Positions 1 through 64,000 of a DNA stretch of 64,000 bases are shown piece by piece. Positions within the stretch are counted from its first letter, which is position 1. Each line of letters begins with the position of its first letter. The notes below the pieces were generated by a model that worked only from the letters and a program-made list of their open reading frames with translations, did not search any database and was not told the origin of the DNA. The DNA comes from a virus: positions 1-64,000 of IMG/VR virus record IMGVR_UViG_3300043137_000298; one strand, given 5' to 3'. The position numbers and the translations under genes were made by a program.

Positions 1-684
1 AATCCATATACGGTAACGGGTAGACCGAGTAATCGCCATCTTAATGTGAATTGGGCTGCGATGAATAAATCCGATGGTAGTAGGGGTAATATAGTGAGTA
101 GGTTTGATGGGGGTACTTTGATTCAATTCGATTACGAGTCCTATCACATCCGTATCATTGGTAAGATGGTTGGGTATGTATTTCCGGAAGGGGAAACGGC
201 ACACCAACATCTATCAAAATATTATGGGGTTACGACCGAAGAATCCAAAGCCTTATCATTCCGATATCTTTATGGGGGATTGGATGAGTTTGCTAAAACC
301 ATTCCATTCTTTCAAAAGGTAGATGCATACATTCAATCGGTTTACCAAAAGTTCGTAATTTCGGGAAAATTGACGACGCCTCTATATAAGAGGGAAATTC
401 CATTCCAACGAATCGAAGCGGCGAACGAACAAAAGGTATTCAACTATTTACTTCAGGCGTTAGAAACTGAAATTAATTATACTAAGATTGATGAAGTACT
501 GAAGTGGTGTGAGAATAGAAAGTCAAAAATGATACTATATACCTACGATGCGTTCTTAATTGATGTACATCCGCAAGATAGAGAACACCTTTTAGATGAA
601 TTAACTACTACGTTGGAAAGAGGTGGGTTTCCCGTTAAATCATATGAGGGAACTAATTACGATAATTTAGAGGTTATTAAATAA
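1..684 (+). CDS. Family A (Pol I-like) DNA polymerase, C-terminal part, 5' end outside window
   Basis: The frame is open from base 1, so the gene starts upstream; the GTG at 46 is only an internal candidate. Seen: a T-V-T-G-R-P-S-N block (bases 10-33) like the T-x-T-G-R-x-S block of Pol I, motif A with F-D-Y-E-S-Y (catalytic Asp codon at 130), motif B with K-A-L-S-F and Y-G at about 247-282, and motif C reduced to Y-T-Y-D-A-F near 538-555, where the usual His-Asp has become Tyr-Asp. The distances between motifs are shorter than in Pol I. By family it is a template-directed polymerase palm. It is unexpected beside the complete family B polymerase at 19803-22364. Any exonuclease domain would lie outside the window. 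Confidence 0.72.
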   Translation, partial: NPYTVTGRPSNRHLNVNWAAMNKSDGSRGNIVSRFDGGTLIQFDYESYHIRIIGKMVGYVFPEGETAHQHLSKYYGVTTEESKALSFRYLYGGLDEFAKTIPFFQKVDAYIQSVYQKFVISGKLTTPLYKREIPFQRIEAANEQKVFNYLLQALETEINYTKIDEVLKWCENRKSKMILYTYDAFLIDVHPQDREHLLDELTTTLERGGFPVKSYEGTNYDNLEVIK

Positions 685-687
685 AAG

Positions 688-700
688 TTTATATTTATAA
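688..700 (+). promoter_or_regulatory. Candidate late-type promoter motif TTTATATTTATA
   Basis: An exact copy of a 12-base AT motif that also occurs upstream of 42498, 47556 and 54949. It sits 37 bases before the ATG at 737 and has no TTTG 20 bases upstream, unlike the host-type promoters of this genome. The promoter role is inferred from position and recurrence only. Confidence 0.4.
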
Positions 701-736
701 TCATATAATTATATAGGAACAAACACGCAATAAATA

Positions 737-2875
737 ATGACTCCAAATTTCGAAGAAATATTATTGGAATTAAGTTACAGAATCCCACAAGGAATAGTTG
801 ATTTAACAAACGAGCAACATCTAAATGAACTTATAATCATTTTAGAAGAAAATCGTGTACCTAATGCAAAGCAATTGGCATTAGAAGCTAAGCAAAGTTT
901 AGAAAAACTATTGGCTACTACATTTAAAAACCCAGAAACGGGTAACTTAGTAAAAGTAGATAGCGCTCTAAGATACAAAAAATCATCACAGGCATTTAGA
1001 ATAGCTAGTAATATGCTTGATAAAGGTGGATATAGTGAAGATGATTTAACAACAGTAGATGCCACAGCCGATGATGAGGAAAAACCTAATGTATTTGGTA
1101 AAGGAAAGGGAGCAAGTGTGTTTCCAACAAAATCAGAACCGAAAGTAAAACCTACTCCAACTCCAACTACTTCTGATTTAAATTTAAAACCTGAAGAAGT
1201 TTCTAAAAGAACAGCCGCTTTAGCACAGGTTATTCAAAAGGATTTTTCATCCGAATTAAAGAAGAGTTTAGGAGATATAGGAATAAAAACTTTAGTTGGT
1301 GGATTTGAAAAAATGATATCAGGCCAAAAGGTTAATGCGAAAGAAAAAGATTTATTACAAAAGTTTGTAGCATTTAAAGATAAAGAAGGTGAAGCTACAT
1401 TATATATAGCAAACGTAACACCTGGTGAGTTTAAAAAACACAAAAAGGTTGAATTTGGTGCTACTAAAAGAGAGGCGCTTAAACAACTTACACAATCATT
1501 TGGTTTACAATCTACAAAAGCACAAGAAGGTGCGTTAGGTAAAAAAGAAGTTGTAGCAAACAAAATAACTAAAGCTAGAAAAACAATTAGTGCGGATAAG
1601 GGAAAGGATGGCTCTATTACATTAGAAGGAGTCGTTCATAAACCAATTTCTATACCAAAAGAAAAGGAATTAGCATTGGAACTCAATAAATTGGGAATAC
1701 CAAATGCTCAAATCGAAGCCAAAACAGCCATAGCAGCATTAAGAAGATATAATAAACAATTGGAAATGATGACAACTGCCGGTAAATTTGAGGTAGTTGA
1801 CTTTGGTGATACATCTACACCGGAAGGTAGAGTAAAAACATTTGATAACGTTAAGAAACTTTATACAAATAAGTTTTCAGAACTATTCCAAAGAAACGGA
1901 GCTATTACAAAAGAACAAAAGAGTATTTTGGATAAATTCAATAGTATTAAGTTTAATCAAAATGGAAGTAATCCAAATTTTGAAAAAGAAGTAGATGATG
2001 TATTGGGGGCAATGACTCTTAATAAAGATTTTAGAACAGCTGTACCCGATTTATTAGAAGTATTGGTATTTGCAAAAATGTTGGGTAGAGGATATCATGC
2101 ATTTTTACCATCATCTGAAACATTTAAGGTATCCGATGTAATAGCATTTAAAGAGCCAAATTTAAAATTATCTAAAAATGGTAATGTTGCAAAATCGATA
2201 GCTGATAATTTTAAGATGATTAAAACATCTATGGTGTTAGTTGGTGGTCAGAGTGTTAAATTTGCAGAAGGTGGAGCAGGTCAGAGTGATTCAAAAGTAG
2301 AACAAACTGAATATAAAAACAAAAATACAAAAAATGTATTAAATAGTTTATTATCAACCCATCAATTTGTATATGGAAAAAGTAAAGATGGTACATACCC
2401 ACCATCATCTACACAAATTTCCGCCAAAGAAAAGGAAATTAATAATCATATAAAATGGGCTTTAGATAATAATATCATATCTAAAGATGATTATAAACGA
2501 ATTATGGAGCAAGCTGAGAAGCAGGCTGAGAACGCATTTCAAACTGCTATGAGAAATGGAGTAGGTCCATTTGACGCAAAATCAAAAGTTGAATATAAAA
2601 GATTATTAAAATTACATACACTATCTGGAGCAACTATACAAGAAATAAATAACAATGATACCGATTTTAATTACTTTTCAAACGAAAGAAGTAAAGTAAA
2701 CGAAAGAACGGGAGTAGTTGTTAATGAAGAATTGGATGGCATTATTAAAAAATGTTGTATGGGATGGTCATATAATCCAGGTTTTAAATTTAGTACAATT
2801 GGTGGCAAAAAATGGATGACACCAAATAATGTTAATCCATCGCACATTGTTTCTTGTGATAAAAAAAGACGATAA
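737..2875 (+). CDS. Large hypothetical phage protein with K-N-P-E-T-G module
   Basis: 712 residues, function not recognised. It opens with a charged helical segment, then a K-N-P-E-T-G-x-x-V-K-V-x-S-A-L-x-Y module at about residues 64-85 that recurs at the C-terminus of the HAD protein at 38110-38943. A Pro/Thr-rich linker follows at about 125-150, then a long Lys-rich body and a basic tail with a Cys-Cys pair. No signal peptide or membrane segment is seen. The module resembles the 2-cysteine-adaptor type of short repeat found in large DNA viruses, but without its cysteines, so this is only a resemblance. A virion or head-associated role would fit the late-type motif upstream but is inference. 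Confidence 0.6.
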   Translation: MTPNFEEILLELSYRIPQGIVDLTNEQHLNELIIILEENRVPNAKQLALEAKQSLEKLLATTFKNPETGNLVKVDSALRYKKSSQAFRIASNMLDKGGYSEDDLTTVDATADDEEKPNVFGKGKGASVFPTKSEPKVKPTPTPTTSDLNLKPEEVSKRTAALAQVIQKDFSSELKKSLGDIGIKTLVGGFEKMISGQKVNAKEKDLLQKFVAFKDKEGEATLYIANVTPGEFKKHKKVEFGATKREALKQLTQSFGLQSTKAQEGALGKKEVVANKITKARKTISADKGKDGSITLEGVVHKPISIPKEKELALELNKLGIPNAQIEAKTAIAALRRYNKQLEMMTTAGKFEVVDFGDTSTPEGRVKTFDNVKKLYTNKFSELFQRNGAITKEQKSILDKFNSIKFNQNGSNPNFEKEVDDVLGAMTLNKDFRTAVPDLLEVLVFAKMLGRGYHAFLPSSETFKVSDVIAFKEPNLKLSKNGNVAKSIADNFKMIKTSMVLVGGQSVKFAEGGAGQSDSKVEQTEYKNKNTKNVLNSLLSTHQFVYGKSKDGTYPPSSTQISAKEKEINNHIKWALDNNIISKDDYKRIMEQAEKQAENAFQTAMRNGVGPFDAKSKVEYKRLLKLHTLSGATIQEINNNDTDFNYFSNERSKVNERTGVVVNEELDGIIKKCCMGWSYNPGFKFSTIGGKKWMTPNNVNPSHIVSCDKKRR

Positions 2876-2878
2876 AAA

Positions 2879-3295
2879 ATGAATACACAACTATTATGTT
2901 TATTTACATATAGAGCGGAGCTAGATATATCTTTACAATTTGTAATACAAAATTATGTATTAATAAATCCAAATATTTTCATATTAGAAAATAAAGTAAA
3001 GGAAGATGATTTATTTATTACATTCAATGTAGAGAAAGGTTCATCGCCAATAGATTCTCAATGGAAAACTATTTTAGTTCATAGAAAGAAACAATCTAAT
3101 ACAATATATACAATTAATGCCTTAAATGAAGTTATTAAATCTAAGACAGGCGGTCAATTGGATAATTCATATCAATTAAATTGGGAAGATTATAGAAATT
3201 CGATAATCACCACATCAAACTACGGCTACAAACAAATACCTACAAAAGTTTACAAAACTTTAAATCTATCAGATTTGAATATTGATACTTTTTAA
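2879..3295 (+). CDS. Hypothetical protein, 138 aa
   Basis: Starts 3 bases after the preceding stop and ends directly before a host-type promoter, so it is the last gene of the unit begun at 737. The protein is a mix of short beta-strand-like hydrophobic stretches and charged turns, with one Cys near the N-terminus and no signal peptide. I recognise no family. Close coupling to the 712-aa gene suggests a related job. Confidence 0.55.
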   Translation: MNTQLLCLFTYRAELDISLQFVIQNYVLINPNIFILENKVKEDDLFITFNVEKGSSPIDSQWKTILVHRKKQSNTIYTINALNEVIKSKTGGQLDNSYQLNWEDYRNSIITTSNYGYKQIPTKVYKTLNLSDLNIDTF

Positions 3296-3327
3296 TTTGG
3301 AAATTCCGAATTAATTTATTATATTTG
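3296..3327 (+). promoter_or_regulatory. Bacteroidetes-type promoter
   Basis: TTTG at 3296-3299, a 20-base spacer and TATATTTG at 3320-3327, a perfect -33/-7 pair. It is 40 bases upstream of the ATG at 3368 and overlaps the end of the preceding gene's stop region, so it begins a new unit (DUF1599 protein and dCMP deaminase). Confidence 0.78.
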
Positions 3328-3367
3328 TTCTAACATAAAAACATAGAAACAATATAATAAATAAAGT

Positions 3368-3721
3368 ATGTCAGAAATCAAAGCAGAATCTGCAATTCAA
3401 TATTGCGAACACACTTATCCTCAAACTTGTGAGGAATTCAAAAACATTTTAGATGAGATGTATGTTACGTTTTGTAAAAAACAACGTAATTATGGACCTG
3501 GAAACATTTCCGTAGGAACGGCATTGGAAACTAAAGATGATGTTAAGTTATCATTGACTGGATTATGGTTTAGAATCAATGATAAAGTTCAACGTTTAAA
3601 ACAATTAGTAGTATTAGGTCAACCAGATGAAGTGGGTGAATCAATTCAAGACACTTATGAAGATTTATCGGTATATGGTGTAATCGCACAAATTGTTCAA
3701 CGAGGTAAATGGGCAAAGTAA
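3368..3721 (+). CDS. DUF1599 / nucleotide-modification-associated domain protein
   Basis: 117 residues, all-alpha. The family pattern is visible: N-Y-G-P-G-N in the first half, L-W-F-R-I-N-D-K-x-x-R-L at about 72-83, and a C-terminal E-S-x-x-D-T-x-x-D-L-x-x-Y helix. DUF1599 proteins resemble MazG-type all-alpha NTP pyrophosphohydrolases and are common in phages beside nucleotide enzymes. The likely role is dNTP-pool control or support of modified-nucleotide metabolism; the substrate is not known. The stop overlaps the next start by one base (TAATG), which supports translational coupling to dCMP deaminase. Confidence 0.75.
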   Translation: MSEIKAESAIQYCEHTYPQTCEEFKNILDEMYVTFCKKQRNYGPGNISVGTALETKDDVKLSLTGLWFRINDKVQRLKQLVVLGQPDEVGESIQDTYEDLSVYGVIAQIVQRGKWAK

Positions 3722-4164
3722 TGAATTGGGATGAATACTTTATAAACATAGCTCAGCAAATCAAATTAAAATCCAAAGACCAAAAAACACAAATAGGTGT
3801 TGTAATAGTTGGTAAAGATAATGAAATTGTATCAACTGGGTATAACTCATTTCCGAGAGGTATAAACGATGATTTGCAAGAAAGACAAGAACGACCTGAA
3901 AAATATTATTGGTTTGAACACGCCGAAAGAAATGCAATTTATAATGCAGCTAGAATTGGAGTATCCACTTTAGATACTACAATGTATATGACTTGTGATA
4001 TCAGTTGTGCCGATTGTGCAAGAGGTATTATCAACGCTGGCATATCAAAAGTAGTTTTTTCCAAAAGTAATAAGCCTTGGAATAAGGTTTGGGAAGATTC
4101 GGCAGAACGTTCAATTCAGATGTTTAAAGAAGCTGGGATTGATGTAAAGTATTTTGAAAAATAA
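3721..4164 (+). CDS. dCMP deaminase
   Basis: Converts dCMP to dUMP, the substrate of the thymidylate synthase at 45868. Zinc-site motifs are complete: H-A-E-R-N at about residues 67-71 (zinc His and catalytic Glu) and C-D-I-S-C-A-D-C near 90-97, which holds the P-x-x-C-type cysteines. About 147 residues, a normal length. An in-frame ATG exists at 3709, but the start at 3721 gives the usual M-N-W-D-E-Y-F beginning and a one-base TAATG overlap with the preceding stop, so it is preferred. It sits in the first nucleotide-metabolism operon. Confidence 0.93.
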   Translation: MNWDEYFINIAQQIKLKSKDQKTQIGVVIVGKDNEIVSTGYNSFPRGINDDLQERQERPEKYYWFEHAERNAIYNAARIGVSTLDTTMYMTCDISCADCARGIINAGISKVVFSKSNKPWNKVWEDSAERSIQMFKEAGIDVKYFEK

Positions 4165-4196
4165 TTAGGAATATTCAAAAAATAGTTGTACATTTG
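4165..4196 (+). promoter_or_regulatory. Bacteroidetes-type promoter for the SSB gene
   Basis: TTAG at 4165-4168 (one mismatch to TTTG), a 20-base spacer and TACATTTG at 4189-4196. It directly follows the dCMP deaminase stop and leaves a leader of roughly 90 bases before the SSB start. Confidence 0.65.
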
Positions 4197-4215
4197 ATAC
4201 AACAAAAGATAAAAA

Positions 4216-4251
4216 GGTTATATTTAGATATAGGTAATATCGATATAAACC
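4216..4251 (+). promoter_or_regulatory. Hairpin in the SSB mRNA leader, possible autoregulatory element
   Basis: Nested inverted repeats: GATAT (4227-4231) pairs with ATATC (4237-4241) around a 5-base loop, and GGTTATAT (4216-4223) pairs with ATATAAACC (4243-4251) with a one-base bulge. It lies between the promoter and the ATG at 4293, in a leader that is otherwise A-rich and unstructured. T4 gene 32 is controlled by a structured leader followed by an unstructured operator; the likeness in layout is an inference. Confidence 0.4.
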
Positions 4252-4292
4252 TCAACTTTAAAAACAATTATTAACTTTAAAACAAAAACAAA

Positions 4293-5165
4293 ATGGACAT
4301 TAAACTTGCCCTATCGAGATTCAACTCGTTACAAAACACTTCCAAAAAATCAGATTCACTTTGGAAACCAACGCCGGGAAAACATCAAATTAGATTAGTT
4401 CCCTACAAATTCAATAAGGACATTCCGTTCATTGAATTATTCTTTCACTACAACATTAACAACAAAACTTATCTATCTCCAATTTCGTTTGGTAGACCTG
4501 ACCCTATTGTTGAGTTTGCAGAAAAACTTAAACGTACAGGCGATACCGATGATTGGAAAGCAGGTAAGAAGATGGAGCCGAAATTAAGAACATTCGCACC
4601 CGTTATCGTAAGAGGTAAGGAGAACGAAGGTGTTAAGTTTTGGGGATTTGGTAAGACCGTTTATCAGGACATCTTAGGTTACATCGCTGACCCGGATTAC
4701 GGAGATATCACCGACCCATTAAATGGTAGAGATATCGTATTGGAAATTGTTTCGGCTGAAGAATCAAATGCAGCTTATCCAACAACAACCATTCGTGTTA
4801 AACCATCTCAATCAAAGGTAGCTGATTCACCTGAAGCAATTCAAAGTGTGTTAGAAAACCAAAAAGATATTACTGAATTATATTCAGAGTTATCTTATAA
4901 TGAATTGAAAGGTGTGTTAGAAAATTGGTTAAACCCATCGGCACCTGCTAATGGAACTGATAACGCTGTTAACGAAGCATTGGAAGCACCAAAAGCTACA
5001 CCAGTAGCATCACAACCAACTGTATCAACTCCATCGTTCCAATCGGCACCACCGGCAGCTAACGTACCGGCTGATTTACCTTGGGAAACTGAAGAAGCAG
5101 TAGCACCACAATCCGCACCGAAAGATGATGTAGCATCGGCATTCGATGATTTATTCAACAACTAA
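4293..5165 (+). CDS. gp32: gp32-like single-stranded DNA-binding protein
   Basis: Coats ssDNA during replication and recombination and should interact with polymerase B, UvsX and helicase. Seen: a basic N-terminus (about 1-15) suited to cooperative binding, an OB-type core with the family block F-G-x-P-D-P-I at about 69-75, a Pro/Ala-rich linker from about 210, and an acidic C-terminal tail ending in F-D-D-L-F. 290 residues, close to T4 gp32 (301). I see no Cys anywhere in the protein, so the zinc site of T4 gp32 is missing. First gene of the replication run; UvsX follows after 12 bases. Confidence 0.88.
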   Translation: MDIKLALSRFNSLQNTSKKSDSLWKPTPGKHQIRLVPYKFNKDIPFIELFFHYNINNKTYLSPISFGRPDPIVEFAEKLKRTGDTDDWKAGKKMEPKLRTFAPVIVRGKENEGVKFWGFGKTVYQDILGYIADPDYGDITDPLNGRDIVLEIVSAEESNAAYPTTTIRVKPSQSKVADSPEAIQSVLENQKDITELYSELSYNELKGVLENWLNPSAPANGTDNAVNEALEAPKATPVASQPTVSTPSFQSAPPAANVPADLPWETEEAVAPQSAPKDDVASAFDDLFNN

Positions 5166-5177
5166 AATTAGTTACAA

Positions 5178-6284
5178 ATGGCCAAAAGAGAAGAAGATTT
5201 AGCGAGTATCCTCGCCGATTCTCTAAACAAACAAAATAAGGATGGTAAGATTGCCTACTTCTTAGATGATGATGGGGGCGATGCTCCTACCAACGTTAAG
5301 GATTGGTTATCTACGGGTAACGCAATGTTAGACGTAGCAATTTCAAATCGCCCTTATGGTGGTTTGCCGGTTGGCCGTATTAGTGAGATAACGGGTTTAG
5401 AGCAGAGTGGAAAATCTCTGCTCTCCGCCCATCTCTTAGCAGAAACCCAAAAGAAGGGTGGTGTTGCAGTACTAATTGATACGGAAACCGCAGTAAGTAG
5501 AGAATTTTTAGAAGCAATTGGAGTAGATATCTCAAAACTACTTTACGTTTCAGTTGATACTGTTGAAGGTATCTTTGAAGCGTGTGAAACAATTATTGAG
5601 AAAGTAAGAACGGGTGATAAAGATAGATTAGTTACAATCGTAGTCGATTCAGTAGCAGCAGCATCTTCTAAGAAAGAGATGGAAGCTGATTATGATAAAG
5701 ATGGTTACGCAACTGATAAAGCTATTATCATTTCAAAAGCAATGAGAAAGATTACTAATATGATTGGTAGACAATCTATTGCACTTATATTCACAAATCA
5801 GTTAAGACAGAAGATGAACGCAATGTTTGGTGACCCTTGGACAACATCGGGTGGTAAAGCATTAGCATTTCACGCATCTGTTAGATTGAGATTAAAGGGT
5901 ATGGGGCAATTGAAAGTTGGTGATAGAATTGTTGGTATCAAAGTTCGTACGCAAGTTATCAAAAATAGAATGGGACCACCATTAAGACACGCAGATTTCG
6001 ATATCTTCTTTGATAGAGGTATTGATAACTACGGAGGGTGGTTAGCAGTTATGAAAGATGCCAAAATCTTAAAGCAAGCGGGTGCTTGGTATGAATACAT
6101 TGATATTGATACGGGCGAAATTACCAAATTTCAATCCAAAGAATTCGCTAAGATGTTAGAGAATGAAGAACTAAAAGACCAAATCTATCGTAGGATTTGT
6201 GAGGCAACTATTTTACAATATAAAACAAATTCGGCAACGGATGAAGTTGAAATAACAACGGACGAGGCAAATGAGTCAGATTAA
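5178..6284 (+). CDS. uvsX: UvsX/RecA-like recombinase
   Basis: ATP-dependent strand-exchange protein that drives recombination-dependent replication and repair. Walker A is G-L-E-Q-S-G-K-S at about residues 73-80 and Walker B is I-V-V-D-S at about 154-158, followed by F-T-N-Q-L-R at about 208-213 and a basic loop region. 368 residues, the size of T4 UvsX (391). It follows SSB directly and overlaps the exonuclease gene by 14 bases, so SSB, recombinase and nuclease are made together. Confidence 0.93.
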   Translation: MAKREEDLASILADSLNKQNKDGKIAYFLDDDGGDAPTNVKDWLSTGNAMLDVAISNRPYGGLPVGRISEITGLEQSGKSLLSAHLLAETQKKGGVAVLIDTETAVSREFLEAIGVDISKLLYVSVDTVEGIFEACETIIEKVRTGDKDRLVTIVVDSVAAASSKKEMEADYDKDGYATDKAIIISKAMRKITNMIGRQSIALIFTNQLRQKMNAMFGDPWTTSGGKALAFHASVRLRLKGMGQLKVGDRIVGIKVRTQVIKNRMGPPLRHADFDIFFDRGIDNYGGWLAVMKDAKILKQAGAWYEYIDIDTGEITKFQSKEFAKMLENEELKDQIYRRICEATILQYKTNSATDEVEITTDEANESD

Positions 6285-7329
6285 TAAGAAGTATTTAGAT
6301 ATACTAAAACAAATAGATGAAGAACATAAAGGTTTTGGAGATTTACAACGTAATTCTAAAACCTTAGTTATTGATGGACTTAATACATTCATTCGTTCTT
6401 GGTCAACTGCACCAAATCTAAACGATAATGGTGACCACATTGGAGGAATAGTCGGTACTTTAAAAAGTATCGGCTACGCCATCCGTTTAATTAACCCCAC
6501 ACGAGTTGTAGTTGTATTCGATGGTAAGGGAGGTTCAAATAGCAGAAAAGAAATTTACGCAGGATACAAATCCGAAAGAGGTAAGAACAAAATCAAAATG
6601 AGATTGAATCGAGCCGCTACCGTTGAAATGAATCCCGAAGAAGAAAGTGCATCTATGAAACGTCAAATGACTGGATTAGGAGAACTTTTATCTGCTTTAC
6701 CTGTAACTATTATGATTTACGATGGTATCGAAGCTGATGATGTAATGGCTTACATAGCTACTACATTGAAGAAAGAGAACGAAAAGGTGGTTATAATGAG
6801 TTCGGATAAAGATTTCCTTCAATTGGTGAACAAAGATGTTAGTGCATATTCACCATCTAAGAAAAAGATTTACACAATTGATGAAGTAAAAGAAGAATAC
6901 GGATTTCATCCACATAACTTTATCAATTTCAGAATGATTGATGGCGATAAATCTGATAATGTAGAAGGTATTACAGGTTTAGGAGCAAAAACTATCATCA
7001 AAGCATTTCCAATTTTAACTGAAGAAACCGTACATACTACCGAATCTATGTTAGAATACATTGAAACTCTACCAAAGAAAATAAAAGCGCATGAGTTATT
7101 TCAAAATAATTTGGAAATCTTAAAAAGAAATCGTAAATTGATGCAGTTATCGGAGCCAGAGTTTAGTGGAAATCTTCGTTTAAAAATAATGGATAGGTTT
7201 GATGAACCAACACCAAAATTTGAAAAACATTCATTTCTAAAGTTAGGATTAAAACATCGTATGTTAGATGCATTTCCTAATGTAAACGATTGGTTACAAT
7301 CGACATTTTCACATATTAGTAAATTTTAA
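6271..7329 (+). CDS. 5'-3' exonuclease (T4 RNase H / FEN-type)
   Basis: Removes RNA primers and 5' flaps on the lagging strand. Metal-binding acidic motifs appear in family order: V-I-D-G-L-N near residue 33, V-F-D-G-K near 82, D-G-I-E-A-D-D near 150, S-S-D-K-D near 176, and D-G-D-K-S-D-N near 224, which begins the helix-hairpin-helix DNA-binding part. 352 residues, slightly longer than T4 RNase H. Overlaps uvsX by 14 bases; GroES-like gene follows after 10 bases. Confidence 0.9.
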   Translation: MSQINKKYLDILKQIDEEHKGFGDLQRNSKTLVIDGLNTFIRSWSTAPNLNDNGDHIGGIVGTLKSIGYAIRLINPTRVVVVFDGKGGSNSRKEIYAGYKSERGKNKIKMRLNRAATVEMNPEEESASMKRQMTGLGELLSALPVTIMIYDGIEADDVMAYIATTLKKENEKVVIMSSDKDFLQLVNKDVSAYSPSKKKIYTIDEVKEEYGFHPHNFINFRMIDGDKSDNVEGITGLGAKTIIKAFPILTEETVHTTESMLEYIETLPKKIKAHELFQNNLEILKRNRKLMQLSEPEFSGNLRLKIMDRFDEPTPKFEKHSFLKLGLKHRMLDAFPNVNDWLQSTFSHISKF

Positions 7330-7339
7330 AAAATAAGTT

Positions 7340-7645
7340 ATGGCAGACAAAGTAGCACATCCAATTGGAGATAGAGTTCTCCTAAAAGAAACAGAACAAC
7401 AAAATGATAGAACCGCAGGTGGAATTATTATTCCAGATAGCGCTAAATTAGAAGATGTTAAAAGAGCAAAAGTTATTAAAGCGGGGCCGGGTATTTATAC
7501 GCAAGGTGGAGTTTTAATTCCAATGGCTGTAGCTGAAGGTGATGAGGTAATTTTACCACCATACCATCAGGGAGTTGAAGTAAAAATCAACGGAGAAAAA
7601 TATACATTATTAAGAGAATCAGAAATCTTAATGGTATTAAAATAA
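7340..7645 (+). CDS. GroES-like co-chaperonin
   Basis: 101 residues, the full GroES length. The family order is visible: I-G-D-R-V-L near the N-terminus, the mobile-loop region T-A-G-G-I-I-I-P at about residues 25-32 that docks on the chaperonin, and a C-terminal Y-x-L-L-R-E-S-E-I-L strand. No GroEL is present in the window, so it should work with host GroEL, as T4 gp31 does for the capsid protein. Unlike gp31 it keeps clear bacterial GroES sequence, which suggests acquisition from a host. Confidence 0.9.
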   Translation: MADKVAHPIGDRVLLKETEQQNDRTAGGIIIPDSAKLEDVKRAKVIKAGPGIYTQGGVLIPMAVAEGDEVILPPYHQGVEVKINGEKYTLLRESEILMVLK

Positions 7646-7674
7646 ATTTTTTAAATTAAACATGGACAAACAGT

Positions 7675-7926
7675 ATGAAGTGTATTAAAGTAGTAAAAGA
7701 AACAAAAGACAATAAAGTTGGTACAATCCGTAGAGTAACAGACTCCGAAGCAGATACCAAAGTAAGTACCAAAGTATGGGCGTTCTGCCCAAAATCGGAA
7801 TGGAAATTGGCAACTCGAAAACCAAAGAGTGTACAAGTTACCGACCAAGTTACCGACCAAGCTACCGACCAAGTAGAATTATCAATCGAAGAGAAGAAAT
7901 TAGCAAGAAAGAAAACTAAGAAATAA
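7675..7926 (+). CDS. Small basic hypothetical protein with T-D-Q repeats
   Basis: 83 residues. The N-terminal half has an alternating beta-type pattern (V-G-T-I-R-R-V near residue 15 and a P-K-S-E-W-K block near 39). The second half carries three V/A-T-D-Q repeats, encoded by near-identical 12-base units at about 7835-7870, then a very basic Lys/Arg tail. It is a type often seen in phage replication clusters, function unknown. The stop overlaps the helicase start (TAATG). Confidence 0.55.
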   Translation: MKCIKVVKETKDNKVGTIRRVTDSEADTKVSTKVWAFCPKSEWKLATRKPKSVQVTDQVTDQATDQVELSIEEKKLARKKTKK

Positions 7927-9281
7927 TGGAAGCAACAGATACACTAGTCAAATATGGCCAATCGTATCAATCTAAAGTTGTTGCTTCTCTTATATCAGAT
8001 GTAAAGTTCTTAGAACAGGTAACTGAAATAACTAAACCAGCTTTTTTTGAATCACAAGCCAATCAATGGATTATTGAAGAAGTTCAACAATACTTCAATG
8101 AATTCCGTACAGTTCCTACAATGGAAGTGTTTAAAATTAAAGTTGGCGTTGTTGAAGATAAGGCTTTAAAGCAAACTGTAATTGAGCAATTAAAGAATGT
8201 TTATTTACAAATAGGTGCGGAAGATTTACCATACGTTAAAAAAGAATATCTTACATTTGCTAAGAATCAAAAAGTAAAAGATGCTCTTTTAAAATCGGTA
8301 GATTTACTCAAAGCAGGAAACTACGATAAGATTATAGATACGATGATGGCGGCATCTAAAGTTGGTGTAGAAAACGACTTAGGATTAGATTACATCGATA
8401 ATTTCGAATTGATTATGGAAGATGTCAAACGAGATTCAGTATCGACTGGGTGGGAAGTCATTGATGAATTAATGGATGGAGGATTAGGACCAGGCGAATT
8501 AGGAGTTGTGATGGCACCATCTGGAATTGGTAAGAGTTGGTTCTTATCAAAGATAGCATGTTCGGCAGTTCAAAAGGGATTAAATGTATTACATTATACT
8601 TTGGAATTATCCGAAAGTTATGTAGGACAAAGATATACCACAATTCTTACAGGTATCCAAACATCGGAGCATAAAGAACGTAAAGATGAAATCGTTCGTA
8701 AGATTAAGAACACTCCAGGTAGAGTTCGTATCAAATACTATCCACCACAATTCGCATCATCAAAAACTCTATCAGCTCATATCGAAAAATTGAGAGCAAG
8801 TGGATTTAATCCAAATTTAATCATCATCGATTACGCCGATTTATTAAAAAGTGGTAGTAATAGAGATGGTTTGTACGCTGAGTTAGGTGGAATCTATGAA
8901 GAGTTAAGAGGTTTGAGTGGTGAACAACAAATTCCCATTTGGACTGCAACACAAACTAATAGAGCAGCTATCGACCACGAAGTGATTGGAGCAGATTCGG
9001 TTGGAGATTCTTATAAGAAAGTTCAAACCGCCGATTTCATTATGAGTGTTAGTAGAAAAACAAAGGATAAGTTATCAAACACAGGTCGTATTCACATCGT
9101 TAAGAATCGATTTGGACCTGATGGAATGACATTTCCTTCAAAGATTGATACATTTCATGGTGTAATGGATGTATTTGCAGCTAACTCTGCGGATGGGGTA
9201 ATCGCAACAAAAGACTCTAAAAACGGAGAGAATTTAGAGAAAAAATTATTACACAAAAAGTATGTAGAGAACATGGGATAA
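7926..9281 (+). CDS. DnaB/gp41-like replicative helicase
   Basis: Hexameric 5'-3' helicase that unwinds DNA ahead of the polymerase and recruits primase. An N-terminal helical domain (about 1-150) is followed by a RecA-type motor: Walker A A-P-S-G-I-G-K-S at about residues 197-204, a catalytic E in L-E-L-S-E near 220, Walker B L-I-I-I-D-Y-A-D at about 298-305, and a T-Q-T-N-R motif near 340 followed by a C-terminal basic patch. 451 residues, close to T4 gp41 (475). I see no primase gene nearby. Confidence 0.9.
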   Translation: MEATDTLVKYGQSYQSKVVASLISDVKFLEQVTEITKPAFFESQANQWIIEEVQQYFNEFRTVPTMEVFKIKVGVVEDKALKQTVIEQLKNVYLQIGAEDLPYVKKEYLTFAKNQKVKDALLKSVDLLKAGNYDKIIDTMMAASKVGVENDLGLDYIDNFELIMEDVKRDSVSTGWEVIDELMDGGLGPGELGVVMAPSGIGKSWFLSKIACSAVQKGLNVLHYTLELSESYVGQRYTTILTGIQTSEHKERKDEIVRKIKNTPGRVRIKYYPPQFASSKTLSAHIEKLRASGFNPNLIIIDYADLLKSGSNRDGLYAELGGIYEELRGLSGEQQIPIWTATQTNRAAIDHEVIGADSVGDSYKKVQTADFIMSVSRKTKDKLSNTGRIHIVKNRFGPDGMTFPSKIDTFHGVMDVFAANSADGVIATKDSKNGENLEKKLLHKKYVENMG

Positions 9282-9376
9282 CTGACAAAAAGTCATATAA
9301 AGTTTTCTAAAGAAAAGAGAAAATTTTAATTATTGATGAATAGTTATACCTACAACTCTAATAAAAAATTATATAA

Positions 9377-10390
9377 ATGAGCAAATTATTTACTGAAAGA
9401 ATTCCTTTTAAACCATTCGAATATCCGGATTATTACAATGAAGGTTGGTTAAAACAAATGCAGGCATTTTGGTTACATACCGAAATACCAATGCAAGGTG
9501 ATGTGAAGGATTGGAATGAGAATTTAACAAAGGAAGAGAAACATTTGGTAGGTAATATTCTTTTGGGATTTGCTCAAACCGAATGTGCAGTATCAGATTA
9601 TTGGACTGGTATGGTTACTAAATGGTTTCCAAAGCATGAGATTAGACAGATGGCAATGGCATTTGGTTCGCAAGAAACAATACATTCGGTAGCATATTCA
9701 TATCTCAATGAAACATTAGGATTAGATGACTTCGCAGGCTTTATGCATGATGAAGTTATGAAAGAAAGATTTGAGTTATTAACAAATACAACGGCAGATT
9801 GGACTCCAAAAGATTTGGATACTAACCATAAAGCTAGAGTTGAAGTAGCTCGTTCATTGGCAATCTTTTCAGCATTCGCTGAAGGTGTAGCATTGTATTC
9901 ATCATTCGCTGTATTGTATTCATTCCAAATGAGAAACCTACTAAAAGGTATCGGACAACAAATGAAGTGGAGTGTGAGAGATGAATCACTTCACTCAAAG
10001 ATGGGTTGCCAATTATTCAGACATATGTGTGATGAGTTTCCTGAATTGTTAGAAGAAGCAAAGGCTGATATTTACAAAGCAGCTGAAATCATTAGAGATT
10101 TGGAACATAAATTTATTGATAGAATTTTTGAAATGGGGGATTTAGAGAATCTTAAAAAAGATGACCTAAAAGAATTTATTACAAAAAGAGTTAATGAGAA
10201 GTTGGGTGAATTAGGATATAACCCGATTAAGGGTGGTGATGATTATTTTGAATTTGATGAAGTAAAAGCATCTGAATTAGATTGGTTCTATCACTTAACA
10301 GGTGGTGTAACTCATACCGACTTCTTTGCTATGAGGCCTACGGATTATAGTAAAGCAGGTGAAGGTGAAAATTGGGATGATTTATTTTAA
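9377..10390 (+). CDS. nrdB: Ribonucleotide reductase class I, small subunit
   Basis: Holds the di-metal/tyrosyl radical cofactor for dNTP synthesis. Visible ligands: T-E at about residues 57-58, E-T-I-H at about 98-101 with the radical-type Tyr four residues after the His, and the second E-x-x-H in D-E-S-L-H near 200-204. The C-terminus ends in acidic-aromatic residues that dock on NrdA. 337 residues, slightly shorter than E. coli NrdB. The 95-base gap upstream is AT-rich without a clear promoter. NrdA follows after 11 bases. Confidence 0.94.
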   Translation: MSKLFTERIPFKPFEYPDYYNEGWLKQMQAFWLHTEIPMQGDVKDWNENLTKEEKHLVGNILLGFAQTECAVSDYWTGMVTKWFPKHEIRQMAMAFGSQETIHSVAYSYLNETLGLDDFAGFMHDEVMKERFELLTNTTADWTPKDLDTNHKARVEVARSLAIFSAFAEGVALYSSFAVLYSFQMRNLLKGIGQQMKWSVRDESLHSKMGCQLFRHMCDEFPELLEEAKADIYKAAEIIRDLEHKFIDRIFEMGDLENLKKDDLKEFITKRVNEKLGELGYNPIKGGDDYFEFDEVKASELDWFYHLTGGVTHTDFFAMRPTDYSKAGEGENWDDLF

Positions 10391-10401
10391 ATAAAAAAGT
10401 T

Positions 10402-12183
10402 ATGAAAAATTACGGAGAAGAATACGGATGGGAAGTAGATGTTGATTTCCCATCGTGGGGAAACAATGAGATATATGTAAAAACTATATCTAAAACATAT
10501 TTACAAGCGGGTGAGAAACCTAAAGATGCATATTGGAGAGTTGCTACGGCAGTTGCCAAACGTTTGGATAAACCACAAATGGCAACAAAGTTCTTTGATT
10601 ACATTTGGAAGGGTTGGTTGTGTTTAGCAACACCGGTATTATCAAACACAGGTACTGATAGAGGATTACCAATCTCTTGCTTTGGTATTGATGTTGGTGA
10701 TAGTGTATATGAGATAGGTTCTAAGAACTTAGAATTGATGTTGTTAGCAAAGCACGGAGGTGGTGTTGGTATTGGAATCAATATGATACGACCCGCCGGT
10801 TCTAAAATCACTGGCAATGGAACATCTGATGGTATTGTACCATTTGCTAAAATCTACGATTCTACGATACTCGCAACCAATCAGGGAAGCGTTCGTAGAG
10901 GAGCAGCATCGGTAAACATTAAAATCGAACATAAAGATTTCGAAGATTTCTTAGAAATTAGAGAACCAAAGGGAGATGTAAATCGCCAATCACTTAACTT
11001 ACACCAATGTGTTGTAGTTAGTGATAGATTTATGAAGAAGGTTGAAGAAGGTGATTCGGAAGCTAGACGTAAGTGGGGTAAGTTACTTCAGAAACGTAAA
11101 GCAACTGGTGAACCTTATATTATGTACAAAGGTAATGTAAATAAAGCAAACCCTGAAATGTACAAAAAGAATGGTTTAAAAGTTCATATGACTAACATTT
11201 GCTCTGAAATCGTTTTACATACGGATGAGCAACATTCATTTGTTTGTTGTTTGAGTTCTTTGAACTTAGCAAAATACGATGAGTGGAAAGATACCGACTT
11301 AGTTTATACATCTACTATTTTCTTAGATGGTGTATTGGAAGAATTCTTACAAAGAGCTAAGAATATGAAAGGATTTGAGAATTCAGTTCGTTCAGCAGAA
11401 AGAGGTAGAGCATTAGGATTAGGTGTATTAGGATGGCACACTTATTTACAACAAAAAGGATTACCATTTGAAGGATTGCAAGCTCAATTCGAAACTCGTA
11501 AGATTTTCTCTGGCATTAAGATTGAATCTGAAAGAGCAAGTAGAGATTTAGCAAACGAATATGGTGAACCATTGTGGTGTAAAGAAAGTGGATTCAGAAA
11601 TACTCACTTGAGGGCAGTAGCACCTACGGTATCAAACTCTAAATTGAGTGGTAATGTAAGTAGTGGTATTGAACCTTGGGCAGCTAACGTATTTACGGAG
11701 CAAACATCAAAAGGTACATTTATTAGAAAGAATCCTGAATTGGAAAAAGTACTCCGCAAAATGGGTAAGAATACCAAAGAAGTATGGGATAAAATTTTAG
11801 CAGATGGTGGTTCGGTACAAGATTTGGACTTCTTAGATGAATGGTGTTTTTCAGATGGCAAATTAGTTGAATGTAAAGAAGTATCAATTGATGAACGTGC
11901 TCATAGATGTAGTTCGGTTAAAGATGTATTCAAAACATTTAAGGAAATAAACCAATTGGATTTAGTAAGACAAGCCGGTGTAAGACAGCAATATATAGAC
12001 CAAGCAGTTTCATTGAATTTAGCATTTCCTGCAACCGCAGAACCAAAATGGATTAACCAAATTCATATGGAAGCATGGAAGCAAGGTGTTAAGACTCTTT
12101 ACTATATGAGAACCGAATCGGTACTAAGAGGCGATATTGCCGCTAGAGCAATGGATGAGACTTGTGTAAGTTGCGAAGGTTAA
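10402..12183 (+). CDS. nrdA: Ribonucleotide reductase class I, large subunit
   Basis: Catalytic subunit reducing NDPs to dNDPs. Active-site residues are present: I-S-C near residue 93, the N-x-C-x-E triad in N-I-C-S-E at about 266-270, the second redox Cys in C-C-L-S-S near 282, the radical-transfer pair Y-Y near 567, and the C-terminal C-V-S-C at about 588-591, which is re-reduced by thioredoxin (a thioredoxin gene lies at 13050). At 593 residues it is much shorter than E. coli NrdA (761) and has no N-terminal ATP cone, so it probably escapes dATP feedback inhibition. Confidence 0.94.
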   Translation: MKNYGEEYGWEVDVDFPSWGNNEIYVKTISKTYLQAGEKPKDAYWRVATAVAKRLDKPQMATKFFDYIWKGWLCLATPVLSNTGTDRGLPISCFGIDVGDSVYEIGSKNLELMLLAKHGGGVGIGINMIRPAGSKITGNGTSDGIVPFAKIYDSTILATNQGSVRRGAASVNIKIEHKDFEDFLEIREPKGDVNRQSLNLHQCVVVSDRFMKKVEEGDSEARRKWGKLLQKRKATGEPYIMYKGNVNKANPEMYKKNGLKVHMTNICSEIVLHTDEQHSFVCCLSSLNLAKYDEWKDTDLVYTSTIFLDGVLEEFLQRAKNMKGFENSVRSAERGRALGLGVLGWHTYLQQKGLPFEGLQAQFETRKIFSGIKIESERASRDLANEYGEPLWCKESGFRNTHLRAVAPTVSNSKLSGNVSSGIEPWAANVFTEQTSKGTFIRKNPELEKVLRKMGKNTKEVWDKILADGGSVQDLDFLDEWCFSDGKLVECKEVSIDERAHRCSSVKDVFKTFKEINQLDLVRQAGVRQQYIDQAVSLNLAFPATAEPKWINQIHMEAWKQGVKTLYYMRTESVLRGDIAARAMDETCVSCEG

Positions 12184-12203
12184 ACCATTAAACAATTAAT
12201 ATT

Positions 12204-12329
12204 ATGAGTAGTAAATTTTTTAGTAACAAAAATGATAAGAAGGTAATAGATTCGAAAGGAACTAAAACTTCTCAAACTAAAATAGTACCAAAGCAAAATC
12301 AGATTAAAAAATCTGGTAGAGGTAAATAA
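12204..12329 (+). CDS. Basic microprotein, 41 aa, ending S-G-R-G-K
   Basis: An ATG at 12204 opens a 41-codon frame between nrdA and phoH, rich in Lys, Ser and Gln and ending in S-G-R-G-K. A second microprotein of this style, ending R-G-Q-G-R, lies at 12801's distant counterpart 42801-42929. Eight bases separate it from phoH. It fits the gap exactly and has the codon style of its neighbours. Nucleic-acid binding is plausible from charge, but no family is recognised. Confidence 0.5.
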   Translation: MSSKFFSNKNDKKVIDSKGTKTSQTKIVPKQNQIKKSGRGK

Positions 12330-12337
12330 TAAATAAT

Positions 12338-13063
12338 ATGGCTGAAAATCAATCAACAAAATTCAAAGAATTGACAGAGAAAATTAGAGAAGAAAAAACT
12401 GATAAACCAAAGGGACCAATTAAGTTCCAAATTCAGTTAAATGTAGAGCAAAAAGAAGCTAAAGAAAAAATTCTCAATAACGCCATAACCATTCTAAGTG
12501 GTAAAGCGGGAAGTGGTAAAACCCTTTTAGCATGCCAAGTAGCATTAGATATGTTATTCAAAAAGACTGTAAATAAAATTATCATCACTCGTCCTACGGT
12601 AAGTAAAGAAGAGATTGGATTCCTACCAGGTGACTTAAGAGAAAAGATGGAACCGTGGATGCAACCCGTATATTCCAATTTTTATCAATTGTATAACAAA
12701 GAAAAGATTGATAAGATTTTAGAAACTGGGCAGGTTGAAATTGTACCTCTTGCATTTATGAGAGGTAGAACTTTCTTAGATGCATTTATTATTGTAGATG
12801 AAGCTCAGAATTGTACCAATGACCAAATGGAGATGATTACATCTCGTTTGGGATTAAGAAGTAAAATGGTTGTATGTGGTGATACACAGCAAGTAGATTT
12901 AAAGTATAAAGGAGATAGTGGATTTAAATTCTTATTATCAGCTGCAAAGAAGATTAAGGATATGGATTCACAAACATTATTAACAAATCATAGACATCCG
13001 GTTGTAGACTCCTTATTGGATGCATATGATGAATTTAAAAATAAAACAAATGGTAACAGTTAA
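12338..13063 (+). CDS. phoH: PhoH-like P-loop ATPase
   Basis: Predicted ATPase/helicase-type protein of the PhoH family, very common in large phages; its phage role is unsettled, with RNA or DNA handling suggested. Walker A G-K-A-G-S-G-K-T at about residues 57-64, I-T-R-P near 89, Walker B F-I-I-V-D-E-A-Q-N at about 149-157, and a G-D-x-x-Q-V-D block near 184-190. 241 residues, matching the single-domain phage form. The 3' end overlaps the thioredoxin gene by 14 bases. Confidence 0.92.
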   Translation: MAENQSTKFKELTEKIREEKTDKPKGPIKFQIQLNVEQKEAKEKILNNAITILSGKAGSGKTLLACQVALDMLFKKTVNKIIITRPTVSKEEIGFLPGDLREKMEPWMQPVYSNFYQLYNKEKIDKILETGQVEIVPLAFMRGRTFLDAFIIVDEAQNCTNDQMEMITSRLGLRSKMVVCGDTQQVDLKYKGDSGFKFLLSAAKKIKDMDSQTLLTNHRHPVVDSLLDAYDEFKNKTNGNS

Positions 13064-13313
13064 GAAATTTAGTGCAGCATGGTGTGGACCATGTAGAGCA
13101 TTGGCTCCCGTAATGAATGAAATCAAAGGTCAATTTTCCAATGTAAAATTCGAAGAGTATGATGTAGATGTGGCATACGATGAGGCTACCAAATATGGCG
13201 TACGTTCAGTTCCAACAGTAGTAGTTGAAAAGAATGGGGTAGAGGTGGATAGATTCGCCGGAGTACAATCAAAATTAACATATATTAATTCACTAAATGA
13301 AAATTTAAAGTAA
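13050..13313 (+). CDS. Thioredoxin
   Basis: 87 residues with active site W-C-G-P-C at positions 11-15 and the conserved cis-Pro region R-S-V-P-T near 53-57. Reduces disulfides and can recycle the C-V-S-C tail of the phage NrdA. Earlier in-frame ATGs at 13020, 13026 and 13029 exist, but starting at 13050 gives the normal thioredoxin length with the first beta strand V-T-V-K-K-F. Overlaps the end of phoH by 14 bases. Confidence 0.92.
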   Translation: MVTVKKFSAAWCGPCRALAPVMNEIKGQFSNVKFEEYDVDVAYDEATKYGVRSVPTVVVEKNGVEVDRFAGVQSKLTYINSLNENLK

Positions 13314-13317
13314 AATA

Positions 13318-13349
13318 TTTGTGATTGTTAAAAAAAAGTGTTATATTAG
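13318..13349 (+). promoter_or_regulatory. Bacteroidetes-type promoter, leaderless arrangement
   Basis: TTTG at 13318-13321, a 20-base spacer and TATATTAG at 13342-13349 (two mismatches at the end of TAnnTTTG). The ATG at 13354 lies 4 bases after the box, at the expected transcription start. Confidence 0.6.
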
Positions 13350-13353
13350 ACGT

Positions 13354-13554
13354 ATGTTAAGAGGAGAAGCGCATCCAATGCACAAATTGACTGAAGAGCA
13401 GATAATGCAAATCAGAGAACTATACAAAGTAGGTCACAGGAATATAAATGTTATTGCTAGGAACTACCGAGTATCTCCCGCTAACATCAAAAAAATAGTT
13501 ACAAACCAAACGTGGACACATATGATTAAGTGGCCATATGAAAAGCAACAATAG
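13354..13554 (+). CDS. Small helix-turn-helix DNA-binding protein
   Basis: 66 residues from the ATG at 13354. Pattern G-E-A-H-P-x-x-K-L-T, then an alpha helix E-E-Q-I-M-Q-I-R-E-L-Y, then a tri-helical HTH with V-I-A-R-N-Y-R-V-S and a recognition helix ending in T-N-x-T-W. This module is best known as the DNA-binding tail of phage HNH endonucleases, but here it stands alone without a nuclease domain. An in-frame GTG at 13321 would add 11 basic residues, but it lies inside the promoter, so the ATG is preferred. Probably a regulator or a remnant of a homing endonuclease. Confidence 0.68.
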   Translation: MLRGEAHPMHKLTEEQIMQIRELYKVGHRNINVIARNYRVSPANIKKIVTNQTWTHMIKWPYEKQQ

Positions 13555-13557
13555 GTT

Positions 13558-13716
13558 ATGACCGCTGAAGAACAAATCGAAGAGATTCTATTAGAAGCCA
13601 ATTCATATGGATTATGGAGAGAAGTATTAGATGCTGCTAAACAACTTATGGAAGAAAATCCAAAGAGAGATAGAGTATCTGCCTTCGAAGAAGCATTCAA
13701 TGATTGGGTAAAATAG
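13558..13716 (+). CDS. Small acidic helical protein, 52 aa
   Basis: An ATG at 13558 opens a 52-codon frame three bases after the HTH gene. The protein is acidic and helical: an E-E-Q-I-E-E-I-L-L-E-A helix, Y-G-L-W-R-E-V near residue 17, a second helix, and a conserved-looking A-F-N-D-W-V-K end. Proteins of this size and pattern are common in T4-like phages; no function is known. Four bases precede the first Mom-like gene. Confidence 0.6.
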   Translation: MTAEEQIEEILLEANSYGLWREVLDAAKQLMEENPKRDRVSAFEEAFNDWVK

Positions 13717-13720
13717 TTAT

Positions 13721-14476
13721 ATGAAAGTAGAAGGAAAAGAATATTGTGATATATCCAAACTTTCAATTAGATTAGTAAGCAAAGATATAGCAAAGGATAT
13801 TATTGTTAATAACCATTATAGTGGTATATGGACAAAAGTATCCTATGCTATTGGTTTGTTTTATGTTTCTAATGATGAACACAAGTTCTTTGGCGGAGTA
13901 AATGAAAAACTTATTGGAGTAGCGTGTTATGGTGACCCGGTTGGTAGACATTCGGGTGCATCTATTTCGGAACTATTGGATAGAACGGAGGTTTTAGAAC
14001 TAACCCGTTTATTTGTATTCGATGGATATGGTAGTAATATTGAGAGTTGGTTTGTAGGACAAACTTTTAATTGGTTAAGAGAAAACGCACCACACATTAA
14101 AGCATTGGTATCATATTCAGACCCAAAAGTTGGACATTTGGGAACTGTTTATCAAGCAACTAATTGGGTATATCAGGGAAATCGAATCAGACCAAATGAT
14201 AGTTGGTCTTTTAAATGGAGTGAGATTGATGAGTGGCATCATAGCAGAACATCTTATGTGAAGTATGGAACGAATGACCCAAAGATAATTCAAACAATGG
14301 TAACATCCCCATTTTGGATTAAAAAAGAACCACGCAAACATAGGTATGTTTATATACTATTGTATGGTAAAGAAAAAAAGAAATTATTTAAATCATTGAA
14401 ATACCCATCCCTACCATATCCAAAATTAAATGTGGAATTTGTGGAGGAGATACTCAAATTAGAGCCAATAAAATAA
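13721..14476 (+). CDS. Mom-like (GNAT-fold) DNA modification protein, copy 1
   Basis: 251 residues resembling the Mom family, the GNAT-like enzymes that phage Mu uses to convert adenine to a carbamoylmethyl form that resists restriction. Seen: K-D-I-A-K-D-I-I-V-x-x-H-Y at about 20-32, L-E-L-T-R-L at about 91-96, G-Y-G-S-N-I-E-S at about 101-108, a V-S-Y-S-D-P strand near 127, and Y-Q-A-T-N-W near 142. These blocks recur in the next gene. The acyl donor and the target base cannot be told from sequence. The assignment rests on recognised motifs; a general GNAT acetyltransferase is the alternative. Confidence 0.68.
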   Translation: MKVEGKEYCDISKLSIRLVSKDIAKDIIVNNHYSGIWTKVSYAIGLFYVSNDEHKFFGGVNEKLIGVACYGDPVGRHSGASISELLDRTEVLELTRLFVFDGYGSNIESWFVGQTFNWLRENAPHIKALVSYSDPKVGHLGTVYQATNWVYQGNRIRPNDSWSFKWSEIDEWHHSRTSYVKYGTNDPKIIQTMVTSPFWIKKEPRKHRYVYILLYGKEKKKLFKSLKYPSLPYPKLNVEFVEEILKLEPIK

Positions 14477-14480
14477 AGTT

Positions 14481-15284
14481 ATGAAAGAAGAAGGCAAAAA
14501 CTATTGTGATACATCCAAAGTATATATCGCACCAATCAGTAAAGATATAGCTAAAGATATCATCGTAAAGAAGCACTACACACACGCTTGGACAGCTTGT
14601 AGATATGCTTTAGGTATTTTTTATAAAATGGATGAAACTAATGCATTGGGTGAAGATAATAAATTAATTGGATGTTTAGTTTATGGATTCCCCGTTGGGG
14701 CAAGGGCAGCAACTTCTATTTCAGATTTACTTACAAAAGATAATGTATTAGAATTGACTCGTTTATATTGTGATGATGGATATGGCTCTAATATTGAATC
14801 ATACGCAATGGGACAATCATTCAAATGGTTTAGAGAAAACGATAAGGCTATTAAAGCACTTATTTCTTATGCAGATAATGGACAAGAACATTTAGGTGGA
14901 ATTTATCAGGCAACTAATTGGATTTATCAAGGATTAAATACCGATATTGCCTTAATGCCTAACTATGGTATTTCATTATCAAATGACCCTTATAAATGGA
15001 TTCATAGTAGGACTGTGTTTACAAAGTGGGGTAGTGGTAATTTAGAACATCTTCGTAGAGAAATTGGTAAGGATGGATATAAGCAATTTTGGAGAAGAGA
15101 AGAGCCACCAAAGCATAGATATCTTCAAATTGTTACGGCTGATAAGAAAGAAAAGAAAGCAATTATGAAAACGTTCAAACACGAAATCAGACCATATCCA
15201 AAAGATACTCGAGCTTTCAACAAAGATATTCAAGTGTGGGAAACAATTGCACCTGAATCAGAAATAGATACCAAATTTTGGTAA
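14481..15284 (+). CDS. Mom-like (GNAT-fold) DNA modification protein, copy 2
   Basis: 267 residues, a clear paralog of the gene 4 bases upstream. It shares the order K-D-I-A-K-D-I-I-V-K-x-H-Y, L-E-L-T-R-L, G-Y-G-S-N-I-E-S, I-S-Y-A-D and Y-Q-A-T-N-W, and both proteins end their core with P-x-K-H-R-Y. It differs in a longer loop after Y-Q-G near residue 153 and in the C-terminal 60 residues, so the two copies have diverged and may act on different sites or form a heterodimer. Tandem Mom-like copies are unusual. The next promoter's TTTG lies inside its last codons. Confidence 0.68.
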   Translation: MKEEGKNYCDTSKVYIAPISKDIAKDIIVKKHYTHAWTACRYALGIFYKMDETNALGEDNKLIGCLVYGFPVGARAATSISDLLTKDNVLELTRLYCDDGYGSNIESYAMGQSFKWFRENDKAIKALISYADNGQEHLGGIYQATNWIYQGLNTDIALMPNYGISLSNDPYKWIHSRTVFTKWGSGNLEHLRREIGKDGYKQFWRREEPPKHRYLQIVTADKKEKKAIMKTFKHEIRPYPKDTRAFNKDIQVWETIAPESEIDTKFW

Positions 15285-15308
15285 TTTAAAATTAATTAGT
15301 TATATTTG
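15277..15308 (+). promoter_or_regulatory. Bacteroidetes-type promoter, leaderless arrangement
   Basis: TTTG at 15277-15280, exactly 20 bases, then TATATTTG at 15301-15308. The ATG of the next gene at 15313 lies 4 bases after the box, so its mRNA should have essentially no leader. Confidence 0.78.
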
Positions 15309-15312
15309 TAAT

Positions 15313-16539
15313 ATGAAATTTTGGAACACAGGCGAAGAAACAAACACAACCACATTTGATTATGATGTGATGAAAAGAAAGTTCATTGAAAATTTGGACT
15401 ATCTTAAAGAAATGTCAGTAGAGCAACAAACTTTATATAAGAAGTGGATTGAATGGAATGCTGATAGAGTTTCTAATATGAAGAGATTACCTGCGTTACA
15501 ATCATACTACGATTCATTGTGGAAGCCAGCTGATATTAATAATAAGGAATTGACTATTTCTGAAATAGAGCAATTAGACCCTTATGTGGAAATCGTTGAA
15601 GATGACCCAAAAGAATCTACTCGTTGGACTGAAATCCGTAAGTTAATACATACTATGGAATTTTCAGCAAATCCTGGCAGAAACGTAAAAATATATGTTA
15701 AGGATAGAGTAAGTAATAAAATATTAGGGCAAATATGTTTAGGTTCTGATATTACATCATTGGGTGTTAGAGATGAATATATTGGTTGGAGTAAAGAAGA
15801 TAAGTTTGAAAAAGGTAAATTAAATTGTACATCTATTGCTACAACGATTGTATCTACACAACCATTTGGTTATAATTTTTTAGGTGGTAAGTTAATCGCA
15901 GCATTAGCAACTGCACCCGAAGTTAGAGCATATTGGAAAACTAAATATGATAATCCATTAGTTGGAGTAGGCACAACATCCCTTTACGGAATTCATTCAC
16001 AATATAATGGTATTCCACATTTCAAAACATTGGGGGAATCCAAAGGTAAGATTTCTACAAAGCCAGATGATTCGGTCTACAATCCTTGGCATCAATGGAT
16101 TAAAGAAAATCGTTCGGAATGGTATAAGACGCATATTATGGATGAAAGAGAACGTAATGGTGCTAATATGGGTTACGAAAAGAACGGACCTGTAAGTGGA
16201 ATTAAACAAAAGATTATTCAGGCAATTTTCAAAGAATTAGGAATCAAAGGAAACGCTTATGACCACGGATTTCAAAGAGGTGTATATTTTGCTCCAATAT
16301 ACCAAAATGGTAATGAGTTCTTAAAATCAAAAATCGAAGAAAAGGATTTAATTCTTAATGAAAAGTTTGCAAAAGGAAACGAATATACCACTAAGTGGTG
16401 GAAGGATAAAGCCATCAAACGATATACAAAACTACACGATGAGGGTAGAATCAAACCCGAAGTACTATTCTACGTTGATGCAATTGGTATGACGTGGGAG
16501 CAAATGCAAGAAGCATATTTAAAAGAGGTTGGTAGATAA
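15313..16539 (+). CDS. DruA/DUF4338-like protein
   Basis: 408 residues. The middle resembles the DUF4338 domain of DruA, the hallmark subunit of the Druantia anti-phage system: I-L-G-Q-I near residue 136, R-D-x-Y-I-G-W near 152-158, a central helix pair, then L-V-G-V-G-T-T-S-L-Y and a G-x-S-x-G-K-I-S end of the core. A C-terminal basic part ends in E-V-G-R. DruA's biochemical function is not settled. Here the protein is in a phage, directly behind two Mom-like genes but with its own promoter and terminator, so it may modify or protect phage DNA, or act against host defence. It could also be an unrelated GNAT-like protein. Confidence 0.55.
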   Translation: MKFWNTGEETNTTTFDYDVMKRKFIENLDYLKEMSVEQQTLYKKWIEWNADRVSNMKRLPALQSYYDSLWKPADINNKELTISEIEQLDPYVEIVEDDPKESTRWTEIRKLIHTMEFSANPGRNVKIYVKDRVSNKILGQICLGSDITSLGVRDEYIGWSKEDKFEKGKLNCTSIATTIVSTQPFGYNFLGGKLIAALATAPEVRAYWKTKYDNPLVGVGTTSLYGIHSQYNGIPHFKTLGESKGKISTKPDDSVYNPWHQWIKENRSEWYKTHIMDERERNGANMGYEKNGPVSGIKQKIIQAIFKELGIKGNAYDHGFQRGVYFAPIYQNGNEFLKSKIEEKDLILNEKFAKGNEYTTKWWKDKAIKRYTKLHDEGRIKPEVLFYVDAIGMTWEQMQEAYLKEVGR

Positions 16540-16565
16540 CTCATTGAGTATCAACCTGTTATATA

Positions 16566-16602
16566 AAATATCCCTAATTATTTGGTAATTTGGGATATTT
16601 TT
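16566..16602 (+). terminator. Rho-independent terminator overlapping a promoter
   Basis: AAATATCCC (16566-16574) pairs with GGGATATTT (16592-16600), followed by a T run. It ends the DruA-like unit. The loop and right arm contain the -33 element of the next promoter, so folding and initiation share bases. Confidence 0.65.
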
Positions 16603-16612
16603 CGTATATTTG
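16581..16612 (+). promoter_or_regulatory. Bacteroidetes-type promoter
   Basis: TTTG at 16581-16584, a 20-base spacer and TATATTTG at 16605-16612, with a 36-base leader to the ATG at 16649. Drives the unit with the large unknown protein, glycosyltransferase and polymerase B. Confidence 0.78.
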
Positions 16613-16648
16613 TATATAACAAATCATAAAATATAAACCCTTAAACTG

Positions 16649-18691
16649 ATGAACGAGAAAATTAACCAATTAATTTCAGAAACTAAGAATACACCAAGTG
16701 TACATATATCAAATAAAGACGGGTTTGATAAACTCATTTCTTCATTTAAAGTACTTAAACATCTACGAAAGAGTAGTTTTACATTTGAACCAATAGATGA
16801 AACTTCTATTAAAGAACTTATTAAGGAATTAAAAGAAGTAACAACATTTTGTTTAAAGAATCGTGTCACCATAGCAATTAAGATAGATGGCATGATTCAA
16901 TTTAGAACAATACTAAATCACTATAAATCGGATGCGTTGGATGATTTGGAAATTGAACATTCGTTATCTAATACGTTTTTTACAAAGTATGATGAACAAC
17001 GTATGAGAAAAGAAGAAATCCATAAAATAATGGATAACTTTAGATACGCTATAGCTAGAGCATATAATCTAGCAATTGGTAATCAATTTCCATTTGGCAT
17101 AAGACTTGATAGAGATTTTTCAGCATTAGAAGCTTACGATAGGTCAAATTTAACTGAATTTTCTATTATAAATCTATTATCACATTTAAACCAAACCCAT
17201 ACAAATCTTAATAAAGATAGTTTTGATAAAGCTAAAATTGATGTAGCAAAAGATTCTCTAAAAAAGAAAGATGTGGAGTATGTAATTGCCGAAATTAAAA
17301 AGACATTTCAAACCAGCTATCCAAAAGAATTAGATGTATTTTTAGAATCAATCAAAGATGAATCGGCATCATCTGAATTTAATATTTGTGATATTATTGG
17401 TAAAGATGGCATTGTTGATTTATTAGATAATTACGAAACTATACATATACGAATTGGTAACCATGATATTATTTCTGGTGAGCTTGAATCAATTAACAAT
17501 AGAAACAATCCTTGGACTAATATCAACTTTTTATATCAGCACATAATGAAATCAACTAATATTTCTTTTGTAGCTGAAGCAAAGTTGGCATTAAAAAATG
17601 ATGAGTATTCTGATGCTAGAAAATATTTTAAAGATTTAATTGATTTAGCTCCTGAATATTGTTTAGTTCCGGTGATTGCATATAATTATTTCAACGCTAG
17701 AGATTTCTCTACTAAAAACGATGACCGATTCGATAAGTATAAACAACTCGCAGATTTGATGGAAGGTAAGGATGTTGAGTTTTTAAAAGAAAAGTACGAA
17801 GGTATTGATAAAATTCCTGATTTCAAATACGAACTTACTAACGAATTTTATACAGCATCATCTATTGAAGCTTGGAAATTAACTAAGAAAAAACTAAGTA
17901 GATTGAAAGTTGTTTTGAAAAAACTAAAATCTCAAACTAAACAAACAGATGAGGTTAAGTTATTGGCACCATCCAAAATAGATGGTATCATATCTGACAA
18001 GTTTGGTTACAATAGTTTTGTAACACTTATACAACTATATGCTGGCAATGGTAAGACTATTAAAAACTCACCCGATAATGTTTCTAAATCAATAGAATTA
18101 TTTATGGAAACATATTTTGGAGATAAAGTTTTCACAGTTAGTGAAACAAAGAACGAATATGTTATTAAAGATGATGGGTTTTTAAAACTATTAACTGATA
18201 CCGATTCAGGTGGGTATAGTACATCTCATACTGGTAGAGCTGAATATTTTTTAACTGAAAAGTTATCTTCATTCAAAGAATCATATGAAGCATATGAGGG
18301 ATATATTGGTACTAATGATGAGATGAGGGATATACATATAGCAACCCTAAAACAAATTACAAAGTTAACCGAATTTGGTTGGTACGAAGATACAGTAAAT
18401 GGTAAGGTTGTTTATTGTGGTTGGAACGAAAAGGCGGAGCCGGTAAACGCTAGTTGGGAACATATTAATAATACTAATCAAACTACCGGAGCTATCAGAG
18501 CATTAGAAACAAATTCAGCTGATGGAGCAAAAACAAAAGCATTTAATACCATATCAAAGTATTATTCTTATATATTAGAACAACAAAGCGCACCTAAGAT
18601 TAAAAAGAAATATAAAGAAGAAGATGATTTGTTGAATGCTGAAATTAATCTTAAAAAGATTATTAAACATTTTAAACAACTTGGAGAATAA
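16649..18691 (+). CDS. Large hypothetical protein, 680 aa
   Basis: I recognise no family. The protein is soluble-looking, highly charged and mostly helical. About residues 305-335 (A-E-A-K-L-A-L-K-N-D-E-Y then L-A-P-E) read like a TPR-type helical pair, and the last 60 residues are a Lys/Glu-rich coiled-coil-like tail. Near residues 515-535 there is a Gly-rich loop (D-S-G-G-Y). No signal peptide or membrane segment is seen. It is first in the operon with a glycosyltransferase and the DNA polymerase, and its stop overlaps the next start by one base, so a replication-linked or DNA-glycosylation-linked job is possible but unproven. Confidence 0.65.
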   Translation: MNEKINQLISETKNTPSVHISNKDGFDKLISSFKVLKHLRKSSFTFEPIDETSIKELIKELKEVTTFCLKNRVTIAIKIDGMIQFRTILNHYKSDALDDLEIEHSLSNTFFTKYDEQRMRKEEIHKIMDNFRYAIARAYNLAIGNQFPFGIRLDRDFSALEAYDRSNLTEFSIINLLSHLNQTHTNLNKDSFDKAKIDVAKDSLKKKDVEYVIAEIKKTFQTSYPKELDVFLESIKDESASSEFNICDIIGKDGIVDLLDNYETIHIRIGNHDIISGELESINNRNNPWTNINFLYQHIMKSTNISFVAEAKLALKNDEYSDARKYFKDLIDLAPEYCLVPVIAYNYFNARDFSTKNDDRFDKYKQLADLMEGKDVEFLKEKYEGIDKIPDFKYELTNEFYTASSIEAWKLTKKKLSRLKVVLKKLKSQTKQTDEVKLLAPSKIDGIISDKFGYNSFVTLIQLYAGNGKTIKNSPDNVSKSIELFMETYFGDKVFTVSETKNEYVIKDDGFLKLLTDTDSGGYSTSHTGRAEYFLTEKLSSFKESYEAYEGYIGTNDEMRDIHIATLKQITKLTEFGWYEDTVNGKVVYCGWNEKAEPVNASWEHINNTNQTTGAIRALETNSADGAKTKAFNTISKYYSYILEQQSAPKIKKKYKEEDDLLNAEINLKKIIKHFKQLGE

Positions 18692-19803
18692 TGGCATTTT
18701 GGGAAAGTATAGATTATAATAAAGCAAGAAAAGTGTTAGTGATACCAAATATCACTAACTCTGGAAATATCGAAAAAGATTCTTTTGTGGATGTTATATA
18801 CAATCACATCAAAGCATTGGAATCGGAGGGTGAATTCTTTTGGAACATCATATTACCACAGCCTGTAAAGAAATTGAATTTGATAAATGTGAAACAACAC
18901 ATCTTATCATTTTCAGGCGATATGATTAAAATGAGAACATATCCACCCGATATGAATCGTTTGTTGGAAACATTAGAATATGATGTAATATATTCTCATT
19001 TGCCTGATTGGCCGCAAGTTGGCAGATATAAGAACGATTTCAAAACCAATGTAATTGGATATTGCCATTGGTGGGAAATGAAATCTTGCAATGCAGAAGA
19101 TAGAAAAAACAAATGGAGATGGATGCCGATTGAACTTTTGGGTGTATCTCAAATGGAAACTTGCTTCCTAAATACGCAAGAACAAAAAGATAGAGTTTTA
19201 GAAGAAGCAAAATTATGGTTCAATGATTTGTTTATTAAAAAATTAAGTAGTATATTAGTAGTGTGGAATTTAGGAATAGATGTTACAAAAATTATCGAAT
19301 CGCCTAAACCAAAAGAAAAAGTTATTGTATTCAATCATAGAGCAGCTGCATACAAAGGATATCCATCATTTATTAAGTTGATGGAAGAGTATAGAGGACG
19401 TAGGCAAGATTTCAAAGTTTGGGTGCCTCAATTGGATGGTAAGCCTGAATTTAGTTGGATTGATAATACCAAAGTAGCTAAGCACGATTACTATAAAAAA
19501 CTACAATCTTGCTCCGTTGGAATTCAAATGAGGCAGACTAATTATGGTTGGAGTGTAGCGGCTACCGATTGTATGATGAATGGAACTCCTATGATATTTC
19601 AGGAATCAGATTGTTACAAAGAGATAGACCCGAATGGGTTGTTCTTTAAATATAAAAAGGATTTGTTTGATATGCTTGATAAGATATTAGATGATAAGAA
19701 TCATAGATTAGAATTATCAACAAAGGCAATTGAAAGAGCAAAGGAACTATCTGAAAACGATAGTAGGATGATTAAAATATTAAACGAAAAACTAAGAGCT
19801 TAA
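18691..19803 (+). CDS. GT-B fold glycosyltransferase
   Basis: 370 residues. The C-terminal half has the GT4/GT-B layout: a V-F-N-H-R strand near residue 213, K-G-Y-P-S near 221, then Q-S-C-S-V-G-I-Q-M-R near 271 and a nucleotide-sugar-binding end with A-A-T-D-C-M-M-N-G-T-P and an acidic residue nearby. It transfers a sugar from a nucleotide-sugar donor; the acceptor is unknown. Its place between two DNA-linked genes, with one-base overlaps on both sides and away from the main sugar cluster, makes DNA glycosylation (as by T4 glucosyltransferases) a reasonable alternative to a surface-glycan role. Confidence 0.72.
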   Translation: MAFWESIDYNKARKVLVIPNITNSGNIEKDSFVDVIYNHIKALESEGEFFWNIILPQPVKKLNLINVKQHILSFSGDMIKMRTYPPDMNRLLETLEYDVIYSHLPDWPQVGRYKNDFKTNVIGYCHWWEMKSCNAEDRKNKWRWMPIELLGVSQMETCFLNTQEQKDRVLEEAKLWFNDLFIKKLSSILVVWNLGIDVTKIIESPKPKEKVIVFNHRAAAYKGYPSFIKLMEEYRGRRQDFKVWVPQLDGKPEFSWIDNTKVAKHDYYKKLQSCSVGIQMRQTNYGWSVAATDCMMNGTPMIFQESDCYKEIDPNGLFFKYKKDLFDMLDKILDDKNHRLELSTKAIERAKELSENDSRMIKILNEKLRA

Positions 19804-22364
19804 TGTATCAAAACATTTATTACGAAAGACAGAAGAATTTAATCCATCTATGGGATGATAAAAGTGGATATCAAACTTTCCCATATCGAAAGTATGCATA
19901 CAAACGAGATGCACATGGTGAGTATCTTTCTATGTATGGAGATAAACTAACCAAAATTGGTAAATGGGAAAAGGAAGATGCCGAAGATTTATTTGAATCA
20001 GATGTTCCAGAAACAACGAGAGTTTTAGTAGATATATACGATAATGATTTACCATCAAAAGGACATAGAGTTCTCACATTCGATATTGAGGTAGAAATGA
20101 TATCAGGTCTACCATCTACAAAAGATGCAAAGAATGAAATTACAGCAATTGCGGCTCACGATGGAGCAACGAAGTTGTATGATGTATTTGTATTGGATAA
20201 AGAAAGAAAGGTAAAAAACAAAGCTAAAAACTTCAATAAAGATGGTAGAGAGGTTACGCTTCATATATTTGATAACGAACGAAACCTATTACAGGCATTC
20301 CTTAATTACTATGAAGAAATCAATCCAACCATTTTGACTGGATGGAACATCGATTTCTTTGATATTCCATATTTGTATAACCGACTAAAGAATGTATGTG
20401 GTGAGGGCAACGCTAAACGATTATCACCAATTGGACAAGCATTCTGGTCTCCATATAGAGAGAAATTTAGTTTTGGCGGTGTAGCTATTTTGGATTACAT
20501 CAATCTATATAAAACTTACACATATACATTAGAAGCATCTTATACTCTAAACTACATTGCTACCAAAGAGTTGGGTAGAGGTAAGATTGAGTACGAAGGA
20601 AGTTTGGATGATTTATTCGAAAATGATTTAGAAAAATTTATTGAATACAACATTGTCGATGTGGATTTAGTTGTATCGATGGATGAGAAACTTCAATTTA
20701 TTGAATTATGTAGAGCAGTTTGTCACGCTGGATTTGTTCCATATGAAGATTACATCTACTCATCCAAATGGTTAGAAGGAGCTTGTTTGGGGTATCTTAA
20801 AAAGAAAGGATTAGTTGCAACCAATAAGCCAAAAGATAGAAAGGAAAGAATGCAGGCTCTTAGGGATAATAACCAAGAGAAGTTTATTGGAGCATATGTA
20901 AAAGAACCAATTGTTGGTAAGTATGATTGGATTTATGATTTGGACTTAACATCGCTATATCCATCAATCATTATGACCTTAAATATCAGTCCCGAAACCA
21001 AAGTTGGTAAGATTGAAAATTGGGATGCAGAAGCCAATATTAGAGGATTGGATACGACATATAAGTTAGTGGGTAAGGATGGTGATACATACGAATATAC
21101 GACTCAGGAATTGAAAGAAGTTATTGCCGATAGTAATTTGGGTGTAGCTGCAAATGGGGTTCTATATACACAGGATAAGAAAGGTCTTATCGCTGATATT
21201 TTAAATGATTGGTTTGAAAAGCGTGTTGAGTTTAGAAAATTAGAAAAAAAATATGGTGAAGCGGGTGATACGGAAAAATATGACTTTTATGCTAAGAGGC
21301 AGCTTGTTCAAAAGATTCTTCTTAACTCTATGTATGGTGTTCTTGGTCTTCCCGCCTTTCGGTTTTACGATATTGATAATGCAGAGGCAGTTACGGTTAC
21401 GGGCCAAACTGTTATTAAGAAAACGGCAGAAATGGCAAATAGAAAATATTGGAAAGAATTAGGAACGACTGACGACTATAATGTTTACATTGATACCGAT
21501 TCAATCTATATGATGGCAGAACCATTGGTAAAACATAGATACCCAGAATATAAAACATTTGATGAAAAGAGGATGGCAGTTGAGGTGGATAATATCGCAA
21601 CCGAAACCCAAACATTCTTAAATACATTCTACGATATGTTAGCCGAAAGATTCTTTTTTATTCCAAAAGAAAATCATAGATTTGAAATTAAGAAAGAATA
21701 TATCAGTAAAGCCGGATTTTGGGTAGCAAAGAAACGATATGCACAATGGATGGTATTAAAGAATGGTATTCCGTGTGATAAGTTAGATGTTAAAGGATTA
21801 GATGTAGTTCGCTCATCATTCCCCAAAGCATTTCAGGACCAAATGAGTGGTATGTTGAAAGATATTCTAATGGGTAAGGGTAATGAATACGTTGATACAA
21901 AACTATTGGCATTCAAAGCTAGTATGATTAACCTTCCGGTTAATAAAATAGCAAAGGGTGGAGCAATCAAAGAGTTGAGTAAGTATGATAATGGTAGTTG
22001 GAGAAAAGATGGTGGTGAATCGATTGCCTCCTTTGAAAAAGGAACTCCCGCTCACGTTAAAGCTGGAATCACTTATAATCGATTATTGAAATTCTTTAAT
22101 GCACCATATAAGCACGAACCAATTAGAGATGGAGATAAAGTAAAGTGGGTATATCTTAAAAATAATCCATTGGGATTAGATACCGTAGCATTTAAAGATT
22201 ACAATGACCCTAAAGAAATTATGGATTTCGTAGAACAATACATCGATAGAGATAAATTATATGTTTCGGATATGGAAAATAAGGTAGATGATTTCTATAC
22301 CGCACTTAAATGGCAAAAGGCTTCAACCGAAGCATTAACTGCCAAAAAGTTTTTCTCATTTTAA
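19803..22364 (+). CDS. gp43: Family B replicative DNA polymerase (T4 gp43-like)
   Basis: 853 residues, close to T4 gp43 (898). Exonuclease motifs: F-D-I-E near residue 91, N-I-D-F-F-D near 181 and Y-N-I-V-D near 281. Polymerase motifs: D-L-T-S-L-Y-P-S-I near 380 (motif A), K-I-L-L-N-S-M-Y-G near 504 (motif B), D-T-D-S near 563 (motif C) and K-K-R-Y-A near 643. All catalytic residues are kept, so polymerase and 3'-5' proofreading should both be active. The C-terminus ends in K-K-F-F-S-F, suited to clamp binding. The clamp gene follows behind its own promoter. Confidence 0.95.
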   Translation: MYQNIYYERQKNLIHLWDDKSGYQTFPYRKYAYKRDAHGEYLSMYGDKLTKIGKWEKEDAEDLFESDVPETTRVLVDIYDNDLPSKGHRVLTFDIEVEMISGLPSTKDAKNEITAIAAHDGATKLYDVFVLDKERKVKNKAKNFNKDGREVTLHIFDNERNLLQAFLNYYEEINPTILTGWNIDFFDIPYLYNRLKNVCGEGNAKRLSPIGQAFWSPYREKFSFGGVAILDYINLYKTYTYTLEASYTLNYIATKELGRGKIEYEGSLDDLFENDLEKFIEYNIVDVDLVVSMDEKLQFIELCRAVCHAGFVPYEDYIYSSKWLEGACLGYLKKKGLVATNKPKDRKERMQALRDNNQEKFIGAYVKEPIVGKYDWIYDLDLTSLYPSIIMTLNISPETKVGKIENWDAEANIRGLDTTYKLVGKDGDTYEYTTQELKEVIADSNLGVAANGVLYTQDKKGLIADILNDWFEKRVEFRKLEKKYGEAGDTEKYDFYAKRQLVQKILLNSMYGVLGLPAFRFYDIDNAEAVTVTGQTVIKKTAEMANRKYWKELGTTDDYNVYIDTDSIYMMAEPLVKHRYPEYKTFDEKRMAVEVDNIATETQTFLNTFYDMLAERFFFIPKENHRFEIKKEYISKAGFWVAKKRYAQWMVLKNGIPCDKLDVKGLDVVRSSFPKAFQDQMSGMLKDILMGKGNEYVDTKLLAFKASMINLPVNKIAKGGAIKELSKYDNGSWRKDGGESIASFEKGTPAHVKAGITYNRLLKFFNAPYKHEPIRDGDKVKWVYLKNNPLGLDTVAFKDYNDPKEIMDFVEQYIDRDKLYVSDMENKVDDFYTALKWQKASTEALTAKKFFSF

Positions 22365-22396
22365 TTTGGAACATTCAAAATATTTCCTTATATTTA
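22365..22396 (+). promoter_or_regulatory. Bacteroidetes-type promoter for the clamp operon
   Basis: TTTG at 22365-22368 immediately after the polymerase stop, a 20-base spacer and TATATTTA at 22389-22396, with a 32-base A-rich leader to the ATG at 22429. Confidence 0.72.
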
Positions 22397-22428
22397 CAAC
22401 AATAAAAATAAAATTTAAAAATTAGATT

Positions 22429-23142
22429 ATGAACAAACAAAATTTACAAAGATTCATTCAGAAGTATTCACTAGGTGGAGTTATTGAATCAGTAGCATGG
22501 AACGCAGAAGGAAACAAATTATCTGTACGTTTCATTTCGGATGACAAAACTATGTTAGGTGAAGTGGATTTTAATGGCTTTACATCAAAACCATTCAATG
22601 TTGGTATTTACACTACATCATTGTTAAAAAATTTATTAGGTATTTTGGATAACGACTTATCCTTAAATGTTGATATGGTTGGCGATAGAGCAACTGTATT
22701 AAAGTTGAATTCAGATGAAACTGAAACTTCGTATCAATTAGCAGATTTGGGTGTAATTCCCGTTGTACCAGATTTGAAGCAAATGCCTGAATTCGGTATT
22801 AGTATTGAAATGGCATCTACTATGATTGATAAGTTTATCAAAGCAAAAGGTGCATTATCGGATATCGATACATTCACTGTATTCACCGAAGGTGGTGATT
22901 TAAAAATGGCAATTGGTTATTCAACTATTTCTACCAATAGAGTAACATTCACTTGTGAAAAAGGTTACGCTGGTGAAGTTAAACCAATTTCATTCTCTGC
23001 TAAGTATCTTAAAGAAATCTTAACGGCTAACAAAGAAGCAACATCGGCTAAACTTAATGTATCAGCAGATGGGTTAGCACACGTTGAATTCATTATTGAT
23101 GAGTTCGTATGTAAATATTATTTAGTAGAAATCTCAAATTAA
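22429..23142 (+). CDS. gp45: Sliding clamp (gp45-like)
   Basis: 237 residues, the length of T4 gp45 (228). It tethers the polymerase to DNA and in T4 also activates late transcription. Evidence is the two-domain beta pattern, the middle V-P-D-L-K-Q-M-P linker near residue 112, a C-terminal Y-L-V-E-I-S strand, and the fixed T4-type gene order with the loader genes downstream. Own promoter allows more clamp than loader. Confidence 0.88.
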   Translation: MNKQNLQRFIQKYSLGGVIESVAWNAEGNKLSVRFISDDKTMLGEVDFNGFTSKPFNVGIYTTSLLKNLLGILDNDLSLNVDMVGDRATVLKLNSDETETSYQLADLGVIPVVPDLKQMPEFGISIEMASTMIDKFIKAKGALSDIDTFTVFTEGGDLKMAIGYSTISTNRVTFTCEKGYAGEVKPISFSAKYLKEILTANKEATSAKLNVSADGLAHVEFIIDEFVCKYYLVEISN

Positions 23143-23147
23143 TAAAA

Positions 23148-23450
23148 ATGAAAAAAGAATTAGAAGTATTCCCAAATGAGGAATTACAAGCGCAAGGTAG
23201 TGTTGAATTACCAGAAGAAAAGAAAATCGTAGATGCTGAATGGTGTTTTCAATTTTTCAACAATGAACCAGTAGTTTTTGCATTCTCAAATGAAGGCGAA
23301 AATGCGTTACCATTACAAATGCAAATCGAGCCAATCGAAGGACAGGGATTAAATTTCCAACAAAATGGAATGGTATTTAAAATGTTTCCAAGACCAATTT
23401 CTGAAGAAACAAAATTAGAAAGAAAAAAAGAAAATGAAAGTAAAGCTTAA
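23148..23450 (+). CDS. Hypothetical protein between clamp and dUTPase
   Basis: 100 residues, acidic, with a beta-rich centre (W-C-F-Q-F-F and P-V-V-F-A-F-S near residues 33-48) and a charged Lys/Glu tail. No recognised family, signal peptide or membrane segment. Starts 5 bases after the clamp and overlaps dut by 17 bases, so it is translated with replication genes. Confidence 0.55.
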   Translation: MKKELEVFPNEELQAQGSVELPEEKKIVDAEWCFQFFNNEPVVFAFSNEGENALPLQMQIEPIEGQGLNFQQNGMVFKMFPRPISEETKLERKKENESKA

Positions 23451-23859
23451 AAAATTACATTCCGATGCCACTATCCCCACATATGCAAAAAGTGGGGATG
23501 CTGGTATGGATTTAGTAGCAACTAAAATTATATCCAATACAACATTTGATATTACCTATGGAACTGATATTGCATTGGAAATTCCCGAAGGATTTGTAGG
23601 ATTAGTATTTCCTCGTTCATCAATTAGGAAGTATGAATTAATATTATCAAATTCAGTTGGTGTAATTGATAGTGGATATAGAGGAGAAATCCAAGCTACA
23701 TTTAAAAAAGAAAACGGATTAGATTCCCTTGCATATAAAGTAGGTGATAGGATTTGTCAAATTATGATTATCCCTCACCCAACTATTGAATTTGAAGAAG
23801 TAAATGAATTAAATAACACCGAAAGAGGCGAAGGCGGATTCGGTTCAACAGGAAAATAA
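23434..23859 (+). CDS. dut: dUTPase
   Basis: Hydrolyses dUTP to dUMP and pyrophosphate, keeping uracil out of DNA and feeding thymidylate synthase. All five family motifs are present in 141 residues: S-G-D-A-G-M-D-L near residue 20, P-R-S-S near 61, G-V-I-D-S-G-Y-R-G near 76-84, R-I-C-Q near 108 and the C-terminal R-G-E-G-G-F-G-S-T-G. Trimeric type. Overlaps the preceding gene by 17 bases. Confidence 0.95.
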   Translation: MKVKLKKLHSDATIPTYAKSGDAGMDLVATKIISNTTFDITYGTDIALEIPEGFVGLVFPRSSIRKYELILSNSVGVIDSGYRGEIQATFKKENGLDSLAYKVGDRICQIMIIPHPTIEFEEVNELNNTERGEGGFGSTGK

Positions 23860-23865
23860 TATAAT

Positions 23866-24813
23866 ATGAGCTTTTTCGCAAACGATATTAATAAAAGAGA
23901 GCATAGCTTGTGGGTTGAAAAGTACCGCCCACAAACTCTTGCCGATTATGTTGGTAATGATACCATCAAAGAAACAATCCAACAATATTTGGATAATAAC
24001 GATATCCCTCACTTATTACTTTATGGTAAGGCGGGTACGGGTAAAACTACATTAGCAAAGTTAATCGTAAACACAATTAAATGTGACCATATGATTATCA
24101 ACGCATCGGATGAAAATAATGTCGATACCGTTCGTAACAAAGTAAAAGGATTCGCTTCATCAGTAGGTTTCGCTGGATTTAAAGTTGTAATTTTGGATGA
24201 GTTTGATTATATGACTCCAAATGCGCAGGCAATTCTTCGTAACTTAATGGAAACATTCAGTAAACATTGTAGATTCATTTTGACTTGTAATTACATTGAA
24301 AAGATTATTGACCCGATTCAAAGTAGATGTCAATCATTTGCCATTACACCTCCAACTAAAAAGGATGTGGCAATTCAGGCGAGTAAGATATTAGATGCAG
24401 AAAAGATTACATATGATATTAAGAATGTAGCTGATATTGTAAGTTCATATTATCCTGATATTCGTAGAATCTTAAATACTTGCCAACTACAATCGGCAAA
24501 AGGTGAATTGAAAGTAGACCATGCAATTATGGTTGAATCCAATTTTCAAAGTAAGTTAATTGAACTACTTAAATCATCAAATGATAAACGAAATCTATTC
24601 ATAAATATTAGACAAGCAGTTGCTGATAATAGATTAAATGATTATTCAGAAATGTATTCTATGTTATATGATAAGGTAGATGATTACGCTTCCGGAAATA
24701 CGGCAAATGTGATACTCACCATAGCAGATGGATTATCAAAAGATGCTTTAGTAGTAGATAAAGAAATAGTGTTTATGAGCACAATTATTCAAATTTTAAA
24801 TATTATAAAATGA
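23866..24813 (+). CDS. gp44: Clamp loader large subunit (gp44-like AAA+)
   Basis: 315 residues, as T4 gp44 (319). W-V-E-K-Y-R-P near residue 15, Walker A G-K-A-G-T-G-K-T at about 52-59, Walker B L-D-E-F-D at about 108-112 (D-E-F-D instead of the D-E-A-D box), and arginine-finger S-R-C near 152-154. Opens the gp45 clamp with ATP. Overlaps the next gene by 4 bases (ATGA). Confidence 0.93.
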   Translation: MSFFANDINKREHSLWVEKYRPQTLADYVGNDTIKETIQQYLDNNDIPHLLLYGKAGTGKTTLAKLIVNTIKCDHMIINASDENNVDTVRNKVKGFASSVGFAGFKVVILDEFDYMTPNAQAILRNLMETFSKHCRFILTCNYIEKIIDPIQSRCQSFAITPPTKKDVAIQASKILDAEKITYDIKNVADIVSSYYPDIRRILNTCQLQSAKGELKVDHAIMVESNFQSKLIELLKSSNDKRNLFINIRQAVADNRLNDYSEMYSMLYDKVDDYASGNTANVILTIADGLSKDALVVDKEIVFMSTIIQILNIIK

Positions 24814-25049
24814 TAAACGAACAATTTCAACAACCGCAAATTGATTTAAAAGATACGCGAGATGTTGCTTGCGAATGTGGTAATGTTATTTTTATGCCAG
24901 GATTTAGATTTCGCAAGGCTTCTAAGTTATTAACGGGTGGAGATAAAGATACTATTATGCCATTTGAAGCATTCTTATGTACAAATTGTGGTAAACCATT
25001 GCAAGAGTTTTTACCCGATGAATTGAAAACTACAAACGAAGAAAAATAA
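24810..25049 (+). CDS. Small zinc-ribbon protein in the clamp-loader operon
   Basis: 79 residues with two Cys pairs, C-E-C-G near residue 21 and C-T-N-C-G near 56, which together can bind one zinc. It lies between the loader genes with 4-base and 1-base overlaps. No function is recognised; a link to replication or late transcription through the clamp is suggested only by position. Confidence 0.65.
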   Translation: MINEQFQQPQIDLKDTRDVACECGNVIFMPGFRFRKASKLLTGGDKDTIMPFEAFLCTNCGKPLQEFLPDELKTTNEEK

Positions 25050-25501
25050 TGGCAGCTAAAAAGTTATTCGACCATCTTAATGCAATTACGGCGGAACAAG
25101 ACCCAAACTATTTCGATAAGTTATCGGAGGAGGATTTAAAATCGTGGAGTAACTTTATGATTAATCGATTCCTATCTATGAAGCCGGAATGGGTTGAGCT
25201 AGTTGCATCATTATTACCCCTAACACAAACTCTTCAACCAAAAGAGATGTACAAATTGTATATTAGCGTTTTACCAAAAGGTAAGCAGTATTTAAAATAT
25301 ACAAAAGGTAAATCCGAAGATAAGTATGAGGAATTTTTAGTAGAATTAGTTAAGAAAGATTATTCGGTACCGGAATCGCAAGCATTGGAATATATAGATA
25401 TTCTCTACTCAACTAGAGAAGGTAGAGAAAATATCAAATATATATGTGAAATATATGGTATAGAGAAAAAACAAATTACGAAACTTAAATTAAAGATATA
25501 A
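25049..25501 (+). CDS. gp62: Clamp loader small subunit (gp62-like)
   Basis: 150 residues, all-alpha. Recognised from L-F-D-H-L-N at the start, F-M-I-N-R-F-L-S-M near residues 35-43, L-P-K-G-K-Q-Y-L-K-Y near 89-98 and the place right behind gp44. It forms the loader with gp44 subunits. T4 gp62 is somewhat longer (187). The divergence of this family keeps the call below certainty. Confidence 0.82.
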   Translation: MAAKKLFDHLNAITAEQDPNYFDKLSEEDLKSWSNFMINRFLSMKPEWVELVASLLPLTQTLQPKEMYKLYISVLPKGKQYLKYTKGKSEDKYEEFLVELVKKDYSVPESQALEYIDILYSTREGRENIKYICEIYGIEKKQITKLKLKI

Positions 25502-25504
25502 TTC

Positions 25505-25536
25505 TTTGGTTTATTCAAATAAAATTCGTATATTTG
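25505..25536 (+). promoter_or_regulatory. Bacteroidetes-type promoter, leaderless arrangement
   Basis: TTTG at 25505-25508, a 20-base spacer and TATATTTG at 25529-25536. The ATG at 25541 lies 4 bases after the box. It is the only strong promoter seen before the long sugar-gene run to 37030. Confidence 0.78.
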
Positions 25537-25540
25537 TTAT

Positions 25541-26404
25541 ATGGCTAGAGTATCATTTTCCCAATATAGTATGTGGAGCAGTTGCCCACTACAATACAAA
25601 TTATCCTACATAGATGATTTAAGACAATCATCATCCAATATACATTCTGTATTTGGTTCAGCAATGCATGAGACATTGCAGGAATATTTAAGTAGATGCC
25701 TTCGTATCTCCAAATCACAAGCTGATAAGGGAATGGATACGAAGGCTTTTCTTAAAGAAAAGATGAGAGAGTTCTTTATCAAAGAATCCGATGATGGCAA
25801 AGACCCAATATGTTCTAAAGAAGAATTAGTAGAATTCTTAGAAGATGGGTATCTTATATTGGATTACTTCCAAAAACCCAAAAACTTTAATAATTTCTTT
25901 TCGTTAAAAGATGATGAATTAGTTGCAATTGAGCAAGTAATTAATACTAAGATAGCGGAAAATGTACAATTTTTGGGTTTCATCGATTTTATTGTTAGAA
26001 GTAAAACTACTGGCAAATATCGTATTACCGATTTCAAAACATCCACAAAGGGGTGGAGTAAATATCAGAAATCAGACCCAATAAAAAACACACAAATATT
26101 ATTGTATAAGAAATTCTATGCAGAAATGCTGAAAATTTCGGAGGATATGATTGAAGTAGAATTTATTATACTAAAACGTAAAGTATCCGAAACGGCTGAC
26201 TTTCATATTCCCCGTATTAGTAGACACATACCCGCTAGTGGTAAGCCATCTATGAATAAAGCGTGGAGAGGGTTTACCGAATTCGTAGATAGTGTATTTA
26301 ATGCGGATGGTTCATATAGAACCGATGTGGAATATCCAAAGAGGCCATCCAAACTTTGCCCTTGGTGTGAATTTAAACAAAGAGGAATTTGTGATGGAAA
26401 ATAA
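25541..26404 (+). CDS. PD-(D/E)XK nuclease with Fe-S cysteines (Cas4/RecB-like)
   Basis: 287 residues. G-S-A-M-H-E near 41 is the RecB-type His/Glu helix, G-F-I-D near 146-149 gives the motif II Asp, and D-F-K-T-S near 165 gives the D-x-K catalytic core. One Cys near residue 15 and a C-terminal C-P-W-C then C cluster (about 273-284) match the 4Fe-4S arrangement of Cas4 and AddB. Such phage nucleases degrade or process DNA ends in recombination; there are no CRISPR genes nearby. Last gene of the replication block by function, but it has its own promoter. Confidence 0.85.
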   Translation: MARVSFSQYSMWSSCPLQYKLSYIDDLRQSSSNIHSVFGSAMHETLQEYLSRCLRISKSQADKGMDTKAFLKEKMREFFIKESDDGKDPICSKEELVEFLEDGYLILDYFQKPKNFNNFFSLKDDELVAIEQVINTKIAENVQFLGFIDFIVRSKTTGKYRITDFKTSTKGWSKYQKSDPIKNTQILLYKKFYAEMLKISEDMIEVEFIILKRKVSETADFHIPRISRHIPASGKPSMNKAWRGFTEFVDSVFNADGSYRTDVEYPKRPSKLCPWCEFKQRGICDGK

Positions 26405-26442
26405 TTTTTTGTATATATATGTATATACAAATATTATCAACT

Positions 26443-26640
26443 ATGGCAGATTTAAAATTAACAACTGTTAAGGTTATAAAAAAGTTATATGATGAGGACT
26501 TTAAAATTATCACAATACACGGTGGTATAAATTTCCAAAAACTCGTTAATAGAACTTTAGACCTTTATACAAAAAACGAAGAATTTAGAAAACAATTAAA
26601 CGAATACACTATTTTACAAATAAGTGGTTCACAATTTTAA
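26443..26640 (+). CDS. Small ribbon-helix-helix-like protein
   Basis: 65 residues from the ATG at 26443. L-K-L-T-T-V-K-V forms an N-terminal strand, followed by a helix, F-Q-K-L-V-N-R near residue 30 and a second helix rich in charged residues, the layout of Arc/MetJ-type regulators. A further in-frame ATG at 26419 would add 8 residues, but it lies in the AT-rich upstream region. Possible regulator of the following sugar operon. A weak promoter-like pair (26408 and 26432) was not counted. Confidence 0.6.
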   Translation: MADLKLTTVKVIKKLYDEDFKIITIHGGINFQKLVNRTLDLYTKNEEFRKQLNEYTILQISGSQF

Positions 26641-26656
26641 GAGAACAAAATAAGTT

Positions 26657-28036
26657 ATGGCAAAAAAGAAAATACTATTACTTTCTGATGACCTAAGAAT
26701 GACAAGTGGTATAGCAAACGTATCCAAACAATTAGTATTGGGTACAGTTGATAAATACGATTGGGTTCAATTGGGAGCAGCGATTAAACATCCTGAAGCT
26801 GGAAAAGTTTTGGATTTAAATGAGAGTGTTAGACAACAAACGGGCATCACCGATGCTGAAGTTAAGATTTACCCATCGGATGGGTATGGTAGTCCAGATA
26901 TCATTCGTCAATTATTGATGATTGAAAAGCCTGATGCAATTTTACACTTTACTGACCCTCGCTATTGGATTTGGTTGTACGAAATGGAGCATGAATTACG
27001 TCAATCAGTTCCAATTTTCTTTTATCATATTTGGGATGATTTGCCAGACCCTAAATACAATCGTAATTATTATGAAAGTTGTGATTGGTTGGGATGTATT
27101 TCCAAACAAACATATGGTATCGTAAAGCGAGTTGGTACTTGGGATAAGGAATCACATTGGAAACCATTAGAAGATTGGCAGGTAAGTTATGTACCACATG
27201 GTATTAATTCAGAATTATACAAACCAGTAGAAGTTCCAAAAGATTTTAAAGAAAGCGTTTTTGGAGATAAAGAATATGAATTTGTTCTTTATTGGAGTAA
27301 TAGAAATATTAGGAGAAAGCAGCCAATGGATGCTATGCTTGCTTTTGATAAATTCAGAGAAGCATTACCCAAAGATATGCAAGATAAAGTATGTATGTTA
27401 ATGCATACCGAACCCGTACAAGAACATGGTACTGATTTACCAACATTCATTGAACATTGTATGCCAGATTCTAATGTAATATTTTTACCAAATAAATATT
27501 CAGAAGAACAATTGAACTATCTTTACAATATAGCTGATGTTACAATTAATTTAGCATCAAATGAAGGATTTGGGTTAACAACCGCTGAATCGGTAATGGC
27601 AGGAACTCCTATTATTCTAAATGTTACAGGTGGTATGCAAGACCAATGTGGATTTAGAGATAAAGGTACGGGCAAATTATTGACAGCCGATGATTATGTT
27701 GAAATTGGTTCATTACATAATAAACATAAAAAAGAGGGTGTAGTTTGGGGAGATTGGGTTAAACCAATTTGGCCAGTTCGCTCAACAACAGGTTCAGTTC
27801 CTACTCCATATATCTTTGATGATAGAGTTGATTTCGAAGATGTGGCACCATTGATTATGGATTGGTATAGAATCGGAAGAGAAGAAAGAAAAGCCGCCGG
27901 ATTAAAGGGAAGAAAATACTTTATGGGAGAAGGCTTATTAAATAGAGAAGCTATGTGTAAAACATTAGTAGATGGTATGGAGGGAGCATTTGAAAATTGG
28001 AAACCAAAACAAAAATTTAAGTTAATAGAGTTATAA
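26657..28036 (+). CDS. GT4-type glycosyltransferase
   Basis: 459 residues, GT-B fold. N-terminal acceptor domain starts with L-L-S-D-D and S-G-I-A near residues 7-19, the donor domain has W-S-N-R-N-I-R-R-K-Q near 210, and the E-G-F-G-L-T-T-A-E-S motif near 309-318 holds the E-x-x-E-type donor-binding glutamates. Opens the sugar cluster; start of a chain of genes spaced by 1-2 bases or overlapping. Confidence 0.85.
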   Translation: MAKKKILLLSDDLRMTSGIANVSKQLVLGTVDKYDWVQLGAAIKHPEAGKVLDLNESVRQQTGITDAEVKIYPSDGYGSPDIIRQLLMIEKPDAILHFTDPRYWIWLYEMEHELRQSVPIFFYHIWDDLPDPKYNRNYYESCDWLGCISKQTYGIVKRVGTWDKESHWKPLEDWQVSYVPHGINSELYKPVEVPKDFKESVFGDKEYEFVLYWSNRNIRRKQPMDAMLAFDKFREALPKDMQDKVCMLMHTEPVQEHGTDLPTFIEHCMPDSNVIFLPNKYSEEQLNYLYNIADVTINLASNEGFGLTTAESVMAGTPIILNVTGGMQDQCGFRDKGTGKLLTADDYVEIGSLHNKHKKEGVVWGDWVKPIWPVRSTTGSVPTPYIFDDRVDFEDVAPLIMDWYRIGREERKAAGLKGRKYFMGEGLLNREAMCKTLVDGMEGAFENWKPKQKFKLIEL

Positions 28037-28037
28037 T

Positions 28038-29306
28038 ATGAAACCAACATTAGTATTTCAAGCACCGGTAGCAACAAGAAGTGGATATGGTGACCACGCT
28101 AGAGATTTATTACATTCATTATATAAGTTGGATAAATTTGAAATTAAAGTAATTAGTACTCGTTGGGGAAATACCCCAATGGATGCATTAAATTATGATA
28201 ACGAATTTCATAAATGGGTAGTAGATAATATCATTCCAGGCATCCAACAAAAGCCGGATATTTATATCCAAGTAACTGTTCCAAATGAATTTCAACCATT
28301 AGGGCATTATAACATTGGTATCACAGCCGCAATCGAAACTACACATTGTGCATTAGATTGGATTCACGGATGTAATAGAATGGATTTAATCATAGTTCCA
28401 TCCGAACATTCAAAGAAAAGTTTAGTAGATACTATTTATAATGAGCAAGATAAAAAGACTGGTCAATTAATAGGACAATACAAAATTACTAAACCAGTTA
28501 ATGTTTTATTTGAAGGATTTGATGAAAGTGATTTTGGAACAGAGCATGTTGCACATATTACGGAATTAGATTCAATCAAAGAAGACTTTGCATTCTTATT
28601 CGTAGGACATTGGTTAAGAGGTGATTTAGGAGAGGATAGAAAGAATGTGGGAATGATGATTAAAACATTCGCAATGGCATTCAAAAACGAAAAAGTTAAG
28701 CCAGCATTAGTTCTAAAAACATCATCAGCTGGATTTAGTGTAATTGATAGAGAAAATACCATTAAGAAAATACGAGAAGTATTGGGTAAAGATTATAAAT
28801 CAGTTGCAATTTATTTATTGCATGGGGATTTAACCGCATCTGAAATGAATGGTTTATATGAACATTCGAAAGTAAAGGCTATGTTAAACTTTACAAAGGG
28901 TGAGGGATTTGGTAGACCTTTATTGGAATTCAGTTTAACGGGTAAGCCTGTTATTGTTTCTAATTGGAGTGGTCACTTAGATTTCTTAAAAGAAGGAGCT
29001 GTATTATTGGAAGGTGATTTAAAGCCCGTACACGAATCTGCGGCTGACCAATTTTTATTAAAAGAATCTCAATGGTTTAATGTAAATGTTTCGAAAGCAC
29101 TGCCTGTAATAAAAGATGTTTATAAAAACTACGATAAGTATAAAGCCGAAGCATCTAAATTGGGTAAACATAATTTAGTAAACTTTGGTTTAATTAAAAT
29201 GACTGAAGATTTTGATAAAATATTAAATCACTATGGTATTTATACCAAAATACAACCTAAGTTTCAGCAATTGCAATTGCCAAAATTAAAAAGTTTAAAT
29301 AAGTAA
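28038..29306 (+). CDS. GT4-type glycosyltransferase
   Basis: 422 residues. S-G-Y-G-D-H-A near residue 14 is the N-terminal Gly loop, F-V-G-H-W near 191 begins the donor domain, and E-G-F-G-R-P-L-L-E near 292-300 is the E-x(7)-E donor site. Acceptor unknown. One base separates it from the previous GT and its stop overlaps the next start by one base. Confidence 0.85.
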   Translation: MKPTLVFQAPVATRSGYGDHARDLLHSLYKLDKFEIKVISTRWGNTPMDALNYDNEFHKWVVDNIIPGIQQKPDIYIQVTVPNEFQPLGHYNIGITAAIETTHCALDWIHGCNRMDLIIVPSEHSKKSLVDTIYNEQDKKTGQLIGQYKITKPVNVLFEGFDESDFGTEHVAHITELDSIKEDFAFLFVGHWLRGDLGEDRKNVGMMIKTFAMAFKNEKVKPALVLKTSSAGFSVIDRENTIKKIREVLGKDYKSVAIYLLHGDLTASEMNGLYEHSKVKAMLNFTKGEGFGRPLLEFSLTGKPVIVSNWSGHLDFLKEGAVLLEGDLKPVHESAADQFLLKESQWFNVNVSKALPVIKDVYKNYDKYKAEASKLGKHNLVNFGLIKMTEDFDKILNHYGIYTKIQPKFQQLQLPKLKSLNK

Positions 29307-29752
29307 TGCTTAATTACAATCCAATATATCGTAAATTTATAGATGATAGAAATTTAGTTCAACCAGCTAGAATGGTTAGAGCTAAATTCTATCTTATAAA
29401 AGAATATGAATATGTGGATGGTACTAAAGGGAAATATTCAGAAACGAATGCTCCTATAATTTATACATTGTTTGTATCTAAAGCTAAAAATTTAGTTCAC
29501 GCAGTTAAAGTATCCAATGTTAATCCAAATTTAATAAAAAAGTTTTTTGGTAAATTTGTTGATGAAGAAGAAGAGACTTTACAAATGAAAGGTGGAGCTA
29601 AGAAATTTTATACAAATGTTGTATCCAGAATTCCAATAATAACTAACGATGCTTATCGAACTTATAAGATTAGTGGATTTGGTAAAGTTATAGAATTAAA
29701 TATGGATATCAATCAACTTACGCCTAACAAAACACCAAAAAGAAATACATAA
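29306..29752 (+). CDS. Hypothetical protein, 148 aa
   Basis: Not recognised. Beta-rich, basic, with no Cys, signal peptide or membrane segment; K-A-K-N-L-V-H-A-V-K-V near residues 54-64 and a C-terminal Thr/Lys tail. It is inserted in the sugar cluster but does not look like an enzyme; one-base overlaps on both sides tie it to the operon. A structural or scaffold role is possible. Confidence 0.55.
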   Translation: MLNYNPIYRKFIDDRNLVQPARMVRAKFYLIKEYEYVDGTKGKYSETNAPIIYTLFVSKAKNLVHAVKVSNVNPNLIKKFFGKFVDEEEETLQMKGGAKKFYTNVVSRIPIITNDAYRTYKISGFGKVIELNMDINQLTPNKTPKRNT

Positions 29753-29988
29753 TGACATCAAACGAATTTGTCCTTTGGTTAAAAGGATTTTCAGAAGGAG
29801 TACACGAATTTAATATTACTCCAAAACAATGGGATATTTTAAAAGATAAATTAGCAGAAGTAGAGGATAAACCATTAATTCTCAAATCACCAATTACTTC
29901 TAATTGGAATTATACAAATTCAACATACAATCCACCATATACAACGGGTGGAGATGATGAGATTAAAAAATATCATAACGAAGATTAA
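29752..29988 (+). CDS. Small hypothetical protein, 78 aa
   Basis: The N-terminal half F-V-L-W-L-K-G-F then I-T-P-K-Q-W near residues 5-26 forms two or three helices of a pattern seen in many T4-like phage small proteins. The tail is Asn/Thr/Tyr-rich and disordered-looking. Function unknown. Overlaps both neighbours by one base. Confidence 0.6.
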   Translation: MTSNEFVLWLKGFSEGVHEFNITPKQWDILKDKLAEVEDKPLILKSPITSNWNYTNSTYNPPYTTGGDDEIKKYHNED

Positions 29989-30851
29989 TGAAGAAAGTAT
30001 TAGTTACGGGAGGAGCAGGATTTGTTGGATACGCTCTATCATCTGAATTACTTAAAAGAGGCTATAAAGTCCATGTGATTGATAATCTATCAATCGGTTC
30101 TGAAGCTAAGATTTCCCCATATGTAAAGTTTTTAGCTGGAGATATTAGGGCTATGGATAATATTAAAGATACTCCATATGATTACATTTTTCATTTAGCA
30201 GCATTAAGTAGAATACAACCCTCCTTTAAAAATCCATATACAACATTTTCAGTTAATGTCGATGGAACTAAAGAAGTTGTTAGCTATGCACATAGAAATA
30301 ATTCAAAATTAATATACGCAGGTTCATCATCTCGTCATCATAATCCAGAACTTTCACCATATGCAATGAGTAAACATATGGGTGAGGAGTGGATTAAAAT
30401 GGAAAAGAAAGTATTTGGAATGAGTGCTGAAATAGTTAGATTCTATAATGTATATGGGCCTGGTGAATTGGTAGACTCTCATATGGCCGCTGTAATTGGA
30501 TTATGGAGGGCAGCTGTAAAAAATAATACTCCTATTTTAATTCACGGAGATGGTAAGCAAAAGAGAGATTTTACGCATATAGATGATATCGTAGATGGGT
30601 TAATTAGAATAGCTGAAAGTAATGAAACGCATGAAGATGCTTGGGAATTAGGTACAGGCCATAATTACTCTTTGAATGAAGTAGCTAGTTTATTTGCACC
30701 ACATCCTATACAATATGTTGATGATGTAAAAGGCAATTATAGAGAAACCATTAGAATTAATGATGATGCCTTAAATAGATTGGGATGGCAACCAAAAGAC
30801 CAATTAAAAGAATATTTAAATGAAATTAAGTTACGCAATAACGGCTTGTAA
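29988..30851 (+). CDS. NAD-dependent sugar epimerase/dehydratase
   Basis: 287 residues, extended short-chain dehydrogenase. G-G-A-G-F-V-G at residues 8-14 binds NAD, H-L-A-A near 67 follows the second strand, a Ser-rich strand S-S-S near 113-115 and Y-A-M-S-K at about 124-128 supply the catalytic Tyr/Lys, and R-D-F-T-H-I-D-D near 191-198 is the family C-terminal block. GalE, HldD-like heptose epimerase or dehydratase cannot be separated by eye. Makes a nucleotide sugar for the neighbouring GTs. Confidence 0.85.
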   Translation: MKKVLVTGGAGFVGYALSSELLKRGYKVHVIDNLSIGSEAKISPYVKFLAGDIRAMDNIKDTPYDYIFHLAALSRIQPSFKNPYTTFSVNVDGTKEVVSYAHRNNSKLIYAGSSSRHHNPELSPYAMSKHMGEEWIKMEKKVFGMSAEIVRFYNVYGPGELVDSHMAAVIGLWRAAVKNNTPILIHGDGKQKRDFTHIDDIVDGLIRIAESNETHEDAWELGTGHNYSLNEVASLFAPHPIQYVDDVKGNYRETIRINDDALNRLGWQPKDQLKEYLNEIKLRNNGL

Positions 30852-31446
30852 TGAAGTCGAAGAAACCATTCGTTTGGTTAATCAGTTATTAAACTACAAA
30901 GAAGAGAATTCTGAAATAGTAGTTCTATTAGATACACCCAAAGCTCCTACCGAACTGATAGAATATTTAGAACTTCAAGCAAACGCCGACCATATTACAC
31001 TTATTGAATCCGAATTCAATAACGATTTTGCACAATGGAAAAACTTTTTAAACTCACAATGTAAAGGTGAGTGGATATTTCAATTGGATGCAGATGAATA
31101 TCTTACACCAGATTTGATTGTAAATTTGGAAGCACTATTGGAAGCTAATGTAGATAAGGACCTTATTTTAGTTCCTCGTATTAATACAGTCGAGGGATTA
31201 ACCGATGAACATATTCAAAAATGGGGTTGGAATGTAAATGAAAAGGGATGGGTAAACTTTCCCGATGTTCAGACTCGTATATATAAAAATAAGCCAGAGC
31301 AGATTGGATGGAATGGTAACGTACACGAAAGAATCGGTGGATTTGAAAATTATACAAATTTTCCATTAGAAGAAATATATTGTATTATACATCCAAAGAA
31401 TATAGAAAGACAAGAAAAGCAAAATAACTATTACGATACTCTATAA
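30820..31446 (+). CDS. GT2-type glycosyltransferase
   Basis: 208 residues, GT-A fold. Starts with the GT2-like Y-A-I-T-A-C-N-E and has the metal-binding D-x-D in Q-L-D-A-D-E-Y near residues 88-94. W-N-G-N-V-H-E-R near 163 is typical of GT2 enzymes of the LPS-core type. Overlaps the epimerase gene by 32 bases. Confidence 0.8.
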   Translation: MKLSYAITACNEVEETIRLVNQLLNYKEENSEIVVLLDTPKAPTELIEYLELQANADHITLIESEFNNDFAQWKNFLNSQCKGEWIFQLDADEYLTPDLIVNLEALLEANVDKDLILVPRINTVEGLTDEHIQKWGWNVNEKGWVNFPDVQTRIYKNKPEQIGWNGNVHERIGGFENYTNFPLEEIYCIIHPKNIERQEKQNNYYDTL

Positions 31447-32084
31447 TGGTACACATCTATTATCACATATATGCAATAGATGGCGTTGAGTCCATAATAG
31501 ATGAACAATTATCTTTAATTAAAAAGCACTTTGATTTTCCTTATATCTTAAACGTTGGAATTGTATTGGTAAATCAAAATCAATCCATAGCACATATTTT
31601 TGATAAAGTTAAAGATGTTAGAGATGTTAGAGTTAATGCAAATGAGTTTGTTACATTGGATTTGATAGAAAACGATAAGCATAAATTTGGTGATTTGGAT
31701 TATATTTTGTATCTTCACACAAAGGGAGCATCTAAGCAAAGTACCGAAGCATATAATAATATAATAAGTTGGAGACATCTTATGAATTATTATAATATAG
31801 AATTAAATAAGAAAGTATTTAATATTTTTGAAAAAACAAATTACAACACATATGGTGTATTGTTTACATCTGTTGCAAATTGGAGAATATATTCTGGTAA
31901 TTTTTGGTGGATGACCGGCAAATATGCTAAGAGCTTGAAATTGGATAGTATTCGTAAAAGTAGAACAAAAGCCGAAACGAATTTTATTCAAAATGGGATA
32001 GATTGGAAACCATATTCTCCATATAATAAAGATGGAGAAAATCATTATCTAATTGAATTTAAAAGAGAAGAATATGCAAAATAA
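31446..32084 (+). CDS. Glycosyltransferase-like protein
   Basis: 212 residues. Y-L-H-T-K-G near residues 88-93, then S-W-R-H-L-M-N-Y-Y and S-G-N-F-W-W near 150 resemble a family of GTs found in polysaccharide clusters (H-T-K-G-x-S and N-x-W-W patterns). No classical D-x-D is visible. Starts in the previous stop (TAATG) and overlaps the next gene by 11 bases. Confidence 0.65.
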   Translation: MVHIYYHIYAIDGVESIIDEQLSLIKKHFDFPYILNVGIVLVNQNQSIAHIFDKVKDVRDVRVNANEFVTLDLIENDKHKFGDLDYILYLHTKGASKQSTEAYNNIISWRHLMNYYNIELNKKVFNIFEKTNYNTYGVLFTSVANWRIYSGNFWWMTGKYAKSLKLDSIRKSRTKAETNFIQNGIDWKPYSPYNKDGENHYLIEFKREEYAK

Positions 32085-32940
32085 AATAACATTCATATAC
32101 GATTACAAAGATGGGGAGGCGTGGTCTACACCAATGGCTCTTATAAATGAATTTAAAGAGAGAGGATGGGAAACACAAATAATTAAAACAAACGATACCG
32201 ACTTAAAGAATTGGGTAGATTCCAAACCACAAACTGATATCGTATTGTTTATGGATTGGGGTAGATTTGATTCACAATATCTTAATAAAGATTTAGTTCC
32301 TGCCTTTTGGATACAAGAAAGTGGAGATGACCCTCAAAACTTTGAAAGAAACTATCCTAAAGCAAATCGATTCCATTTAACAATCACACCCGCATCCGAA
32401 AGTTGTAAAGAATATATTAGGAGAGGTATTAATGCTATATGGGTAAATCACTTCGCCGATACAGCAGTTCAATATCCAATGAATATTGAGCCGAAGTATG
32501 TAGCAGTTACTACGCGTGGATATGGTAGTTCGGAATTTTTAGACCATCTTACGAGATGGGCAGAAGGTGCCGTTGGTAATAAAAATGGTATGGGGCCAAA
32601 AGAACATACTGAATTTTTGAATAGTGGTTTGATGGTTATTCAGAATAGTAGATGGGGTGAAATAACTCGCAGAATATTCGAAGGAATGGCTTGTGGCAAA
32701 TTGGTATTAACTGATAGATTGAATATCACAACTGAATTACAATCCATATTCAAAGAAGGTGAGGAAATAGTTTTCTACAATGATATGTTTGATTGTATAG
32801 AGAAGATGAACTATTATAACGAAAACGAAGAAGAAAGGGAGAGAATCGCACATAATGGTATGATGAAAGTATTGCATAATTACACACAAATACAAGTTGT
32901 AGATACATTAATTGGAGAATATGAAAGAAGTAGGAAGTAA
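32074..32940 (+). CDS. GT-B type glycosyltransferase
   Basis: 288 residues from the ATG at 32074 (an upstream TTG at 32053 is less likely). Only the donor half is well marked: F-E-G-M-A-C-G-K-L-V-L-T near residues 206-217 and a C-terminal Glu/Asn-rich helix, as in the CgeB-like Glyco_trans_1_2 group. F-W-I-Q-E-S-G-D-D near 80 is also seen in this group. Confidence 0.75.
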   Translation: MQNKITFIYDYKDGEAWSTPMALINEFKERGWETQIIKTNDTDLKNWVDSKPQTDIVLFMDWGRFDSQYLNKDLVPAFWIQESGDDPQNFERNYPKANRFHLTITPASESCKEYIRRGINAIWVNHFADTAVQYPMNIEPKYVAVTTRGYGSSEFLDHLTRWAEGAVGNKNGMGPKEHTEFLNSGLMVIQNSRWGEITRRIFEGMACGKLVLTDRLNITTELQSIFKEGEEIVFYNDMFDCIEKMNYYNENEEERERIAHNGMMKVLHNYTQIQVVDTLIGEYERSRK

Positions 32941-33439
32941 TACATACGGGCACGATGGTATAAGAATAATACATACCGAAGGACCTGAAAAAATTAGAAT
33001 AGGTAAATTTTGCTCTATTGCAGAAGGTGTTACTATGTTTCTAGGAGCAAATCATAGATTAGATTGGTTTAGCACATATCCATTTGGGCATATATATGAT
33101 ACCAAATTCCCAAAAATGAAGAAAGGTATGGGACACCCAACATCGAATGGTGATATTACAATTGGGAATGATGTATGGATTGCAACGAATGTATCCATAA
33201 TGAGCGGTGTTACGATTGGAGATGGTGCGGTTGTTGCGGCATATAGTGTAGTAACGAAAGATGTTCCACCCTATACAATAGTAGGTGGAAATCCTGCTAA
33301 ACAAATTCGTAAAAGATTTAATGATGATATAATCAATAAACTTTTGGAATTAAAATGGTGGGATATGGAAGAGAGTAAAATAAATGAAATATCGGATATA
33401 CTTTGCTCAAATGATTTAGAAAGATTAAATAATATATAA
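32921..33439 (+). CDS. Hexapeptide-repeat O-acetyltransferase (CatB/WbbJ-like)
   Basis: 172 residues from the ATG at 32921. Left-handed beta-helix repeats (I-G-x-x-V/A units) are clear around residues 80-125 with I-G-N-D-V-W-I and I-G-D-G-A-V-V-A-A, a catalytic-type His in the N-H-R-L-D-W loop near 46, and the end G-N-P-A-K-Q-I-R of the CatB-like group. Acetylates a sugar using acetyl-CoA. Overlaps the previous GT by 20 bases. Confidence 0.9.
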   Translation: MKEVGSNTYGHDGIRIIHTEGPEKIRIGKFCSIAEGVTMFLGANHRLDWFSTYPFGHIYDTKFPKMKKGMGHPTSNGDITIGNDVWIATNVSIMSGVTIGDGAVVAAYSVVTKDVPPYTIVGGNPAKQIRKRFNDDIINKLLELKWWDMEESKINEISDILCSNDLERLNNI

Positions 33440-34032
33440 TGAAAAGAACAGATATAATCAATACTTTAATCCAAAAATTTGGATATAAATCTTATTTAGA
33501 GATTGGAACGCAAGACCCAACATCCAATTTCGATTTGATAAATGCGGAATGTAAAGTGTCTATTGACCCATTTCCACGAGGAGAGGTTACATTTATTGGA
33601 ACATCGGATGAATATTTTGAATCAATAGATGAAAATGCAAAATTTGATATAATCTTTATAGATGGATTGCATCATTCAGACCAAGTATTGAAGGATATCG
33701 AAAATTCCTTAAATCATTTATCAGATAATGGAACTATTGTTTGTCACGATTGTTTACCAACAACTGAAAAGATGCAAGAAAGAGATGACCATGGTGGAGA
33801 ATGGACTGGCGATGTGTGGAAAGCAATTGCTGAATTAAGAGTTGAAACAATTGATTTAGATATTAAAGTAGTTGATACTGATTATGGTTGCGGAATTATT
33901 CGTAGAGGAACTAATATTCCGTACGAAACAACTACTAATTATAAAACATATTCTCACTACTCTATGAATAAATGGAATATGTTAAATATTATATCACCCG
34001 AACAATTTATACAATGGATAAATATAGTATAG
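33439..34032 (+). CDS. SAM-dependent methyltransferase (class I)
   Basis: 197 residues. Y-L-E-I-G-T near residues 19-24 binds SAM, S-I-D-P-F near 41 is the acidic strand 2, and F-I-D-G-L-H-H near 73-79 followed by G-T-I-V-C-H-D-C matches the Methyltransf_24 type, common in sugar clusters where it methylates glycans. No DNA target-recognition domain is visible. Overlaps the next start by 19 bases. Confidence 0.8.
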   Translation: MKRTDIINTLIQKFGYKSYLEIGTQDPTSNFDLINAECKVSIDPFPRGEVTFIGTSDEYFESIDENAKFDIIFIDGLHHSDQVLKDIENSLNHLSDNGTIVCHDCLPTTEKMQERDDHGGEWTGDVWKAIAELRVETIDLDIKVVDTDYGCGIIRRGTNIPYETTTNYKTYSHYSMNKWNMLNIISPEQFIQWINIV

Positions 34033-34658
34033 TAATACCAACACTTTGGAAATCCAATAGAACAAAAAGACTACTTTCAGATTTAAATGAGTGTGAGTAT
34101 GTGGATGAAATCATCGTTATAGATAATACTTTAACATCTATTAGTGATACTCAAGAAGGTAAAATGAGAATAGTTTCATTTGGTGAAAACATATTTGTTA
34201 ATCCAGCATGGAATTGGGGAATACATAATGCCAAAAATACATCAATAGCATTGATAAATGATGATATAAATTTTAACCCAAATATATTTGAAGTAATAAC
34301 CGAAAATGTATTAAATCAATTCGGTATCATCGGAATGGGCGAAGGTAATTATAAATCCCTAAACATAGATGGTGACCCCATATTAGAAGTATGGCAACCT
34401 GGTGTAAATGATTGGGGTTGGGGTTGTTTTATTATGTTGAATAAAACCCATTGGATAGATATTCCAAACGACATAAAAATATGGTATGGGGATAATATTA
34501 TAAAAGATGTAAACCCAACACCTAAAGCGGTATTAAGAAATTTTAGAGTTGATACTGAAATGAGTACAACATCGGATGAACCTATTTGGAATGATAGAAA
34601 GAAAGAAGATTACAATAACTTTATAAATTATTTAAGAAATGCAAAAATTACCAATTAG
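34014..34658 (+). CDS. GT2-like glycosyltransferase
   Basis: 214 residues from the ATG at 34014. Begins Y-S-I-V-I-P-T-L, then V-D-E-I-I-V-I-D-N-T near residues 32-41, F-V-N-P-A-W-N-W-G near 62 and L-I-N-D-D-I near 81-86 as the D-x-D equivalent. A GT-A fold enzyme with unknown acceptor. Overlaps the next gene by 20 bases. Confidence 0.75.
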   Translation: MDKYSIVIPTLWKSNRTKRLLSDLNECEYVDEIIVIDNTLTSISDTQEGKMRIVSFGENIFVNPAWNWGIHNAKNTSIALINDDINFNPNIFEVITENVLNQFGIIGMGEGNYKSLNIDGDPILEVWQPGVNDWGWGCFIMLNKTHWIDIPNDIKIWYGDNIIKDVNPTPKAVLRNFRVDTEMSTTSDEPIWNDRKKEDYNNFINYLRNAKITN

Positions 34659-35379
34659 TATTGGAATATTAGCTTGGAATAGTGGGCAAGTATTAGTGGA
34701 TACATTGAGTACTTACCATCAGAATGGATTGTTTAATATGGTAAATGATACTACTATTTTATTCCAAGAGTTTTCGGAGCAAGATTACCAAATAGCAAAA
34801 CACTTTGGATTAGATTTTATAGGTTTAACTCAAAATGTTGGTATTGGTAAAGCATTTATAAAATTAACTGAAAATGCCGAATCCGAAAATGTACTAATAT
34901 TAGAACACGATTGGAATCTAATAGAGAATAAAGAAACCACTTATCAAAGATTGGAATCGGGATTAGAACTATTGGGTGGTAGTGTTGATGTTGTAAGATA
35001 TAGACACAGAGAGCAACCTGGTAATCCACATTTCTCATTTAGACATAAAGGTAAAGAACTTACTTATTATGATGATGAGATTGGATGTACATCTCCGCAC
35101 CTTTTAGATTCGTTACATTGGTTAGACCCTAAAAAAGAATTTCCCGAATACATAGGGCAGTTTGGTGAATACTTTTTAACATCATCTCGATATGGTAATT
35201 GGACAAATAATCCGTGTATGTATAAAAAGCAATTTTACTTAGATACCGTTAAACCATTCGCAGGTGAGGGTATTGGATTGGAAGGAAACATCAGTAAATG
35301 GTGGGCACAACAAAACTATTCAGTTGCGCATGGTGAGGGATTATTCAAACATAACGATTGGCAAAAATACGGAAGATAA
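34639..35379 (+). CDS. GT2-like glycosyltransferase
   Basis: 246 residues. I-G-I-L-A-W-N-S at the start, N-V-G-I-G-K-A near residues 72-78 and L-I-L-E-H-D-W near 91-97 at the metal site. The C-terminal half is rich in aromatic residues (W, Y), suggesting a sugar-acceptor surface. Its stop overlaps the next ATG by one base. Confidence 0.75.
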   Translation: MQKLPISIGILAWNSGQVLVDTLSTYHQNGLFNMVNDTTILFQEFSEQDYQIAKHFGLDFIGLTQNVGIGKAFIKLTENAESENVLILEHDWNLIENKETTYQRLESGLELLGGSVDVVRYRHREQPGNPHFSFRHKGKELTYYDDEIGCTSPHLLDSLHWLDPKKEFPEYIGQFGEYFLTSSRYGNWTNNPCMYKKQFYLDTVKPFAGEGIGLEGNISKWWAQQNYSVAHGEGLFKHNDWQKYGR

Positions 35380-36134
35380 TGAAAGATTTAGTTATATCGG
35401 CAATTGCAAACTATTTGCCAGAAAAGATTAAAGTATATGTTGAATCCCTAAAAGATTGTGGATTTGATGGTGATAAAGTAATGATATGCTACAACATACC
35501 AACCGAAACGATTGAATATCTTTCTTCATTTGGATGGGAGTGTTATGGTGCAGAATTAGTAGGACATCCTCATATGAAACGATTGGTAGATATGTGGTGG
35601 TTCTTACAAAACGATAATAGAGAGTGGAATCATATAATCACAACAGATGTTAGAGATATTGTATGGCAAACAAATCCATCGGAATGGTTAAAAGAAAATC
35701 TTAAAACTGAAATCATTTGTGCATCCGAATGTGTTGCATATGAAAATGAAGCATGGGGACACAAAAATATTCACGAAGGATATGGACCAATGTTTTGGGA
35801 TTGGATTAAACCTAACACAATTGGTAATGTAGGTGTTATAGCTGGAAAGGGAAAATTTGTAAAAGAATTATTGATGTTAAATTGGTTAGTATCTCAATCG
35901 GGAGATACAAGACATTTCACCGACCAGAGCTCATTTAATTTTATTATACACAATGAACTTATACGAGATAGAATATCCATTAGTTCGGATTTTGCATTAC
36001 AAGTTGGGACTACTACAAAGGATTTGAAAATAAAAGATGATATAATTATGAATGGTGAAACGCCATATGTGTTAGTTCATCAATACGATAGAAATACAAA
36101 ATTAAATAATTTAGTTATAAACAAATACAAATGA
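35379..36134 (+). CDS. Glycosyltransferase-like protein
   Basis: 251 residues from the ATG at 35379 (TAATG with the previous stop). I-I-T-T-D-V-R-D-I-V-W near residues 84-94 is a D-x-x-D metal-site pattern seen in GT-A-type transferases of capsule clusters, and I-G-N-V-G-V-I-A-G near 149 precedes a conserved-looking helix. Family not certain. Confidence 0.65.
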   Translation: MKDLVISAIANYLPEKIKVYVESLKDCGFDGDKVMICYNIPTETIEYLSSFGWECYGAELVGHPHMKRLVDMWWFLQNDNREWNHIITTDVRDIVWQTNPSEWLKENLKTEIICASECVAYENEAWGHKNIHEGYGPMFWDWIKPNTIGNVGVIAGKGKFVKELLMLNWLVSQSGDTRHFTDQSSFNFIIHNELIRDRISISSDFALQVGTTTKDLKIKDDIIMNGETPYVLVHQYDRNTKLNNLVINKYK

Positions 36135-37030
36135 AAAAAATAGTTATTACAACTTTTATAATGCCAAATGAAATTGATGATTTGGAAAGAATTTTAATGG
36201 ATTTAAATAAAGCATCTAAGTACATTAAAGGTGAAAATTATGAATTATATTTAGCACTTACGGTAGATGACTTTTTGGTTGATTGGAGTAATTCTAAATT
36301 GGATAAGCAATATTTTATCGATAGATTTAATAAATTGAAACCATTAACTGAATGGGCTGGGAAAACTTCATTCCATATCAGAGAGGATATTATGGGATGT
36401 ACATCATTGAGAAGAATAGCTCATAATGAATGTAAGGATGCAACTCATTTTATTTGGTTGGATACAGATATATGTTTTGATGACAGAATCTTATATTATA
36501 TTGAAGCAAGTATTGATAGAATAGCTGAAACTGATAATTTACAAAAATATATAATCAGTCCAGAATGTGTAAAGATATGGGATACGACTTGGGATTGTTT
36601 AGTGAATGAAAATTTTCTTAATAAGGAAGTTGGATATTGTAAAATAAATAATCCATTTATAGATAGTGGAGAAATTGGCGATGTTACATTGGAAACTGTT
36701 TTAAATAATGTGCCGGGTCAACCTAAAATGAAATTCGGTGGAGGTTGGTTTAATTGTTTATCAAAACCACTATTAGATAGAGCACCTTTGCCTGAATCGA
36801 TGGGACACTATGGGCCGGATGATACGTTTATTATGTGGGCATCTGAGAAATTAAATCAAAATGGTGAGCAGATGTATCAATTTAAATTAAAAAATTATGT
36901 TGTATGTGAAAACTATGTTTATAGAGATAGAACCCATTATGATACATTAATAAAACGAATTGATAGAAAAGATGATTTTAGGAATCAAGCAAATCAATCA
37001 TTTGAAATGGAAATTAATAAAATAGTATAG
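36131..37030 (+). CDS. GT-A type glycosyltransferase
   Basis: 299 residues. W-L-D-T-D-I-C near residues 113-119 is the D-x-D, a G-G-G-W-F-N near 201-206 and G-P-D-D-T-F near 225-230 mark the acceptor side. Overlaps the previous gene by 4 bases (ATGA). Last gene of the 10-kb sugar run; a short AT-rich gap follows. Confidence 0.75.
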   Translation: MKKIVITTFIMPNEIDDLERILMDLNKASKYIKGENYELYLALTVDDFLVDWSNSKLDKQYFIDRFNKLKPLTEWAGKTSFHIREDIMGCTSLRRIAHNECKDATHFIWLDTDICFDDRILYYIEASIDRIAETDNLQKYIISPECVKIWDTTWDCLVNENFLNKEVGYCKINNPFIDSGEIGDVTLETVLNNVPGQPKMKFGGGWFNCLSKPLLDRAPLPESMGHYGPDDTFIMWASEKLNQNGEQMYQFKLKNYVVCENYVYRDRTHYDTLIKRIDRKDDFRNQANQSFEMEINKIV

Positions 37031-37059
37031 TATTTATTAACACTTCTTTATTTTTTTCA

Positions 37060-37068
37060 ATATTTATA
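37060..37068 (+). promoter_or_regulatory. Partial late-type promoter motif
   Basis: ATATTTATA, nine bases of the TTTATATTTATA motif, 26 bases before the ATG at 37095, in the first intergenic gap after the sugar cluster. Weak match. Confidence 0.25.
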
Positions 37069-37094
37069 TCCGTATATACATAATTAATAGTAAT

Positions 37095-37784
37095 ATGAAA
37101 TTCGAAGTAACAAACCCAAAAGCTTGGAAAGCTGTAAATGAAAAGCAAATTCCAATGTCTCATAAAATAAAAGTATATGAGAAATTAGGTGGAGCGTATC
37201 GTTTAGGAGAAAATGGGGGAGAGCAAGTATTTAATAAAATGACCGAATTGCTTAAACATAAAATGCAAGAAGGTGATGATAATTCTTCGCCAGAAGAAAC
37301 TTTAGCAGGATTAAAGGATATGGCAATGGGGAATTTGGAAAGAATTGCTGATTATGCAAATATGATTGAGACCCGAATGAAAGAAGGACAGGAATTGGAT
37401 TCTTGGATGTATTCTCAACTTACAATCGCTTTAGAGAATTTGAATTCAGTACATGATGCAATGGATGGTGATGATGGTGAAAGAGAGCCAATGTTAAAAG
37501 AATCATTTACCAAAGGTCAAACTTATGGTGGAAGTAGTTGTAAAGGTGGATGCTTTGTTGGTAAGAGTGGTTTGATGAAGATAATTAAAATATCAAAAGA
37601 TTCTCCTAAAGATGTGTTTATGTTCAGACAAGATAACTTTTCTGGATTACAACCACACTTTATTAAAAACGGAGTAATAGCTAAAGCAACTGTAATCAAT
37701 CCGGCTTACGATTTTGAAAAGCATGTAGTAAGAAATTTAAAAATAGATAATGATGTTATTCTTTCATTTAGATTATTTGTATAA
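37095..37784 (+). CDS. Hypothetical phage protein, 229 aa
   Basis: Not recognised. The middle is a long acidic helical region (about 45-125, with M-I-E-T-R-M and S-Q-L-T-I-A-L-E-N-L) and a C-G-G-C-type segment C-K-G-G-C near 153-157. The C-terminal 60 residues are beta-rich. Similar mixed proteins occur among virion or prohead-associated T4-like phage proteins, but this is a guess. Confidence 0.55.
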   Translation: MKFEVTNPKAWKAVNEKQIPMSHKIKVYEKLGGAYRLGENGGEQVFNKMTELLKHKMQEGDDNSSPEETLAGLKDMAMGNLERIADYANMIETRMKEGQELDSWMYSQLTIALENLNSVHDAMDGDDGEREPMLKESFTKGQTYGGSSCKGGCFVGKSGLMKIIKISKDSPKDVFMFRQDNFSGLQPHFIKNGVIAKATVINPAYDFEKHVVRNLKIDNDVILSFRLFV

Positions 37785-37799
37785 GAAAAAGAATTAATT

Positions 37800-38117
37800 A
37801 TGGAGAATATGTATTCGGTATTAATTACGGCAATAACCGTATTAGGTGGGACAGGAGCTTGGAGATATTACGAAAAGCGAGCGATAAATAAAGAAAAAGA
37901 CGAAGAATTTATCAGACACGATTGTAAAGATAGAATTGCAAAATTGGAAGCACTATTAATTGCAGCTGGAAAAGAAAAAGATGACCTTCGTAATATGGTT
38001 TTAGCTCTTACAAAAGAAGTTGCAGCATTAAGCGTTAAGGTAGAGTTCCTTACCAAAGAAAATGATAAATTAGAAAAAGCACTTCCAAAGACAAAGAAGC
38101 AAACATTAAATGGTTAA
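37800..38117 (+). CDS. Membrane-anchored coiled-coil protein
   Basis: 105 residues: a short N-terminal hydrophobic segment (about 4-22), then a charged region and a heptad-type coiled coil at about 45-95 (L-E-A-L-L, L-A-L-T-K-E-V-A-A-L). One membrane helix plus a long coil is the shape of i-spanins and of many phage membrane proteins; no outer-membrane partner is next to it. Overlaps the following gene by 8 bases. Confidence 0.55.
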   Translation: MENMYSVLITAITVLGGTGAWRYYEKRAINKEKDEEFIRHDCKDRIAKLEALLIAAGKEKDDLRNMVLALTKEVAALSVKVEFLTKENDKLEKALPKTKKQTLNG

Positions 38118-38943
38118 TAACTTTACATCAGGTATGTGGAATGGTATGAAGGTTGAGTTTGGAAAAGTATATTCAAACTTAAACGCTTTCGCATTTAATC
38201 CATTAAACGAAGCTGATAGTAAAAAATTAAGAGTATTTGATTTTGATGATACGTTAGTTCAGACTAATTCGAATATATACATAACACATGGTGATGGTAA
38301 AAAATCAAAACTAACCCCCGGCGAATACGCAGTGTATGAGCCAAAGGATGATGATAAGTTTGATTTTTCCGATTTTGAAAAAGTAAAACAACCACAAGAA
38401 ATTAAAGGTGTTACTAGATTACTTAAAAATGTAGTAAGAGTTGGCGGTTCTGAAGTTGTTATATTGACTGCAAGAGCCGCATATAAGCCGGTAAAACAAT
38501 ATCTTTCGGATATCGGATTGGATAACATATATGTAATAGCATTGGCAGATGCGAATCCACAAAAGAAAGCAGATTGGATAGAAAGTAAAATTAAAGATGG
38601 AGTTAATGATGTATTCTTTATAGATGATTCGCATAAAAATGTTTCAGCAGTAAAGGAATTATCTAAAAAATATCCAAATGTATCTTTGAAGGTTAAGCAT
38701 GTTCAACATAATATACCATCCTTACCTAAAAATGATACAACGGTAAAGAAAACTAAAAACGAACCAACTAAATCAAATAATATTAAAGGTAATAATATAA
38801 GTTTAAAATCACTATTACCAAAAGATTTAGAAAAAACTATTAAAAACCCTGAAACGGGTAGAATGATTAAAATAAAATCTGCATTGGGATATGATGAAAA
38901 ATCGAAAGCATATCAAGCAGCCCAACGTAGTTTAAAAAAATAA
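38110..38943 (+). CDS. HAD-superfamily phosphatase with C-terminal K-N-P-E-T-G module
   Basis: 277 residues. HAD motif I D-F-D-D-T-L at about 44-49, motif II in L-T-A-R-A near 118-122, motif III Lys in a later helix, and motif IV F-I-D-D-S near 173-177. The Lys/Asn-rich linker after 210 leads to a K-N-P-E-T-G-x-x-I-K-I module at about 252-275, shared with the 712-aa protein at 737. A phosphatase acting on a sugar or nucleotide phosphate is likely; a GmhB-like heptose step is possible because a heptose-kinase-like gene lies nearby. Confidence 0.75.
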   Translation: MVNNFTSGMWNGMKVEFGKVYSNLNAFAFNPLNEADSKKLRVFDFDDTLVQTNSNIYITHGDGKKSKLTPGEYAVYEPKDDDKFDFSDFEKVKQPQEIKGVTRLLKNVVRVGGSEVVILTARAAYKPVKQYLSDIGLDNIYVIALADANPQKKADWIESKIKDGVNDVFFIDDSHKNVSAVKELSKKYPNVSLKVKHVQHNIPSLPKNDTTVKKTKNEPTKSNNIKGNNISLKSLLPKDLEKTIKNPETGRMIKIKSALGYDEKSKAYQAAQRSLKK

Positions 38944-38946
38944 GTT

Positions 38947-39393
38947 ATGATATACCTTTTCACAGGTCAGCCAGGTAGTGGTAAAACTACTTTGGCAAAA
39001 AAATTACAATACTTTCTTCAAACTGATAAAAAGAATTGGAGAAAATCCGTATTCCACATTGATGGTGACCAATTAAGAGAATTATTCCCAAACACAGATT
39101 ATTCCAAAGAAGGAAGAGAACGTAATATTCAAAAAGCATTTGATATTGCTAAATATTTGGATAGTAACAATACCGATGTTGTAATATCATTGGTTGCTCC
39201 TTATAGAGAATTGCGAGAAAAGTTAAAATCCGAATGTAATGTTCAGGAAATATATTGTCATACTAAAAAAATGAGAGGTAGAGAAAACTTCTTTGCATTG
39301 GATTATGAACCACCAATTGAATTTTATATGGATATGGATACATCCGATTCTCCCGATAATACATTTAATAAGTTAATAAAAATTTTGATTTGA
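38947..39393 (+). CDS. cysC: Adenylylsulfate (APS) kinase-like
   Basis: 148 residues. Walker A G-Q-P-G-S-G-K-T at about 7-14, then the family block D-G-D-Q-L-R near 40-45, D-Y-S-K-E-G-R near 52-58 and S-L-V-A-P-Y near 79-84. APS kinase makes PAPS, the sulfate donor. Slightly shorter than CysC (about 200), as in several phage copies. No sulfotransferase or PAPS reductase is seen, so it may feed host sulfur assimilation or phosphorylate another substrate. Confidence 0.78.
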   Translation: MIYLFTGQPGSGKTTLAKKLQYFLQTDKKNWRKSVFHIDGDQLRELFPNTDYSKEGRERNIQKAFDIAKYLDSNNTDVVISLVAPYRELREKLKSECNVQEIYCHTKKMRGRENFFALDYEPPIEFYMDMDTSDSPDNTFNKLIKILI

Positions 39394-39427
39394 TATACTT
39401 ATTAGTATAAAATTAAATGTTATTAGT

Positions 39428-40018
39428 ATGGAAAACCAAGAAGTAGAAGAATTTTTTCCAAATATAGAACCCAATAGTAGAACTACAAAAAGAGGATTAG
39501 GCGCAAAACCTTTATTGGAATCTCAAATTAAAGCAGCACAAGAAAAATCACGCTCTGCGTTTGAAGCAGCAAGAACATTGGGTGTATCATACAACACCTA
39601 TAAAAAATATGCTAAATTATATGGATTATTCGAAAACTTAAAAAATCCATATGGTATCGGAATTGAGAAAGCTAAGAAAATAAAAAACAAAAAATATCAC
39701 ATAGATGATTTAATCGCAGGTAAGCATATTAGATATCCATTACATAAATTTAAAAATAAATTATTTGATAGTGGATATGTTCCAAAAGTATGTGGTAGCT
39801 GTGGATTTGGAGAAGAAAGAATTACCGATGGTAAGATGCCATTACTTATAGATTTTTTAGATGGTAATCTTAATAATCGTAAATTAGAAAATATCAGACC
39901 ATTATGTTATAATTGCTTCTTCTTATTGGTAGGTGATAGAAATGTAAAACATTGGTATGAAGAAAACGGATATGCAGATGAAGAAAATATACAGGAGCAA
40001 AGTCCCGTTCAGGATTAG
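39428..40018 (+). CDS. HNH-fold zinc protein lacking catalytic histidines
   Basis: 196 residues. An N-terminal helical HTH-like region (about 30-70, G-V-S-Y-N-T-Y) is followed by an HNH-type zinc domain: C-G-S-C near 120-123, D-G-N-x-N-N-R-K-L-E-N near 143-153 and L-C-Y-N-C near 157-161. The positions where HNH nucleases carry catalytic His are D/F and F here, so cleavage is unlikely and DNA binding more likely. Overlaps the next gene's start. Confidence 0.68.
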   Translation: MENQEVEEFFPNIEPNSRTTKRGLGAKPLLESQIKAAQEKSRSAFEAARTLGVSYNTYKKYAKLYGLFENLKNPYGIGIEKAKKIKNKKYHIDDLIAGKHIRYPLHKFKNKLFDSGYVPKVCGSCGFGEERITDGKMPLLIDFLDGNLNNRKLENIRPLCYNCFFLLVGDRNVKHWYEENGYADEENIQEQSPVQD

Positions 40019-41009
40019 TTTAGGTGGTGGTGGAACTGATATATTATCATTTTCAAAAAACCACACCGGAGCCGTCATCAATGTAACTTTACATTTATTT
40101 ACACATACGTCCCTTCAATTAAGAGATGATAATGTTGTTACGTTTGAATGGGTAAATAAGGATGAAAGAGAGCAGCATTCGTTTTCAAATGAGTTAGATT
40201 GTTCCGATGGTTTAAAGCTGTTTAAAGCAACCCACAATCACATATTCAAGCGTTTTAATTTAGAACCAATTGGTTATGATATAGTTACATATCAAGACGT
40301 ACCAACGGGAAGTGGATTGGGGACATCATCTACTCTCATAGTTTCATTGATAGGAGTTTATCAGGAATTATTTAATTTACCATTAGGTGAATATGATATA
40401 GCAGATATGGCAGTTCAAATCGAAAGAAATGAATTGAAAGAGAATGGTGGAAAGCAAGACCAATATGCAGCTGCGTTTGGAGGATGGAATTATATGGAAT
40501 TTAAAGGTAATGATGTTATAGTAAACCCATTACGAATAAAAGATAAAATTCAAAATGAATTAGCAAATAATATAGTTTTATATTATACAAATTCATCTCG
40601 TAAAAGTACGGATATATTAGAAGAGCAAATAAGCCGAATTGAAAACAATAGTAAAACATCAATACTTTCTTTACACGCATTGGTTGAGCAAGCAAAGATG
40701 ATTAAAGATTGTTTAATCAAAGGTAACATAGATGGTTTGGGTGAGATATTAGATTATGGATTCAAACAAAAATCTCAATTAGCAAGTAATATTACCAATC
40801 CCGAGATTAATAAGATTTATGAAACCGCTATACAATCAGGCGCAACTGGTGGTAAGATAAGTGGAGCAGGTGGAGGAGGTTTTATGATTTTTTATTGTCC
40901 AAACAATACAAAGTATAACGTTATAAATGCATTGGATAAATTAAAAATAGGATACTATCAACCATTTACTTGGACACAATTTGGTCTTAGAACTTGGCAA
41001 ATTGGATAA
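39978..41009 (+). CDS. GHMP kinase, heptose 7-phosphate kinase-like (HddA type)
   Basis: 343 residues from the ATG at 39978 (in-frame ATGs at 39957 and 39972 overlap the HNH-like gene further). P-F-R-I-S-L-G-G-G-G-T-D near residues 10-21, the GHMP ATP loop G-S-G-L-G-T-S-S near 111-118, and S-G-A-G-G-G-G-F near 296-303. This spacing and the G-G-G-T-D start match D-glycero-D-manno-heptose 7-phosphate kinases. Phosphorylates a heptose at C1 for a nucleotide-sugar pathway. Confidence 0.85.
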   Translation: MKKIYRSKVPFRISLGGGGTDILSFSKNHTGAVINVTLHLFTHTSLQLRDDNVVTFEWVNKDEREQHSFSNELDCSDGLKLFKATHNHIFKRFNLEPIGYDIVTYQDVPTGSGLGTSSTLIVSLIGVYQELFNLPLGEYDIADMAVQIERNELKENGGKQDQYAAAFGGWNYMEFKGNDVIVNPLRIKDKIQNELANNIVLYYTNSSRKSTDILEEQISRIENNSKTSILSLHALVEQAKMIKDCLIKGNIDGLGEILDYGFKQKSQLASNITNPEINKIYETAIQSGATGGKISGAGGGGFMIFYCPNNTKYNVINALDKLKIGYYQPFTWTQFGLRTWQIG

Positions 41010-41024
41010 TTTTCCGTATATTTG
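40993..41024 (+). promoter_or_regulatory. Bacteroidetes-type promoter, leaderless arrangement
   Basis: CTTG at 40993-40996, a 20-base spacer and TATATTTG at 41017-41024. The ATG at 41028 is 3 bases after the box. The -33 part lies inside the GHMP kinase gene. Confidence 0.65.
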
Positions 41025-41027
41025 AGT

Positions 41028-41222
41028 ATGAAAGTAATTAAAGAGAATAATAGTAAAACCGAAAAACCTCGCAAATTTGAATACATATTCGAAGATGAGG
41101 ATTGTACATCGATTTGGAAATACGATTTAAATAAGCAACCATTCGGACCAATATCCGTTGAAAATAAATACACAGCAAAATATCTAAAAGAAATGGAGCT
41201 GAAAAGAAAAAGGGGAAGATAA
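41028..41222 (+). CDS. Small charged hypothetical protein, 64 aa
   Basis: Starts at the ATG at 41028 (a TTG at 41022 lies in the promoter box). Lys/Glu/Asp-rich, with a F-E-Y-I-F-E-D-E-D centre and a basic K-R-K-R-G-R end. No family recognised. Confidence 0.55.
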   Translation: MKVIKENNSKTEKPRKFEYIFEDEDCTSIWKYDLNKQPFGPISVENKYTAKYLKEMELKRKRGR

Positions 41223-41223
41223 A

Positions 41224-41255
41224 TTTGTTAATTTAAAATAATCTCCTTATATTTG
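41224..41255 (+). promoter_or_regulatory. Bacteroidetes-type promoter for the Hc1 gene
   Basis: TTTG at 41224-41227, a 20-base spacer and TATATTTG at 41248-41255, followed by a 20-base A/T-rich leader to the ATG at 41276. Confidence 0.78.
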
Positions 41256-41275
41256 TTTAATTAAAAATTAAAATT

Positions 41276-41458
41276 ATGGCTAGTAAGACGCAGGAAATTT
41301 TCGAAACAATGAAATCGTTGTTTACAAAATTTGAAGAAGAACACAACAAGACAACTAAAGTATCTAAAAAAAATGCAAGAACTGCAATTGGTGACTTAAA
41401 GAAATTGGTTACCGATTATAGACAAGCATCGGTTGAAGAAACTAAGAGTGGTAATTAA
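41276..41458 (+). CDS. Histone H1-like (Hc1-type) nucleoid protein
   Basis: 60 residues. The sequence closely follows the short Hc1-type proteins of Bacteroidetes: M-K-S-L-F-x-K-F near residues 12-19, T-T-K-V-S-K-K-N-A-R near 26-35 and L-x-K-L-V-x-D-Y-R-x-A-S-V-E-E near 40-55. These proteins are thought to bind DNA in the nucleoid. Monocistronic, with its own strong promoter and terminator, so it is probably made in quantity. Likely acquired from a host; it could compact or regulate host or phage DNA. Confidence 0.85.
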   Translation: MASKTQEIFETMKSLFTKFEEEHNKTTKVSKKNARTAIGDLKKLVTDYRQASVEETKSGN

Positions 41459-41461
41459 ATT

Positions 41462-41487
41462 AAAGGGAGATAAATTCTCCCTTTTTT
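41462..41487 (+). terminator. Rho-independent terminator
   Basis: AAAGGGAGA (41462-41470) pairs with TCTCCCTTT (41476-41484) around a 5-base loop, then T residues. Ends the Hc1 transcript, just before the next promoter. Confidence 0.88.
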
Positions 41488-41488
41488 A

Positions 41489-41520
41489 TTTGGTAATTTC
41501 CAAAAATAATTGTATATTTG
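41489..41520 (+). promoter_or_regulatory. Bacteroidetes-type promoter
   Basis: TTTG at 41489-41492, a 20-base spacer and TATATTTG at 41513-41520; leader of 40 bases to the ATG at 41561. Confidence 0.78.
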
Positions 41521-41560
41521 AAACATTAAATAAAATAAATAATTAACAAAAAACAAAATT

Positions 41561-41767
41561 ATGGCAAAGTATTATTCAGTAATGGTAGCAGTCGAAGTGG
41601 AAGATGCAAAAGGTAAAATTAAAAAGAACAGAGAAAACTATTTAGTTGATGCCTTATCGGTAACCGAAGCGGAAGCTAAATTGGTTCAAAAATTCGTATC
41701 TGAAGGTGTGAATTTGGAATATGAAGTAGTTAAGGTATCCGATACTAAAATCTTAGAAGTATTTTAA
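41561..41767 (+). CDS. DUF4494-like small protein
   Basis: 68 residues: Y-Y-S-V-M-V-A-V-E-V at the start, N-Y-L-V-D-A-L-S-V-T-E-A-E-A-K near residues 26-40 and a C-terminal K-V-S-D-T-K-I strand. The Y-L-V-D-A-x-S-x-T-E-A-E pattern is that of DUF4494 proteins from Bacteroidetes and their phages. Function unknown. Confidence 0.7.
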   Translation: MAKYYSVMVAVEVEDAKGKIKKNRENYLVDALSVTEAEAKLVQKFVSEGVNLEYEVVKVSDTKILEVF

Positions 41768-41769
41768 TT

Positions 41770-42018
41770 ATGGAAAAAGAACTCAAAGAAGAAAAAATAT
41801 TAGTTCTTAAACGAGTTCCTCCAGGAGATAGATGGATATTTGCCGATGGTAGTCAGAAAGGCATTTATCCATCTCTTACTGATGCTCTAGAAGGTTGGTT
41901 TCAAATTAATGAAGATACCAATTTTTATATTGAAGCAAGAAAGGGAACGGTAGAAATAATAAAATCTAAAGAAGTAGAAAAAGAAGTAAAACGATTCTCA
42001 CTATATGGCGAAGATTAA
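41770..42018 (+). CDS. Hypothetical protein, 82 aa
   Basis: Charged N-terminus, then P-P-G-D-R-W-I-F-A-D-G-S near residues 17-28 and a Lys/Glu helix at the end. No family recognised. Overlaps the nucleotidyltransferase gene by 14 bases. Confidence 0.5.
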   Translation: MEKELKEEKILVLKRVPPGDRWIFADGSQKGIYPSLTDALEGWFQINEDTNFYIEARKGTVEIIKSKEVEKEVKRFSLYGED

Positions 42019-42433
42019 AACATTAGTAATAGCAAGTGGATATTTTAATCCATTACACAAAGGACACATCGAATATCTTAAAAGAAGTAGAGAGTTGGGA
42101 GATTCACTTATAGTCATTATTAACAATGATATGCAAGTTGGATTAAAAGGCTCTAAACCATTTCAAAATGAATTAGAAAGAAAAGATATTATAGATGAAT
42201 TAAAATGTGTAAATTACACTTTAATATCCATAGATGAGGATAGAAGTGTAAAACGTAGTATAGATTTCATTCATAAATTCATAAAAGCTGATAAATACAT
42301 ATTTACAAATGGCGGAGACCAATTTGGAGATACTATTTTGGAGAAAGATTTATGTAATGAATTGGGAATATCATTAGTAGATGGATTAGGCGATAAAATA
42401 CAATCTTCATCAGAATTAAAAAATCAACTATAA
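42005..42433 (+). CDS. Cytidylyltransferase-fold nucleotidyltransferase
   Basis: 142 residues. G-Y-F-N-P-L-H-K-G-H near residues 12-21 is the H-x-G-H class nucleotide site, and the D/R-rich end of the domain (E-R-K-D-I-I) near 58-63 is typical. Activates a sugar-1-phosphate or glycerol-type phosphate with CTP or ATP. With the HddA-like kinase at 39978 it could complete an ADP-heptose-type activation (HldE C-domain), but a glycerol-phosphate or other substrate cannot be excluded. Confidence 0.82.
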   Translation: MAKIKTLVIASGYFNPLHKGHIEYLKRSRELGDSLIVIINNDMQVGLKGSKPFQNELERKDIIDELKCVNYTLISIDEDRSVKRSIDFIHKFIKADKYIFTNGGDQFGDTILEKDLCNELGISLVDGLGDKIQSSSELKNQL

Positions 42434-42452
42434 TAATTTAATCTAAAAATTT

Positions 42453-42464
42453 TTTATATTTATA
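42453..42464 (+). promoter_or_regulatory. Candidate late-type promoter motif TTTATATTTATA
   Basis: Exact motif, 33 bases before the ATG at 42498, the start of the unit ending with the endolysin. An alternative host-type reading (TTTA 42437, TATATTTA 42461) is weaker. Confidence 0.45.
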
Positions 42465-42497
42465 TTTAAAATAAATCTTTAACTAAAAACAAAAACA

Positions 42498-42764
42498 ATG
42501 GGATTATTCGCATTTATTAAAAATCTTTTTGCAAAAGCAGAACAGATTGAAAACGCTGCTGAAATATTTGTAAATCAAGTGGAAGTAATTGCACCTGAAA
42601 CAAAGAAAGTAACTCAAAAAGTTAAATCGGGAATTTCAAAGGCAAAAAAGGCTACTAAACAAGCCGCAGAAATCGTTTCCGAAAATGAAGCAGCAATCAA
42701 TGTTGTAGAAACAGTTGCTAAAACTGTAAAGGCTAAAAAGGCTTCTACACCAAAAGTAAAGTAA
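42498..42764 (+). CDS. Lys/Ala-rich helical hypothetical protein
   Basis: 88 residues: a short amphipathic N-terminal helix (G-L-F-A-F-I-K-N-L-F), then a long Lys/Ala/Glu helix with K-S-G-I-S-K-A-K-K-A-T-K near residues 43-54. Amphipathic start and basic body suit membrane or DNA contact. No family recognised. Confidence 0.5.
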   Translation: MGLFAFIKNLFAKAEQIENAAEIFVNQVEVIAPETKKVTQKVKSGISKAKKATKQAAEIVSENEAAINVVETVAKTVKAKKASTPKVK

Positions 42765-42800
42765 TCAATCAAATCAATCAGAGAATAACTTAATTTTTAG

Positions 42801-42929
42801 ATGGCAAAAGCAAAATCTGCGAATACCGCACAAAAGGCTTCCTTTGGAAAAAAAGGAACTGGTAAATTTAAAAAGAATTTCGGCCCTAAAGAACAAAAGC
42901 CAAAGAAATATAGAGGACAAGGTAGATAA
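42801..42929 (+). CDS. Basic microprotein, 42 aa, ending R-G-Q-G-R
   Basis: An ATG at 42801 opens a 42-codon frame, Lys/Gly-rich, with S-F-G-K-K-G-T-G-K and an R-G-Q-G-R end. It parallels the 41-aa protein at 12204. One base separates it from the next ATG at 42931. Nucleic-acid binding is plausible from charge only. Confidence 0.5.
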   Translation: MAKAKSANTAQKASFGKKGTGKFKKNFGPKEQKPKKYRGQGR

Positions 42930-42930
42930 A

Positions 42931-43890
42931 ATGATAAAACTTAAATCATTATTAACGGAGGAAGATGTTGTAAAGAACAAAAAGACGGGTAACGTTTATG
43001 TGGTTCAAACCTTTGACCCATCCAAACACGATAAACCATCTCCTGCTGAAATTGAAAAAACTAAGCAAGCTAATAATGGAGTACTACCAAAAGGCGAACC
43101 TCAGCCAAAACAAACTCCACAAAATACTGCACCCACTAAACCTGGACAAAAATTGAGCGGTAGTGATTTAAAAACATCTGCTGAAAAAAGTAATGGTATT
43201 CCCAAATTGAAAGATTTGATGCCAGGTGCAGATTTTTCAAACAAACCATTATCCAAAGTAACTCCCGTAGAAAGACAACAAATATCTACTATTATAGATA
43301 AGTTGGCAGAGTTAGGTAATCAGGCAAAAGCAAGTGGTGAAAAAGCACCAAACTTTAATTTATGCCAGGTTTCAATTCCAGGTACCAACTTATATTGTGA
43401 TGGTAACAAAGGTATTCCTCGTGAGGATATGCCACAATTCAAAGGAACGCCTGAACCAGGTTCTCCTGCCGATAAGTTACCAAAAGATAAAAGTGGAGAA
43501 GCTGATACCGAAGAGTTCTTTAAACAAATGTTGGAGAAGCAAGGTATAAACGTATCGCAGCCGGCGGCAGTTCCACCGGATAGATTAAAAGCAACTCAAT
43601 CTGAATTAGTTGGTGTAAAAGTAGCTGGTATGGAAAAAGCATTGGAAGAAAATCCAAAGCATCCATCTATTACCGCACCTATATATGTTTCGAATGACGG
43701 ATATGTATTAGATGGACACCATAGATGGGCAGCAATTGTAGCATATAACGCATCTCACCCAAAGGAACAAATTCCAATGCAAGTTAGAGTTATTGATGAA
43801 CCAATTGTACCATTAGTACATCGTTCAAATAAATTTGCAGAAGCAATTGGTATTAAAGCAAAAGCCGCTGATACCGGCGCTAAAGGATAA
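42931..43890 (+). CDS. ParB/sulfiredoxin-like domain protein
   Basis: 319 residues from the ATG at 42931; an upstream in-frame TTG at 42844 is rejected because it lies inside the 42-aa gene. It begins M-I-K-L-K-S-L-L-T-E and a K-N-K-K-T-G module like the K-N-P-E-T-G module elsewhere. A Pro/Lys linker (about 45-95) follows, then a C-terminal ParB-type core with Y-V-L-D-G-H-H-R-W-A near residues 265-274. In this superfamily the G-H-H-R motif binds nucleotide and can support nuclease or kinase activity. Role in the late unit is unknown. Confidence 0.75.
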   Translation: MIKLKSLLTEEDVVKNKKTGNVYVVQTFDPSKHDKPSPAEIEKTKQANNGVLPKGEPQPKQTPQNTAPTKPGQKLSGSDLKTSAEKSNGIPKLKDLMPGADFSNKPLSKVTPVERQQISTIIDKLAELGNQAKASGEKAPNFNLCQVSIPGTNLYCDGNKGIPREDMPQFKGTPEPGSPADKLPKDKSGEADTEEFFKQMLEKQGINVSQPAAVPPDRLKATQSELVGVKVAGMEKALEENPKHPSITAPIYVSNDGYVLDGHHRWAAIVAYNASHPKEQIPMQVRVIDEPIVPLVHRSNKFAEAIGIKAKAADTGAKG

Positions 43891-43893
43891 ACT

Positions 43894-44664
43894 ATGTACC
43901 CAGTTAGAGGATATCAAAAACCAGAAACAACCTTTCACACAATAAGTGAGTGGGAAGAAATTGCGAAAGAATTTTTGATATTACAAAAAAAGGGATATGA
44001 TGTTAGGGGTGGTATGGTCGATGATAATGCCGAATTAGTTGGTTTAATAAACAAATACTTCGGATATCAATTGTACATTGAAACGGAATTATATTCAGAC
44101 CTTACAAAAAAGAATGTATTAGATTTTATCGAAGATTTCATAAACCATAGAGTTTGGGCATTGGCTGATGAATTTGCAGAATACATTGTTAATATACAAA
44201 ATGATAAGATAGCATTTTTTCAAAGTAGAGGGGCAATAGAACCCTACATCTTATTGGATAAACAATTTACACAAGATACATATGGCGATGCAAACGTTGA
44301 AGTAGAAACGATGCATTGGACATCGCCCGAAGGTATGAAAAACTTAGTAGATAGTTTACAATCAGGTTACACATATTCGTTATCAACTTTTACTGTACAA
44401 CAAAAGGAGTTTTTTAGACCTGAAAGTAATGTTTTGGTAAAACTAAAAGGTAGGTTGGTAGCCGCATTTCAATCGGATGTGAAATCTTTCGCAACTGATA
44501 AAGGAAATAGAGCAGCTAATTTATTTAGATTCTCTTATCCTGATAATGAGAACAATCTTTGTAGAAATTGGGCAGAGTGTAAAGAAAATAAAACATCTTT
44601 ATGGAACGAAATCATCGTTCAACCAATATCTATACTTGATTATAAAATAGTAACCAAATATTAA
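43894..44664 (+). CDS. Hypothetical protein, 256 aa
   Basis: N-terminal acidic helical half, then a C-terminal half with M-H-W-T-S-P-E near residue 138, Y-S-L-S-T-F-T-V-Q near 159, F-F-R-P-E-S-N near 171 and A-A-F-Q-S-D-V-K-S-F near 190. The S-T-F-T strand followed by a later charged pair loosely recalls mono-ADP-ribosyltransferases, but the catalytic E-x-E is not clear. It is found next to the endolysin in a likely late unit. Confidence 0.5.
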   Translation: MYPVRGYQKPETTFHTISEWEEIAKEFLILQKKGYDVRGGMVDDNAELVGLINKYFGYQLYIETELYSDLTKKNVLDFIEDFINHRVWALADEFAEYIVNIQNDKIAFFQSRGAIEPYILLDKQFTQDTYGDANVEVETMHWTSPEGMKNLVDSLQSGYTYSLSTFTVQQKEFFRPESNVLVKLKGRLVAAFQSDVKSFATDKGNRAANLFRFSYPDNENNLCRNWAECKENKTSLWNEIIVQPISILDYKIVTKY

Positions 44665-44676
44665 ATTCAGAGAACT

Positions 44677-45519
44677 ATGCTACTTAAAAAAGGTGACAAC
44701 AACGAAAACGTTAAATTATTACAAACAAAATTAGGAATAGAGCCAATTGGTAACTTTGGTCCAAAAACCGAAGAAGCTGTGAAAGCTTTTCAATCAAAAC
44801 ATGGATTAACAGCAGATGGTATAGTAGGTGATGGAACTTGGGCAAAGGTTATGAATGTAGGTTCAACTACACCAACGCCACAACCAATAGCTACAACTCC
44901 GGCGCCACAAGTTGCAGGATTAAAATTAGATAAACTTAAAGGACACGTTCCTCAAGTTGTAATCGATTCAATACCAGAAGTTGCTTCTAAATTTGGAATT
45001 AATACTCCATTGAGAGTAGCACACTTTTTAGCACAATGTGGACACGAAAGCGGTGGATTCAGAGTAACGCAAGAAAACTTAAACTATTCAGCAAAAGGAT
45101 TGAATGGTATATTTAAGAAATATTTCCCAACGGAAGCAGCAGCAACTCCATATGCTAGACAACCACAAAAGATTGCAAACAAAGTTTATGCAAATCGTAT
45201 GGCTAATGGTTCTGAAGCAAGTGGAGATGGCTATAAATTCAGAGGAAGAGGATATATCCAATTGACAGGTAGAGATAATTACACTCAATTTGGTAAAGCA
45301 ATTGGAGTAGATATTCCATCTAACCCAGATTTGGTATCATCTAAATACGCATTAGCATCGGCAGCTTGGTTCTGGTCAAAAAACGGATTAAACAAATTAG
45401 CAGATGGTGGGGCAAGTGATACGGCAGTAACATCAATCACAAAAAGAGTAAATGGTGGAACTATCGGATTAGCCGATAGAATTAAACACTTTAAAGAATA
45501 TTATCATTTATTAGCATAA
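44677..45519 (+). CDS. Endolysin: peptidoglycan-binding domain plus GH19 lysozyme/chitinase domain
   Basis: 280 residues. Residues 1-60 form a PG_binding_1 domain (L-L-K-K-G-D-x-x-x-x-V-K-L-L-Q, A-F-Q-x-x-H-G-L, D-G-I-V-G-x-x-T-W). A Thr/Pro linker precedes the GH19 catalytic domain from about 90, with catalytic Glu in C-G-H-E-S-G-G-F near 120-127 and F-R-G-R-G-Y-I-Q-L-T-G near 187-197. Cleaves host peptidoglycan glycan strands. No signal peptide, so release needs a holin. Confidence 0.93.
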   Translation: MLLKKGDNNENVKLLQTKLGIEPIGNFGPKTEEAVKAFQSKHGLTADGIVGDGTWAKVMNVGSTTPTPQPIATTPAPQVAGLKLDKLKGHVPQVVIDSIPEVASKFGINTPLRVAHFLAQCGHESGGFRVTQENLNYSAKGLNGIFKKYFPTEAAATPYARQPQKIANKVYANRMANGSEASGDGYKFRGRGYIQLTGRDNYTQFGKAIGVDIPSNPDLVSSKYALASAAWFWSKNGLNKLADGGASDTAVTSITKRVNGGTIGLADRIKHFKEYYHLLA

Positions 45520-45522
45520 AAG

Positions 45523-45552
45523 AAAAGGGAGAACGAAAGTTTTCCCTTTTTT
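45523..45552 (+). terminator. Rho-independent terminator with GAAA tetraloop
   Basis: AAAAGGGAGAAC (45523-45534) pairs with GTTTTCCCTTTT (45539-45550), one G-T wobble, around a GAAA loop, followed by T residues. Ends the endolysin transcript. Confidence 0.9.
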
Positions 45553-45553
45553 A

Positions 45554-45585
45554 TTTGGATTTGTAACAAACTTTTCGTATATTTG
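45554..45585 (+). promoter_or_regulatory. Bacteroidetes-type promoter
   Basis: TTTG at 45554-45557, a 20-base spacer and TATATTTG at 45578-45585; 22-base leader to the ATG at 45608. Confidence 0.78.
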
Positions 45586-45607
45586 TTACAATATAAACTA
45601 CAAATAA

Positions 45608-45787
45608 ATGAACGAAAAACTAAAATTAGTCACTAACGTTACAATCGTAACCTGTGTAATTGGATTGGCATTATCATATGTTACACAAATAGTTCCAAAT
45701 TTCCCAAAATTAAACTTTTTGGAAGCAATAGGTGTATATTGTATTTGGACACCAATCCATAACCTATTAATGAAGCGAGATGAATAA
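45608..45787 (+). CDS. Small membrane protein, 59 aa
   Basis: An ATG at 45608 opens a 59-codon frame right after a good promoter. Two hydrophobic segments (about 8-28 and 38-55) with charged ends suggest a two-helix membrane protein. It lies just after the endolysin gene but in another transcript with thymidylate synthase, so a holin role is possible but not supported by co-transcription. Confidence 0.6.
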   Translation: MNEKLKLVTNVTIVTCVIGLALSYVTQIVPNFPKLNFLEAIGVYCIWTPIHNLLMKRDE

Positions 45788-45790
45788 TAT

Positions 45791-45871
45791 ATGTTAAAGA
45801 TAATTTCGTTCTTAATAGAATTGATATTGGATAGATTTAAAAGAAAAAAGAAAAGTAAATGGGATTTATGA
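45791..45871 (+). CDS. Possible 26-aa microprotein overlapping thyA start
   Basis: ATG at 45791 opens a 26-codon frame: a hydrophobic half followed by R-K-K-K-S-K. Its stop TGA overlaps the ATG at 45868 (ATGA), a coupling pattern used elsewhere in the window. Too short to be sure. Confidence 0.3.
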   Translation: MLKIISFLIELILDRFKRKKKSKWDL

Positions 45872-47082
45872 ATACATTAGATGAGAAATATCAGAACTTA
45901 TTGCAAGATATTTTGGATAATGGAGTAAAGAAAGAGGATAGAACCGGTACCGGAACAACTTCAGTATTTGGTAGACAAATTCGCCATAAAATGAGCGAAG
46001 GGTTTCCATTACTTACTACAAAGAAAATGGCATGGAAATCAATTGTAACCGAATTGCTATGGTTTTTACGAGGAGATACTAATATTAAGTATTTAGTTGA
46101 TAATGATTGCCACATTTGGACTGGTGATGCTTACAAAAGATATGTTGAAGCGCATAAAAAGGAATGGAGTGATAAAATGACTCCCGAACAATTAGAAAAA
46201 TCATATCCTGATGTTAAGGAGTTTGAAAATCTAATTAAGACAGTTCCTGAATTTGCAAAACAATGGGGAGAATTAGGACCAATTTATGGTGCGCAGTGGA
46301 GAAATTGGAATGGTAGAGGAACTGACCAAATAGATGATTTGGTAAAAGAACTTAAAACAAATCCCGATAGTAGAAGATTAATGGTATCGGCTTGGAATGT
46401 AGCAGAGTTAAACCAAATGGTATTACCACCTTGCCACTATGGATTCCAATTATATACAAGAGAGTTGAGTATAGGCGAAAGAGTTAATTTATTTATGCAA
46501 GGTAAAAAAGTTGAAAGATTTTTAGAAAAGATTACCAACAAAGATTTAGATGAAGAAAATATACCTAAAAGAGCAATTTCTCTAATGTGGAATCAACGAA
46601 GTGTAGATACATTTTTAGGATTACCTTTTAATATTGCTTCATATGGATTACTACTTCACATTATAGCAAATGAAGTAGATATGATACCCGATGAATTAAT
46701 TGGTAACTTAGGCGATACTCATTTATATTCAAATCATATTGAGCAAGCAAAAGAACAAATTGGAAGAAAGTACACCAATGAAGAACGAGTTGAATTATTA
46801 AAGCAATCAATGGGTAAAGAAAATTACAATAAAGCTGTTGATGAATTAATGCCGTTTGGTGGTGGGATGAGTGAGTATTACGATTCATATAAAATACCAT
46901 ATTCAACGAGAGAACCTTTCAAATTGCCCAAATTGAACATTAATACTGAATTCTGGCAAACCGAAGGTGGTGAATGTGGAATTGGACCATTAAAAACAAA
47001 TTTAAAAGGATTTGAAATTTCCGATTTCCAAATTGAAAATTATCAATCACACTCACCTATAAAAGCACCACTAAGTAATTAA
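45868..47082 (+). CDS. thyA: Thymidylate synthase (ThyA type), enlarged
   Basis: Converts dUMP and methylene-THF to dTMP; with dCMP deaminase and dUTPase it completes a dTTP route. 404 residues from the ATG at 45868; an ATG at 45859 adds 3. R-T-G-T-G-T near residue 26, the active-site L-P-P-C-H-Y near 187-192, G-D-T-H-L-Y near 286. Canonical ThyA is about 264 to 290 residues; the extra length comes from insertions near 95-120, 205-230 and 310-345. The frame is open throughout, so no intron is seen. Confidence 0.93.
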   Translation: MNTLDEKYQNLLQDILDNGVKKEDRTGTGTTSVFGRQIRHKMSEGFPLLTTKKMAWKSIVTELLWFLRGDTNIKYLVDNDCHIWTGDAYKRYVEAHKKEWSDKMTPEQLEKSYPDVKEFENLIKTVPEFAKQWGELGPIYGAQWRNWNGRGTDQIDDLVKELKTNPDSRRLMVSAWNVAELNQMVLPPCHYGFQLYTRELSIGERVNLFMQGKKVERFLEKITNKDLDEENIPKRAISLMWNQRSVDTFLGLPFNIASYGLLLHIIANEVDMIPDELIGNLGDTHLYSNHIEQAKEQIGRKYTNEERVELLKQSMGKENYNKAVDELMPFGGGMSEYYDSYKIPYSTREPFKLPKLNINTEFWQTEGGECGIGPLKTNLKGFEISDFQIENYQSHSPIKAPLSN

Positions 47083-47084
47083 TT

Positions 47085-47477
47085 ATGGAAATAAATGTAG
47101 ATATTAAAGCACCCCATAGAGTAGATAAAAAATGGGGGTATGAATTGTGGATTCACAATGATGAAGAGTATTGTGGAAAATTATTAGTATTTAATAAAAT
47201 TGGAGATAAGTTCTCAATGCACTACCATCTTAAAAAGAAAGAAAGTTGGTATGTTCAGAAAGGTGGATTTATATTCAATTGGATAGATGTTGAAAACGGA
47301 AAGCTGAATACAAAAGTATTGGCTGCAGGAGATAGTGTTTTGATAGAAAGAGGATTACCACATCAATTGGAAGCAATGGTAAATGAATCGACTATATTTG
47401 AAGTATCAACGGAGCACTTCGATGACGATTCTTATAGAGTTTATAGAAATAATGTAGAGGACCTTATGGTTAAATAA
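47085..47477 (+). CDS. Cupin-domain protein
   Basis: 130 residues, one beta-barrel: H-Y-H-L-K-K-K-E-S-W near residues 46-55 (metal His and Glu) and G-D-S-V-L-I-E-R-G-L-P-H near 85-96 (last metal His). Similar small cupins act on sugar phosphates (mannose-6-phosphate isomerase type II and WbuC-like) and occur in T4-like phages. It could feed the glycan pathway. Two bases behind thyA. Confidence 0.78.
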   Translation: MEINVDIKAPHRVDKKWGYELWIHNDEEYCGKLLVFNKIGDKFSMHYHLKKKESWYVQKGGFIFNWIDVENGKLNTKVLAAGDSVLIERGLPHQLEAMVNESTIFEVSTEHFDDDSYRVYRNNVEDLMVK

Positions 47478-47481
47478 AAAT

Positions 47482-47493
47482 TTTATATTTATA
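47482..47493 (+). promoter_or_regulatory. Candidate late-type promoter motif TTTATATTTATA
   Basis: Exact motif at the head of the envelope module, 62 bases before the ATG at 47556. No TTTG 20 bases upstream. Confidence 0.45.
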
Positions 47494-47516
47494 TGAGTAA
47501 ATAGTAAATAAATTAA

Positions 47517-47557
47517 ATTGGTTATGTATAAGTTAATTAAAAATTATCATAACCAAT
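47517..47557 (+). promoter_or_regulatory. Perfect 10-bp inverted repeat overlapping a start codon
   Basis: ATTGGTTATG (47517-47526) is perfectly complementary to CATAACCAAT (47548-47557), with a 21-base AT-rich loop that can extend the stem (TATAA / TTAT). The ATG at 47556 lies partly in the 3' arm, so folding would hide it. Could be a translational switch or a protein operator. Confidence 0.5.
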
Positions 47558-48218
47558 GGTCACACAAGATGTTTATTCAGTAAACTTTGTAGAAAAGTTA
47601 AAAGAAAAGTTATTAGGGTTTTTTGTTTATTCGGTAGCAGCGTTCATAACGTTAGCACTAATTACACAAATTACTTTTGTAGTTTTACATTTTTTGGATA
47701 AAAATGAATTAATACAAAAGGCAACAGACGCATTCAATCAAAAATTTGATGGTACATACAAAAATACTCCAGGCAATATTATGTATAATGCCGATGAACA
47801 TATTTGGGTTGAATCTGTAACAAATAATGTTAAAATTGGAAAATTGGCTGGAAACAGACAATTGGAATTTGGTGTTAAAAATGTATTAGAAGAATTCATA
47901 CAAGAAAAGGGATACAATTTAACGTCATCCGCATCAAATAAATTACAAGTACAAATCGTGTATTTGGACGTTTTAACAACAAAGAAAAACGTTTCCGTAT
48001 TTCACAAAAATGAAGAAGAAGTTGTCATCCGAATGAAGGGTATCCTTTATAAAGATGGTAAAAAGACAAAAGAGGTTATGGTTGAAGAATCATCATCAGA
48101 AATTTCTATGTCAACTCTCATAGTAGATGAAGGTGGTAAGTTTAACCAAACATCTTTAAGTAATGCTTTAAAGAAAGCTTCTGAAAAACTTATAACCAAA
48201 ATACTTGAGGAAAAATAA
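47556..48218 (+). CDS. Membrane-anchored hypothetical protein, first of the envelope module
   Basis: 220 residues. A hydrophobic segment at about 20-47 (L-G-F-F-V-Y-S-V-A-A-F then L-I-T-Q-I-T-F-V) anchors a C-terminal domain of alternating strands and helices. The late part (Q-L-E-F-G-V-K-N-V-L-E-E-F, L-Q-V-Q-I-V-Y-L-D-V) has the rhythm of CsgG/LpoB-like folds seen in the gene at 54949, but without clear identity. One base before the next gene's start. Confidence 0.55.
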   Translation: MVTQDVYSVNFVEKLKEKLLGFFVYSVAAFITLALITQITFVVLHFLDKNELIQKATDAFNQKFDGTYKNTPGNIMYNADEHIWVESVTNNVKIGKLAGNRQLEFGVKNVLEEFIQEKGYNLTSSASNKLQVQIVYLDVLTTKKNVSVFHKNEEEVVIRMKGILYKDGKKTKEVMVEESSSEISMSTLIVDEGGKFNQTSLSNALKKASEKLITKILEEK

Positions 48219-48219
48219 A

Positions 48220-49872
48220 ATGAAAAAACTAATCGCATTTTTAGGGATACTTCTAATATCTCTATCATCTTATGGACAATTAACAATCAGTCAATCGTTG
48301 ACACCCTCAACGGGGTTGAAAGTTGGTGATACAATTACAGTCAAATATACTTTATCAAAAGGACAAGTAATTAAAAATCCACGTTACCTTTGGTTTAGAT
48401 ATCAGTATAGTAATAAATCATTGGCGTATGTATCTACTACGTTTAATCAAGGAACATCCGCACAAACATTTTATACGGGTTGGAGTAACTATAAGTTTAC
48501 TTTCAATAGTAGAGGTGGTGATAATGATTTAGATGTTCAATATGGATTGACTCCTTGGGCTTATACTGCAAACGCAGATTGGAATGTTGGACAATTAACT
48601 GTTCAGAGAGCAGACGCATCTATTAGTGGTGTAATTGCTACTCAAAAATATATCTTAAAAGACCAAAATACTTATTCAAATATATTCAAAATAGATTTAG
48701 CAACTGGTACCGATACCGATGGTGCAAACGTTGGAACTATATATGGGGGTGGCTCATCATCTATAACGGGTGTAACGGGTAACACATCTCAATTCAAAGT
48801 AAAAGTATTATATCCAGAAGGATACACTATTACTGACCATAGTGTTCAATTGATGAAATTGAAATCGGATGGTAGTGGTAATATTGATTGGACACAAGCC
48901 CCAATTGCTCAATTACCATTGGATGCAAGTGGTGAAGCTCTTTTCACAACACAAATTAAAGTTGGTGATTCGGTTGGTGTATTCGTAGGAGCAGCATTTC
49001 AAAAGAGTTGGATGAATAACATTGTGACAGTATCCGATGCATATAAAGCATTCTTAGGACACTCACAAACTGATATTAGTGGAACTTCAAACTTCTTTAC
49101 TTTACCTGCATTGGAAAAGAAAGTTGGTAAAGTTACTAACAATATGAACGCATTCGGTGAAGGAGATTCATACGCATTATTTGCACACGTAATGGGGCAA
49201 AATATGGATTCAAATGCAATGATTCCAACACCAACATCAACATCAGTAAGATGGTATAGTGGTTTATTAAATCAAAGTTGGTTAGATGGAGTTGTAAAGA
49301 ATAGAGTATTAATCGATACTCCTATAAAAGAAGTTTATGCAGTATTTGCTTGGGGTGGTGATTTGAACTGGTCACATTCATCGGACCCGGCAGTAATTGC
49401 TACTAAGATAACTGCGGGACAATATACAAATTCGCTAAGTGATAAAGCTACTAGTTCAATTAAATCTATGAGTACCGCTCCAATGGCTTATCAAACTTTG
49501 GCAGCTGAAAAAGCAACATTGGGTATTGCATCTACCTTAGAAGGTGGTAAAGTAATATTAACTACAACTTTGACAAAAGCTGAATTAGCAGGTTTGCAAG
49601 TTATTATGAATTATGATGAATCTAAATTAACTTTGGATAATGTGATATTTGATTCTGGCTCTACGATTACAAATTTCTCTACACATAATAATGGTAGATT
49701 GACATTTGGTTCGATTGACCAATTAAAAACTGCAAGAATTAAAGTAGGAACTCCATATAAATTAATATTTACACCAAAGACAACTTTAACAAATACTGCG
49801 GGATTATTCTACTTTGTATTATCAGATGCAGTAGATTCAAAAGGTAATAAAATTGACCTAATAGTTGAATAA
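48220..49872 (+). CDS. Secreted protein with degenerate dockerin-like and cohesin-like domains
   Basis: 550 residues from the ATG at 48220 (the upstream TTG is less likely). Signal peptide M-K-K-L-I-A-F-L then ending S-Y-G-Q (about 1-19). V-S-D-A-Y-K-A-F near residue 269, an N-x-N loop with H-V-M-G near 308-328 (degenerate dockerin), W-G-G-D-L-N-W-S-H-S near 381 and a C-terminal beta domain (about 440-550; M-N-Y-D-E-S-K-L near 466) like cohesin. This order recurs in the next protein. Likely sits on or outside the outer membrane. Confidence 0.7.
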   Translation: MKKLIAFLGILLISLSSYGQLTISQSLTPSTGLKVGDTITVKYTLSKGQVIKNPRYLWFRYQYSNKSLAYVSTTFNQGTSAQTFYTGWSNYKFTFNSRGGDNDLDVQYGLTPWAYTANADWNVGQLTVQRADASISGVIATQKYILKDQNTYSNIFKIDLATGTDTDGANVGTIYGGGSSSITGVTGNTSQFKVKVLYPEGYTITDHSVQLMKLKSDGSGNIDWTQAPIAQLPLDASGEALFTTQIKVGDSVGVFVGAAFQKSWMNNIVTVSDAYKAFLGHSQTDISGTSNFFTLPALEKKVGKVTNNMNAFGEGDSYALFAHVMGQNMDSNAMIPTPTSTSVRWYSGLLNQSWLDGVVKNRVLIDTPIKEVYAVFAWGGDLNWSHSSDPAVIATKITAGQYTNSLSDKATSSIKSMSTAPMAYQTLAAEKATLGIASTLEGGKVILTTTLTKAELAGLQVIMNYDESKLTLDNVIFDSGSTITNFSTHNNGRLTFGSIDQLKTARIKVGTPYKLIFTPKTTLTNTAGLFYFVLSDAVDSKGNKIDLIVE

Positions 49873-49873
49873 T

Positions 49874-52171
49874 ATGAAAAATTTAATAGTTACATTATTA
49901 TTTCTATTAACATCATTTTTAGGGTTCGGTCAGAGTGTATCTGCGCCGGACTCTAAATCGTTTATACCATCCACAACCGGACAAGATGCTAGTGGATTTG
50001 TATTGAGTGGGTTTAGTACAACATCAACTTTATTAACATCAATAAGTTTAGTAAATCCACCATCTGGTACAACATTTTATTTAAATGAAACAAGAGGTTT
50101 AATTGCAGCAAGTGGATTTACTCTAACGGGTAATAAAACTCGTTTAGTAGTAATGGGAACTATGGCTGATGTTAATACAGCATTAGCATCTCTAAAAATA
50201 AACACAGGTTCAATAAAAGGTAATGTGGCATTATCGGTAGCAGCAACAGTCAATCCCGCGGGATATTTCTACAATGGTGTGAACGGACACTTTTATAAAC
50301 CAATATCAACGGGTACAACTTATACGAACGCAAGAGCAGCATCTGAATTAACAACATTCAAAGGACAAACGGGATATTTGGTAACAATTACTTCGGCTGA
50401 TGAAGATGCTTTTATTTATAATAATGTTCCCCAATCTCAAATATGGTTTGCGTTAACCGATGAAGCGAGTGAAGCCAGATGGGTAATTGATGCTGGTCCT
50501 GAAAAAGGAACTTTAATTAAAATCAACAACGGACAAACAAACGGAAATATCCCTGGTCAATATAATAACTGGGCAGGTGGCGAACCAAACAATAGTGGTA
50601 ATGAAGATTATGCAGTAACAAAGTGGAATGGGACACAATGGAATGATTTACCCAATCATTTTAATTGTCCTTATGTAATTGAATATGGAACTTGGTCTAA
50701 TCCTGATGATGCAACCTTTACGGAATTTTACACTAATTCGGTAACTCACTCAAATGGAGAAGTTTTAACCGCAAGATTCAATTTTGACTTTGGTGGTAAT
50801 GTGGATGAAACAAAATTTTCAGCAAAAGCAAACTCATATGTAAATAATGTATGGGGTACAATAACCAATACATCAAGAACAATAAGTGGATTGGGTAAAG
50901 TTGATTTAACAAACGATTTAGATACTGCTAAAACGCAAACAGGTAATTACAAAATTATAATTGGAGCATCCAATTGGGAATCTTTAATAATATCTAATTA
51001 CGATGCTAATTTGGGAGGACATAGATTACAAATAGATGAAAGGGTTTTTAATTCATCATCACCCGCATTTGCAAACATAACATCCGTTAAATTTTTAGAT
51101 ATATACGAAGGTGGGATGCAAGTATATAATGTAAATGGTTGGTGGAAAACGTATTTAATATCAACTAACTTAACAACACAAATAGCAAATAGTACTTATC
51201 AAAGTTCAATAAGAAATATGGGGGATGGGTTTGCGGTAACTGCCGGTACAAATTTTACATTTTCACCAATACAATCTTACAAACAGCATGGTATTGATTT
51301 ATCATATACCAATCAAACCGATTTGAATACTCTTTATAGCAATATAGTTGGAGTATCGGATGTTTATTTGGCATTTAAAGAATTATCATTGGGTGGATTA
51401 TTTGGAAATGAAAGTGGAAATGAGTTTACATCGGGTATTCAATATATGAACGCTGATGTAGATGGTAATGGTATATTTAATGAAGCAGATACATACAAAT
51501 TATTACAACATTTGACGGGAGCCGCACCACTAACACAATATTCAGCATTAACCTATTTGATGAAACTGTATGGTAAAACCGAATACGATGCTATAACAAA
51601 ATCAAATTGGAATACTCAATTTAACGCAACTAGAAGTTTATATCCATTTAATTTGAATAGTGGAGTATTAAATAACACATATAATGTAAATGTAACTTGG
51701 GTGGGTGATGTGAATTTATCACATTCAGCAAAACAAACACAAAGTAGTATTGCTACCAATTCATATAGAACTATGAGTTTATCAACTCAATCGGTTTCTA
51801 ATCAAATCAACGCATATCTAATGGGTGAAAATGTTGGTGGTAAATTGATAGTAACTATTTCAGTAGACCCATTACAGCAAGAATTGGTAGGAACTCAATT
51901 TAATTTAAACTATGATAATACCGCTCTAAAATTTGAAAAGGTAGAATTCACTACAAAGGGAACACCTATCAATTTTGGAACTGATAGAAATACATACATA
52001 ACATTGGGTTCATTAATAACAGATGGCTCAACTACATTAGATAAAACAACCGAATATAAAATAACATTCTTACCTTTAATGGGATTGAGTAGTACATTAG
52101 GATTGACTTCAGTTTCAAATACCGATGCAGTAAGTAAGAGTGGAATACAATTAAAAGTAAAGGTAAATTAA
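49874..52171 (+). CDS. Secreted C-type-lectin adhesin with dockerin-like and cohesin-like domains
   Basis: 765 residues. Signal peptide ending in G-F-G-Q (about 1-20), then a beta-repeat N-terminal part (about 25-130), a C-type lectin-like domain at about 135-272 (Y-L-V-T-I-T, I-W-F-A-L-T-D, N-W-A-G-G-E-P-N-N, W-N-D-L), a Ca-type dockerin loop D-V-D-G-N-G-I-F-N-E-A-D near 529-540, V-G-D-V-N-L-S-H-S near 611, and a cohesin-like C-terminal beta domain (about 652-765). The lectin-linked layout is typical of flavobacterial surface adhesins, so the gene is probably host-derived. Sugar specificity is not known. Confidence 0.78.
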   Translation: MKNLIVTLLFLLTSFLGFGQSVSAPDSKSFIPSTTGQDASGFVLSGFSTTSTLLTSISLVNPPSGTTFYLNETRGLIAASGFTLTGNKTRLVVMGTMADVNTALASLKINTGSIKGNVALSVAATVNPAGYFYNGVNGHFYKPISTGTTYTNARAASELTTFKGQTGYLVTITSADEDAFIYNNVPQSQIWFALTDEASEARWVIDAGPEKGTLIKINNGQTNGNIPGQYNNWAGGEPNNSGNEDYAVTKWNGTQWNDLPNHFNCPYVIEYGTWSNPDDATFTEFYTNSVTHSNGEVLTARFNFDFGGNVDETKFSAKANSYVNNVWGTITNTSRTISGLGKVDLTNDLDTAKTQTGNYKIIIGASNWESLIISNYDANLGGHRLQIDERVFNSSSPAFANITSVKFLDIYEGGMQVYNVNGWWKTYLISTNLTTQIANSTYQSSIRNMGDGFAVTAGTNFTFSPIQSYKQHGIDLSYTNQTDLNTLYSNIVGVSDVYLAFKELSLGGLFGNESGNEFTSGIQYMNADVDGNGIFNEADTYKLLQHLTGAAPLTQYSALTYLMKLYGKTEYDAITKSNWNTQFNATRSLYPFNLNSGVLNNTYNVNVTWVGDVNLSHSAKQTQSSIATNSYRTMSLSTQSVSNQINAYLMGENVGGKLIVTISVDPLQQELVGTQFNLNYDNTALKFEKVEFTTKGTPINFGTDRNTYITLGSLITDGSTTLDKTTEYKITFLPLMGLSSTLGLTSVSNTDAVSKSGIQLKVKVN

Positions 52172-52938
52172 TGAAAAAGATAATATTAATATTGTTATTA
52201 TTTCCTATTTTTGTATTCTCACAAGATGCAAAGAATAGGGAAATGCAAATGCAGGTAAATAATTTGCAACCACCTCCACCGCCATCTGGTCAAAAAGGTT
52301 CAATAGTTAAGACAAATGCATTCCTAACATCATCTGATTTTGTATTTTTGCAAAAACCAACTTATGTAGGTGGATGGTTAAAAGCCCTTTCATTAGGGGG
52401 TGGTAGACAATCGTTAAATGGTGTTTATTCGTATGGTGGTAATGGTTTTCTTACAACGGATGGCTCTCAATATGGAGTATCGGCATTTGTAAGTAAAGGC
52501 AATAATAACCTATTCCTTTCATTTACCGAAATAAGCACAAATAGAACAACAACATTAACTTATGTAAAGTTATATAAAGGAAAGTGGAATAAAGGATTTG
52601 GTATTAATTTATCGAATACTTTCAGCCAAATAACTGATAGTTTACCACCAATGCACACAGGTGCACCATCGGCTATGATATTTCTTAATAGAACATATGA
52701 AAATGGTAGATTTACAATTACTCCCGACTTACTTTTAAGTTATTCGCATATGTATTGGGATTTGGGATTAAGTAATAAAACAATAGACCCAACATTTAAC
52801 GCATTAGTAGGAACTTCGTTTGGATATAAGATTTCAAAAAGATTTATTTTATTAGTTGCTTATAGAGGAAACATAAATACTAACCCTAAGTTTGGATTGA
52901 TGAATAATATATCCATAGGAAATAAATTTAATTTCTAA
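52171..52938 (+). CDS. Outer-membrane beta-barrel candidate, 255 aa
   Basis: Signal peptide ending F-V-F-S-Q (about 1-18), then a Pro stretch P-P-P-P-P near 33-37 and about 200 residues of alternating strands with aromatic girdles. The C-terminal part (F-G-Y-K-I-S-K-R-F near 216, ending S-I-G-N-K-F-N-F) matches the end of the 470-aa protein at 58179 (F-D-Y-K-I-S-R-R-F, ending I-G-S-R-M). Ends in an aromatic, as barrels do. Overlaps neighbours by one base. Confidence 0.68.
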   Translation: MKKIILILLLFPIFVFSQDAKNREMQMQVNNLQPPPPPSGQKGSIVKTNAFLTSSDFVFLQKPTYVGGWLKALSLGGGRQSLNGVYSYGGNGFLTTDGSQYGVSAFVSKGNNNLFLSFTEISTNRTTTLTYVKLYKGKWNKGFGINLSNTFSQITDSLPPMHTGAPSAMIFLNRTYENGRFTITPDLLLSYSHMYWDLGLSNKTIDPTFNALVGTSFGYKISKRFILLVAYRGNINTNPKFGLMNNISIGNKFNF

Positions 52939-53279
52939 TGAAAAAAATAATATTGATATCGTTGATTTTATTGGTAGGATGTAGTAAACCAGATTTACCA
53001 ACACCAACTATGCCAATTGAAAAGATATTCAATGTAACTGAAAGTAAAGTAGAAAATGGTCAATCTATTCATTTCGATTTACCATCAGCAGGAACATATA
53101 CTTTAACTTTAATTGATAAAGAAAGTGGACAAGTAATCAGTAGAGAAAGGTTTATTGGACAGCGTGGTGAAAATGTAAAAAAGATTTATACGAAATCAAT
53201 ACAATCTACATATTTATATCTGTTATTAGAAGATGTTACTAAAAAAGAAATAGCAAAAACAGTAATAATAATAAAATAA
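52938..53279 (+). CDS. Lipoprotein with a beta C-terminal domain
   Basis: 113 residues. Lipobox L-L-V-G-C with Cys at residue 15, followed by S-K-P-D. The rest is one beta-sandwich-like domain with G-T-Y-T-L-T-L-I-D near 55-63, resembling the C-terminal sorting/por-secretion-type domains of Bacteroidetes (G-x-Y-x-x-x-L-x-D). Should be an inner- or outer-membrane-anchored lipoprotein. Paired with the next gene one base away. Confidence 0.7.
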   Translation: MKKIILISLILLVGCSKPDLPTPTMPIEKIFNVTESKVENGQSIHFDLPSAGTYTLTLIDKESGQVISRERFIGQRGENVKKIYTKSIQSTYLYLLLEDVTKKEIAKTVIIIK

Positions 53280-53280
53280 A

Positions 53281-53652
53281 ATGAAAAAAGTAATTACATT
53301 AGGATTGATAATCATTGGATTTGTAGGATGTACAAAAGATGATGTATTCATTGAACCGGCACAACAAATTAAGACTGAATTGCAAATTGCAAATAAAGTT
53401 GGTATCAAATTAGAAACAGCATTTGTAACATCAGAAGTTGCTATGAATGTTAAAAGTGAAGTTGCTCAAACGGCAACTATTAAGATATTTGATATCGCAA
53501 ACAAAGTAATATCAAAGGAAGTGGTAAATGTAAAAGCAGGTGATAATATTTTAAAAGTATATACATCAGCATTACCATCATCGGCATATAGAATTGGATT
53601 GTATGATTCAGTTGGTAACGAATTAGGAATAACAGATTTTAATAAATTATAA
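53281..53652 (+). CDS. Surface-exposed lipoprotein candidate with C-x-K-D-D export signal
   Basis: 123 residues. Lipobox F-V-G-C with Cys at residue 17, followed by T-K-D-D-V. In Capnocytophaga and relatives a K-(D/E)-(D/E) pattern right after the Cys directs lipoproteins to the outer surface of the outer membrane, so this protein should be surface exposed. The C-terminal domain (I-K-I-F-D near residue 68, L-P-S-S-A-Y-R-I-G near 98) is again like a T9SS-type beta domain. No enzyme motif. Confidence 0.72.
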   Translation: MKKVITLGLIIIGFVGCTKDDVFIEPAQQIKTELQIANKVGIKLETAFVTSEVAMNVKSEVAQTATIKIFDIANKVISKEVVNVKAGDNILKVYTSALPSSAYRIGLYDSVGNELGITDFNKL

Positions 53653-53665
53653 CAAATAAACAATT

Positions 53666-53986
53666 ATGGCAGAAGAACAAGAAGAAAAGGGTGGTACTTC
53701 GATTAAAAGTATCCTTATTGGTTTAGTGAGTACTATCACATTGGGTGTAGGTGGTTTCATTACAAATAAATTGACGGGTGGTGAAGAAGAAAAGCCAGCA
53801 GCAGTACAAGCGGCACCGGTTATTAATATTACAAACTCTAACCAACAAGCTCAACAACAATCGGCAGGTGGTAAGACTGTAATCATTAAAGAGAAAGCAG
53901 TAGGCGGAAACACTCAACCTGCGCCCGCACCTAAGCCTAAGAAAAAGGAAGGTGATGAGTTTAAAGAAGAAGCACCTAAATGGTAA
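53666..53986 (+). CDS. Membrane protein with Pro/Ala/Gln-rich tail
   Basis: 106 residues: acidic N-terminus, one membrane segment at about 16-36 (I-L-I-G-L-V-S-T-I-T-L), then a disordered Ala/Pro/Gln/Lys tail. A single-span membrane protein with a flexible periplasmic or cytoplasmic tail. No family recognised. Confidence 0.55.
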   Translation: MAEEQEEKGGTSIKSILIGLVSTITLGVGGFITNKLTGGEEEKPAAVQAAPVINITNSNQQAQQQSAGGKTVIIKEKAVGGNTQPAPAPKPKKKEGDEFKEEAPKW

Positions 53987-53992
53987 TAAAAT

Positions 53993-54598
53993 ATGAATAA
54001 TCAACAAACGCCGGATGGATTCAAACAATTACTAAATGCTATGATGAAACGTAGATGGTACATCACTGCGTTAGTATTGGGTGGATTTATGTTAATAATC
54101 GGTGGTATGTTTGCCGCTATTATTAATAAAAATGAAATAGCAGGAGAATGGAAAGAACTTCTTTTGCTATTATTAGGAGCTTTCATTGGTTCTTATGGTA
54201 AAATCATTGACTATTGGTTTAGTGATACTGATAAGGATAAAATGTTAGTTCAAAAAATGGATGAGGAAGATGGTACATCAATCAGTAATACTGCCGATAT
54301 GCCAAACAATCCAATAGTTCCAATGGATATAAAACCATTAGTATTACCAAATTCGGAGTTTAAAAATAGTGAAGAATCCGTAGTATCACTACCAAAAGAA
54401 GAGAAAAAAGGAATTGAAATTGATGAAGATGGTGATGGTATAATGGATGGTATTGATACCGATGGCGATGGTGATATTGATGAATATTTTGACCATAGAC
54501 AATGTGAACACGTTTGGGGTGATTTAGATGGCGATGGTGAAGAAGAGTGTTTGAAATGTGGTAAAATCAGAGATGATGATGCCGAAATGGTAGGATAA
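53993..54598 (+). CDS. Two-span membrane protein with Asp-rich calcium-type repeats and zinc Cys
   Basis: 201 residues. Membrane segments at about 21-43 and 52-72, then a long tail with D-E-D-G-D-G, D-T-D-G-D-G-D and L-D-G-D-G-E runs (about 143-180) that look like thrombospondin type-3 calcium repeats, and H-x-x-C-E-H and C-L-K-C near 164-190. Calcium- and possibly zinc-binding tail on a membrane anchor. The two-span part could act as holin or holin-partner. Confidence 0.6.
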   Translation: MNNQQTPDGFKQLLNAMMKRRWYITALVLGGFMLIIGGMFAAIINKNEIAGEWKELLLLLLGAFIGSYGKIIDYWFSDTDKDKMLVQKMDEEDGTSISNTADMPNNPIVPMDIKPLVLPNSEFKNSEESVVSLPKEEKKGIEIDEDGDGIMDGIDTDGDGDIDEYFDHRQCEHVWGDLDGDGEEECLKCGKIRDDDAEMVG

Positions 54599-54636
54599 AA
54601 TAAGTTACATAGTATTAACAATTAAAATGTAAAACT

Positions 54637-54891
54637 ATGACATTTAAAGAATGGGTAATTGATTTATTCAAAGATGAGAGAGGAGCAATATCAGTAAAAC
54701 CTGTAATTGCATTCTTCGGAGCATTATTCCTTTGTGGAACTATGTTAGTAAACTCTTTCTCACATGGTGATATCAAACCATCAGCAGAATTAGTAAACGC
54801 GGTAATGGTAATAACAGCAATCGGAATGGGAGCTGATACATTAGATAAGTTTACGGCTAAAAAAGAACCTAAAGAAGATGAATTAGGATAA
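54637..54891 (+). CDS. Holin-like small membrane protein
   Basis: 84 residues: a charged N-terminal helix (K-E-W-V-I-D-L-F-K-D-E-R-G), two membrane segments at about 21-40 and 54-71, and an acidic tail. Size, two spans and charged ends fit a holin that would release the GH19 endolysin. It ends with a terminator, in the module of probable late expression. Confidence 0.65.
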   Translation: MTFKEWVIDLFKDERGAISVKPVIAFFGALFLCGTMLVNSFSHGDIKPSAELVNAVMVITAIGMGADTLDKFTAKKEPKEDELG

Positions 54892-54896
54892 TAATT

Positions 54897-54924
54897 AAAA
54901 GGGAGATTTATTCTCCCTTTTTTT
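54897..54924 (+). terminator. Rho-independent terminator
   Basis: AAAAGGGAGA (54897-54906), a TTTAT loop and TCTCCCTTT (54912-54920), followed by a long T run. The stem resembles that at 41462. Ends the envelope unit. Confidence 0.9.
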
Positions 54925-54933
54925 ATATTTATA
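54922..54933 (+). promoter_or_regulatory. Candidate late-type promoter motif TTTATATTTATA
   Basis: Exact motif starting in the T run of the terminator, 15 bases before the ATG at 54949, so the CsgG-like gene can be started independently. Confidence 0.45.
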
Positions 54934-54948
54934 CTAAACAATTTATGT

Positions 54949-55671
54949 ATGAAAAATTTATTAGTATTATTAAGTTTCTTTTTATTAAGCAGCAATGTGG
55001 TTGTTGCACAAACAATAGGAAAAACGCAAACCGAACAATATAAAGCATCATTCGAACGTGCTATTGATATTGAGCAATATTTGGATTATAGTGGTAAGCA
55101 AATACCAATTCAAATATTAAAATGTGGCATATCGGATGAGGTATATGAAATGTATCCCGAATTGAAAGAAAAGAGAGTAGGATTGGGGGTTGCGAATATT
55201 ACAATGGAATATTTAGAAAATCTCAATCGATTCAAATTCACAGAAGATAAAACGGAAATCAAAAATCGTATGGTAAAGCAATTCCAAGCATCGCAAGCTG
55301 GAATTTCCGAAAACAAATTGGATGGTCGTGGTAAAATTAATTTAGCAGAGTATTTTGTTGCTATCGAAGTATATGATTATTCCATATCAGAAGATGAATC
55401 AATCAATTTAAAAGATGGTATTAAAGATAATATGGTAACTCGTTTGGGATTACAGGTTCGTTTCACAAATGCAGAAACCGGCGTAGTATTTGGTGCAAGT
55501 GGTTTGGGTGAAGCAACTACAAACAGACAATTAACCTTATTATCAGATGCTACAATAGACCCAATTAAATTCAATCAATCAACTATTAGTATAGCAACTA
55601 AAAAAGCATTAGATATCGCATGTGCTAGAATTTTAAAAAGAATGATTGATAAGCAAATATTTGAAAAATAA
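54949..55671 (+). CDS. CsgG-like protein
   Basis: 240 residues. Signal peptide ending V-V-V-A-Q (about 1-21), no lipobox Cys after it, unlike classical CsgG. The C-terminal half has the CsgG/LpoB-type rhythm: F-V-A-I-E-V-Y near 125-131, L-G-L-Q-V-R-F-T-N-A-E-T-G near 161-173 and a final helix with A-R-I-L-K-R. In CsgG these parts form the periplasmic vestibule of an outer-membrane pore. CsgG-like genes are known from some marine phages, where a lysis role was proposed. LpoB-like alternatives remain. Confidence 0.68.
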   Translation: MKNLLVLLSFFLLSSNVVVAQTIGKTQTEQYKASFERAIDIEQYLDYSGKQIPIQILKCGISDEVYEMYPELKEKRVGLGVANITMEYLENLNRFKFTEDKTEIKNRMVKQFQASQAGISENKLDGRGKINLAEYFVAIEVYDYSISEDESINLKDGIKDNMVTRLGLQVRFTNAETGVVFGASGLGEATTNRQLTLLSDATIDPIKFNQSTISIATKKALDIACARILKRMIDKQIFEK

Positions 55672-55695
55672 TATGTTAATGATTTATTAACATTG

Positions 55696-55724
55696 AAACC
55701 CTCACATTATATGAGGGTTTTTTA
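55696..55724 (+). terminator. Rho-independent terminator
   Basis: AAACCCTCA (55696-55704), a 7-base loop and TGAGGGTTT (55712-55720) followed by T residues. It lies only 10 bases before the next ATG and no promoter is seen in between, so the downstream genes may rely on read-through. Confidence 0.85.
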
Positions 55725-55733
55725 TTTATTGGT

Positions 55734-56429
55734 ATGAAAGAAAAAATAACTATCGTTATTCCTTGCAAAAATGAAGAGGATAACATTTATAAATGTATTT
55801 CACTTATAGCCAAACAAATTGGTATAAATGAAACTAAAGTTATTATAGCAGACACTTCGGATACAGCTGAAAGTTTAAAATGGTTGTATAAAACTCAATT
55901 ACATTTTAGAAATAAATTAGATATTCAAATAATAGAAGGTGGATTTCCTGCGAAGGCTAGATTGGATGGTAGTAAATTAGTAACCACTCCTTATATTCTT
56001 TTTTTAGATGCGGATATAATGTTAGAAGATAGATTCTTATTAGGTGATTGTTTATCATATGATACGGATTTGGCGACTGTTCCATTCCAAACCGAAAAGG
56101 GATTCAATTGGATATTCAGATTATTCGATATTCAACAACGGATGAGTAATTGGGTAGGAACTCCATTTGCAGTTGGTGGATTTCAATTGTGGAAAACTGA
56201 ATCATATTGGAAAGCAGGTGGTTATGATGAAACACATTTATTTGCAGAAGATTATTGGGTATCACAAAAAGCAGAGGTAATGAAAATACACAAAACAAAC
56301 GGCGTATGGACATCTGCGAGAAGATTTAAGAATAAAGGATTTTTTTATATGTTTATATTAAGTATCAAATGCTACATCAACCGAAACAACACAGACTTCT
56401 TCAAAAACCATCAAAATTATTGGATATGA
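55734..56429 (+). CDS. GT2-type glycosyltransferase
   Basis: 231 residues. I-V-I-P-C-K-N-E at residues 6-13, V-I-I-A-D-T near 36-41, and the D-x-D in F-L-D-A-D-I near 89-94; G-G-F-Q-L-W near 139 and E-D-Y-W near 162 for the acceptor side. A typical GT2. Overlaps the LpxH-like gene by 4 bases (ATGA). Lies outside the main sugar cluster, in the envelope region. Confidence 0.82.
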   Translation: MKEKITIVIPCKNEEDNIYKCISLIAKQIGINETKVIIADTSDTAESLKWLYKTQLHFRNKLDIQIIEGGFPAKARLDGSKLVTTPYILFLDADIMLEDRFLLGDCLSYDTDLATVPFQTEKGFNWIFRLFDIQQRMSNWVGTPFAVGGFQLWKTESYWKAGGYDETHLFAEDYWVSQKAEVMKIHKTNGVWTSARRFKNKGFFYMFILSIKCYINRNNTDFFKNHQNYWI

Positions 56430-57148
56430 AATATCAAACAATAATCGTATCCGATTTACATTTAGGAACTAAAGATTCTAAAGCAGAAGAGTTTATTGAA
56501 TTCTTAGATTCACATCCAACTGATTTACTAATTCTAAATGGAGATATTGTAGATGGATGGGCTTTGAGTAGAGGAACTAAATGGAAAAAACAACATACAA
56601 AAGTTATATCCAAATTATTAAAATTATCAAAGAAAACCAAAATCATCTGGATAAGAGGAAATCACGATGAGTTTATACAAGAATTCATTGGCACCCATTT
56701 GGGAGCAATTGAAATTAGAGAAGATTATAAGTTGGATATCGATAATACTATGGAGAGTTACTATATTTTCCACGGAGATGTTATTGATGTTTTTATAACA
56801 AAATACAAATGGCTATCGAAAATAGGTTCAGTAGGATACGATTTCGCATTGTGGTTAAATAGAATTTATAATACTTATCGTAAATGGCGAAAATTGCCAT
56901 ATATATCTATATCCCAAAAGATTAAGGAAAGTGTTAAGGTTGCAACTAATTATGTAAATGATTTTGAAGTAACTGCGTTATCGATGGCAACCAAAAAAGG
57001 ATGCAATGGTGTAATTTGTGGACATATTCACCAACCATCCGATAGAATGATTAATGGTAAGAGATATCTTAATAGTGGGGATTGGGTAGAGAATATGAGT
57101 TCTATTTTAATTGATTCCGATAGTAAAATTAGTTTATATAAAAAATAA
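56426..57148 (+). CDS. LpxH-like metallophosphoesterase
   Basis: 240 residues from the ATG at 56426 (ATGA overlap). Calcineurin-type metal motifs: S-D-L-H-L-G near 8, N-G-D-I-V-D-G near 38, G-N-H-D near 78 and G-H-I-H-Q near 199. This set and the W-x-x-x-x-x near the second motif match UDP-2,3-diacylglucosamine pyrophosphatase (LpxH) and related Bacteroidetes enzymes, which make lipid X for lipid A. It may redirect lipid A synthesis or act on another nucleotide-lipid. Confidence 0.75.
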   Translation: MKYQTIIVSDLHLGTKDSKAEEFIEFLDSHPTDLLILNGDIVDGWALSRGTKWKKQHTKVISKLLKLSKKTKIIWIRGNHDEFIQEFIGTHLGAIEIREDYKLDIDNTMESYYIFHGDVIDVFITKYKWLSKIGSVGYDFALWLNRIYNTYRKWRKLPYISISQKIKESVKVATNYVNDFEVTALSMATKKGCNGVICGHIHQPSDRMINGKRYLNSGDWVENMSSILIDSDSKISLYKK

Positions 57149-57154
57149 AAAATA

Positions 57155-57970
57155 ATGTGTGTAATAGCATCTCTATATTTAGAGAATGAATCCGTTTTAA
57201 TTAAAAATAGAGATAGAAAGTATAAAGCATTTGTTAGAGTAGTTCACGAGATACGAGATGGTGTTGAAGTTCTTTATATGCATGATACCGGCACCGACTG
57301 GTCTGAAGGATTAAATGAATTTGGTATTGGAATAACCAATGCAACTTTGATGGTGGCGCAAGATGAAACGGAAGGCGTTGTTGTTAAAAAAAGAAAAAAT
57401 ACAATATCAAATGATGGTGTAAAGATAAGACATGCATTGACAATCAAAAACATCGATGATACATTGAGTTACTTAACTAACTATACTTCCAAAAACAAAT
57501 TACATGATGGATTAAAAGGAATTACTATTATAGCTAATTCGGAAAAAAAATATGTATATGAAGGAACTCGTAAACATCAACCATTTGTAAAGGAATTAAA
57601 CAAATCCGAATTAATAGTTAGAACCAATCACGGAATATTCCATCCAGAAGCAGGATATCGTAATGGTATAAAGAAGAAATCATCAATAAGTAGATTGGAT
57701 ATTTCTAAACGAGAATTGGAAAAAGTGGAAAAGGTAAATGATGCTCTAAATACGTTATCAACTCAATATACTACTAATAATTTTCTAAATCCATACAGAA
57801 GAAAGAGTGAATATGATATATTTACAACCGGACAAATTTTAGTTAATTTAGATAAATTGTATATGCATTATAGATTTGATAAAGAATTTTCAGAATTTAT
57901 CGGATATGTTAATATGTTACCAACTGAATATATTCCAAAAATACAATTTAAATTATCGGAGATTGAATAA
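57155..57970 (+). CDS. Ntn-hydrolase-like protein with Cys2 nucleophile
   Basis: 271 residues. M-C-V-I-A-S at the start would, after Met removal, give an N-terminal Cys nucleophile. K-N-R-D-R near 17-21 and T-N-H near 157-159 are at the positions of the conserved N-R-D and Asn/His residues of choloylglycine hydrolase / penicillin acylase and C45-type enzymes that cleave linear amides. No signal peptide, so it acts in the cytoplasm. Substrate unknown; amide lipids, N-acyl signals or peptides are options. Confidence 0.7.
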   Translation: MCVIASLYLENESVLIKNRDRKYKAFVRVVHEIRDGVEVLYMHDTGTDWSEGLNEFGIGITNATLMVAQDETEGVVVKKRKNTISNDGVKIRHALTIKNIDDTLSYLTNYTSKNKLHDGLKGITIIANSEKKYVYEGTRKHQPFVKELNKSELIVRTNHGIFHPEAGYRNGIKKKSSISRLDISKRELEKVEKVNDALNTLSTQYTTNNFLNPYRRKSEYDIFTTGQILVNLDKLYMHYRFDKEFSEFIGYVNMLPTEYIPKIQFKLSEIE

Positions 57971-57974
57971 ATGA

Positions 57975-57984
57975 TATATTTATA
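57975..57984 (+). promoter_or_regulatory. Late-type promoter motif, partial
   Basis: TATATTTATA, ten of twelve bases of the motif, 12 bases before the ATG at 57997. Suggests separate expression of the small membrane protein and barrel gene. Confidence 0.3.
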
Positions 57985-57996
57985 TAAAACTAAATT

Positions 57997-58179
57997 ATGA
58001 ATAAAAAATTATCATCGGTTTTATTGACAATCGTTATACTATTAATAGTAAGTGGATTTGGATATATACTTTATAAGTTTCCAAACGAAACATTATCGGT
58101 AATAATAGGCATTATATGTTTGATGTTCGTAAGACATACATATGTTGCGGTATCTAATGTATTGGATGGAAATGTATAA
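57997..58179 (+). CDS. Small two-span membrane protein, 60 aa
   Basis: Hydrophobic segments at about 7-27 (V-L-L-T-I-V-I-L-L-I) and 34-50, separated by a short Pro/Asn loop. Its stop overlaps the next gene's ATG by one base, so it is coupled to the barrel protein and may help its export or act as holin-type partner. Confidence 0.6.
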   Translation: MNKKLSSVLLTIVILLIVSGFGYILYKFPNETLSVIIGIICLMFVRHTYVAVSNVLDGNV

Positions 58180-59591
58180 TGAATAAATGGCTAGTATTTT
58201 TAACGATAATTGTTACTACATTATTTGCTGAAAATGCGAATGGGCAAACCTATACACAAACTTTCGTAGATAAGTGTACAGGTGAAACTAAAATAGCTAC
58301 AACTACAATGATTAATGGATATGCAACTGTATCCTTTTATAATCAAACACGAGTATTTTCTCCATTAGAAGTTCAGACGGGTATAGTACAAACTTGGTTA
58401 ATAACAACAAAGGCTACATACGAATCATTAACTTGTCCCGTAATAAATAATCCAATTGTACAACAAGCGGTAGCAAATGCGGCAGCAACAGCCGCTAGTA
58501 ATGCGGCAGCAACAGCGGCATCATCTGCAGCTAGTTCAGCGGCATCATCATCGGCTAGTTCGGCAGCAAGTAGTTCAGCTAGTTCAGCAGCTGCGAGTTC
58601 AGCCGCATCAACACCACCGCCAACAACACCTCCGCCGGCATCATCCCCGCCACCGGCGAGTAATAGTTCATCATCATCCTCATCATCGAATAGTAGTTCA
58701 TCTTCTAGCTCATCATCATCTTCGGAAAGCAAAACCGAAGCAAAGACTGAAGCTAAAACTGAATCCAAATCCGAATCAAAATCAGAAAGTAAATCTGAAA
58801 GTAAGAGTGAAGAAAAGAAAGAAGAAGCTAAATCTGAATCAAAAGAAGAAAAGAAAGAGGAAAGCAAATCTGAAGAGAAAAAAGAAGAAAAGAAAGAGGA
58901 GAAGAAGGAAGAAAAGAAAAAAGAAAAAGCAGTGGTAGCTAATCCAATGCTATTATCATCCGACTTATCTACAATAGAATCACCCGATGGTAGATTTTTA
59001 CAATCAGCAACAATTGGGGTATCTAAATCATCAATGGCTGGAGATGAAAGTTATTCGGCAAATGCTGTTATTATGAGTGATTTGAAAACATTCATAGTAA
59101 GTGGTGGATATACTCAAATGGACTTTTCAGAAGGTAAACTAAATGCCATACATTCATATTCATCCGCATTTGCATATCTGAATGGTAATTATATGAATTT
59201 ATTGGGTTACACTTGGATTAAGCCTACTCCAAAGAGAGGTGTATTTGGCTATAATTTGGCAGTAATTAATTTATTCTTAAAATCATCCGATACTAAATAT
59301 GATTACAATATGTCATCATCAATGGTAGCATTTTGGACTAAACCATATCAGTATTCTAAAAAGCTAACAATATCTCCACAAATATTTACAATGTTTGCAC
59401 CAATTGGTTGGAATAGTGTAACCGGAATGTCAACTGTAAATAGACATATGGGTTTCTTATTAGGTGCATCATTTGATTATAAAATAAGTAGAAGATTTGG
59501 ATTCAGTTTCAATTATAAACTAAGTGGAAATACGACACCTAATTCTCAATTTCTAAGTAACTTCTTAATAGGAAGTAGAATGGTGCTTTAA
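58179..59591 (+). CDS. Secreted low-complexity linker protein with C-terminal outer-membrane barrel
   Basis: 470 residues. Signal peptide ending A-N-G-Q (about 1-23). A small domain with a Cys pair (about 33 and 87) follows, then Ala/Ser-rich (about 95-145), Pro-rich (146-162), Ser-rich (163-185) and Lys/Glu/Ser-repeat (186-250) stretches. The last 210 residues are strand-rich and match the end of the protein at 52171 (F-D-Y-K-I-S-R-R-F). So it is an anchored barrel carrying a long flexible arm. Similar low-complexity arms span periplasm or reach out of the cell. Function unknown. Confidence 0.68.
   Translation: MNKWLVFLTIIVTTLFAENANGQTYTQTFVDKCTGETKIATTTMINGYATVSFYNQTRVFSPLEVQTGIVQTWLITTKATYESLTCPVINNPIVQQAVANAAATAASNAAATAASSAASSAASSSASSAASSSASSAAASSAASTPPPTTPPPASSPPPASNSSSSSSSSNSSSSSSSSSSSESKTEAKTEAKTESKSESKSESKSESKSEEKKEEAKSESKEEKKEESKSEEKKEEKKEEKKEEKKKEKAVVANPMLLSSDLSTIESPDGRFLQSATIGVSKSSMAGDESYSANAVIMSDLKTFIVSGGYTQMDFSEGKLNAIHSYSSAFAYLNGNYMNLLGYTWIKPTPKRGVFGYNLAVINLFLKSSDTKYDYNMSSSMVAFWTKPYQYSKKLTISPQIFTMFAPIGWNSVTGMSTVNRHMGFLLGASFDYKISRRFGFSFNYKLSGNTTPNSQFLSNFLIGSRMVL
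58480..58935 (+). repeat. Low-complexity coding repeats
   Basis: Inside the 470-aa gene: GCx-rich Ala/Ser codons (GCGGCAACAGCC-type units), TCA/AGT runs, then GAATCAAAA- and GAAGAAAAG-type units coding K-S-E-S and E-K-K-E repeats. Such runs are prone to slippage, so this arm length should vary among related phages. Confidence 0.8.
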
Positions 59592-59713
59592 TCTAATTTT
59601 AAAGGTTCAGTATGTTCTCTTTGTTTTCTGAAACCATACTCTTTTGTTGTTTTTGAAATTACTGCTCCTAAAGAGCCACACATTAAAAGGATTGCTATTA
59701 TTAAGTTTATCAT
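59588..59713 (-). CDS. Small membrane protein on the minus strand
   Basis: The only plausible minus-strand gene: ATG at 59713 and stop at 59588, 41 codons. Starts M-I-N-L-I-I-A-I-L-L, a single membrane segment at about 2-20, then a charged Lys/Arg/Glu tail. It overlaps the end of the 58179 gene by 4 bases and fills half of the otherwise empty 254-base gap. No clear promoter on the minus strand. The rest of the gap (59714-59845) is AT-rich with no clear element. Confidence 0.4.
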   Translation of the reverse strand: MINLIIAILLMCGSLGAVISKTTKEYGFRKQREHTEPLKLD

Positions 59714-59845
59714 ATTATATTATTTTAATATATATATCGACTTAAATGTTAAAAAAGAAAGAAAAATAGTACTTTCCCAATAATTTGATGAAAGTCCTTT
59801 AAATTATACAAAATTATATATATACTTAAAATAAGCAACTATTAA

Positions 59846-60445
59846 ATGAAACAATTATTATCGGTTATTACTTTTATAAGTGTAACGTTATCAGGATTCG
59901 GACAAGATATCAAAGTTAAAAACAATGTATTTGAGGTATTGTATTCTCAACAATTGGAGCAACCATTACGAATACTATATAGAGATATAAATAGACCTAC
60001 AAAAGTAAATAGAGGTTCTATGGATTTTTACAAAGAAGTAAATATTAAAACATCGGATGCGGCTGATTACAAATCAAACATATACGATAAAGGACATGGA
60101 GCACCTGCTGCATCATTTTCTGATAATATGGAAAACCTTAAACAAACGTTTTCGTATTTGAATTGTATAATGCAAGACCAATATCTTAATAGAGGTGAAT
60201 GGAGATTATTAGAAGAGCAAGAAAGAAAATGGGATGATACTGAAAACTTAACAGTAATCATTAAAACTATATTCGATAAAAATCCAAAGAGAGTACCATC
60301 CGGAGCAGCAATTCCATTGGTATTACAAAAGCATATCTATTTCGAAACACAAAAGAAATGGAAGTGTTATGTATTCTTAAATGAAAAACCTAAATATAAG
60401 TGGGATGAGCTAGAAATGGTTTGCCCACCATCCGACCACCAATAA
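59846..60445 (+). CDS. Secreted non-specific DNA/RNA endonuclease (NUC1 type)
   Basis: 199 residues. Signal peptide ending G-F-G-Q (about 1-20). Y-D-K-G-H-G-A near residue 80 is the D-R-G-H active-site motif with Lys for Arg (general base His), and N-x-x-x-Q-x-x-x-N near 104-112 with R-G-E-W-R-L-L-E after it is the metal Asn/helix block of the beta-beta-alpha-metal family. A secreted or periplasmic nuclease that could degrade host DNA, incoming phage DNA or extracellular DNA. Confidence 0.82.
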   Translation: MKQLLSVITFISVTLSGFGQDIKVKNNVFEVLYSQQLEQPLRILYRDINRPTKVNRGSMDFYKEVNIKTSDAADYKSNIYDKGHGAPAASFSDNMENLKQTFSYLNCIMQDQYLNRGEWRLLEEQERKWDDTENLTVIIKTIFDKNPKRVPSGAAIPLVLQKHIYFETQKKWKCYVFLNEKPKYKWDELEMVCPPSDHQ

Positions 60446-60461
60446 AATAAAATTAAAAGTA

Positions 60462-60893
60462 GTGTTTGTACCAAATCATCTGCATCTATTAGTAAAGGGG
60501 TATATGAGCAACCCACCAAAAGAAGAGGCTCGTTTGAATGAATTTTTCAAAAGTTTAGTAAATAAAGTTAGAATGGTAGTAGTTGCCGGCCCCACATCGG
60601 TGTATGTGAATGAGGTAGGTAATGAAGGAATTACGGGAACAGTAACGTTGGCAACATCGCACTCATCGATACACGTTTGGGATGCACAAAATCCATCGAT
60701 GTTTCAGTTTGATTTATATAGTTGTTCGTGTTTTACGGCAGAAGAAGTATTAGAAGAATTAAATAGTTGGTTTCAGTTGGAATCAGCTAATTGGATTATG
60801 TTAGATAGAAATGGTGAAGATTTCGTTTCAGCAGGAGCCGGACAATGGACGGGGGGCTGGGGGAAACGCAGTCGTAAACCCAAAAATTTTTGA
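60462..60893 (+). CDS. speD: S-adenosylmethionine decarboxylase-like protein (SpeD type)
   Basis: 143 residues, start GTG at 60462 because the first beta strand (P-N-H-L-H-L-L-V-K-G) is needed; the next ATG would remove it. V-V-V-A-G-P-T-S near residue 38 and A-T-S-H-S-S-I-H-V-W near 64-73 match the SpeD processing site, where the enzyme cuts before Ser to form the pyruvoyl group; here Thr replaces the usual Glu before Ser. D-L-Y-S-C-S-C-F near 86-93 fits the Cys proton donor. AdoMetDC makes the propylamine donor for polyamines. Whether it self-processes is not certain. Confidence 0.75.
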   Translation: MFVPNHLHLLVKGYMSNPPKEEARLNEFFKSLVNKVRMVVVAGPTSVYVNEVGNEGITGTVTLATSHSSIHVWDAQNPSMFQFDLYSCSCFTAEEVLEELNSWFQLESANWIMLDRNGEDFVSAGAGQWTGGWGKRSRKPKNF

Positions 60894-60898
60894 TAGTT

Positions 60899-60988
60899 AT
60901 GCAGCAAGGAGATATTTGCCCTAAGTGCGCTTCGATAATCGGAGCGGATGGGATATGTTGGAAATGTATGTTGGAACGAAACCAATAG
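60899..60988 (+). CDS. Zinc-ribbon microprotein, 29 aa
   Basis: ATG at 60899, 29 codons, with C-P-K-C at residues 7-10 and C-W-K-C at 20-23, a complete four-Cys zinc site in a minimal protein. Five bases after speD and five before the next ATG at 60993. Probably a real microprotein; function unknown. Confidence 0.5.
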   Translation: MQQGDICPKCASIIGADGICWKCMLERNQ

Positions 60989-60992
60989 TGAT

Positions 60993-61508
60993 ATGAAAAG
61001 AGAAATAAGATTTGTATCTCGTACCGAAGAGTTCGAGCTTATCGATACATTGGGTGATGAGTTGTTGGAGGCCGGATTGGATTCTTCGAATTCTATCATT
61101 ATAACGGTATCTACGGATTATTCATCTATTGCCGCTCAAATCCTACGACATCATCTCACATCGGGTGGTGAAATATGTGATGGGTTTGGTATCGATGTTC
61201 CTTACCCCGATGAGAAATGGGATGATAGATATGAATTCGAAATGAGAACCGCCTTTCAAACCCACAAACACCTCCTAAAAGGAAAAATCCCTATATTGGT
61301 GGAAGCTGGGGTAATAAGGGGAAGTAATTATAAATACGTTACCGAATGGATGAAAAACATTTTAGGTTACGACGGTAAGATATTTACATTGACTGTATAT
61401 GAGAATTTGGGAAGTGAGTTCAAATCCGATTTTGTGGGCAACTTCTATGATGATTCGATTCAGGACCTTACTTTTTGGTGGGAAAGGGATAATAACCATT
61501 GGAAATAG
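60993..61508 (+). CDS. Hypothetical protein, possible PRTase-like fold
   Basis: 171 residues from the ATG at 60993 (an in-frame ATG at 60948 overlaps the microprotein). I-I-I-T-V-S-T-D near 33-40 and I-L-V-E-A-G-V-I-R-G-S near 101-111 loosely follow a phosphoribosyltransferase PRPP-loop (hydrophobic strand, two acidic/small, G-S); Trp-rich C-terminus W-W-E-R-D. The resemblance is weak. Last gene before a tandem terminator. Confidence 0.5.
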   Translation: MKREIRFVSRTEEFELIDTLGDELLEAGLDSSNSIIITVSTDYSSIAAQILRHHLTSGGEICDGFGIDVPYPDEKWDDRYEFEMRTAFQTHKHLLKGKIPILVEAGVIRGSNYKYVTEWMKNILGYDGKIFTLTVYENLGSEFKSDFVGNFYDDSIQDLTFWWERDNNHWK

Positions 61509-61540
61509 GGTATCTCGCTAACTTATTGATTTTTAACGCA

Positions 61541-61568
61541 TTATAACTCATTGATAACCAATGGGTTA
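61541..61568 (+). repeat. Left arm of an inverted repeat pair
   Basis: 28 bases that match, at 26 of 28 positions, the reverse complement of 63790-63817. The pair flanks the six small genes 61733-63775. The left arm also works as a terminator stem. Confidence 0.65.
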
Positions 61569-61595
61569 TTTTTTTGCCTTATATTAAGGTTTTTT
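61545..61595 (+). terminator. Tandem terminators
   Basis: First hairpin AACTCATTG (61545-61553) with CAATGGGTT (61559-61567, one wobble) followed by seven T; second hairpin CCTTA (61577-61581) with TAAGG (61585-61589), followed by six T. A strong double stop ending the speD unit. The first hairpin belongs to the inverted-repeat arm at 61541-61568. Confidence 0.78.
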
Positions 61596-61659
61596 CTATA
61601 TGTAACGGGTTGGTTTTCTATAAAAAATTTTTGAATTTTACAAATATTTTGGTAAAAAG

Positions 61660-61691
61660 CTTGTGCAATCCAATCTTTTTTCGTATATTTA
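61660..61691 (+). promoter_or_regulatory. Bacteroidetes-type promoter
   Basis: CTTG at 61660-61663, a 20-base spacer and TATATTTA at 61684-61691. Drives the small-gene block. Confidence 0.65.
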
Positions 61692-61732
61692 CTAAGTAAA
61701 TGAGAGACATTAATAATCAAAATCAATCAAAA

Positions 61733-62050
61733 ATGAGTAAAAGTTACATTAGTTCGGAGGAAATTCTAAGTGAAATTTCAGAAATCGGTAGTTTTAAAGG
61801 GAGTATAGATAGTATGAGTGGTACGTTGGAATGGAGAGATGAGAAAAACGATATTACTATATTAGCTACCCCAAATTGGGAAACCGATGGTGAAGTTCCA
61901 TTTGATGTAGATAGAGGTAGTGGAATGGAAATATGGAATGTATGTACTATTAAAATGATAGATGGTACAAAGAGTGAACAATTCTTACACTATCTTAATG
62001 TGTTAATGATGATAATGAATCATTACGGAAATATCAACGATAACAAATAA
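61733..62050 (+). CDS. Hypothetical protein, 105 aa
   Basis: Start at the ATG at 61733; the ATG at 61700 is in frame and would add 11 polar residues. Beta-rich, acidic, with L-E-W-R-D-E near residue 30, D-R-G-S-G-M-E near 62 and a hydrophobic helix at the end (L-N-V-L-M-M-I-M-N-H). No family recognised. First of six small genes in a row. Confidence 0.6.
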   Translation: MSKSYISSEEILSEISEIGSFKGSIDSMSGTLEWRDEKNDITILATPNWETDGEVPFDVDRGSGMEIWNVCTIKMIDGTKSEQFLHYLNVLMMIMNHYGNINDNK

Positions 62051-62072
62051 TTAACCTTAAAATTTAAAAGAT

Positions 62073-62432
62073 ATGAGTTTACCATTTAACCTTAATTCAG
62101 TATTAGCAACCGCTTCTTTAATAGAAGGGTTCGATGTAGTTAGAAACGCCTTCCCTGTTGAGGGACGTTTTACTAAACGTGTTATCACTTATTCGGATGC
62201 CGTATATGAGGCATTGAATGATGTAGCCGAAGATTATTCAGATTGGCCCGAAGACCAGGGATTTGGTTCATCTGATATGACTTACGTTCGTAAATCATTC
62301 GTTGATTCAATGATTAGTTTGGCTAACCTTAATGGTTACTACCAAACCGATTTTAAACCTTACCTTAAAGTGGTAGAGTATTCGGAGTATGAGAAAGAAG
62401 AATACGATTTACGCAGAGAGCAGGGATTGTAA
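62073..62432 (+). CDS. Hypothetical protein, 119 aa
   Basis: Mostly helical, acidic, with a V-I-T-Y-S-D-A-V-Y-E-A-L centre near residues 37-48, D-W-P-E-D-Q-G-F-G-S near 57-66 and a charged C-terminal helix. No family recognised. Same operon style, spaced 22 bases from the gene before. Confidence 0.6.
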   Translation: MSLPFNLNSVLATASLIEGFDVVRNAFPVEGRFTKRVITYSDAVYEALNDVAEDYSDWPEDQGFGSSDMTYVRKSFVDSMISLANLNGYYQTDFKPYLKVVEYSEYEKEEYDLRREQGL

Positions 62433-62457
62433 TTATTAAACTTAAAACTTAAAAGAT

Positions 62458-62685
62458 ATGAAAATTAGAGAATTTTATTTAGAGGCTTACCCAACCGATG
62501 AATTGGGATTAGAACTTAACGAAACCCCAACGTTTCCTGGTTTATTAAATCAACTGATTGTTGATGGTGATGTGTATAGATACATTGGTGTTAGTGATAG
62601 TATTGTTAGAGAACGATTGTTTGAAAAACTGGCAGAGACCCTAAATGTGAGTTATGATTATATTTACAATTTATGGTTAAACTAA
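62458..62685 (+). CDS. Hypothetical protein, 75 aa
   Basis: Acidic, with P-T-D-E-L-G near residue 12, I-V-D-G-D-V-Y-R-Y-I-G-V near 34-45 and a helix-turn at the end (V-S-Y-D-Y-I-Y-N-L-W). Similar small acidic proteins occur in phage accessory regions. Function unknown. Confidence 0.55.
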   Translation: MKIREFYLEAYPTDELGLELNETPTFPGLLNQLIVDGDVYRYIGVSDSIVRERLFEKLAETLNVSYDYIYNLWLN

Positions 62686-62689
62686 ACAT

Positions 62690-62836
62690 ATGAGTAAATT
62701 ACCTAAACATCGTATTTTAATGATGGAATCATTAGAATTGTTATTCAGCGGTAAGAAAGCTGAATTTAAAAAGAAACTTACAAAGGCTAAAGCTGAAACT
62801 GATAAATTTTATTCAATCAAATCTAAAACAAAATAA
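62690..62836 (+). CDS. Small basic protein, 48 aa
   Basis: ATG at 62690, 48 codons. A helical first half (M-M-E-S-L-E-L-L-F) and a Lys-rich second half. Its start lies 5 bases after the gene before, and its stop 2 bases before the next ATG, so it fits the operon well. Confidence 0.55.
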   Translation: MSKLPKHRILMMESLELLFSGKKAEFKKKLTKAKAETDKFYSIKSKTK

Positions 62837-62838
62837 CT

Positions 62839-63309
62839 ATGGCTACTTCAAATTTCCACAATGTAAATGCTACTAACATATTCGCCGTTCAATTAGAAGA
62901 TGAATGGGCTTACGATGATTTAGTAGATAACTTAGAAAGTGAGTTCAATACTCACAAAGATTTTTCCGATTATGGTAAAACCGACCCAAACGAATTGAGG
63001 TCGTTTCCATCCAAATCATTAGGTTCATTCAGTAATTCGGTAACGATTGACGATGATGAGGTTGAGATATACGTTACGCCTGTTATTCGTAGTGGTTACT
63101 ATGAAGGTTGTAATTTAGATTGGCACGTTAGTTTGTATGTTAATGGATACCAAGATGATGAATATGCCGATGATGCTAATGTATTACGAATTTCAAATGA
63201 TTATATAGAGTTCATTGAAGATATCTTTGAACAATATTCGCAACCATTAGGAGTAACCGCTCGATTCAGTAACGGAGAAACCATTTATCACCCAATAAAT
63301 CAATATTAA
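62839..63309 (+). CDS. Hypothetical protein, 156 aa
   Basis: Acidic, beta-rich: Y-D-D-L-V-D-N-L-E near residues 24-32, E-V-E-I-Y-V-T-P-V near 74-82, Y-Y-E-G-C-N-L-D-W near 87-95. No signal peptide or family recognised. Confidence 0.58.
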   Translation: MATSNFHNVNATNIFAVQLEDEWAYDDLVDNLESEFNTHKDFSDYGKTDPNELRSFPSKSLGSFSNSVTIDDDEVEIYVTPVIRSGYYEGCNLDWHVSLYVNGYQDDEYADDANVLRISNDYIEFIEDIFEQYSQPLGVTARFSNGETIYHPINQY

Positions 63310-63310
63310 T

Positions 63311-63775
63311 ATGAATTTTACTATCAAAGAGTTAAACGAACTCATCTATTCGTTAGGTACTACCGCCACTAAAGGTATGCTATGTGATAAGGAATTAAAC
63401 GCTTCTTTATTGGATAGATTATATGATGAATTAAGTCGTAAAATTGTATCCGAAGTTGTTGAGGAAGTTGATGCAAATATTAATGGAATCATCATCAAAA
63501 ATTTGAAACATACTCCATCAGCTCCTAAAAAATTAGGAGAAGGAACAGCTCAATCGATTTTAGATTATGTAGAAGAAAATGTTTCGGCAACTCATAAAGA
63601 GATACAGGAATACTATAAATCTCTAAATGGTTCTAATACTTTCGCTTATTGTTTGAGGAACTTAATTATACCTTATAAGAATCGTATAACACAAAGGTAT
63701 TTAGCAAAAACTACCAATGGTAAGTATGTGGTTAGAATTGCTAATATTCATAATTGGGTAGAAAAATACTATTAA
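63311..63775 (+). CDS. Hypothetical protein with possible winged-helix part
   Basis: 154 residues. An N-terminal helical half (L-N-E-L-I-Y-S-L near 8-15) is followed by a C-terminal half with a helix-turn-helix-like run (S-I-L-D-Y-V-E-E-N near 83-91, T-H-K-E-I-Q-E-Y-Y) and a short beta wing near the end (T-N-G-K-Y-V-V-R). Possibly DNA-binding. Last gene in the window. Confidence 0.58.
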   Translation: MNFTIKELNELIYSLGTTATKGMLCDKELNASLLDRLYDELSRKIVSEVVEEVDANINGIIIKNLKHTPSAPKKLGEGTAQSILDYVEENVSATHKEIQEYYKSLNGSNTFAYCLRNLIIPYKNRITQRYLAKTTNGKYVVRIANIHNWVEKYY

Positions 63776-63789
63776 AATATTATAATATG

Positions 63790-63817
63790 TAACCCGTTGA
63801 TTATCAATGAGTTATAA
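63790..63817 (-). repeat. Right arm of the inverted repeat pair
   Basis: Matches the reverse complement of 61541-61568 at 26 of 28 positions. It is followed by a further AACTTATTG unit that also occurs, in direct orientation, just left of the left arm. No T run follows on either strand, so it is not a strong terminator itself. Confidence 0.6.
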
Positions 63818-63849
63818 CTTATTGGTTTTCAACACTTTGTGTATATAAA

Positions 63850-63940
63850 CCGCTATAATACGTTAGGCGGAGTTAGTACCTTATTGGGGCATTTTAGGGG
63901 TAATTTGGGGGGTTTATGTACGTTTTAGACCCCTTATATC
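63850..63940. other. G-rich and palindromic intergenic segment
   Basis: Within the 225-base gap after the last gene: CCGC (63851 region) with GCGG, GGGG runs at 63886, 63897 and a six-G run at 63907, and ACCCC at 63929 that can pair with the last G run. G runs are rare in this AT-rich genome. Could be an origin, a G-quadruplex or a regulatory hairpin. The very end (63968-63983) repeats 16 bases found in the promoter at 41489. Confidence 0.35.
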
Positions 63941-64000
63941 TAAACAGCCTATGAAAATATTTTCAATTTTCCAAAAATAATTGATAAAATATTTGGCAAT

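Follow-up and report, generated by a model that had tools for sequence, protein, structure and literature searches.

A putative cohesin-dockerin surface display cassette with a lectin head in phages of the Bacteroidota

Two adjacent genes in an IMG/VR virus record (IMGVR_UViG_3300043137_000298) encode secreted proteins, here designated P1 and P2, with cohesin-like and dockerin-like regions, and the question is what such proteins would do for a virus. Cohesin-dockerin assemblies have mostly been studied as bacterial cellulosomes. The window analysed comprises the first 64,000 nucleotides of the record, which totals 71,995 bp (Table 1).

The replication genes of the record match phage families (SSB, UvsX-like, exonuclease, DnaB and RNR), and it is colinear with Flavobacterium phage immuto in its replication and nucleotide genes. 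No structural-module genes were recognised around the P1/P2 cassette. Because the host of immuto is Flavobacterium sp. LMO8, and because of the T9SS domains and lipoprotein signals, we infer Bacteroidota hosts. Relatives of P1 and P2 were found at about 80 loci each in IMG/VR, the longest contig reaching 289 kb, and about 80 viral contigs besides the window record carry the pair. The order kept in these contigs is YajG-like protein, P1, P2, an optional outer-membrane-type protein, lpp1, lpp2, small membrane proteins, gp017-like protein and an outer-membrane-type protein; the cassette is highly mosaic across phages. Glycosyltransferase-like genes neighbour it. An earlier sequence-only reading of P1 and P2 had missed their phage nature, the lipoproteins and outer-membrane-type proteins of the cassette, and the N-terminal cohesin of P1. 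Among the cultured phages searched, no relative of P1 was found, and the immuto lectin (38% identity) was the only relative of P2. Literature searches returned no description of this phage display cassette and no relevant paper on phage cohesins and dockerins.

Table 1. Features of the P1/P2 cassette and its surroundings (window coordinates)
Feature	Position	Strand	Description and basis
YajG-like protein	47556..48218	+	Conserved before P1; Lipoprotein_16 E 1.4e-4, just below cut-off
P1	48220..49872	+	550 aa, secreted, scaffold-like; ATG at 48220; order: signal peptide, cohesin, transthyretin-like domain, degenerate dockerin, linker, cohesin
P1 N-terminal cohesin fold	48277..48783	+	About residues 19-188; VIA fold match
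P1 dockerin-like region	48994..49419	+	Residues 259-400; VSDAYKAF ... GDLNWSHS; hhalign homology to P2 dockerin
P1 C-terminal cohesin	49504..49869	+	Residues 429-550; Cohesin matches in homologues
P2	49874..52171	+	765 aa, secreted, lectin-bearing; ATG at 49874; order: signal peptide, beta domain, CTLD, variable beta module, dockerin, linker, cohesin
P2 C-type lectin domain (CTLD)	50258..50701	+	Residues 129-276; Pfam Lectin_C and VIA fold
P2 CTLD motifs	EPN 50582-50590; WND 50639-50647	+	
P2 variable beta-rich module	50729..51313	+	Residues 286-480; segment lengths across homologues
P2 dockerin	51314..51733	+	Residues 481-620; GDVNLSHS end at 51704-51727
P2 dockerin Ca2+ loop	51455-51490	+	DVDGNGIFNEAD
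P2 C-terminal cohesin	51800..52168	+	Residues 643-765; Pfam Cohesin and Foldseek
Predicted outer-membrane-type protein	52171..52938	+	Signal peptide; sequence reading; only some relatives have one here
lpp1	52938..53279	+	Lipoprotein; co-varies with P2 dockerin and cohesin
lpp2	53281..53652	+	Lipoprotein; C-T-K-D-D export-signal match; sorting-domain-like fold; co-varies with P1
gp017-like secreted protein	54949..55671	+	52% to immuto gp017; most conserved cassette member
Predicted outer-membrane-type protein	58179..59591	+	Immuto gp018 homologue; gene order
Secreted DNA/RNA non-specific endonuclease	59846..60445	+	Endonuclease_NS E 4e-18; 46% to immuto gp012

The N-termini of both proteins are signal-peptide-like, with the predicted signal ending before a conserved Gln. 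Pfam Lectin_C (PF00059) matched residues 165-267 of P2 above cut-off (E = 1e-4) and was matched in P2 alone. The corresponding fold resembled 2ox9 (VIA Z 16.9, rmsd 2.0, 125 aligned), and other structures matched too. Residues E237, P238 and N239 and residues W256, N257 and D258 are conserved in at least 90% of the homologues. EPN in CTLDs goes with mannose-type specificity, and the P2 head is predicted to be a Ca2+-dependent, EPN-type glycan-binding lectin, which would favour sugars of the mannose, GlcNAc or fucose type. A diversity-generating retroelement acting on the lectin was considered and rejected, there being no reverse transcriptase in the record. The most variable segment of P2 is the beta-rich module between lectin and dockerin, usually of about 195 aa and in other phages of about 297 aa (with LCCL inside) or about 86 aa; the only hit, a weak one to DUF4465 (9hmu, E = 0.019), leaves the module unnamed.

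The P2 dockerin (PF00404, two F-hand repeats with Ca2+ loops) has one canonical and one degenerate loop. Window P2 scored 14.0 bits against Dockerin_1, under the cut-off of 22.9; 19 of 21 P2 homologues were matched (best E = 1.1e-4), and weak matches to the PDB include the dockerins 5m2s and 3ul4. At the C-terminus of P2, Pfam Cohesin (PF00963) scored 25.2 and 24.6 bits in two scans, with a cut-off of 24.1, and Foldseek matched 2jh2 (E = 8e-7).

P1 is read as two cohesins and one degenerate dockerin because of fold, alignment and homologue matches. By sequence, the P1 profile gave no match in the PDB. For the N-terminal cohesin, the window protein has no sequence match and the profile search against the PDB gave chance antibody matches only, so its identity rests on the fold: in the AlphaFold model (pLDDT 87), this domain resembled the cohesins 2jh2/2vo8 (VIA Z 13.6, rmsd 2.3, 131 aligned). 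Pfam Cohesin was found at the homologous position in relative L178, under cut-off (E = 3.6e-4). The model also contains a small transthyretin-like (TTR) domain, and immuto gp014 has a weak Transthyretin match at that place. For the C-terminal cohesin, Pfam Cohesin was matched in 29 of 71 P1 homologues (best E = 3.6e-6), and the homologue L081 scored 27.5 bits, above cut-off; window P1 itself falls under the cut-off.

When family alignments were compared by hhalign, P1 259-549 matched P2 482-764 over 264 columns (Prob 99.7, E = 9e-27), indicating that the C-terminal regions of about 280 residues are homologous rather than similar by chance. On this sequence comparison, P1 and P2 are secreted paralogues. 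The sequence-only reading had described blocks shared in the same order, and these were located: VSDxYxAF at P1 271-278 and P2 494-501, and GDxNxSHS at P1 380-387 and P2 611-618. The GDxNxSHS block, the SHS motif with its flanking residues, shows little or no variation among 71 P1 and 78 P2 sequences. That reading was also correct in placing a lectin in P2 and none in P1, and in seeing a cohesin-like domain at both C-termini, which is borne out directly in P2 and through homologues in P1. It had suggested structure comparison, and this found the cohesin fold in P1 and P2 and the CTLD fold in P2. Its dockerin-type loop in both proteins stands for P2; in P1 the loop is present yet degenerate, since the homologue alignment shows the helices kept and the Ca2+ ligands lost.

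How these domains might work together is suggested by immuto, in which gp013 is a CTLD-dockerin protein, gp014 a cohesin-TTR-dockerin protein, and gp015 pairs a cohesin with a T9SS type A sorting domain, which scored 44.8 bits (cut-off 23). Among the 27 loci with gp015 relatives examined, the closer ones keep the three-gene order of head, adaptor and anchor. In more distant loci, namely L184-L190, L152 and L156, anchor and adaptor occur in one protein of about 630 aa, or part of one, with the order cohesin-dockerin-cohesin-sorting; the sorting domain ends those tested. Heads are swapped on a conserved dockerin, being CTLD (immuto, L176), PA14 (L178, and L022 of the window group) or GEVED (L168), or combined as CTLD+LamG (L185, L186), CTLD+Ig_7 (L155) and CTLD+LCCL; the head of L167 is unnamed. 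Two heads stand beside one scaffold in L176. Enzyme families were not found in the dockerin-bearing head proteins of 10 relatives, which had binding-type domains or no match. Since relatives put anchor, adaptor and head on separate genes, cohesin-dockerin assembly at the cell surface, as proposed in the sequence-only reading, appears well motivated.

P1 and P2 are best regarded, with fair but incomplete assurance, as parts of a phage-encoded cohesin-dockerin surface display of glycan-binding heads. During infection, both would be exported from the infected Bacteroidota cell, their dockerins and cohesins would bind one another or homologues, and the P1 scaffold and the P2 glycan-binding head would be held, presumably, at the outer surface. 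The scaffold of the relatives would be held by the T9SS sorting domain; in the window lineage, lpp2 would probably hold P1, and lpp1 would probably hold P2.

The assignment of the lipoproteins draws on co-variation, which was computed among 80 phages with the window-type cassette. Neighbouring genes were often uncorrelated (r = 0.03 both for the end of P1 versus the start of P2 and for the upstream gene versus the start of P1). The P2 cohesin and dockerin correlated with lpp1 (r = 0.63 and 0.58, respectively). In relatives, 0 or 0.8-1.7 kb separate P2 from the gene that follows; in the 36 phages with 0.8-1.7 kb between P2 and lpp1, the values were 0.55 for the cohesin and 0.60 for the dockerin, and 0 of 500 permutations reached 0.55 for the P2 cohesin and lpp1. 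Across the entire P2 gene, the P1 TTR domain correlated with lpp2 (r = 0.42). As co-variation persists in a mosaic cassette with uncorrelated neighbours, we read P2-lpp1 and P1-lpp2 as functional pairs; part of the correlation with lpp1 could stem from linkage.

The motif C-x-K-(D/E)2 marks lipoproteins of the Bacteroidota for surface export (PMC5080379). Window lpp2 has C-T-K-D-D-V, and among 72 unique lpp2 sequences the motif is present in 35 and K at +3 in 65. All 26 lpp2 homologues searched matched DUF3244, and 20 of them weakly matched Por_Secre_tail. From its sequence, lpp1 may share the sorting-domain-like fold of lpp2. The predicted outer-membrane-type protein encoded directly after P2 had no family match.

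Several results count against the display model. The P1 dockerin lacks its Ca2+ ligands; the full export signal occurs in only 6 of 80 lpp1 sequences; and matches to a T9SS sorting domain (PF18962 or TIGR04183) stayed under cut-off across the whole record, P1 and P2 having none. The P1 cohesins gave r = 0.13-0.14 with the P2 dockerin, and since the expected partner, the P1 N-terminal cohesin, gave 0.13, co-variation names no dockerin-cohesin partner. Across 14 loci of the immuto type, no co-variation linked the head dockerins to either cohesin; the gp015 cohesin did reach 0.74 with the gp014 dockerin there, but the two are encoded by adjacent genes.

The within-chain value for the P2 dockerin and cohesin, 0.66, was the highest of that pair type, and a flexible linker joins the neighbouring dockerin and cohesin of the same chain, as would be expected if the two packed within one chain or acted as spacers and the proteins were single lectin-type adhesins without assembly. 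We regard this as unlikely, and it is not the sole arrangement of the family, because immuto and its relatives split head dockerin, adaptor and anchor cohesin among proteins.

A secretion pore plus passengers, serving uptake or lysis timing as has been proposed for the curli-type genes of pelagiphages, is an improbable reading of the cassette, although marine phages are known to carry curli genes (PMC7029224, PMC9004378) and gp017-like secreted and outer-membrane-type proteins usually lie close by. This reading leaves the lectin and PA14 heads unexplained, and CsgG (PF03783), which seemed likely by eye for the gp017-like protein, found no support from Pfam, from hhalign (Prob 1.2 against E. 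coli CsgG), from a PDB profile search or from genome search. A search of 61 Sphingobacteriaceae genomes yielded no CsgG for comparison. The least probable reading makes P1 and P2 virion components (decoration or tail fibres) binding host glycan at adsorption, in keeping with the usual tail or head association of lectin domains in large phages (PMC7824862) but at odds with the signal peptides of both proteins, the T9SS sorting domains and lipoproteins of the cassette, and its position next to genes for replication and nucleotide metabolism, seen in two phage lineages.

Takeover of the surface, or phage exclusion, fits better than a virion structure because the cassette adjoins replication and nucleotide genes and includes a secreted nuclease; in immuto, the nuclease gp012 adjoins the lectin gene. 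If P1 and P2 do serve in surface display, one purpose that we suggest tentatively is that a lectin layer covers or cross-links surface glycans, thereby blocking adsorption by competing phages. A more doubtful purpose is that neighbouring cells are held close for the next round of infection. Cell capture has been proposed for the curli genes of pelagiphages (PMC7029224) and may apply to this cassette also.

The closest cellular relative of the lectin head found was an adhesin in a Sphingobacteriaceae MAG (L159), with 56% identity to P2 22-291 over 270 aa. It is a chromosomal ORF of 1921 aa, whose end looks, from its sequence, like a gliding-associated C-terminus, followed by a PorP/SprF-like gene. 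Capture of the lectin from hosts, as the sequence-only reading had it, is plausible in view of this adhesin, but only 3 of 301 Sphingobacteriaceae genomes contain any relative; exchange between host adhesins and phages, in either direction, is likely.

Whether large Bacteroidota phages coat infected cells with a complete display kit of the cellulosome type, made up of anchor, adaptor and exchangeable carbohydrate-binding heads that they encode themselves, is less certain than display itself, and we consider it a serious possibility. If true, it would be the first viral cohesin-dockerin assembly known and a new phage route to superinfection control or cell capture. A viral version with exchangeable lectin heads, shared by many environmental phage genomes and one cultured phage, would mean that phages devote several kilobases to remodelling the exterior of the infected cell. 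The cassette is also a source of new, compact candidate binding pairs. With immuto and its Flavobacterium host, the idea is directly testable.

Comparison with known systems places the cassette as follows. The curli genes of pelagiphages and Melnitz ("sibling capture") are likewise phage genes acting outside the infected cell, with similar ecological proposals, whereas kinship to CsgG or CsgF is not demonstrable here. The Bacteroidota T9SS adhesin with a CTLD (L159) shares P2 22-291 and is chromosomal, with no dockerin or cohesin recognised. Immuto gp012-gp019 (NC_055915) is homologous to the window cassette, comprising nuclease, CTLD-dockerin, cohesin-dockerin, cohesin-sorting domain and gp016-gp019; it uses three separate genes, whereas the window has two, P1 and P2, both without a sorting domain. 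The immuto proteins are annotated just as lectin and cohesin domain proteins, and no published function was found. Unlike those of cellulosomes, the phage effectors are binding domains (CTLD, PA14, GEVED and LamG), with no enzyme found, and anchoring would rely on a T9SS sorting domain or a lipoprotein, docking being predicted from domains. In both systems, the same folds are deployed, with a cohesin on a surface anchor, a cohesin-dockerin adaptor, and a dockerin on a variable effector.

Three relatives of P2, the lectin-bearing member of the two secreted paralogues, in related phages (loci L022, L023 and L059) retained the dockerin and cohesin and had the lectin half swapped out, in L022 for PA14. 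Heads, the binding domains N-terminal to the dockerin, are exchanged within the window's own group.

The slot between P2 and the first lipoprotein gene, lpp1, was empty in 43 of 79 other phages and held an insert of approximately 0.8–1.7 kb in the remainder, some inserts being an outer-membrane-type gene different from that of the window. The small gp016-like protein was kept in most cassettes.

Genes in and around the cassette in the window (sugar-gene assignments, except the cupin, were read from sequence only)
Feature	Position	Remarks
Glycosyltransferase-like and sugar-nucleotide-enzyme-like genes	26657-37030	long run, upstream of P1
Epimerase-like gene	29988	example within the run
Heptose-kinase-like gene	39957	
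Cytidylyltransferase-like gene	42005	
Cupin	47085	
Outer-membrane-type gene (predicted)	52171-52938	optional, between P2 and lpp1
Small protein	53666-53986	GG motif, low-complexity tail; homologue of immuto gp016
Secreted DNA/RNA non-specific endonuclease	59846-60445; locus L157, 9935-10513	Endonuclease_NS, E 4e-18

Given the sugar-gene run and the heptose-kinase-like, cytidylyltransferase-like and cupin genes, a further possible activity of the phage is remodelling of surface glycans. The secreted endonuclease could break down incoming or extracellular DNA; its gene is common to the window phage and the cultured Flavobacterium phage immuto, in which it lies immediately 5′ of the lectin gene.
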